Origin: Phycisphaera sp.
Lineage (GTDB): Bacteria > Planctomycetota > Phycisphaerae > Phycisphaerales > UBA1924
Length of the DNA: 64,000 nt
Assembly (NCBI GenBank): GCA_025916675.1
Contig: CP098402.1
Span: 2,537,205 to 2,601,204 of the forward strand
Reading direction: 5' to 3'
Part shown: positions 1 to 64,000 of the stretch, one piece after another
How positions within the stretch are numbered: position 1 is the first letter of the stretch
Layout of the letters: each line of letters starts with the position of its first letter
Notes under the pieces: model-generated
The model's database searches: none
What the model was told of the DNA's origin: nothing
Seen by the model: the letters and a program-made list of their open reading frames with translations, nothing else
Made by a program: the position numbers and the translations under genes

Positions 1-460
1 GCTCCGGCACGCCCAGCCACACACTCCACGCCTCGCGTTCGAGCATGACGGCCTGCTCCGGCCGATCGATGCTGGCGATGTCGCTCTGATCGACCCAGCG
101 GAAGGGCTCGCTGCCGATGTCGCGGTTGCCGGTGCGGTAGAGGGTTTGCGGCGGATCAGCCTGGGTGTTGGTGGGTACGCCCAGAAAGACGCTGCCGTCG
201 TTGAGCGTGACACGCTCGATCGGGCGCGGCCAGAACGTGGTCATGCCCTGGGTGACGATCATGCCCACCAGGCCGATGATCATGACAAGCGACACCACGA
301 GCGCGCCGCCGGTGAGCCAGATCATGGGCTCGCCCAGTGCGCTGGGCGGCGTGGCCCGGCGCGTGGCAGGCCCGGGCTTGTTCGACGGGACCGCCCCACC
401 GCCGGGCAGGGGCTTGGCCGGAACGCCGCCGAAGTCTTGCACACCCTTCTCGTCGCTCAT
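1..460 (-). CDS. pstA: Phosphate ABC transporter permease PstA (N-terminal part, cut by window edge)
   Basis: Inner-membrane permease half of the high-affinity phosphate importer; it pairs with PstC and is driven by PstB. About 153 codons are visible. The start reads MSDEKGVQDFGG, followed by a Pro/Gly-rich cytoplasmic leader and one hydrophobic segment (MIWLTGGALVVSLVMII...) at about residues 45-70. A polar stretch with FWPRPIERVTLNDGS follows, resembling the N-terminus of the long PstA form found beside long PstC proteins. The ATG overlaps the pstC stop codon in an ATGA junction, so translation is probably coupled. The permease core lies outside the window. The assignment rests on context plus N-terminal resemblance. 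Confidence 0.8.
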   Translation of the reverse strand, partial: MSDEKGVQDFGGVPAKPLPGGGAVPSNKPGPATRRATPPSALGEPMIWLTGGALVVSLVMIIGLVGMIVTQGMTTFWPRPIERVTLNDGSVFLGVPTNTQADPPQTLYRTGNRDIGSEPFRWVDQSDIASIDRPEQAVMLEREAWSVWLGVPE

Positions 461-3060
461 AGCCCGGCCGTCCTTGCCCGCACCACCTGGCGAACGACCT
501 CGGCCGCGGTATTGACGGCGAAGGTCATCAGGAACAGCACCAGCCCGCACAAGAACAGCACGCGGTAGTGCGTGCCGCCCATGGGCGCCTCGGGCAACTC
601 GACGGCGATGTTGGCCGACAACGTGCGGAACCCGCCGAAGACGTTCCAGCTCATCTCGGGCGTGTTGCCCGTGGCCATGAGCACGATCATCGTCTCACCC
701 GCGGCCCGGCCGAAGCCGATCATGCACGCCGAGAAGATGCCCGAGCCGGCGACGGGGATGACTATGCGCATGGCCGTCTGCCATGGCGTCGCGCCGGCGC
801 CCAGCGAGGCCGTGCGGAGCGAGTCTGGAACGGCACGGAGCGAGTCTTCGGAAATCGTGTAGATGATGGGGATCACCGCGAAGCCCATGATCATCGAGAC
901 CACGAGCGTGTTGCGCGGCGAGAACGGGCCGAAGATGCTGTTGCGCGGATCGAAGCCCAGGGCCTGCAGCAGGTGGGCGAATCCGAAAGAGAGCGCCAGC
1001 ACGAGGGCCAGCATCACGACAAAACGGACCAGCATGACGCCCGCGATCGACATGTCGCTCTGGCCCGCCACGGCACGATCGAGGCGGCGGCCCAGGAACA
1101 TCGATTGCAGCACCGCCAGCACCACCGCCACCGGACCAATGAGCACCACGAACCAGCCGGGCCACGCCTGCCCGTACTCGCTCGAAAGCCAGCGCCGGAG
1201 GTCGACCGGAACGCCCTGAGCCACGCCCTCGGGCGGGGAGAACAGCACGCGCTCAAACGTCGGGCCGATCGCCCACGCGACGAACGCTCCAAGCGTGCAG
1301 GCCAGCAGCACCAAGCCCATGTGCTGCCAGGCACTCGCACGCTTGCGAACATGCGACGGGAGCATCTGCCACAGGTGGGCCACCAGCAGCACGGCGACGG
1401 GGACGGTGGCCAGGCTCACGAGCACGCTTGGCAGCCACTCGCGAACATAAGGCGCCACGACGATCGCGGCCACGAAGCCCAGAACCACCGAGGGCAGCGA
1501 GGCCATCATCTCGACGCCGGGCTTGACCACCTTGCGGACGTTGGGGCTCAGGAACTCGCTGGTGTACACCGCCGCCAGCACACCCATCGGGACGGCGAAC
1601 AGCATCGCGAAGATGGTGGCCTTCAGCGAGCCGAAGATCAGCGGAACGACGCTGAGCTTGATCTCGGCGGCGTCGTCGCCCGAGGACGACTGGTAGACGA
1701 ACTCGGGCTCCATCTGCCCTTCGTAGTGCACCCTACCAAACAAAGCTTTGAAGGAAAACTCGGGATAGCCGGGTTCGAGGGCCCGCATGACGCCGGTGCC
1801 GTCGGCGTCGAGCACGAACACGCCATCGTTCTTGGGCGCCAGCCGCGCACGGACGGCGTTGTCGAGCCCGGTATCGAACTCGGCGACGATCTTCTCGCTC
1901 GTGACGTGGCGGACACGGACCTTGCCGCTCTCGCCCAGAATCACGATCGAGCGATCGCGCTGGCTGGGGGCGATGTCGACGATGGCCGAGTCGGACCCGC
2001 TGAATTCGTGGCCCTTGACCAGGGTCTGCACGCCGCCCTCACCATCGACCTCGCCGGTGGCAACGTGCCACGCGTACACCGTGCCGGCATCGTCGCCGAT
2101 GAGCAGGGTCCGGCCGCCAAGGATCATCGTGGCAGCGGTCACGCTCTGCCCCTCGTTTACACCTTCGGTGGTCTCGGCGAGTTCGAAGCCGTCTTCGGAG
2201 CGGCTGAAGCGGCGGACGCGCCCGTCCTCGCCCATCGCCAGCACATGATCGCTATCGGAGGTCACGAACAGCCAGGGCTCGATGGTCGACGGATCGATCG
2301 CAAACGACGTGGACCGCAATCGGGTGCGGGGCGGGCCGCCACCGAGCGGGCGGATGGTGCGCACGGTGTTGACCAGGACGGTGCCATCGGCCCGGACGGC
2401 CAGCAGCACGGTGCGGCCTGTGGGATCGACGTTGTAATCCAGCCGGACCACGCCGCCCTCGCCCTCGCTCAGTTCGACGGCGTCACCCAGTTCGATCTCG
2501 ATCTGCGAGCGGCGGGCCCGATTGGGCGTAACCATCTCGTAGAGCGCGCCATCGGCGGCCCAGAAGGTCTGATCCGGGCTGGGTGGCTCGGTTTCCAGGA
2601 GGCTCTCGTCGAAGCTGATGCTGCCCAGGCGGACGGTGCCGTCGTCGTAGCCGGCCGCGACCAGCTCGCCGTTGCGCACGACCGAGAAGGCCGACGGGGT
2701 TTGATCTTCGGAGAGCGGCAGCGGCTCGGCAAGGGGCTGGCCGGTGGCGAGCGCGAAGGGCTGGATCGTGCCGTCTGGAGCGGCAAACGCAACACCTCGG
2801 CCATACGGATCGAGCACGGGCAGGCCCGAGCGCATGGGGGTCTCGCTGCTGAGCCGCTCACCCACTTCGCCCCGCGAGAACAGGGGCACGACGACATACG
2901 CGAGGTAGAAGCAGATGCCCAGCACGGCCACGAGCACCAACGCCCCGCCAGTCTGGATGACGTAGCCCGAGAGCTGGTCCATCAGCACGACGCGGCGGCG
3001 CACGGGGCGGTTGCCCACGTGTCGCCCGGCCTTGGCTTTCGGGGGTTGGTCTGCTGCCAT
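457..3060 (-). CDS. pstC: Phosphate ABC transporter permease PstC, long form with large extracytoplasmic insertion
   Basis: Membrane permease of the phosphate importer, about 867 residues against roughly 300-320 for the short E. coli type. One transmembrane helix near residues 35-58 is followed by about 400 soluble residues with short beta-strand repeats of propeller character (for example AWHVATGEVDGE). A standard binding-protein-dependent permease domain follows, beginning near SLKATIFAMLFAVPMGVLAA. The EAA-type loop contains SLRTASLGAGATPWQTAMR. The insertion sits after helix 1, so by known PstC topology it should be periplasmic. I chose ATG at 3060; an in-frame GTG at 3081 would add seven residues, and neither has a good Shine-Dalgarno. 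The gene lies about 125 bases downstream of pstS and overlaps pstA by 4 bases. Confidence 0.9.
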   Translation of the reverse strand: MAADQPPKAKAGRHVGNRPVRRRVVLMDQLSGYVIQTGGALVLVAVLGICFYLAYVVVPLFSRGEVGERLSSETPMRSGLPVLDPYGRGVAFAAPDGTIQPFALATGQPLAEPLPLSEDQTPSAFSVVRNGELVAAGYDDGTVRLGSISFDESLLETEPPSPDQTFWAADGALYEMVTPNRARRSQIEIELGDAVELSEGEGGVVRLDYNVDPTGRTVLLAVRADGTVLVNTVRTIRPLGGGPPRTRLRSTSFAIDPSTIEPWLFVTSDSDHVLAMGEDGRVRRFSRSEDGFELAETTEGVNEGQSVTAATMILGGRTLLIGDDAGTVYAWHVATGEVDGEGGVQTLVKGHEFSGSDSAIVDIAPSQRDRSIVILGESGKVRVRHVTSEKIVAEFDTGLDNAVRARLAPKNDGVFVLDADGTGVMRALEPGYPEFSFKALFGRVHYEGQMEPEFVYQSSSGDDAAEIKLSVVPLIFGSLKATIFAMLFAVPMGVLAAVYTSEFLSPNVRKVVKPGVEMMASLPSVVLGFVAAIVVAPYVREWLPSVLVSLATVPVAVLLVAHLWQMLPSHVRKRASAWQHMGLVLLACTLGAFVAWAIGPTFERVLFSPPEGVAQGVPVDLRRWLSSEYGQAWPGWFVVLIGPVAVVLAVLQSMFLGRRLDRAVAGQSDMSIAGVMLVRFVVMLALVLALSFGFAHLLQALGFDPRNSIFGPFSPRNTLVVSMIMGFAVIPIIYTISEDSLRAVPDSLRTASLGAGATPWQTAMRIVIPVAGSGIFSACMIGFGRAAGETMIVLMATGNTPEMSWNVFGGFRTLSANIAVELPEAPMGGTHYRVLFLCGLVLFLMTFAVNTAAEVVRQVVRARTAGL

Positions 3061-3186
3061 GCGCTGCTCGACGGATCGCACCGGGGGAGATCGGGCCTGA
3101 TCACCGAAAAGGAAAGACGCCTCGCAAGCCCGTCAAGGCTTGGGGCGACGCGGTCTCAAATCAACCGGGATACAACAAGCGACAGG

Positions 3187-4167
3187 TTAGAACTTGGGGT
3201 CGAGCTTGCAGGCCTTCAGGTCCTCGCGGGCCACCGAGGCCGACACGGGGAAGTAGCCATCCTTGAGGACGACCTCTTGGCCCTGCTTGCTGAACACCAG
3301 CTTGATGAACTCGGCCATCTTGGGGTCGTTGATGCCCCGCACCGGATCGACGTTGGCGTACAGGTAGAGGAAGCGGGCGAGGGGGTACTCGCCCGAGTTG
3401 GCGTACTCGGCGCTGGGGGCGAATGAGTCGCCGCCATCGAGCGAGACCTGGAGCATCTTCACGTCGGCAGTGGCGTAGCCCACACCCGAGTAGCCCATGC
3501 CGTACCGATCGTTGGCCACGCCCTGGACGACGGCCGACGAGCCCGGCTGCTCCTTGACCGAGTTGCGGTAGTCGTTGCCCTGCAGAGCGACCTTCTTGAA
3601 GTAGCCGTAGGTGCCCGAGGCCGAGTTGCGGCCATACAGGCTCACGGGGCGGCTGGCCCAACGGCGGTCCGTCACACCAAGGTCGCCCCAGGTCATCATG
3701 TTGCCGCCGGCCACCGAGAACACGTCGGTAAGCTGATCGATCGAGATCTCGTCGAGCGGGCAGTCCTTGTGGACGAACACGGCCAGCGCGTCGATGGCGG
3801 TGCGGAGCGCGACGGGCTTGTAGCCGAAGCGCTTCTCAAACTCGTCGACCTCCGAAGACTTCATGGCCCGGCTCATGGGGCCAAAGTTGGCCTGGTTCTG
3901 CATCAGGGCGGGCGGTGCCGTCGACGAGCCCTTGCCCTCGACCTCGATCTGCACGGCCGGATAGAACGCCTTGAATTCCTCGCCCCAGAGGGTCATGAGG
4001 TTGTTCATGGTGTCCGAGCCGATGCTCTTGATGTTGCCCGAGACACCCGAGACGGGGCGGTAGGTGGGCAGCTTGCTATCGATCTCCGGGCCGGCGGCCA
4101 TCAGCGCCGAGGCGCCGACCACGGCGGTGGAAAGACCAACAGCCCATTTGCGAAACGTCGTTGACAT
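3187..4167 (-). CDS. pstS: Phosphate-binding periplasmic protein PstS
   Basis: Captures phosphate in the periplasm and delivers it to the PstCA permease. The protein has 326 residues, a usual PstS length. An N-terminal hydrophobic signal sequence (KWAVGLSTAVVGASALMA, cleavage probably near residue 25) is followed by the family hallmark IKSIGSDTMNNLMTLW. GKGSSTAPPAL and PMSRAMKSSE then form the phosphate-binding lobes, and NSASGTYGYFKK is also typical. The start is supported by AGGAG about 9 bases upstream. It is first in the pst cluster and is preceded by a 165-base gap in which I could not identify a convincing Pho box. Confidence 0.95.
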   Translation of the reverse strand: MSTTFRKWAVGLSTAVVGASALMAAGPEIDSKLPTYRPVSGVSGNIKSIGSDTMNNLMTLWGEEFKAFYPAVQIEVEGKGSSTAPPALMQNQANFGPMSRAMKSSEVDEFEKRFGYKPVALRTAIDALAVFVHKDCPLDEISIDQLTDVFSVAGGNMMTWGDLGVTDRRWASRPVSLYGRNSASGTYGYFKKVALQGNDYRNSVKEQPGSSAVVQGVANDRYGMGYSGVGYATADVKMLQVSLDGGDSFAPSAEYANSGEYPLARFLYLYANVDPVRGINDPKMAEFIKLVFSKQGQEVVLKDGYFPVSASVAREDLKACKLDPKF

Positions 4168-4332
4168 ACCGGAATCTCCTAAAGCCCGCGGCGGTTCGGG
4201 GCGGTTTCGTGTCTCCGGAACAATGGAAGCACGGCCCCATCCCGGGGGCGTTCACAGCACCCAAAGATGGGGTTAAGATTGCGCTAACGGCGGCAGATTC
4301 GCGATGAGGGTGTGTCGATTATCCGCACAAAA

Positions 4333-4863
4333 TCAGAACAATGGTCCTAACCTGATCTGGGTCGAGCCGAACGACCGTGTCTCTGGGTCGGCCGATGGCA
4401 CGAACTCGAAGTCCATGCGAGCACCCAGACGCTCCCGGACGTCGTCGTACCCGCGTGGGCCGAAGTCGATGAGGAGCGCGTACCCGGGCCCGATGTCTCG
4501 CACAACCGCCGAGCGCGCCATCGTCTGGACGTCGAACTCGCCCTCGCACAAGACCTCTGCGCCCTGGCCAAAGAGGTTGAAACGCAGCACCCCATCCCTG
4601 TGGAACGGCTGTTCCTCACCGGGGCCGGGGCGGTCGTAGTTGAAGAAGTACACCGTGACGAGCACGCCGTCGATGTACCCATTCGAACTCGAATCGATCT
4701 CGCTGTGCTTGACGACCATCACACGGCGCGGCATGACGTCGGCCGCAGGCGGCGGGAACTTCTTGATCCGCCCTTCACCGTGCGCGCACCCGCTCGTCAG
4801 GACGGTGGCCATGAGGGCAGCCACGAGAACCAGCGGTATCAGGCATCGAGCACGTTCGATCAC
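4333..4863 (-). CDS. Small lipoprotein translationally coupled to the giant secretin; pilotin candidate
   Basis: 176 residues. The N-terminus is a lipoprotein signal peptide with lipobox LTSGC (Cys about residue 26). The mature part is a mixed polar domain of about 150 residues with no family I recognise; recognisable pieces are VLVTVYFFNYDRP and GPRGYDDVRERLG. The start is GTG and overlaps the secretin stop codon as GTGA, so it is the last gene of the secretion operon. Outer-membrane lipoproteins encoded beside secretins often act as pilotins that help insert the secretin. That role is inferred only from position, size and lipidation. Confidence 0.7.
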   Translation of the reverse strand: MIERARCLIPLVLVAALMATVLTSGCAHGEGRIKKFPPPAADVMPRRVMVVKHSEIDSSSNGYIDGVLVTVYFFNYDRPGPGEEQPFHRDGVLRFNLFGQGAEVLCEGEFDVQTMARSAVVRDIGPGYALLIDFGPRGYDDVRERLGARMDFEFVPSADPETRSFGSTQIRLGPLF

Positions 4864-7800
4864 TTGTTCTCCTCTTGAGATTCACGAAGCTTTGGTTGTA
4901 GATACGGGCCGATTTGCGGTCCCATCTGGTTCTCATCCATGAGGATCTCTTCTGGGAAGTACCGCGGATCGAATTGCTCAATCGAGAGGCCCGAGACGTC
5001 AGAGCGTTCGATCATCTTACTCGCCGCTCCGGTGTGCGTAAACATCTCCTTGCCGGTCACGCGGCGGGCCTCGGCCACGCCGCCGCGGCCTCCCGGGATG
5101 ATGCGCGGCGTGAGCACCACGAGCAATTCGGTGCGGCGGTTGTTCTTCTCCCGCGTCCGGAAGAGCCAACCCACGCCCGGCAGGTCTCCGAAGAGCGGCA
5201 CGCTGGTATTGCGATTGTCGTTGAAGGTCTGGATGAGCCCGCCGATGACCACGGTCTCGCCGTTGCGCACGGTGACGGTCGTCTGCACCTCGCGCGTGTT
5301 GATGATCGGGGCGGCGAAGTCTTCGCTGATCTGGGTCACCTGGCTGGAAAGCGAGGAGATCTGCGGGGCGATCTCCATGCGGACGAAGCCGTCGGAACTG
5401 ATCGACGGCCGGACGAGCATCTCGATACCGACGTTGCGTCTCGTCACGTTCGCCTGCGTCCGGCCATTCTCGAACGTATTGACACTCTCAATGATGGCGA
5501 TGTCGTCACCGACGAGGATGTTGCCCTCCTCGTTGTTGTTGATCTGGATGGAAGGCCTCGAGAGAACCTCAAGGCGGCCCTGGCCCTCGAGAGCGCGGAC
5601 TGCCAAACCGAAGTCGGCCGACGTGAGCGAGAGGTTGGGCAGGCCCACCGACGTGGCCACGCCCGCGCCCGCGGCGCTCATGCCGAAGTCGTACATGTCG
5701 CCGCCAAAGTCAAACAGATCGAAGTCCAGGCCCCAGCTCGCGCTCTCATCCAGCGTGACCTCGGCAATCAGCGCCTGCACCAGCACCTGTGGCGGCGCCG
5801 CGTCGAGCTCGGAGATGATGTCGTTCACCGTACCGATATACCTCGGCGAAGCCGACACGATGACCTTGTTGCTCGTGGGATCGCCAACCACGATTACTTC
5901 GCGGTCGAGCACGCGGCTGAGCGATTCGCCGCTGTCCCCGCTGATAAGCTCGCGGATGCGATCGGCCTGGGTCTCGAAGTAGAACGCGAGCACACGCTCG
6001 ACCTCATCGGCCTGCGCGTTCTGGAGTGAGTAGACCACCTCCTCACGCTCGGTCGCCTCGATCCCGTCGAGCCGCTCGATCACGTCGGTGACCAGCTCGA
6101 CGTACTCCTTCGTAGCCGACACGATGAGCGTGTTGGTGCGGTAGTCGATGGTGATCGCCAGCCGCTCGCGCTCGGTCGAGACCGGCGTCAGCTGGGCCTC
6201 GTAGGGCACGGTGGGGTCTTCGTTGCGACGGCGTGAGGGCACGAGAATGAGCTGGTCGCCCTGCCGCTGGAGGCTGAAGAGCTCTTGGAGCACAACGGCC
6301 ATCTGCTCGGCATCGGCGTTGCTGAGCTGGAAATACTTCAGGATGCGATCGTCCACTTCGCTGCGATCGACCTCGTCGATGAAGCCCAGGATCAGGTCCA
6401 TTACCTCTGGCGGGCTGATGATGGTCACCGCGTTCGTGCGTTCATCGGCCTCGATGGAGATCTGGCTGCGCACCGAATCGTCGATGGCCGCGCTGGTAAT
6501 CGCGTACTCACCATTCCCGTTGCCCATCTCGTCGCGGATCTGCCGGCGGAACTCGATAATCGAAGCCGACTCGCCGGGTTGCCCACCCACGCTGCGGCCC
6601 GACAGGAGGTTTTCGAGCAGTTGCACGACCTCCCGGGCGTCGGCACTCTCCAATTCAACACGCTGGAGGAGCTGCCGGAGGCGGACCTCGGCCACGTCCA
6701 GCCGCTGGGTGAGCTCGCGCACTCTCGCAATGTCGTTGGCCGTGCCACTGACGACGATGGAGTTGCTGCGATCCTCGGCCACGACGCTCACGGCGTTGCT
6801 ACCACGCTTGTCGTTTTCCGGGTCGACGTACAGCGTACGAATCGACTCGACGATCTGCGAAGCCCGGCCGCGTTCCAGGCCGATCAGGGCAATCTCGGCG
6901 GTGTCCGATTGCCTGATCACCTCGCGCGAGAGGCTCTCGACCAAGCCCTTGACAACCTCAAGATTCTCCTCGCTGGAGACGACAATCAGCTGATTGGTCG
7001 ATCGGCTGGGTTCGATCGAGAACACGTCGGTCGCGGACTCGACCTGGCCGCCGCGTGTGCTCGCCTCGATGCGATCGCGCATGAGGCGCTCGATCCGCGG
7101 TGCGAGTTGCTCGACATCGGCCCCGACCACGTCGATCGTGTGCAGGCCCACCGTCTGGTCGGGCTCGTCGCGATCGAGACGCTCCACCAATTGGTCGAGC
7201 ACCGCGAAGCTCCGCTGGCTGGTCGACACGACAAGCGTGTTCGTGCGCAGGTCGGGGCGGATGATGACGGTGTCTGCCTCCCGGTCGATGCCGGCGCGGC
7301 GACGGTCATCGAAGATGTCTTCGAGCAGGCTCGCTACGCGATCCGCGGAAGCCCGCTCGAGCGCGAAGAAACGCACCTGATTGCTCGCGGCCGCGGCCTC
7401 GACGTCGAGCATCTTGACGAGCTCGCTGACGATGCGCAGGTTGGCCGGGCTGGCCACCACGATCAGACGATTGCCGTTGGGTTCGGGCAGGATCGTCAGC
7501 CCGCTGAGCGTGCCGAACAGGTCGCTGTCGAGCCGGGCACCCGCTTCCAAGGGGTCCTTGCCCTGCTGCACCAGTCGCAGGCGGCCGACCTGCTCACGCA
7601 GGCCCGCCGCCTGGGGCGCGTCGGCCACACCGTCGATGAGCGTGCCGCGGATCAACTCGGCCAGGTCCGTTGCGTCGGCGTGTTCGAGTGTGATGATGGT
7701 GGGTTCGATCCAACCGACCGATTCCTCGCTATCGAGATCGGCCAGCAGTACCTCGACGAAGGCCACACCCTCTTCTCGACCGACGACAATTAGCGAGTTC

Positions 7801-10800
7801 GTCCGCGCATCGACCTCGATGGCTACCTCGCCAGCGAGCGCCTGGCCCGTAGCCGTGGTCGGCACGCCCTCGCGCTGCGTACCCGGCACGCGTCGGATAG
7901 CCTCGCCCTCGCGGAACAGGCCCTCGATGATCGATTGGATGCGGCCCGCGTCGGCGTTGCCCAGCGGGAAGATGCGAGCGACCACGGCCTCGCCCACCGG
8001 AAGCCGGTCGAGCGTGGCCACCAGTTGCTCGACGGCCCGCACGTTGGCCGGCGATGACGCGATCAGCAGCGAGTTCGAGCCCGAATCGACGCCCAACTGC
8101 ACCGGAACGGTGAGGTCGAACTCGGGCCCGCCCTCACCCGTTCCCATCTTGCGGCGCCGCACCTGTTCGGCGAGCGCCTGGGCCATCGCGGATTGGCCAT
8201 CTTCGGCACGTGGCGTGAGCATGTCTCTCACCACGCGCGCCACGTCTTCGGCGCTTGCGGTCTTGAGAGGCACGAGCGACACCGACTGGGCGTCGGTCAC
8301 CCCGCCGTCGTCGATGGCCCGCACGAGCTGCTCGACCCGGTCGGCGTCGGCCGCGCTGGCGACCACCGCCACGGCGTTGCGCGAGGGCAGGGCCACGATC
8401 GTGATCGGCTCGGCAACCACACCGGGCCGATCGGCTTGCGTGGGGCGAGTGAGCCCAAGCCGGTTGGCGAGCGTCACCATCTGATCGGGCGCGTGCGAGG
8501 CCAGCGTGATGATGCGGATCGCCTGCCCCAAGCCCATCGGGCCGGCGGGATCGAGCCCGTCGACCTGGCCCTCGATTCCCGCGAGCTCGCCCTGCAGGGT
8601 TTCAACAACCTCTTTCATCTCCTCGAACAACCGCTCGCTGGCGGCAATGACCAGGGCGTTGCTATCGCGATCGACCTCGATGCCCACGCCCTCGCCCAAC
8701 TGCTGGGCACGAACCCGGAACGAATTCAGCAGCGTGTCGCGCATCCGCGTCGCGGGGATGCCCTTGACCACGAGCGTGCGCACGCGCACGTCGGCCGACG
8801 AGCTTTCGGTCTCGAGCGTCTGCACGAGGGCCCGGACCTGGGTGAAGTCGGCGTCGGACCCACGGAACACGATCATGTTGCTCGCATCGTCGCCGAACAC
8901 GACGGGCGTACGCGGGCCACTGCGGCCAAGCGGATCGATGAAGATCCGCTGCACGGCCTGGGCGATGCGCGACGCGCGGCCCGACGACAACGCGATGACC
9001 CGCGCCTCGGGGAGCCGGCCCGCGCCCTCACCGTCGAGGGCCTTGGCAATGGTCTCGATGCGTTCCAAATCCTGCACGGTGGCAAACACGATGAGCGAGT
9101 TCGTCTCGACCTCGGCCGACACCACGGGCGTCTCACCCGGATCGATCAGCACGGTCGGCAGGTCCGGCGAGACCTGGCGGCGGTCGCCGCCCTGCTCGCC
9201 CTGGCGGCGGGCTTGCTCACGCTGGATCTGCTGCTCGAGCGGGGCGCGGAAGCCCTCGTTGAGCGCGTTGGCCACGCTCCGCGCGTCGGCGTTGCGCAGC
9301 GGGATCACCTGCAATTGCCGGCCGGTTGAGTACGCCTCGGTATCGAACTGATCGAGCAGGTTGCGGATGCCCTCCCACTGCTCCTCACCCGCGGCGATGA
9401 TCAGCGTGTTGGTCACCGCGTCGCTCAGGATGCTCACGTCCCGATCGGCCTGGCTCTTGGCCTCGATGGCGCGTGGGCCGTAGAACAAGCGGAGCGCTTC
9501 GGACACGAGGTTCGCCTCCGCAAAGCGCAGCTTGATGAACTGCGTCGTGCGCTCTCCGCCCGTCTCGATGTCGAGCTCGGCGATGATCTTCACGAGCTGG
9601 TCCATCTCGTCGGGCTCGGCCGTCAGCGTCACGACGTTCTCGCCGACGCTGTACTCCACGCCGGGCAGGGGCTCGCCGGGCTCGCGGCGCTGGGCACGAA
9701 CGGTCTCCCGCAGGGCGAGCCAGATGTCGACCGCCTGGGCGTGGTTGATCTGGACACGGCGAAACTCGGTGGCCGGCGGCGCACTGGCGACATCGAACAA
9801 CGCGATCTGCTCGCGCACCCACGCCACCGATTCCTCGTTGCCGCCCGAGATGATGATCGTGTTCGTCCGCTCGACGGCGGTCAGTTCGACGTTCATCCCA
9901 TCCGGGATGGCGCTGCGCAGGTCCTGGGCAACCTGGGGGGCGCGGGCCTCGGCAAGTTGCACGCTCACGAAGGGAAAGGCCGTGTCCGTGTCGATCTTGG
10001 CGAGAATCTCCCTGATGTGGGGAAACTGCTCGTCCTGGGCCGACACGATGATCGCGTTGCGGCTGGGCTGCGGCGTCACGCGGATGGCATCGTCACGACC
10101 GGTGCTCGGAATCATGCTCCGGATCACGTCGCCGGCCTCGCGCGGGTCCACGGTGCGGAGCGAGAACACCTCGATGCTGCGGCCGACCGGCAGGTCGGGC
10201 TGGTCGATCTGCGCCACCATGTCGCGCAGCAGGGCCATGTCGTCCTCGCCCGCGGTCGTGATGAGGATGTTCCCATCGGCCGAGCCGATGACCGTGACCT
10301 CGCTGTTGCCGCGCCCCTCGGCCCGGGCCCGCTGGGCAAAGAACTGCTGGAGCGTGTTCTGCACCCGCTGCGCGTTGGCGTGGCGCAGCGGGATGACCTT
10401 AATCTCGCGCCCCTCGATGCCCGGCGTGGCCGCGAGCGTCTCGGCGTACCCCACGGCCTGATCGACTTTGGCCTTCTCACCCACCAAAATGAGCAACCGG
10501 CGTTGGCGATCAACCGAAACGCTCACGGTCTCCTGACCGAAGCTGATCCACCAACGCCCGCTGTCGTTCTCCTCGAACGCCTGGCGGATGATCTGGGCGA
10601 TCGCGTTGAGGTCGCCATCCTTGATCGGCACGGTGCGCACGATCTTGCGTGTGACGTCGCTGTTCTCCTGATCGAGGCTCCCGATCAGCCCCAGCACCAG
10701 ATCCATCGTCTCGCCCTGACCAATCACGATGATGCTGTTGCTCGGCTCGTGAACCGTGGTGTAGAGCTTGTCTTCGGGCGGGGCGTCCTGCCCGCGGTTC

Positions 10801-13800
10801 CACCCGCCCCACACCCGCTCGTCGTAGAGCTGGATCGCGAGATCGCTCACCGTCTCATCAAGATCCTCGGCACTCCCGTGCTTGATGCGCACGATTTCCA
10901 TCCGCAGGTCGCGATCCGCCGAGGGCATATCGAGCGCACCGACCAGTTCTTCGATCTGCGCGAAGTCCTCATCCGACGCAGCAACGATCAGCGTGCCGCT
11001 ACGGCGCTCACCCACGACGTTCACTCGGGTCTGGCCGCGACGGCCACGTCCGGACGACTCGGCACGGTCGCTCATGAACCGCTGGATCGCCTGCGCCACC
11101 GTTGGCGCGTCGGCCGTCTCGAGCTTGATCGTTCGGATTGGCGCGCCCTCGACGCTTGCCGAATCGAGCTGATCGGCCAGCGCCCGCACCTCGGCCAGCA
11201 ACTCGGGATCGGCTCGCACCACCAGCATGCCCGCGTCGTCGTCGGCCGACACGTTGAGCTTGCCCTTGCGACCGGGATCGTTGCCGATGAGCACCTGATT
11301 GATCACCTGCGCCACCGTGCGTGGCAAGGCGTTCTGCAACGGAAGAATAGCCAGTTCCAGGCCCTCGTCCCGCGCGGGCGCGTCGGCGTCGATCAGCAAT
11401 CGCTCGATCTCGATGTGCTGCTCGCTGGAAGCCGTCACCAGCAACGCGTTCGTGCGATCATCGGCCACGAAGCTCGGCTCGGGCAGTGACCCGCCACCCG
11501 GGCCACGCCGCTGGGCGCGAAAGAGATCGCGAAAGGCCCGAGACAACTGCTGCGCTTCGGCATTGTCGAGCGCATAACGGCGGATCGACAAGCGATCGGC
11601 CAACGGGCTCTGATCGATCAGGCTCACGAACGAATCGATGAGCGGGAGCACGTCGTTGGGCGCGGTGACGACCAGCCGCGTACCACTCGGATCGGCCAGC
11701 ACACGCACGGCGTCCGGATCGATCGAGGCCTGCACGAGCTGGCCATCGGGCCCGAGCAATGTCAGGTCGCTCGCGCGCGACGGACCGGTCTGGCGGCCGC
11801 GAAATCGACGCGCTTGCTGCCCGGTCGGCTGCGCACTCACCAGGTCGTTGATCGACTGCGCCGCATCCTCGGCGTCGATGTTGACCAGCGGGTACACCTT
11901 GAGCGTGAGCTCTTCGCTCGCCTCAAGCCGGGACACCGCCGCAATCAGCTCGCCCAGCACCTCGAAGTCGGTATCGTTCGACCACACGATGAGCGACGAG
12001 CCTATGGGATCCGGAACGACATTAGGATTCCCGGTAAAACCCGACGGGTTCTCCGTGCTCGCGCGACCGACGCGCTGCACCGTCTGACGCACGACCTGCG
12101 CGATCGCGTTCGCGTCGGCCGAACTCGGAAGGCGGATCACGCGCGTGCGTGTCGCCTGGCGCGGCATCTGCTGCTGGATCTGATCGGCCAGCGCCGCCAG
12201 CCGATCGGTGACACGCGGCGAACCCACCACAACCAGCGTGTTCGTGGCCGGGTCGACAGCGATAATCACGGTTGGCTCGGGCTCTTCGGCGGGCTCGTCA
12301 TCGGTCGCGCTCGGCTCCTCCGACTCCTCCGGCTGCGATTCCTGCACGCCGGCCAGCACCGCCGACATCACGGCCTCGGCCAGCGGGTCACGCCGCTGCG
12401 GCAACGCACTACCGGGGCCGATGGGCTTGTCGCTGTCCTTGAGAAGCTCGTCGACGCCGATGACCTCGACCTTCACACCACCCTGGCTCTCCAACAACTG
12501 TTGCAGCGTCTGCGCCACCGCCGCCGCGTCACCACGAGAACGGTCGATGGGAATCAGCCGCATCTGCCGGCTCCCCGCCAGCGTTGCCGAGTCGATCTGC
12601 TGGGCGAGACTCTCGATCTCCTGCATCTGCGCCGCCGTGCCGCGCACGATGAGCGTGTTACTGCCTTGGTCGACCTTGATCACCGGCGGCTCGACGCCGC
12701 CCTCGCTGGTGGTCAGGACGCCGGCCAGGTTCTGGGACACCTGCGCCGCGTCGGCGTTGCGGAGCGGGATCAGACGCACCATCCGCTGGCCCACTCCGGT
12801 CGAGCTCTCGGGAACGTCGAGTTCTGCGGCCACCTGCTCGGCGAGTTCGAGCATCGGCCGCGGCGCGGCGACCACGACCGTGTTGCTGCCCGGCTCGGGG
12901 ATCACGCGGATCGTGGGCTTGACCGCCTGATCGGGGTTCGACGCGGCGAATCCGCTGACCGCCCACCACGGCAGCAGATCCACGACCGACTCCTGCTGCA
13001 ATATGGTCTCGAGGATCGGCGCCAGCGTCTCGGCCCGCGTGTGCCTTAGGCGCAGCGTCAGCACGCCGATCGCTTCGGGCTCGACCTGTACGTCCATCTC
13101 GCCGATGAGTTGCACGGCCTCGTCGATCTGCGACTGCGAGGCGGAGATGACGATGCTGTTGCTGCGCGTCTCGGCGCGCACGGTGGGCTGGGGCTGGCCG
13201 GGCCGCAGACCCGCACGCAGCGCGTCCTGCACGGCGGCCGCCACAGAGTCGGCGTCACCCTGGGTCAAGCGAACCAACCGAACGCCGAGCTCACCCTGGC
13301 CATCGGGGGCCGCGTCCATCGCCTCGATCAACTTGCTGGCCATCGACATCATCGCGCTGGGCACGCTCAGCACCAGCCGATTGGCCTGCGCATCGGCGCG
13401 CACCGTGGGCCGCGGGATCGACATGCCCGCACGCTCGGCCCGCACGAGTTCGGCCGGCCAGCGCCCGCGATCGTTCAGCAGCGGCTCGATCGTCTGCGCC
13501 ACGCTCGTCGCCGAGGCGTTGCGGAGCGACACGACTGTGACATCGGCTACGGGCATCGCCGGCGACTGGTCGTCGAAGCGTTGGAGCAACTCAACGGCCT
13601 GCATCGCCGCAGCCTCACCGCCCACGATCAGCACGGTACCCGTGTTCGGCTCGGCGCTAATCTCCAGGCCCTGTCGGTCCATCGCGATCGTCTGATCGGC
13701 GATGCCCGACACCGCGTCGGCCAACGCCTGCGGATCGGCACGCACCGGCGTATAGGTCAGCAGCGTTCGGTTGCTCTCGGCCGAGGGGCGGTCCAGTCGC

Positions 13801-16800
13801 TCGATCAGCTCGCGCGCGAGTTCCACCATCTTCGACGGACCAGAGACGAGCAACGCGTTGGTCGCGCTATCGATCTCGACGCGCACGGGCGTGACCTGTG
13901 TGGCCGACGGATCGCGCCGGAGCAACTCCCGCAGAATGAACTGGTTGGTCTCGCGCTGCTGCTCGAGCAGGCGCTCGATGACCGGGCCGATTCGTTCGGC
14001 GTCGGCGTGCGCAAGCTCGAAGGTCTCCACACCCACCGCCTCGGGGTCGAACGGCGGTGTGTCGAGGTCGTCAACCAGCGTGCCGACCAGTTCCAGGTCG
14101 CTCTGCGCGCCGGTCAGGATGAGCGCGTTGGCGCCCCCGACCGCGCTCACACGCACACCGCCGCCGCTAGGTAACACCAGATCGGACACGGCACGCTGGA
14201 GCTGCGGACCGATCTGATCGGCGCGGCCATAACTCAGGGGTACCACACGCACGACCGGCGCACTCGCGCCCACCTCGTCGGTGTCGAGCGCCTCAACCAG
14301 GCTCTCGGCCAGCTCGTGGGCCACAGGGGGCGCGGAGATGATCAGCGTGTTCGTCGCCGGCTCGGCGCTCACGGTCAGCAGCGAGGCCACGTCGGCCACG
14401 CCCAGCCCGCCCTCGACCTGCTGCTGCTCGCGCAGCCGCGTGGTTAGCAGGTCCCGCAGCAACGGCTCCAGGCGATCGGCCCGAGCGAACTTCAGCTTAT
14501 AGAGCTTCACCGACGACTCGGCCCGCGCCGGCGCGCCGTCCAGATCGGACAGCAAGGCCTCGACCTGCGTGAACGCCTCGGCCGGCCCGCTCACGATAAT
14601 CGAACGCGTGGCCGGCTCGACCGACACGCTCAGCGGCGTGCGCGGGCTGCCGCCCAACGCCCCGCTATTGGCCAGGTCGCGGATCGCCGTCGCCACCGAT
14701 TGCGGCTCGGCGCGAAGCGGTCGATAGGTCCGCACGGTGACATCGCCGGCAAGTTCCGACCGATCGAGCGACTGCACGATCTGCTCGAACCCGGCCAAAC
14801 GGCGGCTGGGCGCATCGACGATCAATGCGTTCGTACCGCGGTTGGCGCGAACGACCACTTCCTTGGGCTGCTGCAGGTCCGGTCGCGGCCGACCACGCGA
14901 ATCCCGCGGCATCGGCGGCTCGGGATACATCTCGTCGATGGTCTGAGCAAGCTCCTCCGCCCGAGCGTGCTGGAGCGGGAAGATGCGGATCTCGCGGTCT
15001 TCGTCGTCGATCGTCCGTGAGTCATTGAGCTGCGACACCACCGCCTCGATCTCGGGCATCACGTCGGGGTGGGCCGAGATCAGCAGCGTGTTGGTCGCCG
15101 CGTCGGCCTGGATGTCCACCGGCTGGCGGGCCCGCTCCTCGGGCGTGCGACGCTGGTAGCTCTCTTGCAGCATCGACGCGATGCTGCCCGCCTCGGTCGC
15201 ACGCAATCGCAAGATGCGCAGCGGCTGGCGGCCGGCCGACTCCTGCCGATCCAGGTCACGCACCAACTGCTCGATGATCCCAAACTGCGACGGAACCGCC
15301 GCCGCGAGGATCGCGTTCGTGCTCTCGATGGCCTCGAACACCGGCTCGGGCCCGCCCTGCTGGCGGAGCGAGTTGCTGGAACCGACAAGGTCTCGCAGGA
15401 ACTCGATCACGTCGGCCGCACGCGCCTGCTGGAGCTGGATCAGCCGCGCCTCACGTGGCGGACCGGCCTGGTCTTGCAACAGGTCGATGACGCCAAGGAA
15501 CCGTTCCATTGCTCGCGCATCGGCCACGATCTCGAGCGCGTTGGTCGTCTCGTTGATCGAGAGTTCGACCTCGCCCGCACCGGGCACCCCGGCCACCTGG
15601 GCCTGATAGATCGAGAGCGCCCGATCGCCGACCTCCTTCGCGTCGGCGTTGGCGATCGGGACGATGGCGGTCTCGCGCACCGTCGGCACCGCCGACAGGT
15701 CCTCGAGCATCGCCTCCACGCGCTCGAACGTCACCGAATCGCCCGCGACGATCAGCGTGCCGCTCTGGGGCTCGGCCTCTATGGTCACGCGCACGCTCTG
15801 CCGTCCGGGCTGGGCCGGCGCGCTCAGGTTGCCCTGCCGATCCATCCCTTCAAGGACCCGCTTGATCGTCGCCACGTCGGCGTTCACCACCCGATATGTC
15901 CGGAGCTCGGCGCTCGGCGGCACCTCCACCTGGTCGAGCTGCGACGCCAGCTCGCGCAGCGATTCGTGCATCTCGACCGGCGCATCGATAATCAACGAGT
16001 TGCTCGATTGGTCGGCCGACACCACGACCTCGCGCGGCTGCTGCAACCACGGCATGGGCTGGCCACGCCGATCGCGTGGGATCGCCGGCTCGGGATACAA
16101 CCGGTTCATCGCCTCGGCCACGTCGGTCGCCTTAGCCACCGACAGGCGGAACAGCAGCGGTGCCCGCTCGGGGCCTTGCGTGCTCTCTTCGTTGATCTCG
16201 TCGACAAACGACTTGATATCGGCGAGCAGCTCTTCGTGGGCCGAGACGATGAGCGTGTTGGTCGCCTCGTCGGCGCGCACGTCCACGGGCCGAGCAACCT
16301 TGTCGGCCTGCGGACGCTGGCGATACTGGTCGCTCAGCATCCGCGCGATGTTCCCGGCGTTGGCCGTGCGCAGTTGCAGCAGCTTCAGAGGTGGCAGATC
16401 CATCGGCTCGGGCGTGTCCAGCCGCCGAACGAGGTCGGTCACCATCGCGTGCTGCGCCGGCTCGGCCTTCACCACCAGCGTATTCGTGCGTTCCAATACC
16501 GAAATCACGGGAGCCGGAGCTTCCCGCGCCGGGTCGACGGGCTCCCGATCGGCGATCAGCTTCTCGAGCGTTGGAAGCACCTGATCCGCGCTGGCAAACT
16601 CAAAATCGAGCATCCGCGTCGTGCGGGCCGGCGGCACCAGCCGCTGCACCTGGCCGAGAACCTCCTGGAACAACGCCACCGCCGACGACGAACCACGCGC
16701 CACGATCGCCCCGGCCGCCGCATCGGGTGTCAGGCTGAGATCGCTCAGCGACGGATCTTCCCGACGCGCAGCCTCGGCGTCATACACGGGCCTGACCCGG

Positions 16801-18731
16801 GCCACCAATTCCTGCGGCGTCGTGTTCTTCACCGGCACGGTCATGAACCGCGAGCCGCCCGTGGGCTTGTCGAGCTGCGCGATGATCGCCTCGACCACCG
16901 AGTACTGCCCCTCGCTCGCACGAACGATGAGCTGGTTGATCTCGTCGATCGCCTCGAACTGCGGCGCGTCATACGCCGAACCATCGGCAGGCTTCAGCAT
17001 CGCGTCGGTCACGCGCGCGGCGCGCTGGGCCACCTGGCTCGGCAGGGCCGAAGTAAGCGAGAATGTGCGAGACTCCCGATCAACCACAACGCTCGCCTCG
17101 CTCTGTCGCATGAACCCGACAAAGCGATCGAGTCCCTCGCGCTGGCCAACCACCGTGATCAGGCGGCGAGGTACGTCGACGTCGATCCGCAATGGTTCGC
17201 GCTCGTCCATGCCGCTCAGCTCGTACAGCTCAAGCGCGCGATCGACCACGGCCTGGGGATCGCCACGCCCCACCGTCAGCGTCCGCACGTCACGCGAGAA
17301 CGTCTGCTGGCTATCGAACGCGCGAGCCAGTTCCTCGAACGCCTCCACATCGGCCGCCGGCCCGGTGACCATGAGCGAGCGACCCTGCCCGAGCGACGCG
17401 AACCTCAGCACCTGCTGCTGGCGCGGCGAGAGCAGCCGCCCGACCGTGCGCTCGACCGACGCCGCATCGACGCGCTCCAGCGTGATGACCGTCGTCCGCT
17501 GGCCGCTGTGCTCGCGGTCGTTCAGCCCGGGGTCGAGCTCGCCCAGCAACGCCTCGGCCTGCATCACCAGCGAAGCGCTGCCCACGACGGTGATCTTGCC
17601 CTGGCTCTCCATCGGGATAACGGTGGGCTTGCGATCGCTGGGCACGCTCGAGAACAGCCGATCGAGCTGCTTGGCCGCCTCCTGCGCGCTGACCGCCTCG
17701 AGCACGAAGCTCGCCATGCGTCGACTATCGACAGCCCCGCCATCCGACTGGTCGAGCATATCGATGATCTTGGCCGCGGTCTCCAGCCGCCGCGTCGGCC
17801 CGATCGCGATGATCGAGTTCGATCGCTCGTTGGGCTCGAAGCGCACCGGCGGCTGTGTGACGTCGTCGACCACCTCGTTGCGGTTGCCGTTCTTGACGAT
17901 GGTCTTCTCGTACTCGGGCACGAGCGACCGCAGCGGGCCGATCACGTCACCCACCTGCGCGCCGGCAAGGTGGTACACCCGATAGTCCGAATCGCTCGGC
18001 GGCTGGCTATCAACAAGCCGCAGCACCTCGCGTATACGCCGGATCTGCTCGCCGGTCTCGGTCAAGATCAGCAGGTTCTGCGAGGGCACCGGCACCAGCG
18101 AGCCGTACGAAGCAACCATGCCCTTGATCTGCTCGGCCACCGCCGCCGCGTCGATGTTCGTCAGCGGCACGGCCAGCGTCACGATGTCCCCGTCACGCAC
18201 CCCGCCGGGCAGCTCGCCCTGAAAGATCGAACCGGGCTGACGCGCCGCATCGGCAATCGAGCGCAAGTAGAGATATTCGTTTTCCTGCGATAGGCGTACG
18301 TTGTGCGGCAGCAAGAATCGGTTGAGAATATCGAGCGCCGTCTCGAACGAGTACGACTGGCCGCTGACAAACGTCATGCCTTGCGCGGGCACGTCCGCCT
18401 GATAGATGATGGGGACCTTGGCCTCGCGCGAGAAGAAGCCCAGCACCTCGGAGTACGGGGCGTTCTCGAAGCTGAAGCGGATGGGCGTGAGCGACTCAGC
18501 CTCCAGACCAGGAGCAGGGTCGGTTCGGGGTGCCTCGGCCAGCACCGCTCCGGGTGCCGATTCCTGCGCCGCTTGCACGCTTACGGCCATGCCACACGAC
18601 AGCACCATCGTCGCGGCGATCCGACCCTTATCCACTGCGCTCATCCGAGCCTCTCCCTTCGCCTGCGAACCCGATCGCCGCTCCGCGGCTTGCCCATCCG
18701 AACCGGTGTGCTGTCGCGTGTCCACGGTCAT
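4860..18731 (-). CDS. gspD: Giant type II secretin (GspD/PulD family) with about 50 tandem N1-type modules
   Basis: Outer-membrane channel of a type II secretion / type IV pilus-like system; 4,623 residues against about 600-800 in known secretins. Order: a 29-residue polar leader; signal peptide (about 30-58); an STN/N0-like domain (about 75-165, RFSFENAPYSEVLGFF); then about 50 modules of 70-100 residues (to about 4,310). Each module has the pattern strand-helix (VIPLRNADAxxV...) / strand (TNTLIVSA) / helix ending LDxxx. A canonical secretin domain closes the protein (LVQALIAEVTLDES, LSRPSIQINNNEEG, VTVRNGETVVIGGLI, LVVLTPRIIP). The frame is open for 13.9 kb. The ATG at 18731 overlaps the upstream stop codon; an internal ATG at 18644, with GGAGAG upstream and immediately before the signal peptide, is a serious alternative (4,594 residues). 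Confidence 0.95.
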   Translation of the reverse strand: MTVDTRQHTGSDGQAAERRSGSQAKGEARMSAVDKGRIAATMVLSCGMAVSVQAAQESAPGAVLAEAPRTDPAPGLEAESLTPIRFSFENAPYSEVLGFFSREAKVPIIYQADVPAQGMTFVSGQSYSFETALDILNRFLLPHNVRLSQENEYLYLRSIADAARQPGSIFQGELPGGVRDGDIVTLAVPLTNIDAAAVAEQIKGMVASYGSLVPVPSQNLLILTETGEQIRRIREVLRLVDSQPPSDSDYRVYHLAGAQVGDVIGPLRSLVPEYEKTIVKNGNRNEVVDDVTQPPVRFEPNERSNSIIAIGPTRRLETAAKIIDMLDQSDGGAVDSRRMASFVLEAVSAQEAAKQLDRLFSSVPSDRKPTVIPMESQGKITVVGSASLVMQAEALLGELDPGLNDREHSGQRTTVITLERVDAASVERTVGRLLSPRQQQVLRFASLGQGRSLMVTGPAADVEAFEELARAFDSQQTFSRDVRTLTVGRGDPQAVVDRALELYELSGMDEREPLRIDVDVPRRLITVVGQREGLDRFVGFMRQSEASVVVDRESRTFSLTSALPSQVAQRAARVTDAMLKPADGSAYDAPQFEAIDEINQLIVRASEGQYSVVEAIIAQLDKPTGGSRFMTVPVKNTTPQELVARVRPVYDAEAARREDPSLSDLSLTPDAAAGAIVARGSSSAVALFQEVLGQVQRLVPPARTTRMLDFEFASADQVLPTLEKLIADREPVDPAREAPAPVISVLERTNTLVVKAEPAQHAMVTDLVRRLDTPEPMDLPPLKLLQLRTANAGNIARMLSDQYRQRPQADKVARPVDVRADEATNTLIVSAHEELLADIKSFVDEINEESTQGPERAPLLFRLSVAKATDVAEAMNRLYPEPAIPRDRRGQPMPWLQQPREVVVSADQSSNSLIIDAPVEMHESLRELASQLDQVEVPPSAELRTYRVVNADVATIKRVLEGMDRQGNLSAPAQPGRQSVRVTIEAEPQSGTLIVAGDSVTFERVEAMLEDLSAVPTVRETAIVPIANADAKEVGDRALSIYQAQVAGVPGAGEVELSINETTNALEIVADARAMERFLGVIDLLQDQAGPPREARLIQLQQARAADVIEFLRDLVGSSNSLRQQGGPEPVFEAIESTNAILAAAVPSQFGIIEQLVRDLDRQESAGRQPLRILRLRATEAGSIASMLQESYQRRTPEERARQPVDIQADAATNTLLISAHPDVMPEIEAVVSQLNDSRTIDDEDREIRIFPLQHARAEELAQTIDEMYPEPPMPRDSRGRPRPDLQQPKEVVVRANRGTNALIVDAPSRRLAGFEQIVQSLDRSELAGDVTVRTYRPLRAEPQSVATAIRDLANSGALGGSPRTPLSVSVEPATRSIIVSGPAEAFTQVEALLSDLDGAPARAESSVKLYKLKFARADRLEPLLRDLLTTRLREQQQVEGGLGVADVASLLTVSAEPATNTLIISAPPVAHELAESLVEALDTDEVGASAPVVRVVPLSYGRADQIGPQLQRAVSDLVLPSGGGVRVSAVGGANALILTGAQSDLELVGTLVDDLDTPPFDPEAVGVETFELAHADAERIGPVIERLLEQQRETNQFILRELLRRDPSATQVTPVRVEIDSATNALLVSGPSKMVELARELIERLDRPSAESNRTLLTYTPVRADPQALADAVSGIADQTIAMDRQGLEISAEPNTGTVLIVGGEAAAMQAVELLQRFDDQSPAMPVADVTVVSLRNASATSVAQTIEPLLNDRGRWPAELVRAERAGMSIPRPTVRADAQANRLVLSVPSAMMSMASKLIEAMDAAPDGQGELGVRLVRLTQGDADSVAAAVQDALRAGLRPGQPQPTVRAETRSNSIVISASQSQIDEAVQLIGEMDVQVEPEAIGVLTLRLRHTRAETLAPILETILQQESVVDLLPWWAVSGFAASNPDQAVKPTIRVIPEPGSNTVVVAAPRPMLELAEQVAAELDVPESSTGVGQRMVRLIPLRNADAAQVSQNLAGVLTTSEGGVEPPVIKVDQGSNTLIVRGTAAQMQEIESLAQQIDSATLAGSRQMRLIPIDRSRGDAAAVAQTLQQLLESQGGVKVEVIGVDELLKDSDKPIGPGSALPQRRDPLAEAVMSAVLAGVQESQPEESEEPSATDDEPAEEPEPTVIIAVDPATNTLVVVGSPRVTDRLAALADQIQQQMPRQATRTRVIRLPSSADANAIAQVVRQTVQRVGRASTENPSGFTGNPNVVPDPIGSSLIVWSNDTDFEVLGELIAAVSRLEASEELTLKVYPLVNIDAEDAAQSINDLVSAQPTGQQARRFRGRQTGPSRASDLTLLGPDGQLVQASIDPDAVRVLADPSGTRLVVTAPNDVLPLIDSFVSLIDQSPLADRLSIRRYALDNAEAQQLSRAFRDLFRAQRRGPGGGSLPEPSFVADDRTNALLVTASSEQHIEIERLLIDADAPARDEGLELAILPLQNALPRTVAQVINQVLIGNDPGRKGKLNVSADDDAGMLVVRADPELLAEVRALADQLDSASVEGAPIRTIKLETADAPTVAQAIQRFMSDRAESSGRGRRGQTRVNVVGERRSGTLIVAASDEDFAQIEELVGALDMPSADRDLRMEIVRIKHGSAEDLDETVSDLAIQLYDERVWGGWNRGQDAPPEDKLYTTVHEPSNSIIVIGQGETMDLVLGLIGSLDQENSDVTRKIVRTVPIKDGDLNAIAQIIRQAFEENDSGRWWISFGQETVSVSVDRQRRLLILVGEKAKVDQAVGYAETLAATPGIEGREIKVIPLRHANAQRVQNTLQQFFAQRARAEGRGNSEVTVIGSADGNILITTAGEDDMALLRDMVAQIDQPDLPVGRSIEVFSLRTVDPREAGDVIRSMIPSTGRDDAIRVTPQPSRNAIIVSAQDEQFPHIREILAKIDTDTAFPFVSVQLAEARAPQVAQDLRSAIPDGMNVELTAVERTNTIIISGGNEESVAWVREQIALFDVASAPPATEFRRVQINHAQAVDIWLALRETVRAQRREPGEPLPGVEYSVGENVVTLTAEPDEMDQLVKIIAELDIETGGERTTQFIKLRFAEANLVSEALRLFYGPRAIEAKSQADRDVSILSDAVTNTLIIAAGEEQWEGIRNLLDQFDTEAYSTGRQLQVIPLRNADARSVANALNEGFRAPLEQQIQREQARRQGEQGGDRRQVSPDLPTVLIDPGETPVVSAEVETNSLIVFATVQDLERIETIAKALDGEGAGRLPEARVIALSSGRASRIAQAVQRIFIDPLGRSGPRTPVVFGDDASNMIVFRGSDADFTQVRALVQTLETESSSADVRVRTLVVKGIPATRMRDTLLNSFRVRAQQLGEGVGIEVDRDSNALVIAASERLFEEMKEVVETLQGELAGIEGQVDGLDPAGPMGLGQAIRIITLASHAPDQMVTLANRLGLTRPTQADRPGVVAEPITIVALPSRNAVAVVASAADADRVEQLVRAIDDGGVTDAQSVSLVPLKTASAEDVARVVRDMLTPRAEDGQSAMAQALAEQVRRRKMGTGEGGPEFDLTVPVQLGVDSGSNSLLIASSPANVRAVEQLVATLDRLPVGEAVVARIFPLGNADAGRIQSIIEGLFREGEAIRRVPGTQREGVPTTATGQALAGEVAIEVDARTNSLIVVGREEGVAFVEVLLADLDSEESVGWIEPTIITLEHADATDLAELIRGTLIDGVADAPQAAGLREQVGRLRLVQQGKDPLEAGARLDSDLFGTLSGLTILPEPNGNRLIVVASPANLRIVSELVKMLDVEAAAASNQVRFFALERASADRVASLLEDIFDDRRRAGIDREADTVIIRPDLRTNTLVVSTSQRSFAVLDQLVERLDRDEPDQTVGLHTIDVVGADVEQLAPRIERLMRDRIEASTRGGQVESATDVFSIEPSRSTNQLIVVSSEENLEVVKGLVESLSREVIRQSDTAEIALIGLERGRASQIVESIRTLYVDPENDKRGSNAVSVVAEDRSNSIVVSGTANDIARVRELTQRLDVAEVRLRQLLQRVELESADAREVVQLLENLLSGRSVGGQPGESASIIEFRRQIRDEMGNGNGEYAITSAAIDDSVRSQISIEADERTNAVTIISPPEVMDLILGFIDEVDRSEVDDRILKYFQLSNADAEQMAVVLQELFSLQRQGDQLILVPSRRRNEDPTVPYEAQLTPVSTERERLAITIDYRTNTLIVSATKEYVELVTDVIERLDGIEATEREEVVYSLQNAQADEVERVLAFYFETQADRIRELISGDSGESLSRVLDREVIVVGDPTSNKVIVSASPRYIGTVNDIISELDAAPPQVLVQALIAEVTLDESASWGLDFDLFDFGGDMYDFGMSAAGAGVATSVGLPNLSLTSADFGLAVRALEGQGRLEVLSRPSIQINNNEEGNILVGDDIAIIESVNTFENGRTQANVTRRNVGIEMLVRPSISSDGFVRMEIAPQISSLSSQVTQISEDFAAPIINTREVQTTVTVRNGETVVIGGLIQTFNDNRNTSVPLFGDLPGVGWLFRTREKNNRRTELLVVLTPRIIPGGRGGVAEARRVTGKEMFTHTGAASKMIERSDVSGLSIEQFDPRYFPEEILMDENQMGPQIGPYLQPKLRESQEENK
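5790..18240 (-). repeat. About 50 tandem secretin N1-like modules within the giant secretin
   Basis: Counted by eye on the translation, using the recurring second-strand motif (TNTLIV, SNSLII, TNALLV, RTNTLVV and degenerate forms) followed by a helix and a closing LD. The average spacing is about 83 residues. The first clear module starts near nucleotide 18240 and the last ends near 5790. Copies are divergent at DNA level, so this is an ancient protein repeat and not a recent nucleotide tandem array. Degenerate units such as those near residues 350-580 were counted as modules on spacing, so the exact total could differ by a few. Confidence 0.85.
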
Positions 18732-19735
18732 CGCCGTTCCCTTCCGCGCCCGGTGGCCAGGAGCTCACCGTTGCGCACCTCGAATCGTTCTTCGTCGGCC
18801 TCGAACGTGGCCACATCACCCACCACCGAGGCGAGCCGGAGCCCGCCGACTTCTTCACCGAGCGCCAGCGTGCGCCGGCTCCCGCTCTGATGCACCACAA
18901 CCGCATACCGACCGCTCTCGCCCTGCCACAAGCCCGCCAACCGCCAGCCCTCGCCGGCGGGCGGCGGAGGGGGTGGAGGCGACGCGGCAACCGGCGGCGG
19001 AGGGGGCGGTGGCGCCACGGCAACGACCGGCGGCGGAGCCGTACGGAACGGATCGGCCCGCACCACCGAACCCACCTGCGCCAGCACCCGGTCTTCGATC
19101 GCGTCGATGGGAAGCTCGCCCACCAGCGCACCCTCGTCGTCAACGACCAGCGCCGTCATCGTCATGCTCAGCGAGAACACCGCCGGCTGGCCCTCGGCCA
19201 CGCGAACGGGCTTGATGTCCCACTTGTCCACGCCCAACGTCCAGCGCTGCGCTTCGGCCAACGCTATCGCCGTGAGCACCGCCTCGAAGGAACCCTCGCC
19301 GCCGATGGTCACGCGCACCTCGGTCGCATCGACACGGTCCCTCAGCGTTCGCTGGAATGGCCGTTCCCTGGTGGTGATGCCCCGGACCGTTGCCGCGGGG
19401 TTGCCAAGCGTCCTGGGTGGCTGCGAGTTGACCTCCAGCCGGGTCAGCCCGGCCGCGAACGCCAGCGTCGTGCACGCGGTGCGCACGCGGTGTTCGAGAG
19501 ATTCACGATCGCCATGCACCGAGCTGGCCACGATCGCATCGAGCTCGCGATTGATCCTGTTCTCGGTGAGCAGGGAATCCTCGAACCGATCCTTGGTCTC
19601 CTGCAAATCCTCGATCTGCTCGCGCAGGCTCGCCGCGGGCGCCGCGTAATACGCCTCGTATCCCCACCACGCGACGGCCGCGGCGCCGACCACCCCGCCC
19701 GCAACCAAACCCAACCGGATCACCCTGGGGTTCAC
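18728..19735 (-). CDS. PilO/GspM-like inner-membrane assembly protein with GspC/PilP-like C-terminal domain
   Basis: 335 residues. A single N-terminal transmembrane helix (about 8-28) is followed by a coiled-coil segment (LREQIEDLQETKDRFEDS) and an alpha/beta region with the layout of PilO/GspM (about 70-200, containing SFEAVLTAIALAEAQRW). A Pro/Ala-rich linker (about 232-262, runs of seven or more prolines) precedes a small beta-rich domain ending LRLASVVGDVATFEADEERF, which resembles the homology region of GspC or PilP that contacts the secretin N0 domain. The fusion reading is inference: I see the architecture, not a firm family match. It overlaps both neighbours by 4 bases. Confidence 0.65.
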   Translation of the reverse strand: MNPRVIRLGLVAGGVVGAAAVAWWGYEAYYAAPAASLREQIEDLQETKDRFEDSLLTENRINRELDAIVASSVHGDRESLEHRVRTACTTLAFAAGLTRLEVNSQPPRTLGNPAATVRGITTRERPFQRTLRDRVDATEVRVTIGGEGSFEAVLTAIALAEAQRWTLGVDKWDIKPVRVAEGQPAVFSLSMTMTALVVDDEGALVGELPIDAIEDRVLAQVGSVVRADPFRTAPPPVVAVAPPPPPPPVAASPPPPPPPAGEGWRLAGLWQGESGRYAVVVHQSGSRRTLALGEEVGGLRLASVVGDVATFEADEERFEVRNGELLATGRGRERR

Positions 19736-21276
19736 GGCTCACCCCCGAGTTCGGGCTCAGTGCCGGCTTCCATTCCCTCGACCGGCTCGGCCGCTTGCTC
19801 ACCCTCCACCGGCACCGAACGCACCGACGTGTCAACCTCCAGCTTGAAGCTCGGCCCGGCGTCGGGCCCCTGCGTGTGCACCGTGTACAACGGATCGTTC
19901 ACCAGCCTGCCGCGCACCATGCCTGCGAGTTCCCGATGCTCGCCGATACCCTGCACCGACAATTCGCCGCGAACCGCCGGCCGGTACTCGCCATCGGCGA
20001 ACGAGTAGCTCCGCGACCCGTCCGGATCGCCGAACCATACACCCCCGTTCGACGACCCGCTCAGGTGCTCGATGCGCACCCCCGAGGCCGCCGCGTGTTC
20101 TAGCACGCGATCGAGGTGCCCCGACCACTCGGGCCGGCTCGCACGCAGCGCCCGGAGGTGCTCGAGCCGCGTGCTCTTCAGCACCATCTCGCTGTAGTCG
20201 CCTTGCAGGCGCTTGTTCTGCGTCCGCAACCGCTCGGCGTCGGCCTTCAGATCGCCCAGGCTGATGAACCCGAACAAGCCCACGCCACCGAAGACCGCGA
20301 TGGCCGCCATCGCGCCGAGCAGCACACGCTCGCGCATCTGGGACCGCTCGGCCTTGGCCTTGGTCGGGTTCAGCAGATCGATTCGATCGCACGCCGCCAC
20401 GCCCACGCCCGACAGCGGGAGCCATCGCGTCGGGTCGGCGGTATTCGCGGCATCGACGATCGCGAACGAATCGGCGGGCATCGCCGTCGCCTCGGCCTCG
20501 ATCACCTCGGCAACCGCTTCGGCGATGGCCGAGCACAGCCCGCTACCACCGATGACAACCGCGCTCTCCACCGGCAGCGAGTGCTGCGCCGCCCGGTAGC
20601 CCATCCACGTCCGCTTCACCTCGACGGCGATCCGGCGGACGAAGCCCTCTTGCTCACCGCTGGGCCACGTCGCGTCGATCCCCCGGCTGGTGACCACGCC
20701 GCCCGGCTCGACCACCACCACCTCGACCGACGACGCCCCGGGCGACACCACGATCCGCGCGTGCCCGGCATCGGGCAGCCCGGCGATGCACCCCGAGCAC
20801 TGGGCACGCAGCACCACCGAGCCCAGCTTCAGCTTGGCCGCGCCCAGCATCGACCGCATCCACACCAGCCGCTCGGCCGGCACCGATGCACCGAGCAGGT
20901 CGAGCGTCCCGCCATCGTCACGCAGCACCACGAAGTCCGTGGCCGCGTCGGTGCCCTGCACCGGCATCGCCCGGCTCATCTGCAGCCGCACCATCCCGGG
21001 CAGTTGGTTGTCCTGGGGCGGCTTGGGCAGGCTCAACCGCTTGAGCAGCAGGTCGCCGCGCCCGGCCACCCAGGTCACCGGCTTGCCGCCGAGCCCCGCC
21101 TGCCGGATCTGCTCACCCACCCACTCACCCACAGCGTGGGAGTCGCTGGCCGCCATTCCATCGGGCAACTTCGTACACAGCCCGGGCCCCAGCCTGGGCC
21201 GGCCCTTCTCGCTGCCCACCATCACGGCCGTCAACCAGCCGGCGTGCCACTCCATAGCCAGACGCGTGCCGCTCAT
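19732..21276 (-). CDS. GspL/PilM-PilN-like inner-membrane platform protein
   Basis: 514 residues. The N-terminal part (about 1-320) reads as an actin-like cytoplasmic domain of the PilM/GspL type: an initial strand pair (RLAMEWHAGWLTAVMV), VTWVAGRGDLLLKRLSLP, and a later VIGGSGLCSAIAEAVAE segment. A transmembrane helix at about 335-358 (LLGAMAAIAVFGGVGLFGFI) is followed by a coiled coil (DLKADAERLRTQNKRLQGDY) and a PilN/GspL ferredoxin-like periplasmic domain. In type II systems GspL docks the GspE ATPase on the membrane. The acidic C-terminal tail is not typical. The gene lies between gspK and the PilO-like gene with 4-base overlaps, which supports the role. Confidence 0.7.
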   Translation of the reverse strand: MSGTRLAMEWHAGWLTAVMVGSEKGRPRLGPGLCTKLPDGMAASDSHAVGEWVGEQIRQAGLGGKPVTWVAGRGDLLLKRLSLPKPPQDNQLPGMVRLQMSRAMPVQGTDAATDFVVLRDDGGTLDLLGASVPAERLVWMRSMLGAAKLKLGSVVLRAQCSGCIAGLPDAGHARIVVSPGASSVEVVVVEPGGVVTSRGIDATWPSGEQEGFVRRIAVEVKRTWMGYRAAQHSLPVESAVVIGGSGLCSAIAEAVAEVIEAEATAMPADSFAIVDAANTADPTRWLPLSGVGVAACDRIDLLNPTKAKAERSQMRERVLLGAMAAIAVFGGVGLFGFISLGDLKADAERLRTQNKRLQGDYSEMVLKSTRLEHLRALRASRPEWSGHLDRVLEHAAASGVRIEHLSGSSNGGVWFGDPDGSRSYSFADGEYRPAVRGELSVQGIGEHRELAGMVRGRLVNDPLYTVHTQGPDAGPSFKLEVDTSVRSVPVEGEQAAEPVEGMEAGTEPELGGEP

Positions 21277-22616
21277 GGCCGGCCCCCGGTCTCCGGTGCG
21301 GGCTCGGGAGCCAGACCAAAATCACCCTCGGCCTCGCGGGCATCGGCCAGCACCCGTGCCACCGCCGCCAGCTCGCCGGCGATGCTCACCTCGCCCAGCG
21401 GCACCACCACGGGGCGATCACCCGAGAAGTCCACCAGGTAGTCCATCGCCACCCGATCGGCCAGCTTCTCCTGGTCGTCGCCGGCCATGCCGGCCCGGGC
21501 CCGCTGCGCGTCTTCGAGCGAATCGATCCCCACCGACCGTTCGCGCACCGTGACCATGCCCGCCTCGGCGCGCAACACCCACCGCACGCTCCTGGTCGTG
21601 ATCCGATCCACTGCCTCCAGCATTCCCTCCTCATCGACCAGCCCCTCACGCAGAGGCCAAAGCGGGTCGGTTAACTGCTCGGCTGATAGGCTCCGGCGGG
21701 CATCGACGATCCCCTGGGCCGACTCCTCGTCCAACCCAGGCAAGACGGCCAGCACCTCGAACGGCGCCCGGTTGATGTCCACCCGCCCGCGAGCGGGCCC
21801 GGCGCCGATGCACACCGTGTCCAGGGCCTGCCCGGCCGTTGCCAGAGTCTGCCCCGAGGCCCGCAGGGCCCGAGCGACCCCACCCAGAGACGCAGGAGGC
21901 GAATCCATCTGACGCAGCGCAGCCACGAGCTGATTCGAGCCTTCTTGTGGGTCGAGCAACTCGCCAAGCCGCTCGGCGGCCTCCTCGGTCAAGCTCTTGG
22001 ACACATCCACACGCTCGGCCGTGGGCGTCGCGCCACCAACGCCGATCGATATCGCCGGCTCGCCCGACCCCACCGTCAGCAAGCTCGCCAGGGGAGCATC
22101 CTGCGAGATCAGCCGCCCGAATTCGTCGTACTCGCCATACAACAGTTCGACCGTCACGCCCTCGACCTCAAGCAACTCCCGCAGCGACCGCACCGGCAGG
22201 GCCCCCGCCATCGCATCGGCCAGCGTCTCATCCATGCCCGGCAACTTGGCCAGCATCTCGGCATCGGCCGTGTTCACGTCCAGCAGCGCGTCGAGCGACA
22301 CCGGGGTCTCGGTCATCCGACCGTCGAGTCGGAACACGGCCGTCCGGTTGCCCTCGGTGAACAGCTCCACGGGATCATCGACCACGAACTCAGCCCCGCC
22401 CAGCACGTCGCCACGCTGATCCCGAGCCATCTGCCCGAGCGCAAGCACGCCCGACCGCATGGTCAGCCGAGACTGCAACCGCCCGGCCGACAACATCGCC
22501 GCCTCGCCCGCGCTCCGTGCGGCCAGCAGCGCCACCGTGCCCGCCAGGGCGCCGATGGCCAGCACCACCAGCACGACCAGCACCGCGATCCCGCGTTCGC
22601 TCGCTGCACGCCTCAT
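21273..22616 (-). CDS. gspK: Type II secretion minor pseudopilin GspK
   Basis: Largest minor pseudopilin, thought to cap the pseudopilus tip. 447 residues. The N-terminus MRRAASERG^IAVLVVLVVLAI has a prepilin peptidase-type site and a long hydrophobic helix. Like known GspK it lacks the Glu at position +5. The body contains two helix-hairpin-helix-like elements characteristic of the family: LLDVNTADAEMLAKLPGMDE near residue 110 and VDINRAPFEVLAVLPGLDEE near residue 280. The length is above the usual 300-350 residues, with extra sequence in the second half. The start overlaps the end of gspJ by 4 bases. Confidence 0.88.
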   Translation of the reverse strand: MRRAASERGIAVLVVLVVLAIGALAGTVALLAARSAGEAAMLSAGRLQSRLTMRSGVLALGQMARDQRGDVLGGAEFVVDDPVELFTEGNRTAVFRLDGRMTETPVSLDALLDVNTADAEMLAKLPGMDETLADAMAGALPVRSLRELLEVEGVTVELLYGEYDEFGRLISQDAPLASLLTVGSGEPAISIGVGGATPTAERVDVSKSLTEEAAERLGELLDPQEGSNQLVAALRQMDSPPASLGGVARALRASGQTLATAGQALDTVCIGAGPARGRVDINRAPFEVLAVLPGLDEESAQGIVDARRSLSAEQLTDPLWPLREGLVDEEGMLEAVDRITTRSVRWVLRAEAGMVTVRERSVGIDSLEDAQRARAGMAGDDQEKLADRVAMDYLVDFSGDRPVVVPLGEVSIAGELAAVARVLADAREAEGDFGLAPEPAPETGGRP

Positions 22617-23332
22617 GGCATGACCCCCGTGCGATCGCCGCCCGGCTCGAAGCCAGATCCAGAACCGGCCTCGCTTCGCGGCACGCTCGCTCCCGCGGGG
22701 GCGGCGACCACGAACACGATGTCCGCCGGCCGTGTGGGCAGTTCCTCCTCGTGAAGGTCGGCGAATTCGGGTTCTGGAGCGACCAACTCGCCGCCCTCAC
22801 TATCCGGTCCCAGATCATCCGGCGTCGCAGGCTCCCACCCCGTTGGCGCCAGCCACACGCACACCCGCAGCGGCGGCTGGCTGCCCGATGTCGTCACCAG
22901 GTCATCGAAGTGATCGACCAGCACTGCCTCGATGTCGCCCACGACCAGTTCGACCGTCTCGCCCGAGTCGGTCGACTCGCGCCACGCCAGTTCGCCCGTG
23001 TACTTCGAGTATGACAACCGCGCGCTGTACCCCACGGGCCCCGCCGGCACCCCGGCGCGATCGGTCGCGGGCCACACGCCGCGACCCGAGAGCTCGAGCC
23101 AGTCCTCGCCATGCCGCGCGTGCTCTTCGGCGCTCGCGGTGGTTCGCTCCAGGCGGTCGAGCACACGAGCCAGCACGGCGCCGCGCTCGCCCTCACGCAC
23201 CAGCCGATCCCGCCGGCCCGCCAGCCCGAAGCCGAACGTAATTAGCGCCGCGCTCAAGACCGAAAGGATGGCAATCGAGACCATCACCTCCAGCATCGTG
23301 AAGCCGCGTTGACGCGAGCGAGTGCGGCTCAT
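22613..23332 (-). CDS. gspJ: Type II secretion minor pseudopilin GspJ
   Basis: 239 residues with the classic class III signal MSRTRSRQRG^FTMLEVMVSIA (Gly at -1, Glu at +5) and a hydrophobic helix of about 20 residues. The globular part includes LARVLDRLERTTASAEEHAR and ends in a long acidic region (DDLGPDSEGGELVAPEPE). The start at 23332 is chosen because it places the peptidase site correctly and forms an ATGA overlap with the gspI stop codon. A longer open frame to 23494 would only add non-prepilin sequence. GspJ with GspI and GspK forms the pseudopilus tip complex in known systems. Confidence 0.85.
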   Translation of the reverse strand: MSRTRSRQRGFTMLEVMVSIAILSVLSAALITFGFGLAGRRDRLVREGERGAVLARVLDRLERTTASAEEHARHGEDWLELSGRGVWPATDRAGVPAGPVGYSARLSYSKYTGELAWRESTDSGETVELVVGDIEAVLVDHFDDLVTTSGSQPPLRVCVWLAPTGWEPATPDDLGPDSEGGELVAPEPEFADLHEEELPTRPADIVFVVAAPAGASVPRSEAGSGSGFEPGGDRTGVMP

Positions 23333-23817
23333 GGCCCACCCCCACCCGCCGCATCGAATTGCACCAGTTGTCGCAGAGTCGCCAGAACGGGCGATTCGCC
23401 GATTTCCGCCCCCGCCGGCACGCGCCGCACGCGCACCGTAGCCAGCGACAAATCGGTCCACTCGCTGGGCTCGAGTTCGACCTCGCACACCCACTCGGCC
23501 TGCGGATCAAGACCTGCGGTCTCGCTCACCGGCGTCGCCCACATGCTCGCCGGCCCGGTCAGCTCGCGGTCGCCCATGGCCCCACTCTCGAGCAAACCCA
23601 TCGCCGTGCGGGCGACGCCCGCGGCCCCCATCCGGTGCTCCGCGTCGATGATCCGCCGCGCGCCGAAGTCGAGCTGTGTGAGCACGGCCAGCCCGCCCAC
23701 CACGAACATCGCCAGCGCAAGCACGAGGTCGAGTAGCACGAAGCCCGTGCCTCGACGGCCCTGTCGCCCTCCGTGCTGCTGGGTTGGCCTGCGGCTCCGC
23801 CGCGTGCTGGCTGGCAT
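23329..23817 (-). CDS. gspI: Type II secretion minor pseudopilin GspI
   Basis: 162 residues. A basic leader (MPASTRRSRRPTQQH...) ends at a prepilin site GTG^FVLLDLVLALAMFVVGG. Position +5 is Asp instead of the near-invariant Glu, while Gly -1 and Phe +1 are kept. The assignment to GspI follows from its place between gspH and gspJ, its short length and the segment ARRIIDAEHRMGAAGVARTA. The stop overlaps the gspJ start by 4 bases, and the start lies 3 bases after the gspH stop. No other start gives a better leader. Confidence 0.75.
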   Translation of the reverse strand: MPASTRRSRRPTQQHGGRQGRRGTGFVLLDLVLALAMFVVGGLAVLTQLDFGARRIIDAEHRMGAAGVARTAMGLLESGAMGDRELTGPASMWATPVSETAGLDPQAEWVCEVELEPSEWTDLSLATVRVRRVPAGAEIGESPVLATLRQLVQFDAAGGGGP

Positions 23818-23820
23818 GCG

Positions 23821-24753
23821 CTATCTCGGTTGCGGTGGCTGGGGGTTGGTGCGATCGGGCGAGCCGCTCGTATCGGGTTGGGAGGGCTGATCGGCCCCGC
23901 TGTTGCCGGGCTCGACCGGTTCGTCCGAGCCACCGCCAAACCGGCTGCTCAGGTCCTCGAACTCGATCTGCTCGAATTCGAGCTCGTCGAACCCGAGAGC
24001 ATCAAGCCCGCCTCCTTCGGGCGACTCCTCGTCCACGACAGGCTCATCGGGCAGGTCCGACGATTCTTCTTCCTCGGCGGGCTCATCTTCGTCCTTCCCC
24101 TCGAGTTCCGGTGCGGGGGTGAACTCGAGCCGCCCGGTGAGCGCCTCGACACGGACACGCACGACCTGCCCATCGGCCAGCCGCACCACGGTCGCCCGGC
24201 CCGCCATCGCCGATCCGTCGCTCAGGAACCACGCCAGCACCACGGCGTCGGCAGGCTCGCCGAAAGCGTTTTCGGGGGCGGCTTCGGCGTCGTCCTCGAC
24301 GAACGACCGATCGAGCAAGGAGCCGTTGCCCCGCTCGGATTCCTCTTCAGCGGCCGCCTCGAAGGCCTCGAGCTCTTCCACCTGGCCATCCCACAGCCTC
24401 GTGCCCGGTGGCAACAGCGTCGGCTCATCAACGGTCGGCCAGGTCGAGACGTCGTCGGGGTCGGCCGCCTGATCGGCGGCGCTGTCGCTGTCCAGGTCGG
24501 GCTGGCGGACCAACCCGAGTCGCAGTTCCTGGCCGTCCTGGCTCGGCAGCAGCACGAGCGCCACGGGCAGGCCCCGGTGCTGGGCCTCGCCGCGCGCCGT
24601 GTTGGGCGAGAGCTTCAAGATCCGCTCGGCCGTCTTCGCGCGCGCCGACGAGGTGTTGGTCAGCGCTACCGGCAACGCCAAAGAGGCAACCACCACCAGC
24701 AGCCCGAGGGCCACCAGCACCTCTATCAGCGTGAAGCCTCGCCGACTCCGCAT
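23821..24753 (-). CDS. gspH: Type II secretion pseudopilin GspH with long acidic C-terminal extension
   Basis: 310 residues. MRSRRG^FTLIEVLVALGLLVVVASLALP is a textbook prepilin N-terminus (Gly -1, Glu +5). The beta-rich pseudopilin body runs to about residue 210 (GRATVVRLADGQVVRVRVEA). The rest is a very acidic, Ser/Pro/Gly-rich tail (EGKDEDEPAEEEESSDLPDE and more) of about 100 residues, which is not usual for GspH, normally 150-200 residues. The start at 24753 is set by the leader peptide; the frame is open to 24951 but the extra sequence is not prepilin-like. It lies 61 bases after gspG. Confidence 0.8.
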   Translation of the reverse strand: MRSRRGFTLIEVLVALGLLVVVASLALPVALTNTSSARAKTAERILKLSPNTARGEAQHRGLPVALVLLPSQDGQELRLGLVRQPDLDSDSAADQAADPDDVSTWPTVDEPTLLPPGTRLWDGQVEELEAFEAAAEEESERGNGSLLDRSFVEDDAEAAPENAFGEPADAVVLAWFLSDGSAMAGRATVVRLADGQVVRVRVEALTGRLEFTPAPELEGKDEDEPAEEEESSDLPDEPVVDEESPEGGGLDALGFDELEFEQIEFEDLSSRFGGGSDEPVEPGNSGADQPSQPDTSGSPDRTNPQPPQPR

Positions 24754-24814
24754 GGCTAACGCTCCCCTCCGTGAGCGATGGCTACCGCCGTTCGATGCCC
24801 ATCGCCATCGCAAC

Positions 24815-25339
24815 TCAGCCGCCGGACGGTGGCGGTGCCAGACCGCTGCCCGAGTCCATGCCGCCCTCGTCGTCTTCCCATAGATAAATGTCGTCTTCGG
24901 TCTCGGGCTCGCCATCCGGGCCGTTGCTCGAGAGGTCGTAGTACCCTTCACGCCGGAGGCCCTCGGGGTTGTACTCCCAGGGGTTCCCCCACGGGTCGTT
25001 GGGCATCGACTCGCTCACCGACTCCGACCACGACTCCTCGATCTCAGGATCGACGGTCTCGCTGCTCCAGAGGACCGCCAGGCCCTCGTCCTCGGTCGGG
25101 TAGCGGTTGTACCGCCGGTTGAAGTCGAGCAGGGCACCCTTGAGGGTGTTGAGCTTGATCTCGGCCTCGTCGATCTTCGCCTCGTCGCGGCGGGCCAGCA
25201 GCGCGAAGCCCACCAGCCCGCTGATCATCACGATGATGGCCAGCACGATCATGATCTCGATCAGCGAGAAAGCCTTACGAGTCATGGCCTTACGAACTCG
25301 GTTGCGGCGCTCCATCGCCCCATGCTTGGTCTCTTGCAT
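24815..25339 (-). CDS. gspG: Type II secretion major pseudopilin GspG
   Basis: Main subunit of the pseudopilus. 174 residues from an ATG with GGAAGGTGA about 8 bases upstream. The leader ends MTRKA^FSLIEIMIVLAIIVMIS: Ala takes the place of Gly at -1, and Glu is kept at +5. The body carries the GspG signatures FNRRYNRYPTEDEGLAVL, NDPWGNPWEYNPEG and YDLSSNGPDGEPETEDD, the last matching the calcium-binding loop of known GspG. Later in-frame ATGs at 25315 and 25285 would give shorter leaders. A 183-base gap with a possible terminator separates it from gspF. Confidence 0.93.
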   Translation of the reverse strand: MQETKHGAMERRNRVRKAMTRKAFSLIEIMIVLAIIVMISGLVGFALLARRDEAKIDEAEIKLNTLKGALLDFNRRYNRYPTEDEGLAVLWSSETVDPEIEESWSESVSESMPNDPWGNPWEYNPEGLRREGYYDLSSNGPDGEPETEDDIYLWEDDEGGMDSGSGLAPPPSGG

Positions 25340-25478
25340 CGTTCCGTCACCTTCCGGGCCCGGCCGGCCCGCCCCCTGTGCCTCGTTGTTCGACAACCCA
25401 ATCCACGTGGTCACCGGGCCGAATGGCCCTGCGATTAGTTTACGCTTACTTACCGGCGTGCGTAACACCCGTCGGCCA

Positions 25479-25508
25479 TAAAAATCCGCCCGCGCGACAT
25501 CCGGGCGT
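25479..25508 (-). terminator. Possible intercistronic terminator/attenuator between gspF and gspG
   Basis: On the minus strand a CGCCCG/CGGGCG stem (25502-25507 with 25487-25492) is followed by GATTTTTAT. The stem is short and the loop is 9 bases, so this is a weak candidate. It would reduce read-through from gspF into the pseudopilin genes unless gspG has its own promoter. Confidence 0.35.
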
Positions 25509-25522
25509 GGCCAGCCAGCCCA

Positions 25523-26713
25523 TCAGCCCACGTCGCTGAGCTCAAGCATCGGCATAATGAGTCCGATAGCCACAAACGCCACCACCAGGGCCAGCACCAT
25601 GAGCATGATCGGGCCCACCAGCGCAACCGCCGTCGAGAGCAGCCGCTCGACCCGCGTCTCGATGGTCTCGGCGATCGTCTCGAGCACGTCGGCCAGGTTG
25701 TTGGCGCTCTCGCCCACCGAGATCATCTCGATCACGTCCTCATCGAACAGGCCGCTTACCCCCAGCGGGCCGGCCAGGGGTTCGCCCGATCGGACCGCGT
25801 CGGCCGCCTCGGCCACCGCCTCCTTCAGCAGGATGTTGCCGGCCGCATCCTCGGCGATGCGCATCGCGGCCAAGACCGGCACGCCGTTGGCCAGCATCGT
25901 GCCGAAGGTCCGGCAGAACCGAGCCACCGCGATGCTCCGCACCAGCGGACCGATCACTGGGGCCCTGGTCTTGGCGGTCTCGATCGCCCTGGAGACGTCG
26001 GGCCGCTTGCTCAGCCGCCACGCGAGAACCACGAGGATGGCCAGCACGATCGCCGTGATCGGCCCCTTGGTCGTCACCGCGTCGCTGATCGCGAACAGCA
26101 CCACGGTGATGGGCGGCATCGGGTCGACCTGCTCGAGGATGTCGCCAAACATCGGCAAGAACAGCCCGAAGATGATGCCCAGCACGCTGACGCCCACGAA
26201 CACCAGCACCGCCGGGTAGGCCAGCGCCCCGAATAGCTTGGCCCGCATCTCGGCCTGGGCCTTCACCATGCCCGCCAGCCGAACCAGCACGGGCTCGAGG
26301 CTGCCCCCCTTCTCGCCCGCACGCACCATCGCGATGTGGGTCTGGGGGAAGACCCCTTCTTGGGCGGCCATCGCGTCGGCCAGCTCCTCGCCCCGCGACA
26401 CGCCCTCGGCCAATCCCCGGAAGATCTCGGCCCGCCGCGGCTTGCTCTTGCCCCGAGCCAGAAGGGTAATCGCCCGCATCAGCGGCACGCCCGCCCGCAG
26501 CAGGTCGGCCACCTGCTGGTAGGCCGTGGCCAGTTGGCGGGGGCCCAACCCCTTGGGCCTCAAAGACGCCCGCGGCTTCTCGGCCTCCACCTGCACGGGC
26601 ACGAGGCTCCGGTCGGCGAGTTCACCCAGGATCGCCGCCTCGCTCGCCCCGGCGAGCTTGCCGGCGACGGCCTGCCCGTTGGCGTCGACTGCCTGGTAGC
26701 GGAAGGTTGGCAC
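25523..26713 (-). CDS. gspF: Type II secretion inner-membrane platform protein GspF
   Basis: 396 residues, the usual length. The N-terminal motif MPTFRYQAVDANGQAVAGKL is typical of GspF/PilC. Two T2SSF domains follow, with the signatures LADLLRAG-type (here QQVADLLRAGVPLMRAI, about 67-84) and the repeat copy FCRTFGTMLANGVPVLAAMR (about 265-285). Three strong hydrophobic segments are present near residues 165-190, 215-235 and 365-390. MVRAGEKGGSLEPVL and ISVGESANNLADVLE are the conserved GE motifs. GspF connects the cytoplasmic ATPase to the pseudopilus. The start is 3 bases after the stop of the zinc-ribbon membrane protein. Confidence 0.95.
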   Translation of the reverse strand: MPTFRYQAVDANGQAVAGKLAGASEAAILGELADRSLVPVQVEAEKPRASLRPKGLGPRQLATAYQQVADLLRAGVPLMRAITLLARGKSKPRRAEIFRGLAEGVSRGEELADAMAAQEGVFPQTHIAMVRAGEKGGSLEPVLVRLAGMVKAQAEMRAKLFGALAYPAVLVFVGVSVLGIIFGLFLPMFGDILEQVDPMPPITVVLFAISDAVTTKGPITAIVLAILVVLAWRLSKRPDVSRAIETAKTRAPVIGPLVRSIAVARFCRTFGTMLANGVPVLAAMRIAEDAAGNILLKEAVAEAADAVRSGEPLAGPLGVSGLFDEDVIEMISVGESANNLADVLETIAETIETRVERLLSTAVALVGPIMLMVLALVVAFVAIGLIMPMLELSDVG

Positions 26714-26716
26714 GGG

Positions 26717-27394
26717 TCAGGATACGCGTTCGGCCGCCAGCCCGCACTCGGGGCATGTGTGGATGCCTGCTCCCAGCTCGTACCCACACGCCACGCACCG
26801 CCCGCGCATCATGCGCCAGCACAGGCGCATCCATCGCAGCAGCACCATCATCCCCAGCGTAAGTGCCGCGTAGAAGGCACTGTTCATCACCAACCCAGGC
26901 CACCACACCCCGTAGGGCACCGGCCAGGTTTCACCGAACGCGCGAGGCTCCCAGAGTGGCGTGCCGCGGTTGGCGGGGTGCGAGCCGTCGGTGGTCGTCG
27001 CATACGCCGTACGCATCGGCCAGCCGACGGCATAGACCGCCGCCTCGCCCTCGCCACCGACCAGCTCGAGTTGCGCGTAGCGAGGCCGCGGATCCGCGGT
27101 TACTTGCTGCATTGCCGGCCGGCTGGCATACGCCCGGAGTTGGTAGTTGCCGAACGGTGCCCGGCGCTTGGCTTCCCAGATGGTCGCCAATGGCCCGTCT
27201 TGTCGCTGGTATCGCACGCCGCTGGTCTCGTCGTAGAACCGGGCACCCTTGTCCCACGCACCGTTGATTCCGATCGCTCTGGGCAGGCGGGCCGCCACCG
27301 CCGCCACCGGAACGCTCGCCACCGCAAGCACCACGCCCAGCACGAGCGCTACCGCGATCAGCCGGATGGACAGGATGCGTGGACGCGACCGCAT
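26717..27394 (-). CDS. Membrane protein with C-terminal zinc ribbon, upstream of gspF
   Basis: 225 residues of unknown function. There is one N-terminal transmembrane helix (about 10-34), a soluble middle domain, a second hydrophobic segment (about 168-190), and a C-terminal cysteine motif CVACGYELGAGIHTCPECG (two CxxC pairs), a probable zinc ribbon facing the cytoplasm. Two other genes in this window (59442-60080 and 61992-62507) share this layout. It lies 21 bases after the peroxidase gene and 3 bases before gspF, so it is probably co-transcribed with the secretion operon, though nothing shows that it takes part in secretion. Confidence 0.75.
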   Translation of the reverse strand: MRSRPRILSIRLIAVALVLGVVLAVASVPVAAVAARLPRAIGINGAWDKGARFYDETSGVRYQRQDGPLATIWEAKRRAPFGNYQLRAYASRPAMQQVTADPRPRYAQLELVGGEGEAAVYAVGWPMRTAYATTTDGSHPANRGTPLWEPRAFGETWPVPYGVWWPGLVMNSAFYAALTLGMMVLLRWMRLCWRMMRGRCVACGYELGAGIHTCPECGLAAERVS

Positions 27395-27415
27395 TGGTTC
27401 GATGCAGGACCCGGA

Positions 27416-28030
27416 TCAGCCCTCCAGCGCCTCGTCGATCGCCGCCTGGATCGCCGGGTCGTCGGGACTCGTCCTGGGGTCGAATCGCGCGATGACGGTG
27501 CCGTCCTTGCCCACCAGGTACTTGGTGAAGTTCCACGTTGGCTCGCCGCCCTGCTTGCTGAGCGTGGCGAACAGCGGGTGCGCGTTGTCGCCCTTCACCT
27601 CGGCCTTGGCCGCGATGGGATACGTCGCGCCCATGTCGGCGCAAAACTCGGCCGCCTCGGCCGTCCCGAGCGGCTCCTGGTTGAAGCTCGCGCTCGGGAA
27701 GGCGAGCACGGTAAACGACTTGCCCGCGTTGGCCTGCTGGAGTGTTTCGAGCTGGCCCACCTGGGGCGTCAGCCCACACCGGCTGGCGGTGTTGACCACC
27801 AGCACGACCTGCCCTTGGTAGGCGTCCATGGAAGTCGTCGAGCCATCGGCCATCTCGAACCCGACGCCGCGGACAGACGGGCCATTCTGGGTGTCGGTCG
27901 TCGTGCCATCCATGGTGATGCCCTCCTCAGGCGTGCGATAGGTCGTGTCCGTGTCGCCGTCGCCCGAGCAGGCGGTCAGCACGAGCAATGACGAGGCCAG
28001 CGAGGCCGTGAGTGCGGTCTTCATGAGCAT
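27416..28030 (-). CDS. Glutathione peroxidase-family lipoprotein
   Basis: 204 residues. Reduces peroxides, most likely using thioredoxin as in other Cys-type family members. The N-terminal signal peptide has a lipobox-like VLTAC (Cys about residue 21), so the enzyme is predicted to be membrane-anchored outside the cytoplasm. Family motifs: NTASRCGLTPQ with the peroxidatic Cys, LAFPSASFNQEP (equivalent of FPCNQFGxQEP, with the Gln), and WNFTKYLVGKDG with the Trp. A resolving Cys may be FCADMG. The start at 28030 has GGAGGG about 7 bases upstream. A divergent pterin-synthase gene starts 64 bases away. Confidence 0.9.
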   Translation of the reverse strand: MLMKTALTASLASSLLVLTACSGDGDTDTTYRTPEEGITMDGTTTDTQNGPSVRGVGFEMADGSTTSMDAYQGQVVLVVNTASRCGLTPQVGQLETLQQANAGKSFTVLAFPSASFNQEPLGTAEAAEFCADMGATYPIAAKAEVKGDNAHPLFATLSKQGGEPTWNFTKYLVGKDGTVIARFDPRTSPDDPAIQAAIDEALEG

Positions 28031-28094
28031 GTGGAATCCCTCCGTTGCGTCTCCCCTGGATGAGCCCAGGGGCCCAATCGTACTACCCTCACGT

Positions 28095-28940
28095 GTGAGC
28101 GGATCCACGACCCAAACGAAGGCCATCGAACTCGTCCGGACCACGCGATTCTGCGTGAACGATCCCTCGTTCGGGGATCCCGCGGGCCACATCGAGGCCG
28201 ACCCCAACGGCTACGCCGGCAGGCCCTCGATGCGCGGGCTGGGGCGGTACTACAGCGTCGACGTCACAGCCCGCGGCGAGCCCGACCCGGTGACGGGTTA
28301 CCTGATCGACATCAAGGCCATCGACCAGGCCGTGCGCGACGCCGTGGTGCCACTCATCACCCTGGCCTGCCACGACGACCCGGCGTGCGAACCGGCGATG
28401 CTGCTGCCCGAGCTGATGGCCGACCTCGAAGCCGCGCTGCCCGTCACGCTGGCCGCCCTGCGCTGGAACCTGACCCCCTATTCGAGCATCACCATGAACG
28501 CCACATCAGCGACCACCGTCGTCCTGCGCCAACGCTTCGATTTCGCCGCCGCCCACCGGCTGCACGTCGACAGCCTCAGCGACGAAGAGAACCAGAAGCT
28601 CTTCGGCAAGTGCAACAACCCCAGCGGCCACGGGCACAACTACCAGGTCGAGCCGGCGGTCGAAGCTTCATTGCCAGAAACCGGCACGATGCCCTTCACG
28701 ATGCAAGACCTCGAGCGGCTGGTCGATGAGACGATCATCGCGCCCTTCGACCACACAAACCTGAACATCGACCCGCCCGACTTCAGCCAGGCAGGCGTCA
28801 ACCCGAGCGTTGAGCACATCGCACGCGTGTGCTACGAGCGGCTAGCCGAGGCGATCGAAGCGACGAACTCTGGAGCTCGGTTGCGTGAGGTCACGGTGTG
28901 GGAGACGGATCGCACGCGATGTACGTATCCCTCGCCGTAA
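28095..28940 (+). CDS. 6-pyruvoyl-tetrahydropterin synthase / QueD family protein, two tandem domains
   Basis: 281 residues from a GTG start; single-domain homologues have about 120-150. The C-terminal half (from about residue 140) has the complete active-site pattern: FDFAAAHRL, GKCNNPSGHGHNY (catalytic Cys and zinc His residues), FDHTNLN and VTVWET. The N-terminal half (TTRFCVNDPSF..., YYSVDVTARGEPDPVTGYLI, IDIKAIDQAVRDAV) has the same strand-helix order but lacks the His zinc ligands, so it looks like a degenerate copy. Family members act on dihydroneopterin triphosphate in pterin or queuosine synthesis; which one cannot be read from the sequence. An ATG further in would remove part of domain one. 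Confidence 0.8.
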   Translation: MSGSTTQTKAIELVRTTRFCVNDPSFGDPAGHIEADPNGYAGRPSMRGLGRYYSVDVTARGEPDPVTGYLIDIKAIDQAVRDAVVPLITLACHDDPACEPAMLLPELMADLEAALPVTLAALRWNLTPYSSITMNATSATTVVLRQRFDFAAAHRLHVDSLSDEENQKLFGKCNNPSGHGHNYQVEPAVEASLPETGTMPFTMQDLERLVDETIIAPFDHTNLNIDPPDFSQAGVNPSVEHIARVCYERLAEAIEATNSGARLREVTVWETDRTRCTYPSP

Positions 28941-29892
28941 CACCCGGGGCCGGTGCGGGCCCGCTCTCGACCGGCTTGATCTCGTCCGGTCGCATGATCT
29001 TGCGACGCCAAGCCGACGGGCTCTCGCCAAGCAGGCACCCGAACGTCTGCGTGAAGTGGCTGTGGCTCGAGAAGCCCGTCGCGTGCGCAACATCGGTCAG
29101 GGCCATGCCCTGCGCGATGTAGTCAAGGGCCGCGGCAATGCGTAGCGCCGTCAGATACTTATGCACAGTCTGCCCCGTCCAGTGCCGGAACGTGCGCGCG
29201 AGATGGAAGGGTGAAACGTCCAGCTCATCGGAGAGGTCGTCCAGCGTAAGGCGATCGGCATACCGCTGGGCCAGCACGGCCTTGGCGTTCTCGGCCAAGT
29301 CCCGGTGCGCCCGGCGTGTGGGCTCGGTCACGGCGGCCGAGCGACGCTGCTTCGCGCTCACGCCCGGCTCGAGCGCACGACGGAAGACGTCAAGCACCGC
29401 CTCGCCCAGGCCGAGCGGATCGGACGAGGGGTCGGCCAGTTGCGTGCTCAGGCGCCGCTGGTCCCGATACAACTCGGGCGGGCACGTGGTGTGCGTGAAC
29501 GGCGCGAGCGACTCGGGGCTCTCAGCTTTCAGCCCAAGGCTCCGCGCGATCTCGATAGCGACGTGGGGAACGACGCTGAACCACTCGCACCGATCGCCGC
29601 GATCGGTGAGCGCGCGGCGCTTATACGGACGCAGCGCGTTGTACACCATGGTCGTGTTCGGGTCGGCAACGACGGGCTCGGCGTCGTCCTGGATGATGAT
29701 CACCGGGTCGCGCGCGAACACCACCGTGGGCCAGAAGATTGGCCCCGTGTCGGCAAAGCCCGGCCAATCGACCGGCAAGCGAAAGCGGCCGTGCAACCAG
29801 TCACGGTCGGCGACCACCAACTCGTTGGGGCTGACACCGGGCCTGCCTCGCAGGCGGTGGAAGCGCGACGCGTCCCGTTCACTCATCCTCAT
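28891..29892 (-). CDS. AraC-family transcriptional regulator
   Basis: 333 residues. The N-terminal effector or dimerisation domain (about 1-190) is not one I can name. The C-terminal double helix-turn-helix (about 205-305) shows the AraC signature: LDDLSDELDVSPFHLARTFR for the first motif and ALTDVAHATGFSSHSHFTQTF for the second. A Pro-rich tail of about 30 residues follows the DNA-binding domain. The ATG at 29892 has AAGGA upstream; GTG at 29895 is possible. The 3' end overlaps the convergent pterin-synthase gene by 50 bases. Its target genes are not evident. Confidence 0.88.
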   Translation of the reverse strand: MRMSERDASRFHRLRGRPGVSPNELVVADRDWLHGRFRLPVDWPGFADTGPIFWPTVVFARDPVIIIQDDAEPVVADPNTTMVYNALRPYKRRALTDRGDRCEWFSVVPHVAIEIARSLGLKAESPESLAPFTHTTCPPELYRDQRRLSTQLADPSSDPLGLGEAVLDVFRRALEPGVSAKQRRSAAVTEPTRRAHRDLAENAKAVLAQRYADRLTLDDLSDELDVSPFHLARTFRHWTGQTVHKYLTALRIAAALDYIAQGMALTDVAHATGFSSHSHFTQTFGCLLGESPSAWRRKIMRPDEIKPVESGPAPAPGVTARDTYIACDPSPTP

Positions 29893-30247
29893 CACAGAGA
29901 GTCCTTACCCCGGCCGGTCCGTCCGGTAGCCGTCGCTCATTGGCAAGCTTCTTACAATTCGAAGGGCTCGGCGACCTCGGCGAGGTGGCTACGAGCGGGC
30001 CCTGCGGGGCCGTCGATCCTTCGGCGGCTCGCCCCCCAGAGCACCCCCTATGGTGTTGGGATCGGAGCCGCAGCCCTTTTGTACTGTGCCGCGCATCGGA
30101 GGTTGCGGCTGTCGGGATCCGATGCAACTTCGCGCTCTACAAGCAAGATTATGAAAGTGATCCAGGCCCCTCATCGGTCATGCTGAGAGGGCTGGGGTTG
30201 CCCCAAACAGCCCCGTCTACCAATTGCACAGACCCAAGGAGCCCCCA
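29893..30247. other. Divergent intergenic region between araC-like gene and FG-GAP gene
   Basis: About 355 bases that must hold the promoters of both flanking genes. I found no open frame with coding character, no strong terminator and no convincing -35/-10 pair. AAGGAG, 8 bases before the ATG at 30248, is the ribosome binding site of the FG-GAP gene. Confidence 0.5.
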
Positions 30248-31672
30248 ATGCAACCCGTCCCCAATCGCCGCCTCAGTGGCCTGCTGTCCATCCTGGCCGC
30301 CTGCCTCGTGCCCATCGAGAGTGCCCGCGGCCAATTCGTCGAACCCGACGTGCGCGTCCACTTCGAGGTCTCCGGCGACGGCCGGTTTGGCTGGGCCATA
30401 TCGGAACTGGCCGACATCGACGGCGACGGTGCGATGGAACTGATCGTCGGGGCACCCTTCGTCAACGGCGTGGTCGGTGCGGGCGACGGCCGATGCGTGG
30501 TGTACTCCGGTGCCAACGGCGATGTGCTGATGGACCTCTCGGCGGATGGGCCGGGCGAGAACTTCGGGTGGTCGGTCGCCGACGCGGGCGATGCCAACGG
30601 CGACGGCGTCAGCGACGTGCTCGTGGGCGCACCCCGGCGCGACGCGCAGCGCGGTGCCGTCTACGTCTTCTCGGGTCACCCGGACTCGCGCGGGGCCCTA
30701 TTGCAGCGTGTTGACGGCCAACGAGCCGGTGAGAGCTTTGGCTACGCGCTCGCTGGCCTGGGCGACGTGGATGGTGATGGCACGGGTGAGGTTGCCATCG
30801 GCGCACCGCAGAGCGACTCGGGCGCGGGCGTGCTCAACGACGGACGCGTGTATGTCGTGAGTGTCATGGACGCGAGCGTGCTGCACGACATCCCCGGGCC
30901 GGTAGCGGGTGCGCAGCTCGGCCGGGGCATCGGCCGCATCGGAGACATCGACGGAGACGGCGCAACCGACTTCGCCGCCTCGGCGACCAACGCGCAGCGC
31001 GCCGAGGTGTTCTCCGGGGCCACCGGCGAGCCTTTGCTGGTACCGCTGCTGCCCGACACCACCGCGGGTGCGTTCGGCGACTTTTTCGTCGGACCGGCGG
31101 GCGACGCCAACGCCGATGGCATCCCCGATATCTACGTCGGCGACTATGCCGCAGATGGCAATCGCGGCCGCGTCCACGTCTACAGCGGTGCCAACGGATC
31201 ACCCCTGTGGCAGCGTGGTGGTGGCGTGGATGGCATCGGGCGCGGGCTCGGCTGCGGGCGCTCCGCCGGCGACGTGAACGGCGACGGGCACGACGATATC
31301 GTCGCCGGCTCGTATCTCGCGGGCCAAGCCACCGTGTTTTCGGGGGCCGACGGCTCAACGCTCCGCTCGATCAGCGCCACCTCACCCGCTGGGCAACTCG
31401 GCTTTGATAGCGTCGGTATCGGCGACGTCACCGGCGATGGGCTCGCCGATCTCGCGATTTCGGCCGCGGTTGGCGACACCGTGTACGCCATCGCGGGCAA
31501 CTGCGACGCCGACCTCGACGGAGACGGCCAGGCGACCATCTTCGACTTTCTCGCGTTCCAGAACGCCTTCGACGCCGGCGACCCGATCGCCGATTTCGAT
31601 GGGGACGGCGACCTGACGATCTTCGACTTCTTGGCCTTCCAGAACGCGTTCGACATCTGCGCCGATGGTTAG
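30248..31672 (+). CDS. Secreted FG-GAP (integrin-type propeller) protein with dockerin-like C-terminal tail
   Basis: 474 residues. A signal peptide ([20 protein letters not shown]) is followed by seven FG-GAP-type blades with Asp-rich calcium loops: [84 protein letters not shown] and [13 protein letters not shown]. The tail has two copies of an Asp-rich loop plus [13 protein letters not shown] ([14 protein letters not shown] and [14 protein letters not shown]), like the dockerin-type anchors common in Phycisphaerae. The protein is probably exported and calcium-stabilised; its ligand is unknown. The start at 30248 has AAGGAG. The stop overlaps the convergent carB end by 3 bases. Confidence 0.88.
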
Positions 31673-34600
31673 CCGGCCGTCACCGGCTCGGCCTTGCCGG
31701 CCATGGCCGCGTACTCCTGCAACGGCCGCACCGACCAGTCACCGGCGCGCAGGGCGGCGATGGCGTCCACCGCGGCCCGCGCAGCCGTCGCGGTCGTGAT
31801 CATCGGGATCGAAAGCCGAACCGCGGTCGAACGGATGCGGCCCTCGTCGGTCTCGCTGCCGCTGGCCGTGGGCGTGTTGATGACCAGATGAATATCGCCG
31901 CTGGTCATCATGTCGATGACGTTGGGCCGCGCCCCCGTGGCGATCTTCTGCACCAGGTTCGTGCGCACGCTGTACTTGGCAAGGAAGTCGGCCGTGCCGC
32001 CCGTGCTGTAGATCACGAAGCCCATGGCCGCCAAGCCGCGCACGACCGGCAGGATGCCGGCCTTGTCGGCATCGCGCACCGAGACGAACACCGCCCCGGC
32101 CGTCGGCAGCGTGTTGCCCGCCGCCATCGCCGCCTTGGCCAGCGCGAGTGGTGGTGAGGCGTCGATGCCCATCACCTCGCCCGTGCTTCGCATCTCCGGG
32201 CCCAGCACGAAGTCGACCCGTGGGAATTTCTGGTGCGGAAAAACCGGGGCCTTCACGGCATACGCGCCGGTATCGGTCACTTCCTGCACATCCAACTCGT
32301 CGAGCGACTTGCCCATCATCACGCGAGCCGCGAGGTTGGGCCAGGGCACGTGCGTGGCCTTGCTCACGTACGGGGCGGTCCGGCTCGCGCGAGGGTTGAC
32401 CTCCAGCACATACACCACGTCGTCCTTGATCGCAAGCTGCACGTTCATCAGCCCGCGGACCCTAAGCGCCGCGGCTAATTTCTGAGCGGCATCACGCACC
32501 TTCTCGATCGTGCGCGGCGGCAGCTCGTTGGGCGGCAGGAAGCACGTGCTATCACCGCTGTGCACGCCCGCGTGCTCGATGTGCTCCATGATGCCGCAGA
32601 TGATCGCCCGGCCATCGTCCGTCTTTCCGGTTGGATCGAAATCGGCGATCACGTCCACGTCGACCTCGGTCGCGCCGTCGAGGAACTTGTCGATCAGGAT
32701 CGGCGCATCCTGCAAGCCGCCGTCGAGCCCGGCACTCTGCACCGCATTATCGACAAACCGCCGCAGCGCCGACTTGTTCTGGCAGATTTCCATGCCACGC
32801 CCGCCCAGCACGTAGCTCGGCCGGACGAGCACCGGGTAGCCGATCTCCGCGGCGATCGCCTCGGCCTGCTCGCGCGACCGCGCGATGCCGCTGGCCGGCC
32901 GGGCCAGGCCGACGTCCTCCAACAAATGGTCGAACTGGTCGCGATCCTCGGCCAGGTCGATCGAGTCGAGGCTGGTGCCGATGATGGGCGTGCCCGCGAG
33001 CGCCAGGCCGTGGGCCAGGTTCAGCGGGGTCTGCCCGCCGTACTGCACGATCGTGCCCGTCAGGTTGCCATCGATATTGAGCGCTTCGGTCACGTTCAGC
33101 ACGTCCTCGAGCGTCAGCGGCTCGAAGAACAGCAGGTCGCTCGTGTCGTAATCGGTGCTGACCGTCTCGGGATTCGAGTTGATCATCACGCTCTCGATGC
33201 CGAGCTCTCGCGCGGCGAACGCGGCGTGGCAGCAGCAGTAATCGAACTCGATGCCCTGGCCGATGCGATTGGGCCCGCCGCCGAGGATCACGACCTTGGG
33301 CGCATCGGTGACGCGTACCTCGCTGTCGTACACCTGAGAAGCGGCACCGTGCTCGTCGTACACCGTGACCGGGTTTTCGTACGTCGAGTAATAGTACGGC
33401 GTGGCCGCTTCGAACTCCGCGGCGCACGTGTCCACCAGCTTGAACGCCGGCGTGATGCCGAGATTCTTGCGATGCTCGCGCACGCTCAGGATCGTCTCGC
33501 TGCGGATCGCGTCGAGGTACACGTTGGCGAGTTGCGCGTCGCTATACCCCAGCCGTTTCGCCGCACGCAGCACATGCTCGGGCACATCACCAAGCTGCTC
33601 GTAGCCCAGCAGCGTGTCCTCGAAAGCCACCAATTCGGCGATCTGTCCCAGGAAGAATGGATCGATCTTCGTGTGCTGGTAGATCCGATCGATAGACCAT
33701 CCCATCTTGAGCGCGTAGCGGACGTAATACAGCCGCCCCTGGCTGGGTACGGCAAGCTTCCGCGTCAGCTTCGTGTCGTCGATGGGCCACTCGATGGGCT
33801 GCCCGTCGGCCGTCCGAAGGCCCGTGGCGCTGGCGATGTGGTCGCTCTCGCCCGGCGCGGCGAAGTCGAGCACCAGCTGCTCGCGCTCGATGGCCCGCGT
33901 GGCCGTCAGCCACTTATCGTTGCGATCCAGCCCGAGCCCGAACCGCTTGACCTCCATCGAGCGGATCGCTTTTTGCAGGCTCTCCTTGAACGTCCGGCCG
34001 ATGGCCATCGCCTCGCCCACGCTCTTCATCTGCGTGGTCAGCGTCTCGTCGGCCTCGGGAAACTTCTCGAACGTCCACCGCGGCATCTTGGTCACGACAT
34101 AATCGATGCTCGGCTCGAAGCACGCGCTGGTGGTCGCGGTAATGTCGTTGCGCAGCTCGTCGAGCGTGTAGCCGAGCGCCAGCCGGGCGGCGATCTTCGC
34201 GATCGGGAAGCCCGTGGCCTTGCTGGCCAGCGCGCTGGAGCGCGACACGCGCGGGTTCATCTCGACCACCACGAACTCGAACGATTCGGTGCCGTCCCCA
34301 CCATCGGACACGTTGGGCGTGGGGTTCGGGTTGACGGCGAACTGCACGTTGCTGCCGCCGGTCTCCACCCCCACCGCCCGCACGACCGCGAAGGCCGCGT
34401 CGCGGAGCACCTGGTACTCCTTGTCGGTGAGCGTCAGGATCGGAGCCACCGTGATCGAATCGCCAGTATGCACGCCCATGGCGTCGATGTTCTCGATGCC
34501 GCAGACGATGACACAGTTATCGTTCTTGTCCCGGACGACCTCGAGCTCGTACTCCTTCCAACCCAGCAGGCTCTTGTCGATCTGCACCTGGCCGATCATG

Positions 34601-35220
34601 CTGGCGCTCAGCCCGCGTGTCACCTGCTGGCGGAATTCCTCGGTGTTGTACGCCACGCCGCCGCCCCAGCCGCCCAGCGTGAAAGCAGGCCGGACGATGG
34701 AAGGAAGCCCAAGTTCCTCGAGCGCTTCCATCGCCTCGTCCAGCGTCGTCACCGTTCGCGATGGCGCGAGCGGCAGGTCCTTGCTCTCACACACCTTCCG
34801 GAACGCCTCACGGTCCTCGGCGCTGTGGATCACCTTGCGGTCGGCCCCGATCATCTCGATGTCGAACTCTTCGAGCGTGCCGTCATCGTGCAGGGCGCAG
34901 GCGCAGTTCAGGGCCGTCTGCCCGCCCAAGGTCGGCAGGATGGCATCGATGCCCAGGCCACCGCTGGCCGTATCGCATTCCTTCTGGATCACCTTCCGAA
35001 CGCTCTCGGGCGTAATCGGCTCGATATACGTGCGATCCGACAGGCTCGGATCGGTCATGATCGTCGCCGGGTTGGAGTTCACCAGCACCACGCGGCAGCC
35101 CTCGGCCCGCAGCGTCTTGCAGGCTTGGGCACCGGAATAGTCGAACTCGCAGCCCTGCCCGATGACGATGGGGCCGGACCCGAGCACCAGGATAGTGCGA
35201 ATATCTTCTCGTTTGGGCAT
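31669..35220 (-). CDS. carB: Carbamoyl-phosphate synthase large subunit
   Basis: Makes carbamoyl phosphate from glutamine-derived ammonia, bicarbonate and two ATP for arginine and pyrimidine synthesis. 1,183 residues, about 100 more than E. coli CarB. Both ATP-grasp halves are present, starting at [20 protein letters not shown] and [20 protein letters not shown]. Metal-site motifs [19 protein letters not shown] and [19 protein letters not shown] are intact. A C-terminal MGS-like allosteric domain ([20 protein letters not shown]) completes it. Extra residues are visible at [20 protein letters not shown] and around the middle oligomerisation domain. The ATG at 35220 places the conserved [14 protein letters not shown] start; the frame is open further upstream without homology. 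carA is not adjacent. Confidence 0.96.
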
Positions 35221-35473
35221 CCCGAGGGCTTCTCCAGAGGTCTTCCTGACCCATCTGCGCTCGCCGTAAGCCGGCGGGGACGCGGGATTCGCGCCCCGGG
35301 AGGCATGGTATGTCCGCAGCCCTTGCGCTTCCTTTGAAAAAGCCGCCCATCGACAACTCTGGCTCACGCCTCGCGCTGCGGTGGTCGATAACCCCCAAAG
35401 CCAGCGCGGCCAAACCCACACCGGCCGCTCGTAAACGACAGCGCCCCTGGGCGCTCCCAGAGGAGACTCCACC

Positions 35474-36904
35474 ATGCGTCGAATCATGACCGCTGGCCTG
35501 ATTGCCACCGCCGGCATGGGCTGCCTGACCCCCGCCGCCCACGGCGACGATCTGTTCCGCGTGGTGGTGAACCCAGACGACCCGATGGTCGGCAGCCTCA
35601 TCGTGGGCGGATCGTCCGTGCCCGACCTGGTCGAGGACCTGCTGGACACCCAGGGCGCGTTCGATCGCTTCAATGGCGAAGACTTCGCCGCCTCGCTCCG
35701 CTACGCCGGCGTCGACGATGCCATCAGTTTCACGCTGAGCGACGACGGAGACCGGGCCACGCTCCAGTTCCTGGGACGCGATGGCGCACCGCTGGTCTTC
35801 ACCACCGACGCCACCGGCGACGTCGAGGACCAGATCGTCGATTTCCTCGAGAAGGAGGGATCCGCAACGGTCGCCGACTTCCTTAAGGAAATCAACCAGA
35901 GGTCACTGGTCGCCGTCACCGACGGCAACCCCCAGTCCACCACCGCCACCATGGGCGCGTACAAGTACAACCGCTTCGGCAAGCACCAGGACCTGACCCG
36001 CATCGAACGCCGCATCATGCGGGGCGAGATCGTCGAGACCGCCAGCCCGAGGCCCGGCGCCTTCCGCATCCTGGGCCAGGAGCAGGACGGCGGCATGCAG
36101 GCCGTGGGCGATACCACCGGCTTCAACCAGGACCAGGGCCAAACCCAGGGCCAGGACGATTCACTCGGCGAGGGGCCGCCCGTCGGCGCCGCCCACGTGC
36201 AGTGGTTCAAGCCGGGCTCGGACAGCGGCCTTCGCCTCCGCTTCGATGCCCAGGCCGGCATCTCGGATGCCGACGGGCTGAGCAGCACGTTCGTGAACCT
36301 CTCGGGCAGCGCCGAGTATCGGGTCAACCGATTCTGGGGCGTCGCGCTCTCGGTGCCCATCAGCTACTACGACGTCGAGGGTGCCGACGTCGTCACGCTC
36401 GGTGCCCACCTGGACATTCCCATCCGCCTCATCCAGCAGGACGACGGCAAGGGCTTCACCCTCCAGGTTTCTCCCGGCGCGCTCATCGCCGGCTCGGGCA
36501 GCTACGAGATGGTCTCGGGCGGCCTGTTCTGGGGCGTGGGCGGCACCGCACTGGCCAGCTACGAGATCGACGACTGGCTCTTCAGCGCCGCGGCCACCTA
36601 CACGCACTTCGATTCGATCTCGCTGGAGATCAGCGAGTTCGAGTTCGACCCCGACCTGACCCAGGACTTCGTCCGCGTGGGCGGCAAGGCGTCTTACCAC
36701 ATCGGCGACAACGCCTACGTCTTCCTCGGTGCCAGCTACTCCGACTTCCTCGACGACGCCGCCGTCGATAATTACTACAGCCCCACCGCCGGCCTGGGCT
36801 TCCGCACCGGCGGCGGCTTCAACGTCCGCCTTGCCTACGAGGGCGACTTCGGCGACGACTACGAGGCCCACAAGGTGCAACTGGGCGTGCAACTGCCGTT
36901 CTAA
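35474..36904 (+). CDS. Predicted outer-membrane beta-barrel protein
   Basis: 476 residues, family not recognised. A signal peptide ([24 protein letters not shown]) is followed by an N-terminal soluble domain of about 150 residues, then a Gln/Gly/Asp-rich linker ([10 protein letters not shown], near residue 220). The C-terminal portion of about 240 residues has alternating polar and hydrophobic strands ([30 protein letters not shown]). The protein ends in Phe, as outer-membrane barrels usually do for BAM recognition. It could be a porin-like or adhesion protein. AGAGGAGA precedes the start, and a strong hairpin terminator follows. Confidence 0.7.
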
Positions 36905-36933
36905 CCCGAATCCAACAACCAACACAACACGAG

Positions 36934-36960
36934 GCCCGGGCGCAAGCCCGGGCTTTCTTC
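36934..36960 (+). terminator. Rho-independent terminator of the outer-membrane barrel gene
   Basis: Perfect 8-base-pair stem GCCCGGGC (36934-36941 with 36946-36953), GCAA loop, then TTTCTTCT. It lies 30 bases after the stop codon at 36904. Confidence 0.85.
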
Positions 36961-36969
36961 TAACCTTAC

Positions 36970-37005
36970 AATAAAACAGCCGGGCAGGAAACTTCCCACC
37001 CGGCC
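36970..37005 (-). terminator. Rho-independent terminator of rpoC
   Basis: On the minus strand GCCGGGTGGGA pairs with TCCTGCCCGGC through two G-U wobbles, followed by TGTTTTATT. It begins about 50 bases after the rpoC stop. The pairing works only in the minus-strand transcript, which indicates its direction. Confidence 0.75.
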
Positions 37006-37054
37006 GGTCACTCTCAATCCATCCCTGGGGGTTCACCAGGGCTTGGCGATCACA

Positions 37055-41452
<4,398 letters not shown>

Positions 41453-41540
41453 GTGTGCCTCCGGTGGCAATTACCGGTAAAAGTTCATTTGACGACACGC
41501 GAGTTTGCCTCGCGGTGACACTGAATCTGTCGTGTTTTGA

Positions 41541-41839
41541 TTACGCCTCGCGGCGCGTGATCTTCAAACGTGATTCTTGAAGGATCTCTTCGCGTTGACG
41601 GGCCAACTCTTCTTGAGCTTCCTTAGTCTCGCTGCGTGACTGACGGTGCTTCCAAGAAACCGGCTTGATCCAATCTAACTCCTCGGCGCGCATAATCAGA
41701 CCCGTTCCAGCACCAAGGATCAAACCACGGATCACGCCCTCTTCCACTGGCCACCCAAAGACAATGGCAAGCACACCGCTACAGCCAGCGAATACTGCCG
41801 CCATGTGGATGCCAGATCCAATGAGGCTGATTACAGACT

Positions 41840-41843
<4 letters not shown>
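41541..41843 (-). CDS. Small membrane protein encoded between rpoB and rpoC
   Basis: 100 residues from a GTG that overlaps the rpoB stop as GTGA. Two hydrophobic segments ([18 protein letters not shown], about 13-31, and [16 protein letters not shown], about 37-52) form a helical hairpin, followed by a charged tail rich in Arg, Glu and Lys ([20 protein letters not shown]) that looks like a cytoplasmic coiled coil. No family recognised. Its third codon positions are visibly less GC-rich than those of rpoB and rpoC. An internal ATG at Met13 is an alternative start. Being inside the rpoBC transcript, it should be expressed with RNA polymerase. Confidence 0.65.
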
Positions 41844-45661
<3,818 letters not shown>

Positions 45662-45683
45662 CGGTCACCTCGCGATGGGAAGC

Positions 45684-45718
45684 GGACCCTCAACCACAGC
45701 CCTACCTGTGAAGGGTCC
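45684..45718 (-). promoter_or_regulatory. Nested stem-loop in the rpoB leader
   Basis: Outer stem GGACCCT/AGGGTCC (45712-45718 with 45684-45690) encloses a second stem CACAG/CTGTG (45706-45710 with 45695-45699). The structure ends about 22 bases before the rpoB start and just upstream of its ribosome binding site, where it could affect translation or mRNA stability. Confidence 0.5.
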
Positions 45719-45906
45719 TTCTTGATCTACATCGTGCTGTTCGGATCGCCGCCAGCCCCGTCCTGTTGTATCATGACGCAATTATGAGCGTAGCGCTCAA
45801 AAATACTCTTGACAAGGCCTACACGTTTCGCTAGCACAATGACAATGTCTTCTCAAAATTAGCCAAAATCGCCCTCTACGGGCTATCAAGCCATTATCAA
45901 CACTAA

Positions 45907-45946
45907 CCGACAGGATCGCGTGCGGGGATGCACGCGACCTTGTCGG
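45907..45946 (-). terminator. Long hairpin between rplL and rpoB (attenuator or processing site)
   Basis: 17-base arms, 45907-45923 and 45930-45946, complementary except for two mismatches, with a 6-base loop. No U-tract follows on the minus strand, so it resembles a processing or partial-termination hairpin more than a classical terminator. E. coli has an attenuator and an RNase III site at the same place between rplL and rpoB. Confidence 0.55.
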
Positions 45947-46002
45947 TCGTTTATATTGGAAAACCCCGACATAGAAATATCGAGGTTTGGCACGGGCGAG
46001 GG

Positions 46003-46407
46003 TCAGGCGACCTCGACCTCGGCACCAGCTTCCTTGAGCTTCTCGGCCAGGGCGTCGGCCTCGTCCTTGCCCAGGCCTTCCTTGATCTTGGCCGGCAGGT
46101 TGTCGACCATGTCCTTGGCCTCCTTCAGGCCCAGGCCCGTGGCCTCGCGAACGACCTTGATGACCTTGATCTTCTGGCCGCCGTCGCCCTTGACGATGAC
46201 GTCGAACTCGGTCTGCTCGGCCGCGGCCGCACCACCACCACCGTCGGCGGGGCCGGCCATCATCACCGCGCCGCCGGCGGCGGGCTCGATGCCGTAGGTG
46301 TCCTTCAGGTAGTCGGCCAGGTCGACGGCCTCCTTCAGGGACAGCCCAACGATCTCGTCGCCCATCTTGGTGATCTTGGCATCAAAGGTCTTGGCTTCGT
46401 CGCTCAT
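46003..46407 (-). CDS. rplL: 50S ribosomal protein L7/L12
   Basis: 134 residues; the stalk protein that recruits translation factors. An N-terminal dimerisation helix ([20 protein letters not shown]), an Ala/Gly-rich hinge (about 45-68) and the conserved C-terminal domain ([43 protein letters not shown]) are complete. The N-terminal domain carries some extra residues before LSLKEAV. The ATG at 46407 is chosen over an upstream in-frame ATG at 46431 because it fits the family start (MSDEAK). Confidence 0.97.
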
Positions 46408-46592
46408 GGTTGTGCTTCTTTCCGGATTCAAAGTCGAGTCTGGACGCCGCCAAGAGGGGCCGAACCGTTCGGCGCTTTAACCCCGATCCGCACGCGGACC
46501 ATGCCGGGGCCAGTTGGTGGTCGCCGTCGTCGACGGCTGACTGCAAAAGCGTCCCGATCGCGTTTCCACGACCGGGACGAGTATCGATTCTC

Positions 46593-47138
46593 TTACGCGA
46601 TCTTGGCGATCGCTTCGCCGCTCTCGAGTTTCTCTTCGAGCGTCTTGAGGATGCCGGCGATGTTGCTCGCAGGGCTCTTGACCGCACCCACCAGCTTGCC
46701 ACCGGGGGTGAGCACGATGGTGACGGCCTGGGCCAGGGCCTCGTCCCGCGTGGGGAACTTGCTCAGCCGCTTGACGCCCTCGTCGCCCTCGAACAGCTCG
46801 CCGTCGAGCACCGCGCCGCGGAGCTCGATGTCGGGCATGTCCTTGGCGATGTCGACGATCTTGCGCGCCACCTCGACGACCGTCTCGGCACCGTACACCA
46901 GGGCGTTGGGCCCAGTGAGCAGGTTGCCGAGGGGCTCGAGGCCGGTGCCCTCGAAGGCCTTGCGGGCCACGTTGTTGCGCAGCACGGTGAGCGAGATCTC
47001 GCTCTTGGCCAGATCCTTGCGCATGCTGTTGGTGGCGTTGGCATCAACGCCGCGGATGTTGACCAGCAGGGCATCGCCGTTCTCGCCCAGCTTGGCCACA
47101 TAGTCGGCCATCATCATTTCTTTGACGGGCTTGGACAT
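46593..47138 (-). CDS. rplJ: 50S ribosomal protein L10
   Basis: 181 residues; binds 23S rRNA and carries the L7/L12 dimers. Family features include LVNIRGVDANATNSMRKDL, SLTVLRNNVARKAFEGT and the C-terminal helix LKTLEEKLESGEA that binds L12. It follows rplA after 21 bases, leaving little room for the separate L10 leader that autoregulates rplJL in E. coli. The gap to rplL is 185 bases and shows no gene. Confidence 0.96.
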   Translation of the reverse strand: MSKPVKEMMMADYVAKLGENGDALLVNIRGVDANATNSMRKDLAKSEISLTVLRNNVARKAFEGTGLEPLGNLLTGPNALVYGAETVVEVARKIVDIAKDMPDIELRGAVLDGELFEGDEGVKRLSKFPTRDEALAQAVTIVLTPGGKLVGAVKSPASNIAGILKTLEEKLESGEAIAKIA

Positions 47139-47159
47139 GGTGCTTTCCTTTCCCGCGCG

Positions 47160-47855
47160 TCAAGCGACGACGGCGGCCTCGTGGAACACGCGGACGCCGG
47201 GGGTCATCGTGCCGCTGATGGTGATCTTCTTGATGTACTCGCCCTTGACCGCGTTGGGCCGGATCTTCTCGATCGCCTGCACGAAGTACTCGTAATTCTC
47301 TTTCAGGTCGGCCTCGGGGAAGCTCATCTTCCCGATCACCGCGTGGATGTTCCCGCCCGAATCGGCCCGGTACTCCAGCTTGCCCGCGGCGTACTCCTGC
47401 ACGGCCTGGGGCACGTCGGTGGTCACCGTGCCCGCCTTGGGGCTGGGCATCAGGCCCTTCGGCCCCAGCACGCGGCCCAGCTTGCTGATGACCCGCATCA
47501 TGTCGGGGCTGGCGACCGCGACGTCGAAGTCCATCCAGCCCTTCTCGATCTCGGCCACCAGGTCCTCGCCGCCGGCCTTGATCGCGCCCGCTTCGAGGCA
47601 GGTCTTGACCTTGTCCTCGCTGCAGAACGCCACGACCTTCTTGCTCTGGCCGATGCCCTTGGGCAGCGCGACCGAGCCACGCAGAGCCTGATCGGCCTGC
47701 TTGGTGTCCAGGTTCAGGTGCATGCACACCTCGACCGTTTGATCGAAGCGCGGGCCCTTGAACTTCTTGACGGTGCTGATGGCCTTGTCGACGGGCAACG
47801 CGTCCTGGGTCGCCGACTTCAGATTGGCCGTTGTTCGCTTGCTGATTCGTCCCAT
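47160..47855 (-). CDS. rplA: 50S ribosomal protein L1
   Basis: 231 residues, standard length. Motifs: KKFKGPRFDQTVEVCMHLNL, the signature region VISKLGRVLGPKGLMPSPKAG, and KGEYIKKITISGTMTPGVRV at the end. The start lies 4 bases after rplK, with GGAGGG inside the end of that gene. Forms the L1 stalk near the ribosomal exit site and in many bacteria represses its own operon. Confidence 0.97.
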   Translation of the reverse strand: MGRISKRTTANLKSATQDALPVDKAISTVKKFKGPRFDQTVEVCMHLNLDTKQADQALRGSVALPKGIGQSKKVVAFCSEDKVKTCLEAGAIKAGGEDLVAEIEKGWMDFDVAVASPDMMRVISKLGRVLGPKGLMPSPKAGTVTTDVPQAVQEYAAGKLEYRADSGGNIHAVIGKMSFPEADLKENYEYFVQAIEKIRPNAVKGEYIKKITISGTMTPGVRVFHEAAVVA

Positions 47856-47859
47856 GGCC

Positions 47860-48288
47860 TTAACCCTCCACCACGGTGACGCCCATCGAGCGTGCCGTTC
47901 CTGCGATGATCTCGGCGCCGGCCTCGAGCGTGAGGGCGTTCAGATCGGCCATCTTCTCTTCGGCGATCTTGCGGCACTGCTCGCGGGTGATCTTGCCGAT
48001 GGGCGTCTGCGGCGTGCCGGCACCCTTGCTGATGCCCGCCGCTTCCTTAATAAGGACCGACGCCGGCGAACTCTTGACCTCGAACTCGAACGAGCGATCG
48101 CTGTAGGCCGTCACGATGCAGCCCACGATCTTGCCGTTCAGGCTCGCCGTGGCGGCGTTGAACTGCTGGATGAACTGACCGGGGTTCACACCCTTGGCAC
48201 CCAGCACCGGGCCCAGCGGCGGCGCGGGCGTCGCTGACCCACCGGGGGCCATGATCTTGAAGACGTGCGTAACTTCTTTTTTGGCCAT
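47860..48288 (-). CDS. rplK: 50S ribosomal protein L11
   Basis: 142 residues. The family start MAKKEVTHVFKIMAPGGSATPAP and the C-terminal rRNA-binding domain (REQCRKIAEEKMADLNA, ARSMGVTVV) are present. The ATG at 48288 has GGTGGAG upstream; the frame is open to 48576 but without homology. It is the first gene of the cluster here: the secE and nusG genes that usually precede it are absent, and a divergent phosphohexomutase gene lies upstream. Confidence 0.97.
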   Translation of the reverse strand: MAKKEVTHVFKIMAPGGSATPAPPLGPVLGAKGVNPGQFIQQFNAATASLNGKIVGCIVTAYSDRSFEFEVKSSPASVLIKEAAGISKGAGTPQTPIGKITREQCRKIAEEKMADLNALTLEAGAEIIAGTARSMGVTVVEG

Positions 48289-48629
48289 CGTTTCTCCACC
48301 TCCCACCGGCCCGGATTCGCCCCCCCAACAAAGACAAGGGGCGATCCCGAATGCGTGGGCCGGCCAATCGGCACTCACGCGGACGCGGTGGTCCATTCGG
48401 CGTTGCGTTGTCGGCCTGCGGGACACCCCGAGGCCGGGGCCCGGAAGATCCGGGTCGAGATGATAGCCGGTAACCTCCCGACTCGCCAGCCCGGGATCAT
48501 CGGCAATCTCTCCTTCCACAACCCAAACAACCGTGACCCTCTCGGTTTTTCCGGCTATCGTCTCTGCTTGGCCCATTTCGCCGCTTCTCGGCCCGGGCCC
48601 TCACAAGCGAAACCCCCAACGGAGCGACC
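48289..48629. other. Divergent promoter region between rplK and the phosphohexomutase gene
   Basis: 341 bases without a coding frame. It must hold the promoter of the rplKAJL-rpoBC cluster. A weak minus-strand candidate is TATCAT (48465-48460) with TGGCGA (48488-48483) 17 bases upstream, which would leave a leader of about 170 bases. This is a guess from two imperfect hexamers. Confidence 0.25.
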
Positions 48630-50069
48630 ATGCTGGGACGTGTTTTTAAGGCGTACGACATCCGCGGAACCTACCCCGACCTGCTGACCGATCGCATGGC
48701 CTGGCAGGTGGGCGTGGGCACGGGCCGATTCGTGCTCGAGGTCGCCAAGGCCACCGGCGAGAACACGCCCATGATGCGCACCGTCGTCGTCGGGCGAGAC
48801 ATGCGCGAGAGCGGGCCAACCCTCACCGACCAGCTCATCGACGGGCTCATCCGCACCGGCGTCAGCGTCATCGATCTGGGCCTGGTCGACACGCCCATGA
48901 TCTACTTCGCCATCAACCATCTCGGCTGCGCGGGCGGCGTCATGGTCACCGCCAGTCATAATCCGCCCAACTGGAACGGCTTCAAGATCGCCGGCCCCAA
49001 GGCGCGGCCCATCGGCGAGGCCACCGGGCTGGCCGACATCCGCAAGCACGCCGCCATGGCCGACATGCGCACCATCGACGAGCCCAGCGGCCGCGTCGAG
49101 CAGCGCGACCTGTGGAAACCCTACGCCAAGCACGTGCGCCACTTCATCCGCGAGGGTGGCGCGCCAACGCGCACCAAGCCGCTCAAGGTCGTCGTCGACG
49201 CCTCCAACGCCATGGCCGGCACCATGATCCCCAACGTCTTCGGCAAGAAGGGCGAGCTCGCAGACAATTACCTGCCTGGTCTCGAGCTCATCACGCTCAA
49301 CATGGACAACACCAGCGGTGAGTACGCCCACGCGCCCAACCCGCTCGTAAAAAGTAATATGCGCATGACCCAGGAGGCCGTCATCGAGCACGACGCCGAC
49401 GTCGGCTTCTGCTATGACGGCGACGCCGACCGCTGCATGGTCGTCGACGACGAGGCCCAGATCATCGGCTGCGACCACCTGACCGCGCTCCTGGCCACCG
49501 ACGCCCTCACCCGCCACCCCGGCGCCGCCATCGTCTACGACCTGCGCTCGAGCAAGGCCGTCGAGGAAGACGTCAAGAAGGCCGGCGGCAAGCCCGTGCG
49601 CGGCCGCGTCGGCCACGTGTTCATGAAGGCCGCCATGGCCGAGCATGGGGCCATCTTCGGCGGCGAGCTCAGCGGCCACTTCTACTTCCAGGACAATTTC
49701 AATGCCGACTCGGGCGCCATCGCGATGTCGACCGTGCTCGGCCTGCTCGCACGCAACAAGAAGAAGCTCTCGGCGCTCATCAAGCCCATCGCCCGCTACA
49801 CCCAGAGCGGCGAGCTGAACTACACCAACGAGGAGCCCCAGGAAGCGATCAACAAGCTCGAGGAAGAGATCGCCGGCGACGACGCCATCGTCGACAACCT
49901 CGACGGCATCACGATCGATTGCTTCAAGAAGGAGGGCTGGTGGATCAACGTCCGCATGAGCAACACCGAGCCGCTGCTGCGCCTCAACGCCGAGGCCAAG
50001 GACCGCCAGACGCTGAACCGGCTGGTCGACCGCGTGGGGCCCATGCTCGGCAAACGCGTGGAGCATTGA
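48630..50069 (+). CDS. Phosphomannomutase/phosphoglucomutase
   Basis: 479 residues of the alpha-D-phosphohexomutase family, which interconverts hexose-1-phosphate and hexose-6-phosphate for sugar nucleotide synthesis. Active-site loops are all present: phosphoserine loop TASHNPPNWNG, metal loop DGDADR, sugar-binding GGELSGHFYF and phosphate-binding RMSNTEPLLRLN. The N-terminus FKAYDIRGTYPD is typical of the PMM/PGM type. Substrate preference between mannose and glucose cannot be decided. The start is supported by GGAG about 9 bases upstream. Confidence 0.93.
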   Translation: MLGRVFKAYDIRGTYPDLLTDRMAWQVGVGTGRFVLEVAKATGENTPMMRTVVVGRDMRESGPTLTDQLIDGLIRTGVSVIDLGLVDTPMIYFAINHLGCAGGVMVTASHNPPNWNGFKIAGPKARPIGEATGLADIRKHAAMADMRTIDEPSGRVEQRDLWKPYAKHVRHFIREGGAPTRTKPLKVVVDASNAMAGTMIPNVFGKKGELADNYLPGLELITLNMDNTSGEYAHAPNPLVKSNMRMTQEAVIEHDADVGFCYDGDADRCMVVDDEAQIIGCDHLTALLATDALTRHPGAAIVYDLRSSKAVEEDVKKAGGKPVRGRVGHVFMKAAMAEHGAIFGGELSGHFYFQDNFNADSGAIAMSTVLGLLARNKKKLSALIKPIARYTQSGELNYTNEEPQEAINKLEEEIAGDDAIVDNLDGITIDCFKKEGWWINVRMSNTEPLLRLNAEAKDRQTLNRLVDRVGPMLGKRVEH

Positions 50070-50097
50070 CGGGCCGGCGATCCGAGAATCCCAAGTA

Positions 50098-50158
50098 GCA
50101 AATGGCCAGATGGCAGATTCGGAGCACCCCCCTCCGAATCTGCCATCTGGCCATTTGC
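50098..50158. terminator. Perfect 26-base inverted repeat between convergent genes (probable bidirectional terminator)
   Basis: Arms 50098-50123 and 50133-50158 are exactly complementary, with a 9-base loop rich in C. It sits between two convergent stop codons (50069 and 50175). On the plus strand CGATCTTCTTC follows a few bases later; there is no long T-run on either side. A further partial copy of the arm (GCCATCTGGC) follows directly. Confidence 0.6.
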
Positions 50159-50174
50159 CATCTGGCGATCTTCT

Positions 50175-51575
50175 TCACGCACACCCCGCATCGAACGCCG
50201 TCTGGAAGGCCAGGAAGTCGAAGATGGTCAGCTCGCCGTCGCCGTCGAAGTCGGCCGCGGCTTCACCATCTTCAAAGAGATTGAAGAAAGTCAGGAAGTC
50301 GAAGATGGTCAGTTCGCCGTCGGCGTCGAGGTCGGGGGTGCAGATCTCGCAGTCGAGGTCGAAGCTATAGGCCGCGCCGACGCTCAGGCCGGGAGGAACG
50401 GTAATGCCCTCGTTGGGCGAGCCCAGGACCGCCATGCGCCCGTCGGTGGCGGCCCAGTGGCCGATGGTCCGGTCCAGCGTGAAGGGCGCCGCGGGCTGCG
50501 GGTCGAGCACGTCGGCGAATCGCCAGAGCCCATCACTGCCGCGCGTGAACACGTAGCCGACGCGCTCGTTGGGTCCGGGCCCGCCGCGCCACGAGCCGAA
50601 CAGCATCGTGTCGCCGGCTAGCGAAAGCCCCATCCCGATTCCGACGGCCCGGTCGACCAGATCATCTCCCAGGGTAACGTCCTGGCGGAACTCAAGCCCC
50701 GAATCCGTCAGTTCGTAGACGAAGATCGAACCGGCGAAGTGGGAGCCTCCGCCTTGAACCGCCAGCGTAGAGCCGTCCAAAGCCAGCGGTCGTCCAAAGG
50801 CACCGCCGTCGATGGGTGGCAAGAGCGTGTCATGCAGGTTGAGCAACCCTTCGTCGTCACGCTTGTACACATACAGCAGCCCGTGCGGGTACCCGAGCGT
50901 GTCGTCGGTGTCGGCATTGATGATGGCCCAGTCATCGTTCATGACCATGGCCCTCCCGAAGCTATCAGAGGTCGGATCCGTCGGATCGAACCGATTGATA
51001 GTCTGGGTCAGTTCCCAGCCCTCGTCGCCAAGTTGAAACAGAAACACGATGCTGTCCCACGCGGTCAGCACCGAATCGCGGTGCAGGGCCACCCAGCTTC
51101 CAAACCCTGAGGGTGGGCTCGGGTCGACGCTCGGGGCAGGGATCCGTTCGACCTCCACCCACCGGTCCGTCGCGGGGTCAATCTCGTAGATATGAAGGCC
51201 TCCAAACCACGGGAGTCCCTCGCGGCGCTGGGTGGCCACCGCGAGGCGATCGCCATCGAGATCAAAGATCCCAAATCGGTCGTTTACGCCGATGTCTGGC
51301 GGGTAGATAAACTGTGGGTCGACCCAGCGCCCAGCCTCAAGGCGATATGAGTACACCGCGCCGGCACCGCACATTATGGGATCGCCACCCGGCGCGCATG
51401 CCGTCCGAGCGCTTCCATCTTGCACGATCAGACGGTCGGCATCGATCCGCGTGATGCCCCCAAACGAATTCGAATACCCCGGCTCCCCAACCAGCCGCTG
51501 GATGGGGCAGGGATCGTCGGCGTGGGCCAGCGCGGGGCAGGACGCGAGGGTGGCGATGGCGAGCATGGTGCGCAT
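50175..51575 (-). CDS. Secreted protein with propeller-like repeats and dockerin-like C-terminal tail
   Basis: 466 residues. A signal peptide (MRTMLAIATLASCPALAHA) is followed by beta-rich repeats of about 50 residues with endings such as GAGAVYSYRLEAGRW, GGLHIYEIDPATDRW, HGLLYVYKRDDEG and AGSIFVYELTDSG. These read as FG-GAP-like blades of a propeller. The tail holds two copies of D-x-D-G-ELTIFDFL-x-F (LDADGELTIFDFLTFFNLF and [19 protein letters not shown]) and ends GCA, the same anchor type as in the FG-GAP protein at 30248. The start at 51575 fits the signal peptide; the frame extends to 51665. Confidence 0.8.
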   Translation of the reverse strand: MRTMLAIATLASCPALAHADDPCPIQRLVGEPGYSNSFGGITRIDADRLIVQDGSARTACAPGGDPIMCGAGAVYSYRLEAGRWVDPQFIYPPDIGVNDRFGIFDLDGDRLAVATQRREGLPWFGGLHIYEIDPATDRWVEVERIPAPSVDPSPPSGFGSWVALHRDSVLTAWDSIVFLFQLGDEGWELTQTINRFDPTDPTSDSFGRAMVMNDDWAIINADTDDTLGYPHGLLYVYKRDDEGLLNLHDTLLPPIDGGAFGRPLALDGSTLAVQGGGSHFAGSIFVYELTDSGLEFRQDVTLGDDLVDRAVGIGMGLSLAGDTMLFGSWRGGPGPNERVGYVFTRGSDGLWRFADVLDPQPAAPFTLDRTIGHWAATDGRMAVLGSPNEGITVPPGLSVGAAYSFDLDCEICTPDLDADGELTIFDFLTFFNLFEDGEAAADFDGDGELTIFDFLAFQTAFDAGCA

Positions 51576-51717
51576 ACTGGTATTGTGACAGAACGGGCCC
51601 CCTGATGCAAGGGGAAATCTCTCCGCTCGCACCCAAACACCCAAACTGGACCCCCCCACGCCCACCCACTAACCTCTCCCGAGCGCACGTTGACCCCCGG
51701 CGGGAGCCAGTAAGACC

Positions 51718-53304
51718 ATGAACCTCGGCCAGTTCTTCGAGCATTGGAGCATCGCCGAGAATCCCTTTAGGGGCGAAGAGGCACGCGACGACGCGGTCTT
51801 TGCTCGGCTCTCGCGCGAGCCCGAGCCCGCGAACCCCGCCGCCGCCGTGCGTGCCGAAGCCGAAGTGCCGGGCGGCGGCAAGCCCATGGGCGACGCCCGC
51901 CACAGCGACTTCGAGAAGATCGTCGGCGACCTGGCCCGCCCCAGCACCTCGATCGTTTTCGGCGAAAAAGGCAGCGGCAAGACCGCCCTGCGCCTGCAGA
52001 TCGGGGCCAGGGCCCGCACGCACAACGCCGCGCACCCCACCGCTCGCGTGCTGATGATCGCCCACGATGACCTCAACGCCGTACTCGACCGCTTCCACGA
52101 GAGAAGCAACCAGGACACCGCGCTCGAGAGCCTCAAGCACTTCCGCCTGGTTGATCACATCGACTCGATGCTGCTCTGGGCCACGCCTCGGCTGGTCGAC
52201 GCCCTACTCGAAGATCCCGCACCCGCCGGCGCGATCGAACTGGGCGAGAGCCAGAAGAAGGCCATGCGCAAGCTCGACGGCGGCGCGAAGCGAGACCTCC
52301 TGCTGCTCCAATCGGTCTACGACCGACCCGACAGCGCCGAGATGCGCACCGGCCGGCTGCGCAAGGCCCTCAAGCTACCGCTGGGTGGCGGCCGGCTCGC
52401 GTGGAGTACGGCGTTGTTCGCCGGCTGGATCCTGCCGCTGGCCGCCCTCATCGGCTGGTGGCAACTGGGTGGGCTTCCCGACGTAGTCTGGTGGGTGCTC
52501 GTCGCCGCCGGCGCGGTGGCGTGGGCCGCCGCGGGCGTCAAGCGACTGGTCCTCGACCGTATGGCCATGCACCGCCTGGGCAAGAAGGTCCGCAAGCAGG
52601 TACGCGTGAGCTCTCGCAGCGATACCTCCTACGCCCAGAGCCTCGCCCAACTCGAACGCGGGCTTGCTTCGTATAGCAACCTGCCTACCACCGATTCCGA
52701 CGACACCCGCTACGCGATGCTCGACCGCCTGCGGAGAGTGCTCGCCCCCTTGGGCTACCGCGGCCTGCTCATCGTCATCGACCGCGTCGACGAGCCGAGC
52801 CTCATCAGCGGCAACCCCGAGGCCATGCGCGCCCTCATCTGGCCTCTGCTCAGCAATAAGTTCCTCCAGATGGACGGCGTGGGCGTCAAGATGCTGCTGC
52901 CCATCGAGCTGCGCCATGCCTTATATAGAGAGTCGAGCGCCTTCTTCCAGGAGGCTCGACTGGACAAGCAGAACCTGGTCGACCGCCTGAGCTGGACCGG
53001 CGCCATGCTCTACGACCTGTGCGACGCCCGCCTCAAGGCATGCCTCGAGCCCGGTGCCAAGCCCATCACCCTGGTCGACCTCTTCGCCGAGGACGTCACC
53101 GAGCGCGACCTGGTCGACGCCCTCGATCAGATGCACCAGCCGCGCGATGCCTTCAAGTTCCTCTACCAGTGCCTGAGCGAGCACTGCTCGAACGTCACCG
53201 CCCAGCAGCAGGCCTGGCGGGTACCCAGGTTGGTCCTCGAGGGCGTCCGCAAGCAGCAGAGCGAGCGGGTGCAGCAGCTCTATCGTGGTATCAGCCCGGC
53301 CTGA
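51718..53304 (+). CDS. P-loop NTPase with transmembrane helices, KAP-like
   Basis: 528 residues. Walker A GEKGSGKT lies near residue 83 and Walker B LLIVIDRVDE near residue 350. Between them are two transmembrane helices (WSTALFAGWILPLAALIGWW and VVWWVLVAAGAVAWAAAGV, about 227-280). Membrane helices inserted inside the P-loop domain are the hallmark of KAP-family NTPases, but I see no other diagnostic motif. Close relatives in planctomycetes tend to be uncharacterised. The gene stands alone, with a spaced GGGAG upstream. A role in signalling or defence is possible and unproven. Confidence 0.65.
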   Translation: MNLGQFFEHWSIAENPFRGEEARDDAVFARLSREPEPANPAAAVRAEAEVPGGGKPMGDARHSDFEKIVGDLARPSTSIVFGEKGSGKTALRLQIGARARTHNAAHPTARVLMIAHDDLNAVLDRFHERSNQDTALESLKHFRLVDHIDSMLLWATPRLVDALLEDPAPAGAIELGESQKKAMRKLDGGAKRDLLLLQSVYDRPDSAEMRTGRLRKALKLPLGGGRLAWSTALFAGWILPLAALIGWWQLGGLPDVVWWVLVAAGAVAWAAAGVKRLVLDRMAMHRLGKKVRKQVRVSSRSDTSYAQSLAQLERGLASYSNLPTTDSDDTRYAMLDRLRRVLAPLGYRGLLIVIDRVDEPSLISGNPEAMRALIWPLLSNKFLQMDGVGVKMLLPIELRHALYRESSAFFQEARLDKQNLVDRLSWTGAMLYDLCDARLKACLEPGAKPITLVDLFAEDVTERDLVDALDQMHQPRDAFKFLYQCLSEHCSNVTAQQQAWRVPRLVLEGVRKQQSERVQQLYRGISPA

Positions 53305-53581
53305 GCCCGGCCTTCGTGCTGGTATCTGGCGGATTTTCGACAATAAACGACAGACTGGTATCCCCAGAGCTCCGCGTGTAACCCGGGCCCCCGAAAGGCC
53401 ATAGCCGGGCGCAATCTGCCGCCTCTGGACCCCAAATCGCCGATTTTGGGTTGAATCGGGAGCCTGTTTGGGGGATGATGCGTCCACGCGGATCCCAAAC
53501 CGTGGGGAAACTCCATCGGCAAGGCCCCCCAGCGGGCGCCCCCGTCCGACCGATCAGACTCGAAGAAAGGACCGCCCCTCC

Positions 53582-55510
53582 ATGTCCGGCATCGAGAACT
53601 TCATCAACACGATCAACGGCCTGCTATTCCACGAGGTCATCGTCTTCACCCTCATCATCATCGGGCTGGTCTTCACGATCTGGAGCGGCTTCGGGCAATA
53701 CCGGGCACTCACCCACGGCGTTGCGGTCATCCGCGGCAAGTACGACGACAAGAACGATCCGGGCGCCATCAACCACTTCCAGGCGCTCTCGGCCGCACTC
53801 TCGGCCACGGTGGGCCTGGGCAACATCGGCGGTGTCGCGCTGGCGGTCGCCCTCGGCGGCCCCGGCGCGGTCTTCTGGATGTGGATCATCGGCATCCTGG
53901 GCATGGCCCTCAAGATGACCGAGGTCACCCAATCGATGCTCTACCGCAGCACCGACGACCCCGACAACCCCCACGGCGGCCCGATGTTCGTCGTCGCGCG
54001 CGGCTTCAAGAAGTGGGGCCTGGGCCCCATCGGCACCGTCATCGGCGGCATCTTCGTCATCACGCTGCTCATCAGTGCCCTCACCGGCGGCAACATGTTC
54101 CAGGCCTGGAACGTCGCCGACCTGACCAAGACCTACTTCGACGTGCCCCAGTTCGCCACGGGCCTCGTCCTGGCCATTGTGGTCGGGCTGGTCATCATCG
54201 GCGGCATCAAACGCATCGGCTCGGTCGCCGGCCGCATCGTGCCGCTCATGTGCGTGCTCTACGTCGCCGCCGCGTTGTACGTCCTCACGATGAACATCGG
54301 CGATATCCCCGCAATGTTCATGCTCATCATCAAGAGCGGCCTGCCCGGCTTCCTGGGCGGCAGTACACCCGACGCCACGGGTGCCTTCCTGGGCGGCACG
54401 TTCGCCTACGCCGCCATGTGGGGCGTCAAGCGCGCCCTGTTCAGCTCCGAGGCCGGCCAGGGCTCCAGCCCCATCGCCCACTCGGCCGCCAAGACCGACG
54501 AGCCCGTGCGCGAGGGCATCGTCGCCGGCCTTGAGCCGTTCATCGACACCATCGTCGTCTGCACGCTTACCGCGCTGGTGATCCTCTCCAGCGGCGCGTA
54601 CAACCGCCCGCCCGAGGCCTTCTACGACACCACGCAGGTCGTGAGCGTCGTGCCCGCCACCGATGCCGACGGCAATACCATCGCCGACACCTGGACGCTC
54701 AGCTCGGGCGCCCTGCCGGCCAAGACCCCCGCAGCCAAGACCACGCTCAACACCCCAGAGGGCGAGAGCGGCTGGCGTAACGACGAGGGCGTGTTCGTCG
54801 TCGTCCAGGCCGACGTCGACGACGATACCGGCCGCGACCTGCGCCGCGTGACCGGCAGCGTCAGCAAGAACGAAAGCGACCAGTGGATCGTCAACTGGGG
54901 CACGCTCGAATCCGAGAAGCAGCCCGTGCTGCTCACCGAGATGGTGCCCGAGACCACGCTGCCCGAGGGAGAGATGACCGCCGCCCCGACCGGCACGATG
55001 GTCGGCGTGTACTCCGACTACGCCGGAGCCAGCCTCACCGCCCACGCGTTCGATCGCGTCACCCCGGGCCTGGGCAAGTGGCTGGTGACGGTCGCCGCCT
55101 GGCTCTTTGCCGTCTCGACCATGATCTCATGGAGCTACTACGGCGAGCAGGGCATCTACTACCTGTTCGGCGGCCTGTCCAGCGGCGCCCAGCGCACCAT
55201 CGTGCTGGTCTACAAGCTGGTGTATTGTGCTCTCATCCTGCTGACCACCATCGCCGCGATGCCGCTGATCACCGGTGCCGCAGGCAACAAGCGGGCACTG
55301 ATCGGCACGGACACCCAGCTCGACATGTGGACCACGCTTGGTCTGGGCGTCATGCTCGTGGCCAACATCCCGATCATGATCATCTTCGGCAGCCAGGCCA
55401 TGAAGGCCTACCACGAGTACGTCGGACGCCTCAAGCGGGGCGAGCTCGAAAGCGGTGCCCACACGCCCGCCCCGATCGAGGACGTCGTCTCGGGCAAGGA
55501 CGTGGAGTAA
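53582..55510 (+). CDS. Alanine/glycine:cation symporter (AGCS family) with large extracytoplasmic insertion
   Basis: 642 residues against about 450-500 for the family. Imports small amino acids with sodium. Signature stretches: LSATVGLGNIGGVALAVALG, GPGAVFWMWIIGILGMALK, and ALFSSEAGQGSSPIAHSAAK with the following FIDTIVVCTLTALVI. An insertion of about 140 polar residues (about 342-485) follows that helix and precedes LGKWLVTVAAWLFAVSTMISWSYYGEQ. It is Asp/Thr-rich and beta-like (VFVVVQADVDDDTGRDL). The start at 53582 matches the family start; the frame is open to 53468. It is followed by nfeD-like and flotillin genes on the same strand. Confidence 0.92.
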   Translation: MSGIENFINTINGLLFHEVIVFTLIIIGLVFTIWSGFGQYRALTHGVAVIRGKYDDKNDPGAINHFQALSAALSATVGLGNIGGVALAVALGGPGAVFWMWIIGILGMALKMTEVTQSMLYRSTDDPDNPHGGPMFVVARGFKKWGLGPIGTVIGGIFVITLLISALTGGNMFQAWNVADLTKTYFDVPQFATGLVLAIVVGLVIIGGIKRIGSVAGRIVPLMCVLYVAAALYVLTMNIGDIPAMFMLIIKSGLPGFLGGSTPDATGAFLGGTFAYAAMWGVKRALFSSEAGQGSSPIAHSAAKTDEPVREGIVAGLEPFIDTIVVCTLTALVILSSGAYNRPPEAFYDTTQVVSVVPATDADGNTIADTWTLSSGALPAKTPAAKTTLNTPEGESGWRNDEGVFVVVQADVDDDTGRDLRRVTGSVSKNESDQWIVNWGTLESEKQPVLLTEMVPETTLPEGEMTAAPTGTMVGVYSDYAGASLTAHAFDRVTPGLGKWLVTVAAWLFAVSTMISWSYYGEQGIYYLFGGLSSGAQRTIVLVYKLVYCALILLTTIAAMPLITGAAGNKRALIGTDTQLDMWTTLGLGVMLVANIPIMIIFGSQAMKAYHEYVGRLKRGELESGAHTPAPIEDVVSGKDVE

Positions 55511-55558
55511 TCCCAACGCACGATTCCCCAAGAACATAAGTCGAAGGGGGGACTCGAC

Positions 55559-56122
55559 ATGCTCGACTGGTTCTTTGCCGATGGGGCCATCTGGTTCGCT
55601 ATCCCAGCGCTCTTTGGCACCGGCCTGTTCCTGATCCAGCTCCTCATGGGAGAGCTGGGCGGCGATTTCGACATCGACGCCGACATCGACATGGATACCA
55701 GCGGCGCGGGAGACTTCCACGCCCTGAGCATCCAGACCATCGCCGCATTCTGCCTCGGTAGCGGCTGGATGGGCCTGGCCGCCTACCGCGTGCTCGACCT
55801 GGGCATGATCGGCTCGGTCGCCGTCGCCGTGGTCAGCGGCGTGGGCGTGGCCTGGTTCATGACCTACCTCACCCGCCAGGTGTTCAAGCTCCAACGCTCG
55901 GGCAACATCTCCATCAGCAGCGCCGCCGGCCTGAGCGGCGACGTGGCCGTCACCGTGCCGCCGGCAAACGCCGGGCGCGGCGCCGTGTCGGTGGTCATCA
56001 ACGGCACTCGCCGCGAGTACGACGCGGTCCAGGCCGGCGACGAGCCGATCCCCCCACGCACCAGCGTGAAGATCGTCTCGACCGATGCCCAAAACAACAC
56101 CTTGATGGTCGAGCGGGCGTAA
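55559..56122 (+). CDS. NfeD/YuaF-like membrane protein
   Basis: 187 residues. Three hydrophobic segments (about 8-30, 55-78 and 85-105) are followed by a C-terminal beta-rich domain (about 115-187) of OB-fold type: GLSGDVAVTVPPANAGRGAVSVV, SVKIVSTDAQNNTLMVE. The acidic stretch DFDIDADIDMDTSGAGD lies between helices one and two. This is the layout of membrane NfeD proteins, which are commonly encoded beside flotillins and act with them in membrane organisation. The flotillin gene follows after 87 bases. GGGGGA precedes the start. Confidence 0.82.
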   Translation: MLDWFFADGAIWFAIPALFGTGLFLIQLLMGELGGDFDIDADIDMDTSGAGDFHALSIQTIAAFCLGSGWMGLAAYRVLDLGMIGSVAVAVVSGVGVAWFMTYLTRQVFKLQRSGNISISSAAGLSGDVAVTVPPANAGRGAVSVVINGTRREYDAVQAGDEPIPPRTSVKIVSTDAQNNTLMVERA

Positions 56123-56209
56123 TCCAACGTTTCTGATTCACCCGGCCTCGGCCTATCCTGATTCACGTTTTCCCGCCTTGAGAGGGGCGGCAAAGGGGGG
56201 ACTCTGTCC

Positions 56210-57868
56210 ATGATTCAATCCATACCCGACTCGATTCTTACAACGCCGCTCGCCCAGCTCCTAGCCCAAGGTGATGCCTCGGGCGACAACATCGGCATCT
56301 TCGCGATGATCGGGCTCGGCGTCGCGTTCTTCGTCTTCATCATCGTGGTGTGGTTCCTGGCCGCCCGCGTCCAACGCTGCCCGCCCAACCGCGTGCTGGT
56401 GGTGTGGGGTAGCGCCGGCAAAACGGGCCGACGTTGCTACAACGGCGGCATCAAGGTCGTGTTCCCGGTCATCCAGCAGCACGGCTACATGAGCATGGAG
56501 CCGCTGGTGATCGACATCCCCCTCGAAGGGGCCCTGTCGCTTAACAACATCCGCGTGAACGTGCCCTCGAACTTCACGGTGCGCATCGCCCCCGACCCCG
56601 TGCTCATGGCGGCCGCTGCCGAGAACCTGCTGGGCAAGCCGCCCCAGGGCATCCGCGAGCTGGCCCAAGACATCATCCTCGGCCAGTTGCGTCTGGTCAT
56701 TGCGACGCTCTCGATCGAAGAGATCAACAAGGACCGCGAGAAGTTCGAGAGCCTGATCCGCGAGAACGTCACCAACGAGATCAACAAGGTGGGCCTCGAG
56801 CTCATCAACGTGAACATCCGCGACATCACCGACGAGAGCGGCTACATCCGCGCCATCGGCCAGCGCGCCGCCGCCGAGGCCATCAACCAGGCCAAGGTCG
56901 AGGTGGCCCAGGCCGACCGCGACGGTGCGACCGGTGAGGCCGTCGCCAACCGCGAGCGCACGGTCAGCGTCGCCAAGGAAACCGCCGCCGCCACCGAGGG
57001 CCAGAAGGAAGCCGAGCGCAAGCAGCGCGTGGCGGTGGCCGAGTTCGAGGCCCAGGCCATCACCGGCGAGGCAGAGAGCAAACGCGACCAGGACATCGCC
57101 GTGGCCGAGCGCGCCGCCGAGACCGCCGCCGCCAGCAAGCGGGCCGAGCAGACCCAGCGCGTGCAGGTGGCCGAGGCCGAGGCCCGCTCGGTCGAGGGCG
57201 AGAACACCAGCCGCGCCCAGATCGCCGAGTACAACGCCAAGCTGGCCGAGGTGCGGGCCGAGAGCCTACGCCGCTCCGACGTCGCCGCCGCCCAGGCCAG
57301 CGAGGCCATCCTGAAGGCCGAACGCGAGCAAGAGATCGCCCGCCTGGGCAAGGAAGAGCTGGCCCCCCAGGAGATCGAAAAGCAACGCATCGAGATCGCC
57401 GCCGAGGCCGAGGCCGAGAAGCTCCGCCGCGAGGCGCGCGGTGAGGCCGACGCCACCCTGGCCCGCTACAAGGCCGAAGCCGAGGGCGTGCGAGAGGTGC
57501 TCGAGGCCAAGGCCGAGGGCTACCGCCAGCTCATGGAAGCCGCCGCCGACAACCCGCAAGTGGCCCCCACGCTGCTGCTCATCGAGCAGTTGCCCGAGCT
57601 CGTCGCCCAGCAGGTCAAGGCCATCAGCAACCTCAAGATCGACAAGATCACCGTGTGGGACAACGGACGCGGCAGCACCGTCGAAGGCAAGCCCGGCGCG
57701 GGCGGCGCCACCAGCGACTTCCTGTCGGGCCTCATCGGCTCGCTCCCGCCTGTCCACGAGCTGGCCAAGCAGGCCGGCATCGAGCTGCCCGGCGCCTTGG
57801 GCCATGTCGCCGAGCCCAAGCACGACCCGGTCGACGAGAGGCACCGGCCCGACACACCCAAGGGCTAA
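56210..57868 (+). CDS. Flotillin-family protein
   Basis: 552 residues. An N-terminal transmembrane helix (about 28-52) is followed by an SPFH/band-7 domain (about 55-230; NRVLVVWGSAGKTGRRCYNG, AAAENLLGKPPQGIRELAQD, ISVEEINKDREKFE-like SIEEINKDREKFE). A long Ala/Glu/Arg-rich coiled coil (about 235-440) with many EAE repeats typical of flotillins comes next, and then a C-terminal segment (MEAAADNPQVAPTLLLIEQL). Bacterial flotillins assemble in the inner membrane and influence fluidity and protein localisation. Partnership with the preceding NfeD-like protein is expected from gene order. Confidence 0.93.
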   Translation: MIQSIPDSILTTPLAQLLAQGDASGDNIGIFAMIGLGVAFFVFIIVVWFLAARVQRCPPNRVLVVWGSAGKTGRRCYNGGIKVVFPVIQQHGYMSMEPLVIDIPLEGALSLNNIRVNVPSNFTVRIAPDPVLMAAAAENLLGKPPQGIRELAQDIILGQLRLVIATLSIEEINKDREKFESLIRENVTNEINKVGLELINVNIRDITDESGYIRAIGQRAAAEAINQAKVEVAQADRDGATGEAVANRERTVSVAKETAAATEGQKEAERKQRVAVAEFEAQAITGEAESKRDQDIAVAERAAETAAASKRAEQTQRVQVAEAEARSVEGENTSRAQIAEYNAKLAEVRAESLRRSDVAAAQASEAILKAEREQEIARLGKEELAPQEIEKQRIEIAAEAEAEKLRREARGEADATLARYKAEAEGVREVLEAKAEGYRQLMEAAADNPQVAPTLLLIEQLPELVAQQVKAISNLKIDKITVWDNGRGSTVEGKPGAGGATSDFLSGLIGSLPPVHELAKQAGIELPGALGHVAEPKHDPVDERHRPDTPKG

Positions 57869-57985
57869 CCCACGCCCGCGGCATCATGTCGGTGCCAAGC
57901 ATGCGTTCCCAGCGCATCAAGGAAATCCGGCGGTGGGTACCGTGTGCCCGCCGCCCTTCTTTGTAGAAACAATGCGGAGACACGA

Positions 57986-58678
57986 ATGACCATCGCAAGA
58001 ATCGCAGGAATTGCCGCCCTCGCCGGATTGTTGGCCATCGCCGGATGCTCTTCAGGCACGCGAAGCTACACGATGACCTTCATCAAGACCGGCCCGTTGA
58101 GCAATCCCACTCCCGAGCAATCGGCCCAAGCCATGGCCGGCCACATGGCCAACATGAGGAGACTCGCCGCCGAGGGCACCCTGCTCATCGCCGGCCCGCT
58201 GGCCGAACCCAAGAGCGACCCGGCCCATCGCGGCATCTTCGTCTTCGACGCCGCCACCGTTGACAAGGGCGAGGCTCTGGCCGCCACCGATCCCGCCGCC
58301 CAGATGGGCGTCTTCGAGATGGACACCTACCTGCTCAAGACGGATGCGCCGCTGACCGAGCTGACACGCCTCGAAAATGAGTACGAGCAGCGGCGGCTGA
58401 ACGATGAAGACGTGCCCGACGAGTGGGTCGGCCGCATGTACATCATGGCCAGCGCGCCCTACAGCAAAGAGCTCCACGAGCGCGTGCACGGGGCCGACGG
58501 CGTACTGATCACCGCCAAGCTGATCAAGGACAAACGCGACCAGCGCGTCTTCCTCTGGCTCGACGCGCCAAACGCCCAACTCGCCCGAGACCTGCTCCCC
58601 GACGCCGAATGGACCATGCACGGCTGGTATGGCAGCCCCACCGTCGCCGAGCTACCCGGCTTGCAAGGCGAAGAATGA
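57986..58678 (+). CDS. Lipoprotein with two YCII-like domains
   Basis: 230 residues. A lipoprotein signal (IAALAGLLAIAGC, Cys about residue 20) precedes two similar halves. The first (about 27-108) has NMRRLAAEGTLLIAGPLAEP and GIFVFDAATVDKGEALAATDP, the usual YCII order of helix, strand and DP motif. The second (about 135-225) is looser (LHERVHGADGVLITAKLIKD, RVFLWLDAPNAQLARDLLPD). YCII-domain proteins are mostly uncharacterised or small enzymes, and here no catalytic residue can be claimed. The ATG at 57986 has GGAG about 9 bases upstream. Confidence 0.75.
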   Translation: MTIARIAGIAALAGLLAIAGCSSGTRSYTMTFIKTGPLSNPTPEQSAQAMAGHMANMRRLAAEGTLLIAGPLAEPKSDPAHRGIFVFDAATVDKGEALAATDPAAQMGVFEMDTYLLKTDAPLTELTRLENEYEQRRLNDEDVPDEWVGRMYIMASAPYSKELHERVHGADGVLITAKLIKDKRDQRVFLWLDAPNAQLARDLLPDAEWTMHGWYGSPTVAELPGLQGEE

Positions 58679-58759
58679 ACAACACTTCATCATTTTTGCA
58701 TGATCGCACCGACGCCCATACAATGCACGGAACGACTCCACGAATCTTCGGAGGCCATC

Positions 58760-59434
58760 ATGACCGCTGATCAGCATCCCGATACCCAGTCCACCGCCGA
58801 AGCCATCGCCAGCGACGCGACCGCGGCCGCGGGCGACGTCCGCCGACGCATCAGCGACCTGGTCGCCAGCGCCGCCGCCACGCCCGGCCGGGCCATCGAG
58901 GGCGGCGCGAGCGCCGTCCAGCGCGTGACCCGCGAGGTGCTCGAGGGTGCCAGCAAGGGCGCGCACCAGCTCAGCGACGAGCGCAAGGACTCGGTCATGG
59001 CCGAGACGCTCGAGGGCTTGGGCGAAGGCCTCGGCAAGGCCGCCCACGCCACGCAACTCGCCCTCGAAGAAGCCCGCGCCCGCGGCGAGAGCTTCGCCAA
59101 GGACGACGTCAAGGCCGCCATCGAAGACCTCCGCGTGATCGAAGATTTGCTCCGCGACTCGGGAACGCGCCTGGCCAAGGCCGCCGGCAACAACGCCAAG
59201 GGCGCCGCCAGCGACCTGACACACCACGCCGGCCGCGTGTTCGAGGGCATCCGCCCCGCCGTCGAGGGCGCGCTGCGCGAGGCCATGCGACACCCGGTCG
59301 ACACCGCCGCCGACGCGGCGGCCACGGGCGTGAGCGCAGCACGGCTCGGCATCGGTGCCCTCTTCGACACCGCCGGCGGACTGCTCAGCGGCGCGGGCGA
59401 TGCGATCAGCGGGAAAAAGAAGGACGCGAACTGA
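58760..59434 (+). CDS. Ala-rich helical hypothetical protein
   Basis: 224 residues with no recognised family. Almost entirely Ala, Glu, Arg, Asp and Gly, with helical periodicity (RRRISDLVASAAATPGRAIE, EVLEGASKGAHQLSDERKDS, IEDLRVIEDLLRDSGTRLAK). It has no signal peptide or strong transmembrane segment, and ends in a Gly-rich helix (LGIGALFDTAGGLLSGAGD) that could touch a membrane. It resembles phasin- or LEA-type amphipathic proteins in composition only. The start at 58760 has GGAGG 6 bases upstream. The next gene follows after 7 bases. Confidence 0.7.
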   Translation: MTADQHPDTQSTAEAIASDATAAAGDVRRRISDLVASAAATPGRAIEGGASAVQRVTREVLEGASKGAHQLSDERKDSVMAETLEGLGEGLGKAAHATQLALEEARARGESFAKDDVKAAIEDLRVIEDLLRDSGTRLAKAAGNNAKGAASDLTHHAGRVFEGIRPAVEGALREAMRHPVDTAADAAATGVSAARLGIGALFDTAGGLLSGAGDAISGKKKDAN

Positions 59435-59441
59435 GCCTTCC

Positions 59442-60080
59442 GTGCCTCGAACCGCCCTTCTCTCGTGGCGTTTGATCGTGATCGCGGCGATGCTGGGGCT
59501 CTTGGCCAGCGTGGTGACCACGGCGTTGAGCGTGCTTTGGACCCAGCGGGCACCGGGGGCGTTCGGGGCGCACAATCTTGATGGACGCTATGTCCGCGAG
59601 GGCGAGCACACATACTTCACCGAGCGCAGCCGGGGCGTGGGCATGGACTACTACCTGTCCTACCGAACGGCCCCGGTCGCCGACGACCGCGTCTCGACCG
59701 GCAAGGACTACCGGCCCACGTACGTGCGCAACGCGTTCCACAACCACGCCAACTCGGTCATCACATACGACGCGGGATGGCCCCTTCGTGTTGTCCGAGG
59801 TGCCCGGGTCGTTCCATCCAACGCGGCCAACCCGGCATACGAGATTGGAATTTGGCGCGTGAACGGCGTTGTCGTTCCGCTCTGGCCGATCTGGATCTAT
59901 GCAACAGCGAGCATTGTTCTCTTTGGTGGGCTGGCGACGATCCCGCTGGTGGGGTGGGCGCGTACCAGAGCGACGCGGCGCCGGCGGCGAGGCTTGTGCT
60001 TTGGGTGTGGGTATGACCTGGGTGGTCTGGACAATCTCGACATGGCCTGTCCCGAGTGCGGCACCAAAGGCCGGTCATGA
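59442..60080 (+). CDS. Membrane protein with C-terminal zinc ribbon
   Basis: 212 residues from a GTG. An N-terminal transmembrane helix (about 8-30), an extracytoplasmic domain of about 120 residues (VGMDYYLSYRTAPVADDRVS), a second helix (about 150-175, LWPIWIYATASIVLFGG) and a terminal CFGCGYDLGG...ACPECG motif with four cysteines. Function unknown. Its layout matches the genes at 26717-27394 and 61992-62507. The start is uncertain: the frame is open to 59355 inside the previous gene, and no good ribosome site is seen. The end overlaps the convergent ubiB-like gene by 6 bases. Confidence 0.7.
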   Translation: MPRTALLSWRLIVIAAMLGLLASVVTTALSVLWTQRAPGAFGAHNLDGRYVREGEHTYFTERSRGVGMDYYLSYRTAPVADDRVSTGKDYRPTYVRNAFHNHANSVITYDAGWPLRVVRGARVVPSNAANPAYEIGIWRVNGVVVPLWPIWIYATASIVLFGGLATIPLVGWARTRATRRRRRGLCFGCGYDLGGLDNLDMACPECGTKGRS

Positions 60081-61886
60081 GCCCAAGCGCTTGCCGAAGA
60101 GCAACCGTACCACGCCCAGGATCCCCGCGAACACGAACGCCGCCAGCCCAATCCAGAACAGCAGCCCCTCGGGCGCATCGGTCGCGCCCCGGCTCGCCGC
60201 CGCCCGGTCGGCCAGCAGCATGATCGACCCACCAACCACCAGCGCCGCGACAACCAGCGAATAACTAATATTCCGGCTGGCCCGCTCGATCTCGTCGGTC
60301 ACCTCGCTCAACCCGTGGTGCTTGAGCTGCACGCCAAGCTCCTCGTTGCGCATCATGTGCAGGATGCTCGCGACCTCGCGCGGGGCCCGCTCCACCAACT
60401 CCGCATAGCCCAGCACCGCACCCTGCACGCGCCGCTTGGCGGCCCCAAAGCCGTAGCGCCGCCGCAGCAGCCCCTCGATGTGCGGACGAACGTGCTCGAC
60501 CAGGTCGAAGCTGGGGCACACCATCTCGCCCACGCCCTCGATCGTCGTGATCGCCTTGATGAGGTACACGATGTCGGCCGGCACGCGCAGCTTGTGCTTC
60601 CTCAGCTTCGCGAAGAACTCGCTGAGCAGCGCGCCCATCCGCAGGTCGGCGATGCTCGCGCTCTGGAACCGGCTGATGAACTCCCACGCGTCGGCCCGGA
60701 ACGCCCGATCGTGCGCCCGCATCGGACTCACGCCCGTCAGCTCGATCACCACGTCCAGCACACGATCGAGATCGCCGGCGATCGTCCCCTGCACCAGGTC
60801 GGCCAGCACCTCGGCGGTGCGCGGATCAATGTTGCCCGTCATGCCGTAGTCGATAAAACACAGCCGGATGTCCGCCGCCTCGCGCCGCATCAGCTCGCTC
60901 GCGTCCTCGGCATCGACCGCGCCATCGCCCTCCACCGGCAGCCCCACGAGCACAAACAGATTCCCCGGGTGCGGGTCGGCATGGAAGAAGCCCACCTCGA
61001 AGCATTGGCGGAACACCACGTCGCTGCCGATCGCCACGATCTCGCGCCGCTGCGCATCGCTGAACTCGCTCTTCTTAAAGTCGCTCAGCAGCACGCCGTC
61101 GATGCGCTCCATGCACAAGATCTGCGGCGTCGAGTGCTTGGGGTACACCTTGGGGAACACGACCCGCGGGTCCTCTTCGAACGCCGATGCCATCCGCGCC
61201 ATGCTCCGGCGTTCGAGCTCCAGGTCGATCTCGCGCCGAACTTGTCTGCGGAACTGCTCGACCACGTCCACCGGGCTGTACCCAAGATCGCTGAACCGAT
61301 CCTCGACAAACTCCGCCAGCGTCGCCATGATCTCAAGGTCGGCCTCGATGACCTCCTCGATCTCCGGCCGCAAGACCTTCAGCACAACGTCCGTGCCGTT
61401 GGCAAGCGTCGCCCGGTGCGCCTGGGCGATCGAGCCGGCCGCCATCGCCTCATACTCGATCGACGCGAAGTGCTCCCCGCCGGGCATGTGCTCGACCAAC
61501 CCATCGATGTACGGCCGGATCTCGTCCGCGGGCACCGGCTTCACCGTGCTCTGCAGCTTGGCGAACTCCTCGGCCCACTCGGGCGGGATCAGGTCGGGCC
61601 GCGTGCTCAGTACCTGGGCCAGCTTCACGAACGTGGGCCCGAGCTCCTCCATCGCCTCGCGCAGCCGCACCGCCGTGGGCGTGCGGTCCACCGTCGCGTC
61701 CTTCTTGCTCAGCCCCACCATCCGCCGCCCGCGCAGCACCAGCCGGTCGAGGTCCAGGTCGGCGATGGCCTTGCCGAACCCGAAGCTGGCCAGGACGCTC
61801 AGGATCTCCTTGGCTCGCTTGATGTTGCGGATGGTGCGGCCGATGTGGGCGATGTTGCTCGGGATGGTCGTCAGGGTCTTAGACAC
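60075..61886 (-). CDS. ABC1/UbiB-family atypical kinase
   Basis: About 603 residues. UbiB-family proteins support ubiquinone or other isoprenoid lipid metabolism. Visible motifs: LGPTFVKLAQVLSTRPDLIP (KxGQ region, here KLAQ), the Ala-rich loop AAGSIAQAH, the lysine in VVLKVLRP, catalytic FFHADPHPGN, and IDYGMTGN as the DFG equivalent. Two hydrophobic helices near the C-terminus (VVAALVVGGSIMLLA and IGLAAFVFAGILGVV) form the usual membrane anchor. I chose GTG at 61886 (VSKTLTTIPSN); GTG at 61892 or ATG at 61925 are possible and none has a clear Shine-Dalgarno. Confidence 0.9.
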   Translation of the reverse strand: MSKTLTTIPSNIAHIGRTIRNIKRAKEILSVLASFGFGKAIADLDLDRLVLRGRRMVGLSKKDATVDRTPTAVRLREAMEELGPTFVKLAQVLSTRPDLIPPEWAEEFAKLQSTVKPVPADEIRPYIDGLVEHMPGGEHFASIEYEAMAAGSIAQAHRATLANGTDVVLKVLRPEIEEVIEADLEIMATLAEFVEDRFSDLGYSPVDVVEQFRRQVRREIDLELERRSMARMASAFEEDPRVVFPKVYPKHSTPQILCMERIDGVLLSDFKKSEFSDAQRREIVAIGSDVVFRQCFEVGFFHADPHPGNLFVLVGLPVEGDGAVDAEDASELMRREAADIRLCFIDYGMTGNIDPRTAEVLADLVQGTIAGDLDRVLDVVIELTGVSPMRAHDRAFRADAWEFISRFQSASIADLRMGALLSEFFAKLRKHKLRVPADIVYLIKAITTIEGVGEMVCPSFDLVEHVRPHIEGLLRRRYGFGAAKRRVQGAVLGYAELVERAPREVASILHMMRNEELGVQLKHHGLSEVTDEIERASRNISYSLVVAALVVGGSIMLLADRAAASRGATDAPEGLLFWIGLAAFVFAGILGVVRLLFGKRLGS

Positions 61887-61991
61887 GGGCACAGGATAGC
61901 GGCGGCACGGACCCCGGGGGTTCATTCCGAGCCGCGGGCGTGAGCACGCGGACCAGCGCCCGATCGCCAATGATCCCCCGGAGGCCCGCCC

Positions 61992-62507
61992 ATGCCCCGC
62001 CCCGCGAAACGCCGATCCACCCCCGCCCGCCTCGCGCTCATCGCGTGGCTCGCGTTCGCGCTGATGGCGTCGATGGGGCCGTTTCTGGTGGATGCCGACC
62101 TCACTGTAATCGGTAATCGATCCGGATTCGACACGGTCGATGTCGTGATCGGGGGCGGCGCCATCGACGTGCGGTCGGGGAGCTGGCGCAGCGTAATCAG
62201 CGCCGTCTTCGACCCATACTTAACCTGGCACCCGAGCGCATCGGATTGGATTGCCTTCGAGCTCTCCCAGGTCATGGCCTATCAGACAGTACACTACTGG
62301 GGCGTCAAGTTCCCACCCTGGGCCATCTTGCTTGTGCCCACTCTCTTAGCCCTGACAACCCATCACTTCCTCCGCCATCGCGCCCACCGCAAACTCAATG
62401 AGCTCGGCCGCACCCCCTGCCCCACTTGCAACTACGACGCCACCGATCTCACCACCTGCCCCGAATGCGGCGGAACATTAACCTCTCACACGGAGACCCA
62501 AACATGA
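61992..62507 (+). CDS. Small membrane protein with C-terminal zinc ribbon
   Basis: 171 residues. Two hydrophobic segments (about 13-33 and 108-126) enclose a domain of about 75 residues (VDVVIGGGAIDVRSG), followed by a basic stretch and the motif CPTCNYDATDLTTCPECGG. Unknown function; third example in this window of the same tail. It lies divergently from the ubiB-like gene, and its stop codon overlaps the start of the VOC lipoprotein gene as ATGA, so the two are probably co-translated. Confidence 0.75.
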   Translation: MPRPAKRRSTPARLALIAWLAFALMASMGPFLVDADLTVIGNRSGFDTVDVVIGGGAIDVRSGSWRSVISAVFDPYLTWHPSASDWIAFELSQVMAYQTVHYWGVKFPPWAILLVPTLLALTTHHFLRHRAHRKLNELGRTPCPTCNYDATDLTTCPECGGTLTSHTETQT

Positions 62508-62956
62508 GAACCAACCCGCTCGCGCTGTTTCTTCTCTGCCTCGCCCCGCTCGCCGGCTGCGCCGCCCAAACGAAGCACGCCGAAACCCATGCCCCAGAAG
62601 CAGAACCCGCCATGCACATCCACTACCTCGAGATCGTCACCCCCGACGTCGACACCACCTGCGACGCCCTGGCGAGCGCCCACGGCACAACTTTTGGCGA
62701 GCCCATCCCCGAGCTCGGCAACGCCCGCATGGCCCCACTCGACGGCGGCGGCAGCATCAGCGTGCGGGCCCCCATGCGCGCGACCGAGGCCCCCGTCGTC
62801 CGCCCGTACATCCTGGTCGACGACCTCGCCGCCGCCGTCGAGGCCGCCCGCGCCGCCGGCGCCGAGATCGCGATCCCGGCGATGGAGATCCCCGGCCGCG
62901 GCACCATCGCCATCTACATTCTGGGCGGCATCGAGCACGGGCTCTGGCAGGAATAA
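62504..62956 (+). CDS. Lipoprotein with glyoxalase/VOC-like domain
   Basis: 150 residues. The signal peptide has lipobox LAPLAGC (Cys about residue 19). The rest is one vicinal-oxygen-chelate-type domain: MHIHYLEIVTPDVDTTCDAL at its start, then GNARMAPLDGGGSISVRAPM, YILVDDLAAAVEAARAAGAE and GRGTIAIYILGGIEHGLWQ. A full VOC fold usually needs two such units, so a dimer is likely. The possible metal ligands (His in IHYLEI, Glu in GGIEHG) are only partly conserved. Exported VOC lipoproteins are uncommon. Confidence 0.75.
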   Translation: MRTNPLALFLLCLAPLAGCAAQTKHAETHAPEAEPAMHIHYLEIVTPDVDTTCDALASAHGTTFGEPIPELGNARMAPLDGGGSISVRAPMRATEAPVVRPYILVDDLAAAVEAARAAGAEIAIPAMEIPGRGTIAIYILGGIEHGLWQE

Positions 62957-63484
62957 GCCGGCCGCGCTCGGGTGCTTCTTGGGGTTCGTGTTGTGCTCTT
63001 GGGGGGGTCTTGCACGGTCGACGCTCTGGCGGAGCGGAAGACGGCTGCGCCAGAGCTGCGGTCGGTTGGTTTGTTTTGAGCGCTCGCGTTGCTCGCTTGC
63101 GGCCGCATGAGCGGCCGGGCCCTTGCGGGCCGCGCCGGGGCATGCGCCCTGCGCCGAAGACGGCTGGTGCGGATGCCCCGGCGTTGTTGTGTCGCCTCGG
63201 CGGCGGGCCCAGGCGCCGGGGACATGCGCGGAAGACCGCGGATGCCCCGTCGCCGAGTGCCTTGTGTGGCCGCACGCGTTGGGCTCCTGACGCCGAAGCA
63301 TCCGCCGAGCGAGTCTTCGAGCGAAAGCGCATGCGGGAGGCGCGGCCGCTTCAGCGGCCCGGGCGGTAGCCCGCAAGCGAGCAACGCGAGCGCTCAAGAA
63401 CAACTAACTTGATCGAGCGGAGGCGCGGCCGTCTTCGGCCCCGCCGCAGCGGCGAAGAACCAAGACGCTCCCGGAGCACCACCC
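62957..63484. other. Gene-free GC-rich region (528 bases)
   Basis: Open frames exist on both strands because stop codons are rare at this GC content, but their translations are Arg/Ala/Pro-rich, lack domain features and have no ribosome sites. The region contains a 27-base inverted repeat annotated separately. Confidence 0.5.
63076..63397. repeat. 27-base perfect inverted repeat with 268-base spacer
   Basis: Arms 63076-63102 and 63371-63397 are exact reverse complements (core GAGCGCTCGCGTTGCTCGC). The spacer is GC-rich with further short CGGCCGC/GCGGCC palindromes near both arms. No transposase frame is inside and no target-site duplication is seen outside the arms, so its nature is open. 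Confidence 0.7.
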
Positions 63485-64000
63485 TCAGAGCAGCGCGTCG
63501 ATGGGCGCGGGCACGGTGGCCGTGAGCACCCAGTGCGCGGCCCGGAAGACGAAGGCCGCCACGGCCAGCCAGAAGAGGACGCGTGCGATGCAGTGCAGGC
63601 GGTAGAGGCCGATGGCCATGAGCGGGAAGTTCTTGTCGTACCGCAGCCAGCACGACGCCATCCACAACCACTCGCGCCACAGACGCGCCGCGCGAGCCGG
63701 CTCGTGCTCGGATGGTTGGAGTTCGTTATCATCCTCCCCGGTAAATCCCAGCACGCGCCGCTTGTACGTCGCGCTGAGCGGGTGCAGCGGGCCGTAGTAG
63801 TCCTCGAGCGATGGCGTAACGCGCGAACGTTCCTCGGCCTCACGCAGGGCGGTGACCCCCGCAGTGTTGACGTCTCCCGCCCCGAAGACCAGCCATCGCC
63901 ACGCGCCGAGCATGACGACCAGGCGGACCACGTTGTACGCCGCGACGATGGCCGTCAGGATGGCGAAGTACCACGCTTCGAGCCCGCCCACCAGCACCCA
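63485..64000 (-). CDS. Membrane protein of unknown function (5' end beyond window)
   Basis: About 171 C-terminal residues are visible. A hydrophobic segment lies near the window edge (WYFAILTAIVAAYNVVRLVV). A hydrophilic middle follows (SLEDYYGPLHPLSATYKRRV, GEDDNELQPSEHEPARAARL), then two adjacent helices near the end (FPLMAIGLYRLHCIARVLFW, LAVAAFVFRAAHWVL). No family recognised. In-frame GTG codons near 63997 and 63991 exist, but the frame continues to the edge, so the true start is probably outside. Confidence 0.6.
   Translation of the reverse strand, partial: WVLVGGLEAWYFAILTAIVAAYNVVRLVVMLGAWRWLVFGAGDVNTAGVTALREAEERSRVTPSLEDYYGPLHPLSATYKRRVLGFTGEDDNELQPSEHEPARAARLWREWLWMASCWLRYDKNFPLMAIGLYRLHCIARVLFWLAVAAFVFRAAHWVLTATVPAPIDALL

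Follow-up and report, generated by a model that had tools for sequence, protein, structure and literature searches.

Known secretins are assembled from 12–19 protomers and stack their N domains as rings, with about three N1-type modules in an ordinary GspD and about three to six in ordinary pores. In such machines the N0 domain is involved in contacting inner-membrane partners, and the number of rings is described as depending on the machine (PMC10550240). The PilQ of Thermus thermophilus lengthens its periplasmic channel with extra N-domain rings, six stacked rings giving a structure 350 Å long that is said to span most of the wide periplasm of this cell (PMC5745081). The secretin described here would share with PilQ both the extra rings and the wide-periplasm cell; PilQ differs in having about eight times fewer modules and in being a T4P/DNA-uptake secretin with no T2SS operon. 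The Deinococcus DR_0774 secretin (PDB 8co1) matches the module profile described below (E 1.2e-21) but has only 740 aa in all. No description of a secretin such as the present one was found among open-licence PMC papers.

The window analyzed here, a stretch of 64,000 nucleotides from a Phycisphaera sp. genome, has at 4860..18731 one uninterrupted open reading frame with an ATG start, which encodes a protein of 4,623 aa and about 500 kDa (this and all window features below lie on the minus strand unless stated otherwise). GC over the gene is 67%, and an antisense open frame of 1,074 aa across it (15069-18293, plus strand) is probably a shadow of the high GC. The protein consists of an N0-like start, 50 contiguous N1-type modules and a GspD-type secretin domain, the outer-membrane pore (5097..5594, residues 4380-4545), which is intact, as an earlier note made from the DNA letters had claimed: Pfam PF00263 Secretin matched it with E 5.3e-46, and an alignment profile (A2) matched GspD chains with E 3.9e-92. 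The NCBIfam GspD model TIGR02517, whose cut-off is 351 bits, scored the giant at 1,151.7 bits. By sequence the protein is thus placed, in the domains tested and with its N0 assigned through relatives, among GspD-type secretins. With GspD (TIGR02517; PDB 5wq7, 5wq8, 6i1x, 6hcg) it shares an N0-like start, N1-type modules, a secretin pore and an operon with F, G and K/L/M-like genes; it differs in its 50 modules and in that some of its relatives break the chain inside a module into two or three exported pieces. The kind is known, and what is new is the 50-module variant, possibly with a new assembly logic based on split-domain junctions.

The gene forms the end of a type II secretion operon comprising F, G, pilin-like genes, K/L/M-like genes and D, which bears out the coherent secretion operon proposed in the earlier note. 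The presence in it of GspF, the inner-membrane platform protein (25523..26713; T2SSF E 3.9e-50), and GspG, the major pseudopilin (24815..25468; T2SSG E 2.7e-20), marks the system as type II. These are followed by two pilin-like proteins with a prepilin N-methylation motif (23821..24951 and 22613..23494), between which lies a 162-aa protein with no Pfam match (23329..23817) that has a homologue in L053 and, weakly, in L209. A GspK-like protein (21273..22616) matched Pfam HHH_3 and, weakly, NCBIfam GspK (E 0.013), and a GspL-like protein (19732..21276), named by position, has homologues in relatives' loci; among 44 such loci, taken with flanks of only a few kb, L was found in 28 and was not found in the other 16, and all four split loci with longer flanks carry L, F and G homologues. 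The GspM-like protein, again named by position (18728..19735, 335 aa), combines a Pro-rich linker with a conserved C-terminal domain. One of 16 members of its family gave a T2SSC match (E 0.078), and a PDB profile search with the C-terminal domain returned no match of GspC-HR type; that the domain is GspC-HR is our guess, and the protein may be a GspM-GspC fusion. On the other side of the giant, a 176-aa protein (4333..4863) that overlaps the secretin stop by 4 nt carries a lipobox-like LTSGC and has a homologue in 11 of 44 loci; it is a candidate lipoprotein, for which a pilotin role would be a guess. No GspE ATPase was seen in the window: the source genome (G000, 3.6 Mb) has 14 T2SSE ATPase matches, all of them located elsewhere, and 7 secretin matches.

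The module count was taken from an HMM built on the protein's own modules and then iterated. The earlier note had counted about 50 N1-type modules; the iterated HMM gave exactly 50 (5799..18170, residues 188-4311; Secretin_N type, beta-alpha-beta-beta-alpha), all with i-E below 1e-8 and with a largest intermodule gap of 26 aa, and a second HMM, built from 45 proteins with that of the window included, gave 50 again. Pfam PF03958 Secretin_N matched 41 stretches of the giant (1,246 bits), which together with the protein's own HMM identifies the modules as the N1-type ring-building module of secretins and GspD. The module profile matched the GspD N-domains of PDB 5wq7 with E 9.4e-35. An AlphaFold2 model of four modules (42 sequences) had a mean pLDDT of 88.8 and a pTM of 0.51 and consisted of beta-alpha-beta-beta-alpha modules, while a model of modules 44-50 with the secretin domain had a pLDDT of 76.3 and a pTM of 0.38. 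The best structure matches of these models were N domains of GspD, XcpQ and PilQ, with single modules 1.4-2.5 Å from GspD and PilQ N domains (Z about 9-10) and stretches of two to three domains 4.5-9.4 Å or worse from GspD/XcpQ. The predicted fold is therefore N1/KH-like, as the earlier note had supposed; of the structure prediction that it suggested for module runs, the module fold was obtained, and the overall arrangement came without confidence. Ring-stack geometry taken from the AlphaFold2 monomers was dropped, the fold being clear and the module-to-module placement not. Position-wise hydropathy of 1,660 giant modules correlated with that of 72 modules of 36 ordinary secretins at r 0.966, the last module of each protein excluded, a value which is probably dominated by fold-core positions.

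The N-terminal segment with the N0-like domain (18174..18554, residues 60-186, core about 81-166) is preceded by a signal-peptide-like start at residues about 30-55, recognized by inspection and by a simple rule, and by inspection the likely start of the signal peptide is near Met30. As to the STN/N0-like start claimed earlier, Pfam PF21305 matched 7 of 12 aligned N-terminal segments (best E 3.2e-5), the window's own copy being unmatched, STN gave no Pfam match in the window protein, and a profile of the N-terminal segment searched against the PDB had no GspD among its matches.

A gene of this size might be an assembly artefact or a decaying repeat gene, and one relative has features of this kind: in G019 the gene is spread over three frames, of which the second lacks a signal peptide and begins within a module, so that such breaks do occur in single genomes. 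The three-frame giant of this genome (L063), whose later frames have no signal peptide, looks frameshift-like, by sequencing error or decay, rather than truly split. For the gene as such we give this explanation practically no weight, and for the family it is refuted. The source genome is one contig of 3.62 Mb with 99.97% completeness, all six same-genus genomes fetched have, like the window, exactly 50 modules each, and frames of 3,776-4,933 aa occur in eight single-contig genomes (G065, G161, G033, G297, G302, G334, G487 and G533). Because the modules have diverged (pairwise identity among the 50 averages 27%, maximum 47%) and TRF detected no tandem repeat in the DNA of the gene, an error by which identical repeats collapsed or expanded is unlikely. 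Whole-gene dN/dS between the window and four same-genus genomes was 0.115-0.184, which points to purifying selection. The earlier judgment that the gene is selected and is no assembly accident is upheld by these results.

A search for the same architecture in relatives, as had been suggested, found it widely. Of 301 genomes of the order, 292 showed some similarity to the C-terminal 491 aa (E 1e-20) and 108 carry a frame of at least 3,000 aa; in the window's own family presence is patchy, a good part showing weak matches only. In a class sample 156 of 298 genomes matched at E 1e-45, with frames of at least 3,000 aa in 41 genomes outside the order, and in a phylum sample 32 of 392 genomes matched at E 1e-45, no match outside the class exceeding 1,341 aa. 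A Secretin_N search of 246 phylum genomes, in which up to 23 candidates per genome were scored, gave as the longest outside-class frame among the matches listed one of 2,701 aa, an N-domain-only protein (G677). Single-chain frames contain 20 to 63 modules, the smallest number being that of L089 (20 modules), a single chain that has both N0 and secretin and appears complete, and the longest fetched protein being L076 (6,165 aa, 63 modules). The many-module loci are annotated as Phycisphaera sp., Phycisphaeraceae, Phycisphaerales or Phycisphaerae, some only as Planctomycetota or 'bacterium' (L123), with the exceptions of L124 (Planctomycetaceae) and L129 (uncultured Verrucomicrobia).

To compare module order, the modules of relatives were mapped by best match onto the window's 50. 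The rank correlation was 1.00 for nine members of the genus and family, 0.85-1.00 for four f2 members and 0.92 for one f4 member. The modules are thus collinear from family to family, which gives every one of them an identity of its own, one-to-one within the taxonomic order (families f1, f2 and f4). For 13 proteins beyond these families the correlation was 0.20-0.52, with neighbor steps near the shuffled level, and there mainly modules among 42-50, the secretin-proximal part (5799..8273), keep their order, several of them still mapping in sequence. Changes in array length are block losses (L053 is without modules 7-15 and 29-30), and window modules 9-11 resemble modules 14-16. Per-module dN/dS, taken from one comparison, is mostly below 0.2, with a highest value of 0.68 for module 6.

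Modules of such individuality could each bind a different substrate or the cell wall, so that the array would form a lateral scaffold around the pore. The mean identity of 27% between modules and the loops that bring 7 of the 50 above 88 aa would agree with such docking sites; nevertheless, Pfam detected no additional domain in the array, in profile the modules resemble ordinary ring modules, and the loop of module 25 varies from 29 to 201 aa among relatives, unlike a fixed binding site. We regard this explanation as very unlikely. Module 25 (12174..12536) is the longest module match, at 121 aa, because of its alpha1-beta2 loop (12300..12413, residues 2107-2144), which contains a short, moderately hydrophobic segment, and it is the module that is divided between two chains in relatives of genus g86.

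Multi-chain forms of this kind, with their half-module junctions and signal-peptide-like segments, go beyond what the earlier note contained. Relatives encode the stack as two or three adjacent chains in 15 loci, usually with signal-peptide-like starts. Ten genomes of the class (f19, f17 and f21) have a secretin chain of about 1,500-1,750 aa with 12-15 modules, to which an adjacent upstream frame adds 23-30 modules, or, in G328, two such frames contribute 10 and 14, the totals being 36-45 modules (that of G501 counts one stray match in a 331-aa frame). Most split chains open with a hydrophobic signal-like stretch, which is missing, for example, from the first G501 chain as its start was called. 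The N0 profile matched the most upstream chain in 9 of these 10 loci (i-E 7e-8 to 0.028; none in G501) and none of their non-first chains. A second split lineage, g86 (G028, G057 and G123, with L123 and L122 as copies of two), has N0 on the first chain in all three genomes (i-E about 1e-44) together with 17-19 modules, and 24 modules on the secretin chain; L127 and L132 contribute a single junction apiece, their first chains being truncated where the contig ends. The split forms thus keep N0, modules and secretin in this order.

We counted 16 junctions in the 15 loci, with G019 and L129 excluded because their later frames without signal peptide look like frameshifts; the junction genomes are related, and the tally represents at least two lineages, not 16 events. 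At 14 of the 16 junctions the upstream chain ends in a half-module covering beta1-alpha1 (HMM positions 1-7 to 27-44), the two others being the first junction of G328 and that of G482. At all 16 the downstream chain has a partial module before its first full one at E up to 0.01 (15 of 16 at E up to 0.0015), beginning at HMM position 28 or later in 11 and at 12-20 in 5. By comparison, the ends of 38 single-chain giants gave such matches at E up to 0.01 in 3 of 38 heads (two of them contig-cut and starting inside modules) and 3 of 38 tails, and shuffled giant ends in 20 of 760 heads and 16 of 760 tails. Among shuffled junction ends, 34 of 900 tails and 28 of 960 heads reached E 0.01, and 8 of 900 and 5 of 960, respectively, reached E 0.0015. 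In g86 the best match of the first-chain tails was to the first half of window module 25 (3 of 3) and that of the second-chain heads to its second half (2 of 2 tried), and therefore one domain of the window protein is divided here between two exported proteins.

Outside the class, the Planctomycetota loci L207-L214 share the same modules, N0 in some cases and a half-module C-terminus on N-domain-only proteins; they differ in that their secretins are about 1,300-1,400 aa long and their modules, 6-30 per chain, are spread over separate genes. Four of these genomes (L208/G677, L209/G579, L210/G691 and L212/G648) encode N-domain-only proteins with 6-30 modules, N0 being clear in three, which end in or near a half-module followed by an R/G-rich tail. 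In G579 such a protein is encoded ahead of F, G, K and a secretin. No complementary half-module was found in either of the two outside-class secretins checked (G677 and G691). The N-domain-only proteins may be related to the upstream chains, and they may be ancestors or partners of the giant. In a Planctomycetaceae MAG (L145) a protein with N0 and 17 modules (9069-15752) lies 2.2 kb downstream of a 9-module secretin, and its last residues look half-module-like by eye.

Traces resembling these breaks were also seen in unbroken proteins. Five single-chain giants of f8 and f28 (L077, L078, L081, L095 and L086) have a gap of 169-278 aa located 14-15 modules before the secretin, close to the break of the split forms (12-15 modules), and by eye these gaps contain signal-peptide-like segments with AxA-type ends. 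Gaps of over about 100 aa number 17 in 11 of 38 proteins, five of them 14-15 modules before the secretin, two 11 before and the rest elsewhere. In the window's order the corresponding place would be the loop of module 25, where g86 breaks. The hydrophobicity of this loop is strong in some proteins (L068 and L062) and ordinary in others, the window included; its most hydrophobic 12-mer exceeded 1.92 in 5 of 20 proteins and was 1.73 in the window and 1.08 in L059. The window segment is a candidate, though a weak one, for a decayed signal peptide. The best 12-mers of the five gap proteins (mean 1.76-2.62) overlap the module-core background (90th percentile 1.92, 95th 2.07). With a simple signal-peptide rule, a crude one that found the N-terminal signal in only 25 of 38 giants, signal-like sites were 3.5 times as frequent in long loops and gaps (7 in 13,498 aa) as in module cores (20 in 133,563 aa; Poisson p 0.005); the rule detected the segments of L078, L081 and L086, missed those of L077 and L095, and in the window gave no internal site in any loop and one in a module core. 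Hydrophobicity alone being insufficient, the case for such scars depends on position and on AxA-like ends judged by eye, and we treat it as a lead rather than a result.

The enrichment of signal-like sites in long loops and the matching gap position suggest that the single-chain giants may be fusions of two or three genes, some of which may still be cut. Carried further, the single-chain giants would act as polyproteins from which signal peptidase, by cutting internal loop segments, would release the same two or three chains, and a multi-chain ring tube would be held together by split domains, with beta1-alpha1 of one chain and beta2-beta3-alpha2 of its successor combining to restore each junction module. 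We put this full scheme forward tentatively and consider it rather unlikely.

For the giant itself we lean, with modest confidence, towards a type II outer-membrane secretin GspD whose periplasmic part consists of an N0-like domain and 50 ring-building modules, with the protomers stacked in one continuous tube. The pore would be placed in the outer membrane, about 50 rings would run through the periplasm, and the N0 end would dock at the inner-membrane platform. At 2.5-4 nm per ring, our own estimate, a tube in which each module forms a ring would measure about 125-200 nm, and it would work where the periplasm is deep, guiding substrate and pseudopilus across; ring formation by every module, the length and the function are what we infer. 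A continuous stack is the simplest reading because N0 and the pore lie at opposite ends and the chains share half-modules, and breaks inside modules would be expected of chains that have to remain attached to one another within a single stack. The confinement of N0 to the most upstream split chain, the collinear order, the purifying selection, the GspD-like sequence and fold of the modules and their hydropathy profile also support it, and the six stacked rings of Thermus PilQ are a precedent. A greatly enlarged periplasm is described for the planctomycete Planctopirus limnophila (PMC5394234), and cells of Mucisphaera, a species of Phycisphaeraceae, are given as 0.4-1.1 µm wide and as having no crateriform structures (PMC8882080).

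Several observations count against a continuous tube. Described Phycisphaeraceae are said to be without crateriform structures (PMC8882080), and no report of a 100-nm periplasm in Phycisphaerae was found in open-licence PMC papers. The AlphaFold2 monomers had low pTM values and poor multi-domain matches, half-module ends also occur on outside-class N-domain-only proteins with no complementary half on the two secretins checked, and the distal modules may do something else beyond f1, f2 and f4, because order there is lost except near the secretin. These last data also bear on a hybrid arrangement, in which about 8-10 secretin-proximal modules form rings and the rest serve as a flexible beaded tether between the outer-membrane pore and the inner-membrane platform over a variable distance. 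That the modules near the secretin are those keeping their order across the class would be expected from such a design, as would the low pTM of the four-module model, the range of 20 to 63 modules in single-chain frames and a planctomycete periplasm whose depth varies between cells (PMC5394234). A tether has no need of a fixed order, yet the modules are collinear one to one over f1, f2 and f4; cut into two or three chains it would tether no longer unless the pieces re-join; and the distal modules are also under purifying selection. We regard the hybrid as possible, though not probable.

Under the preferred reading of a continuous tube, the protein would be a conduit several times longer than the 350-Å PilQ. 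Known secretins have few periplasmic rings, and for PilQ a number of six is described as unusual (PMC5745081). Whether ring number follows periplasm depth becomes testable in a class-wide lineage whose single-chain frames contain 20-63 modules, and the split forms that occur naturally reveal the places at which a stack of this kind can be cut and joined again.
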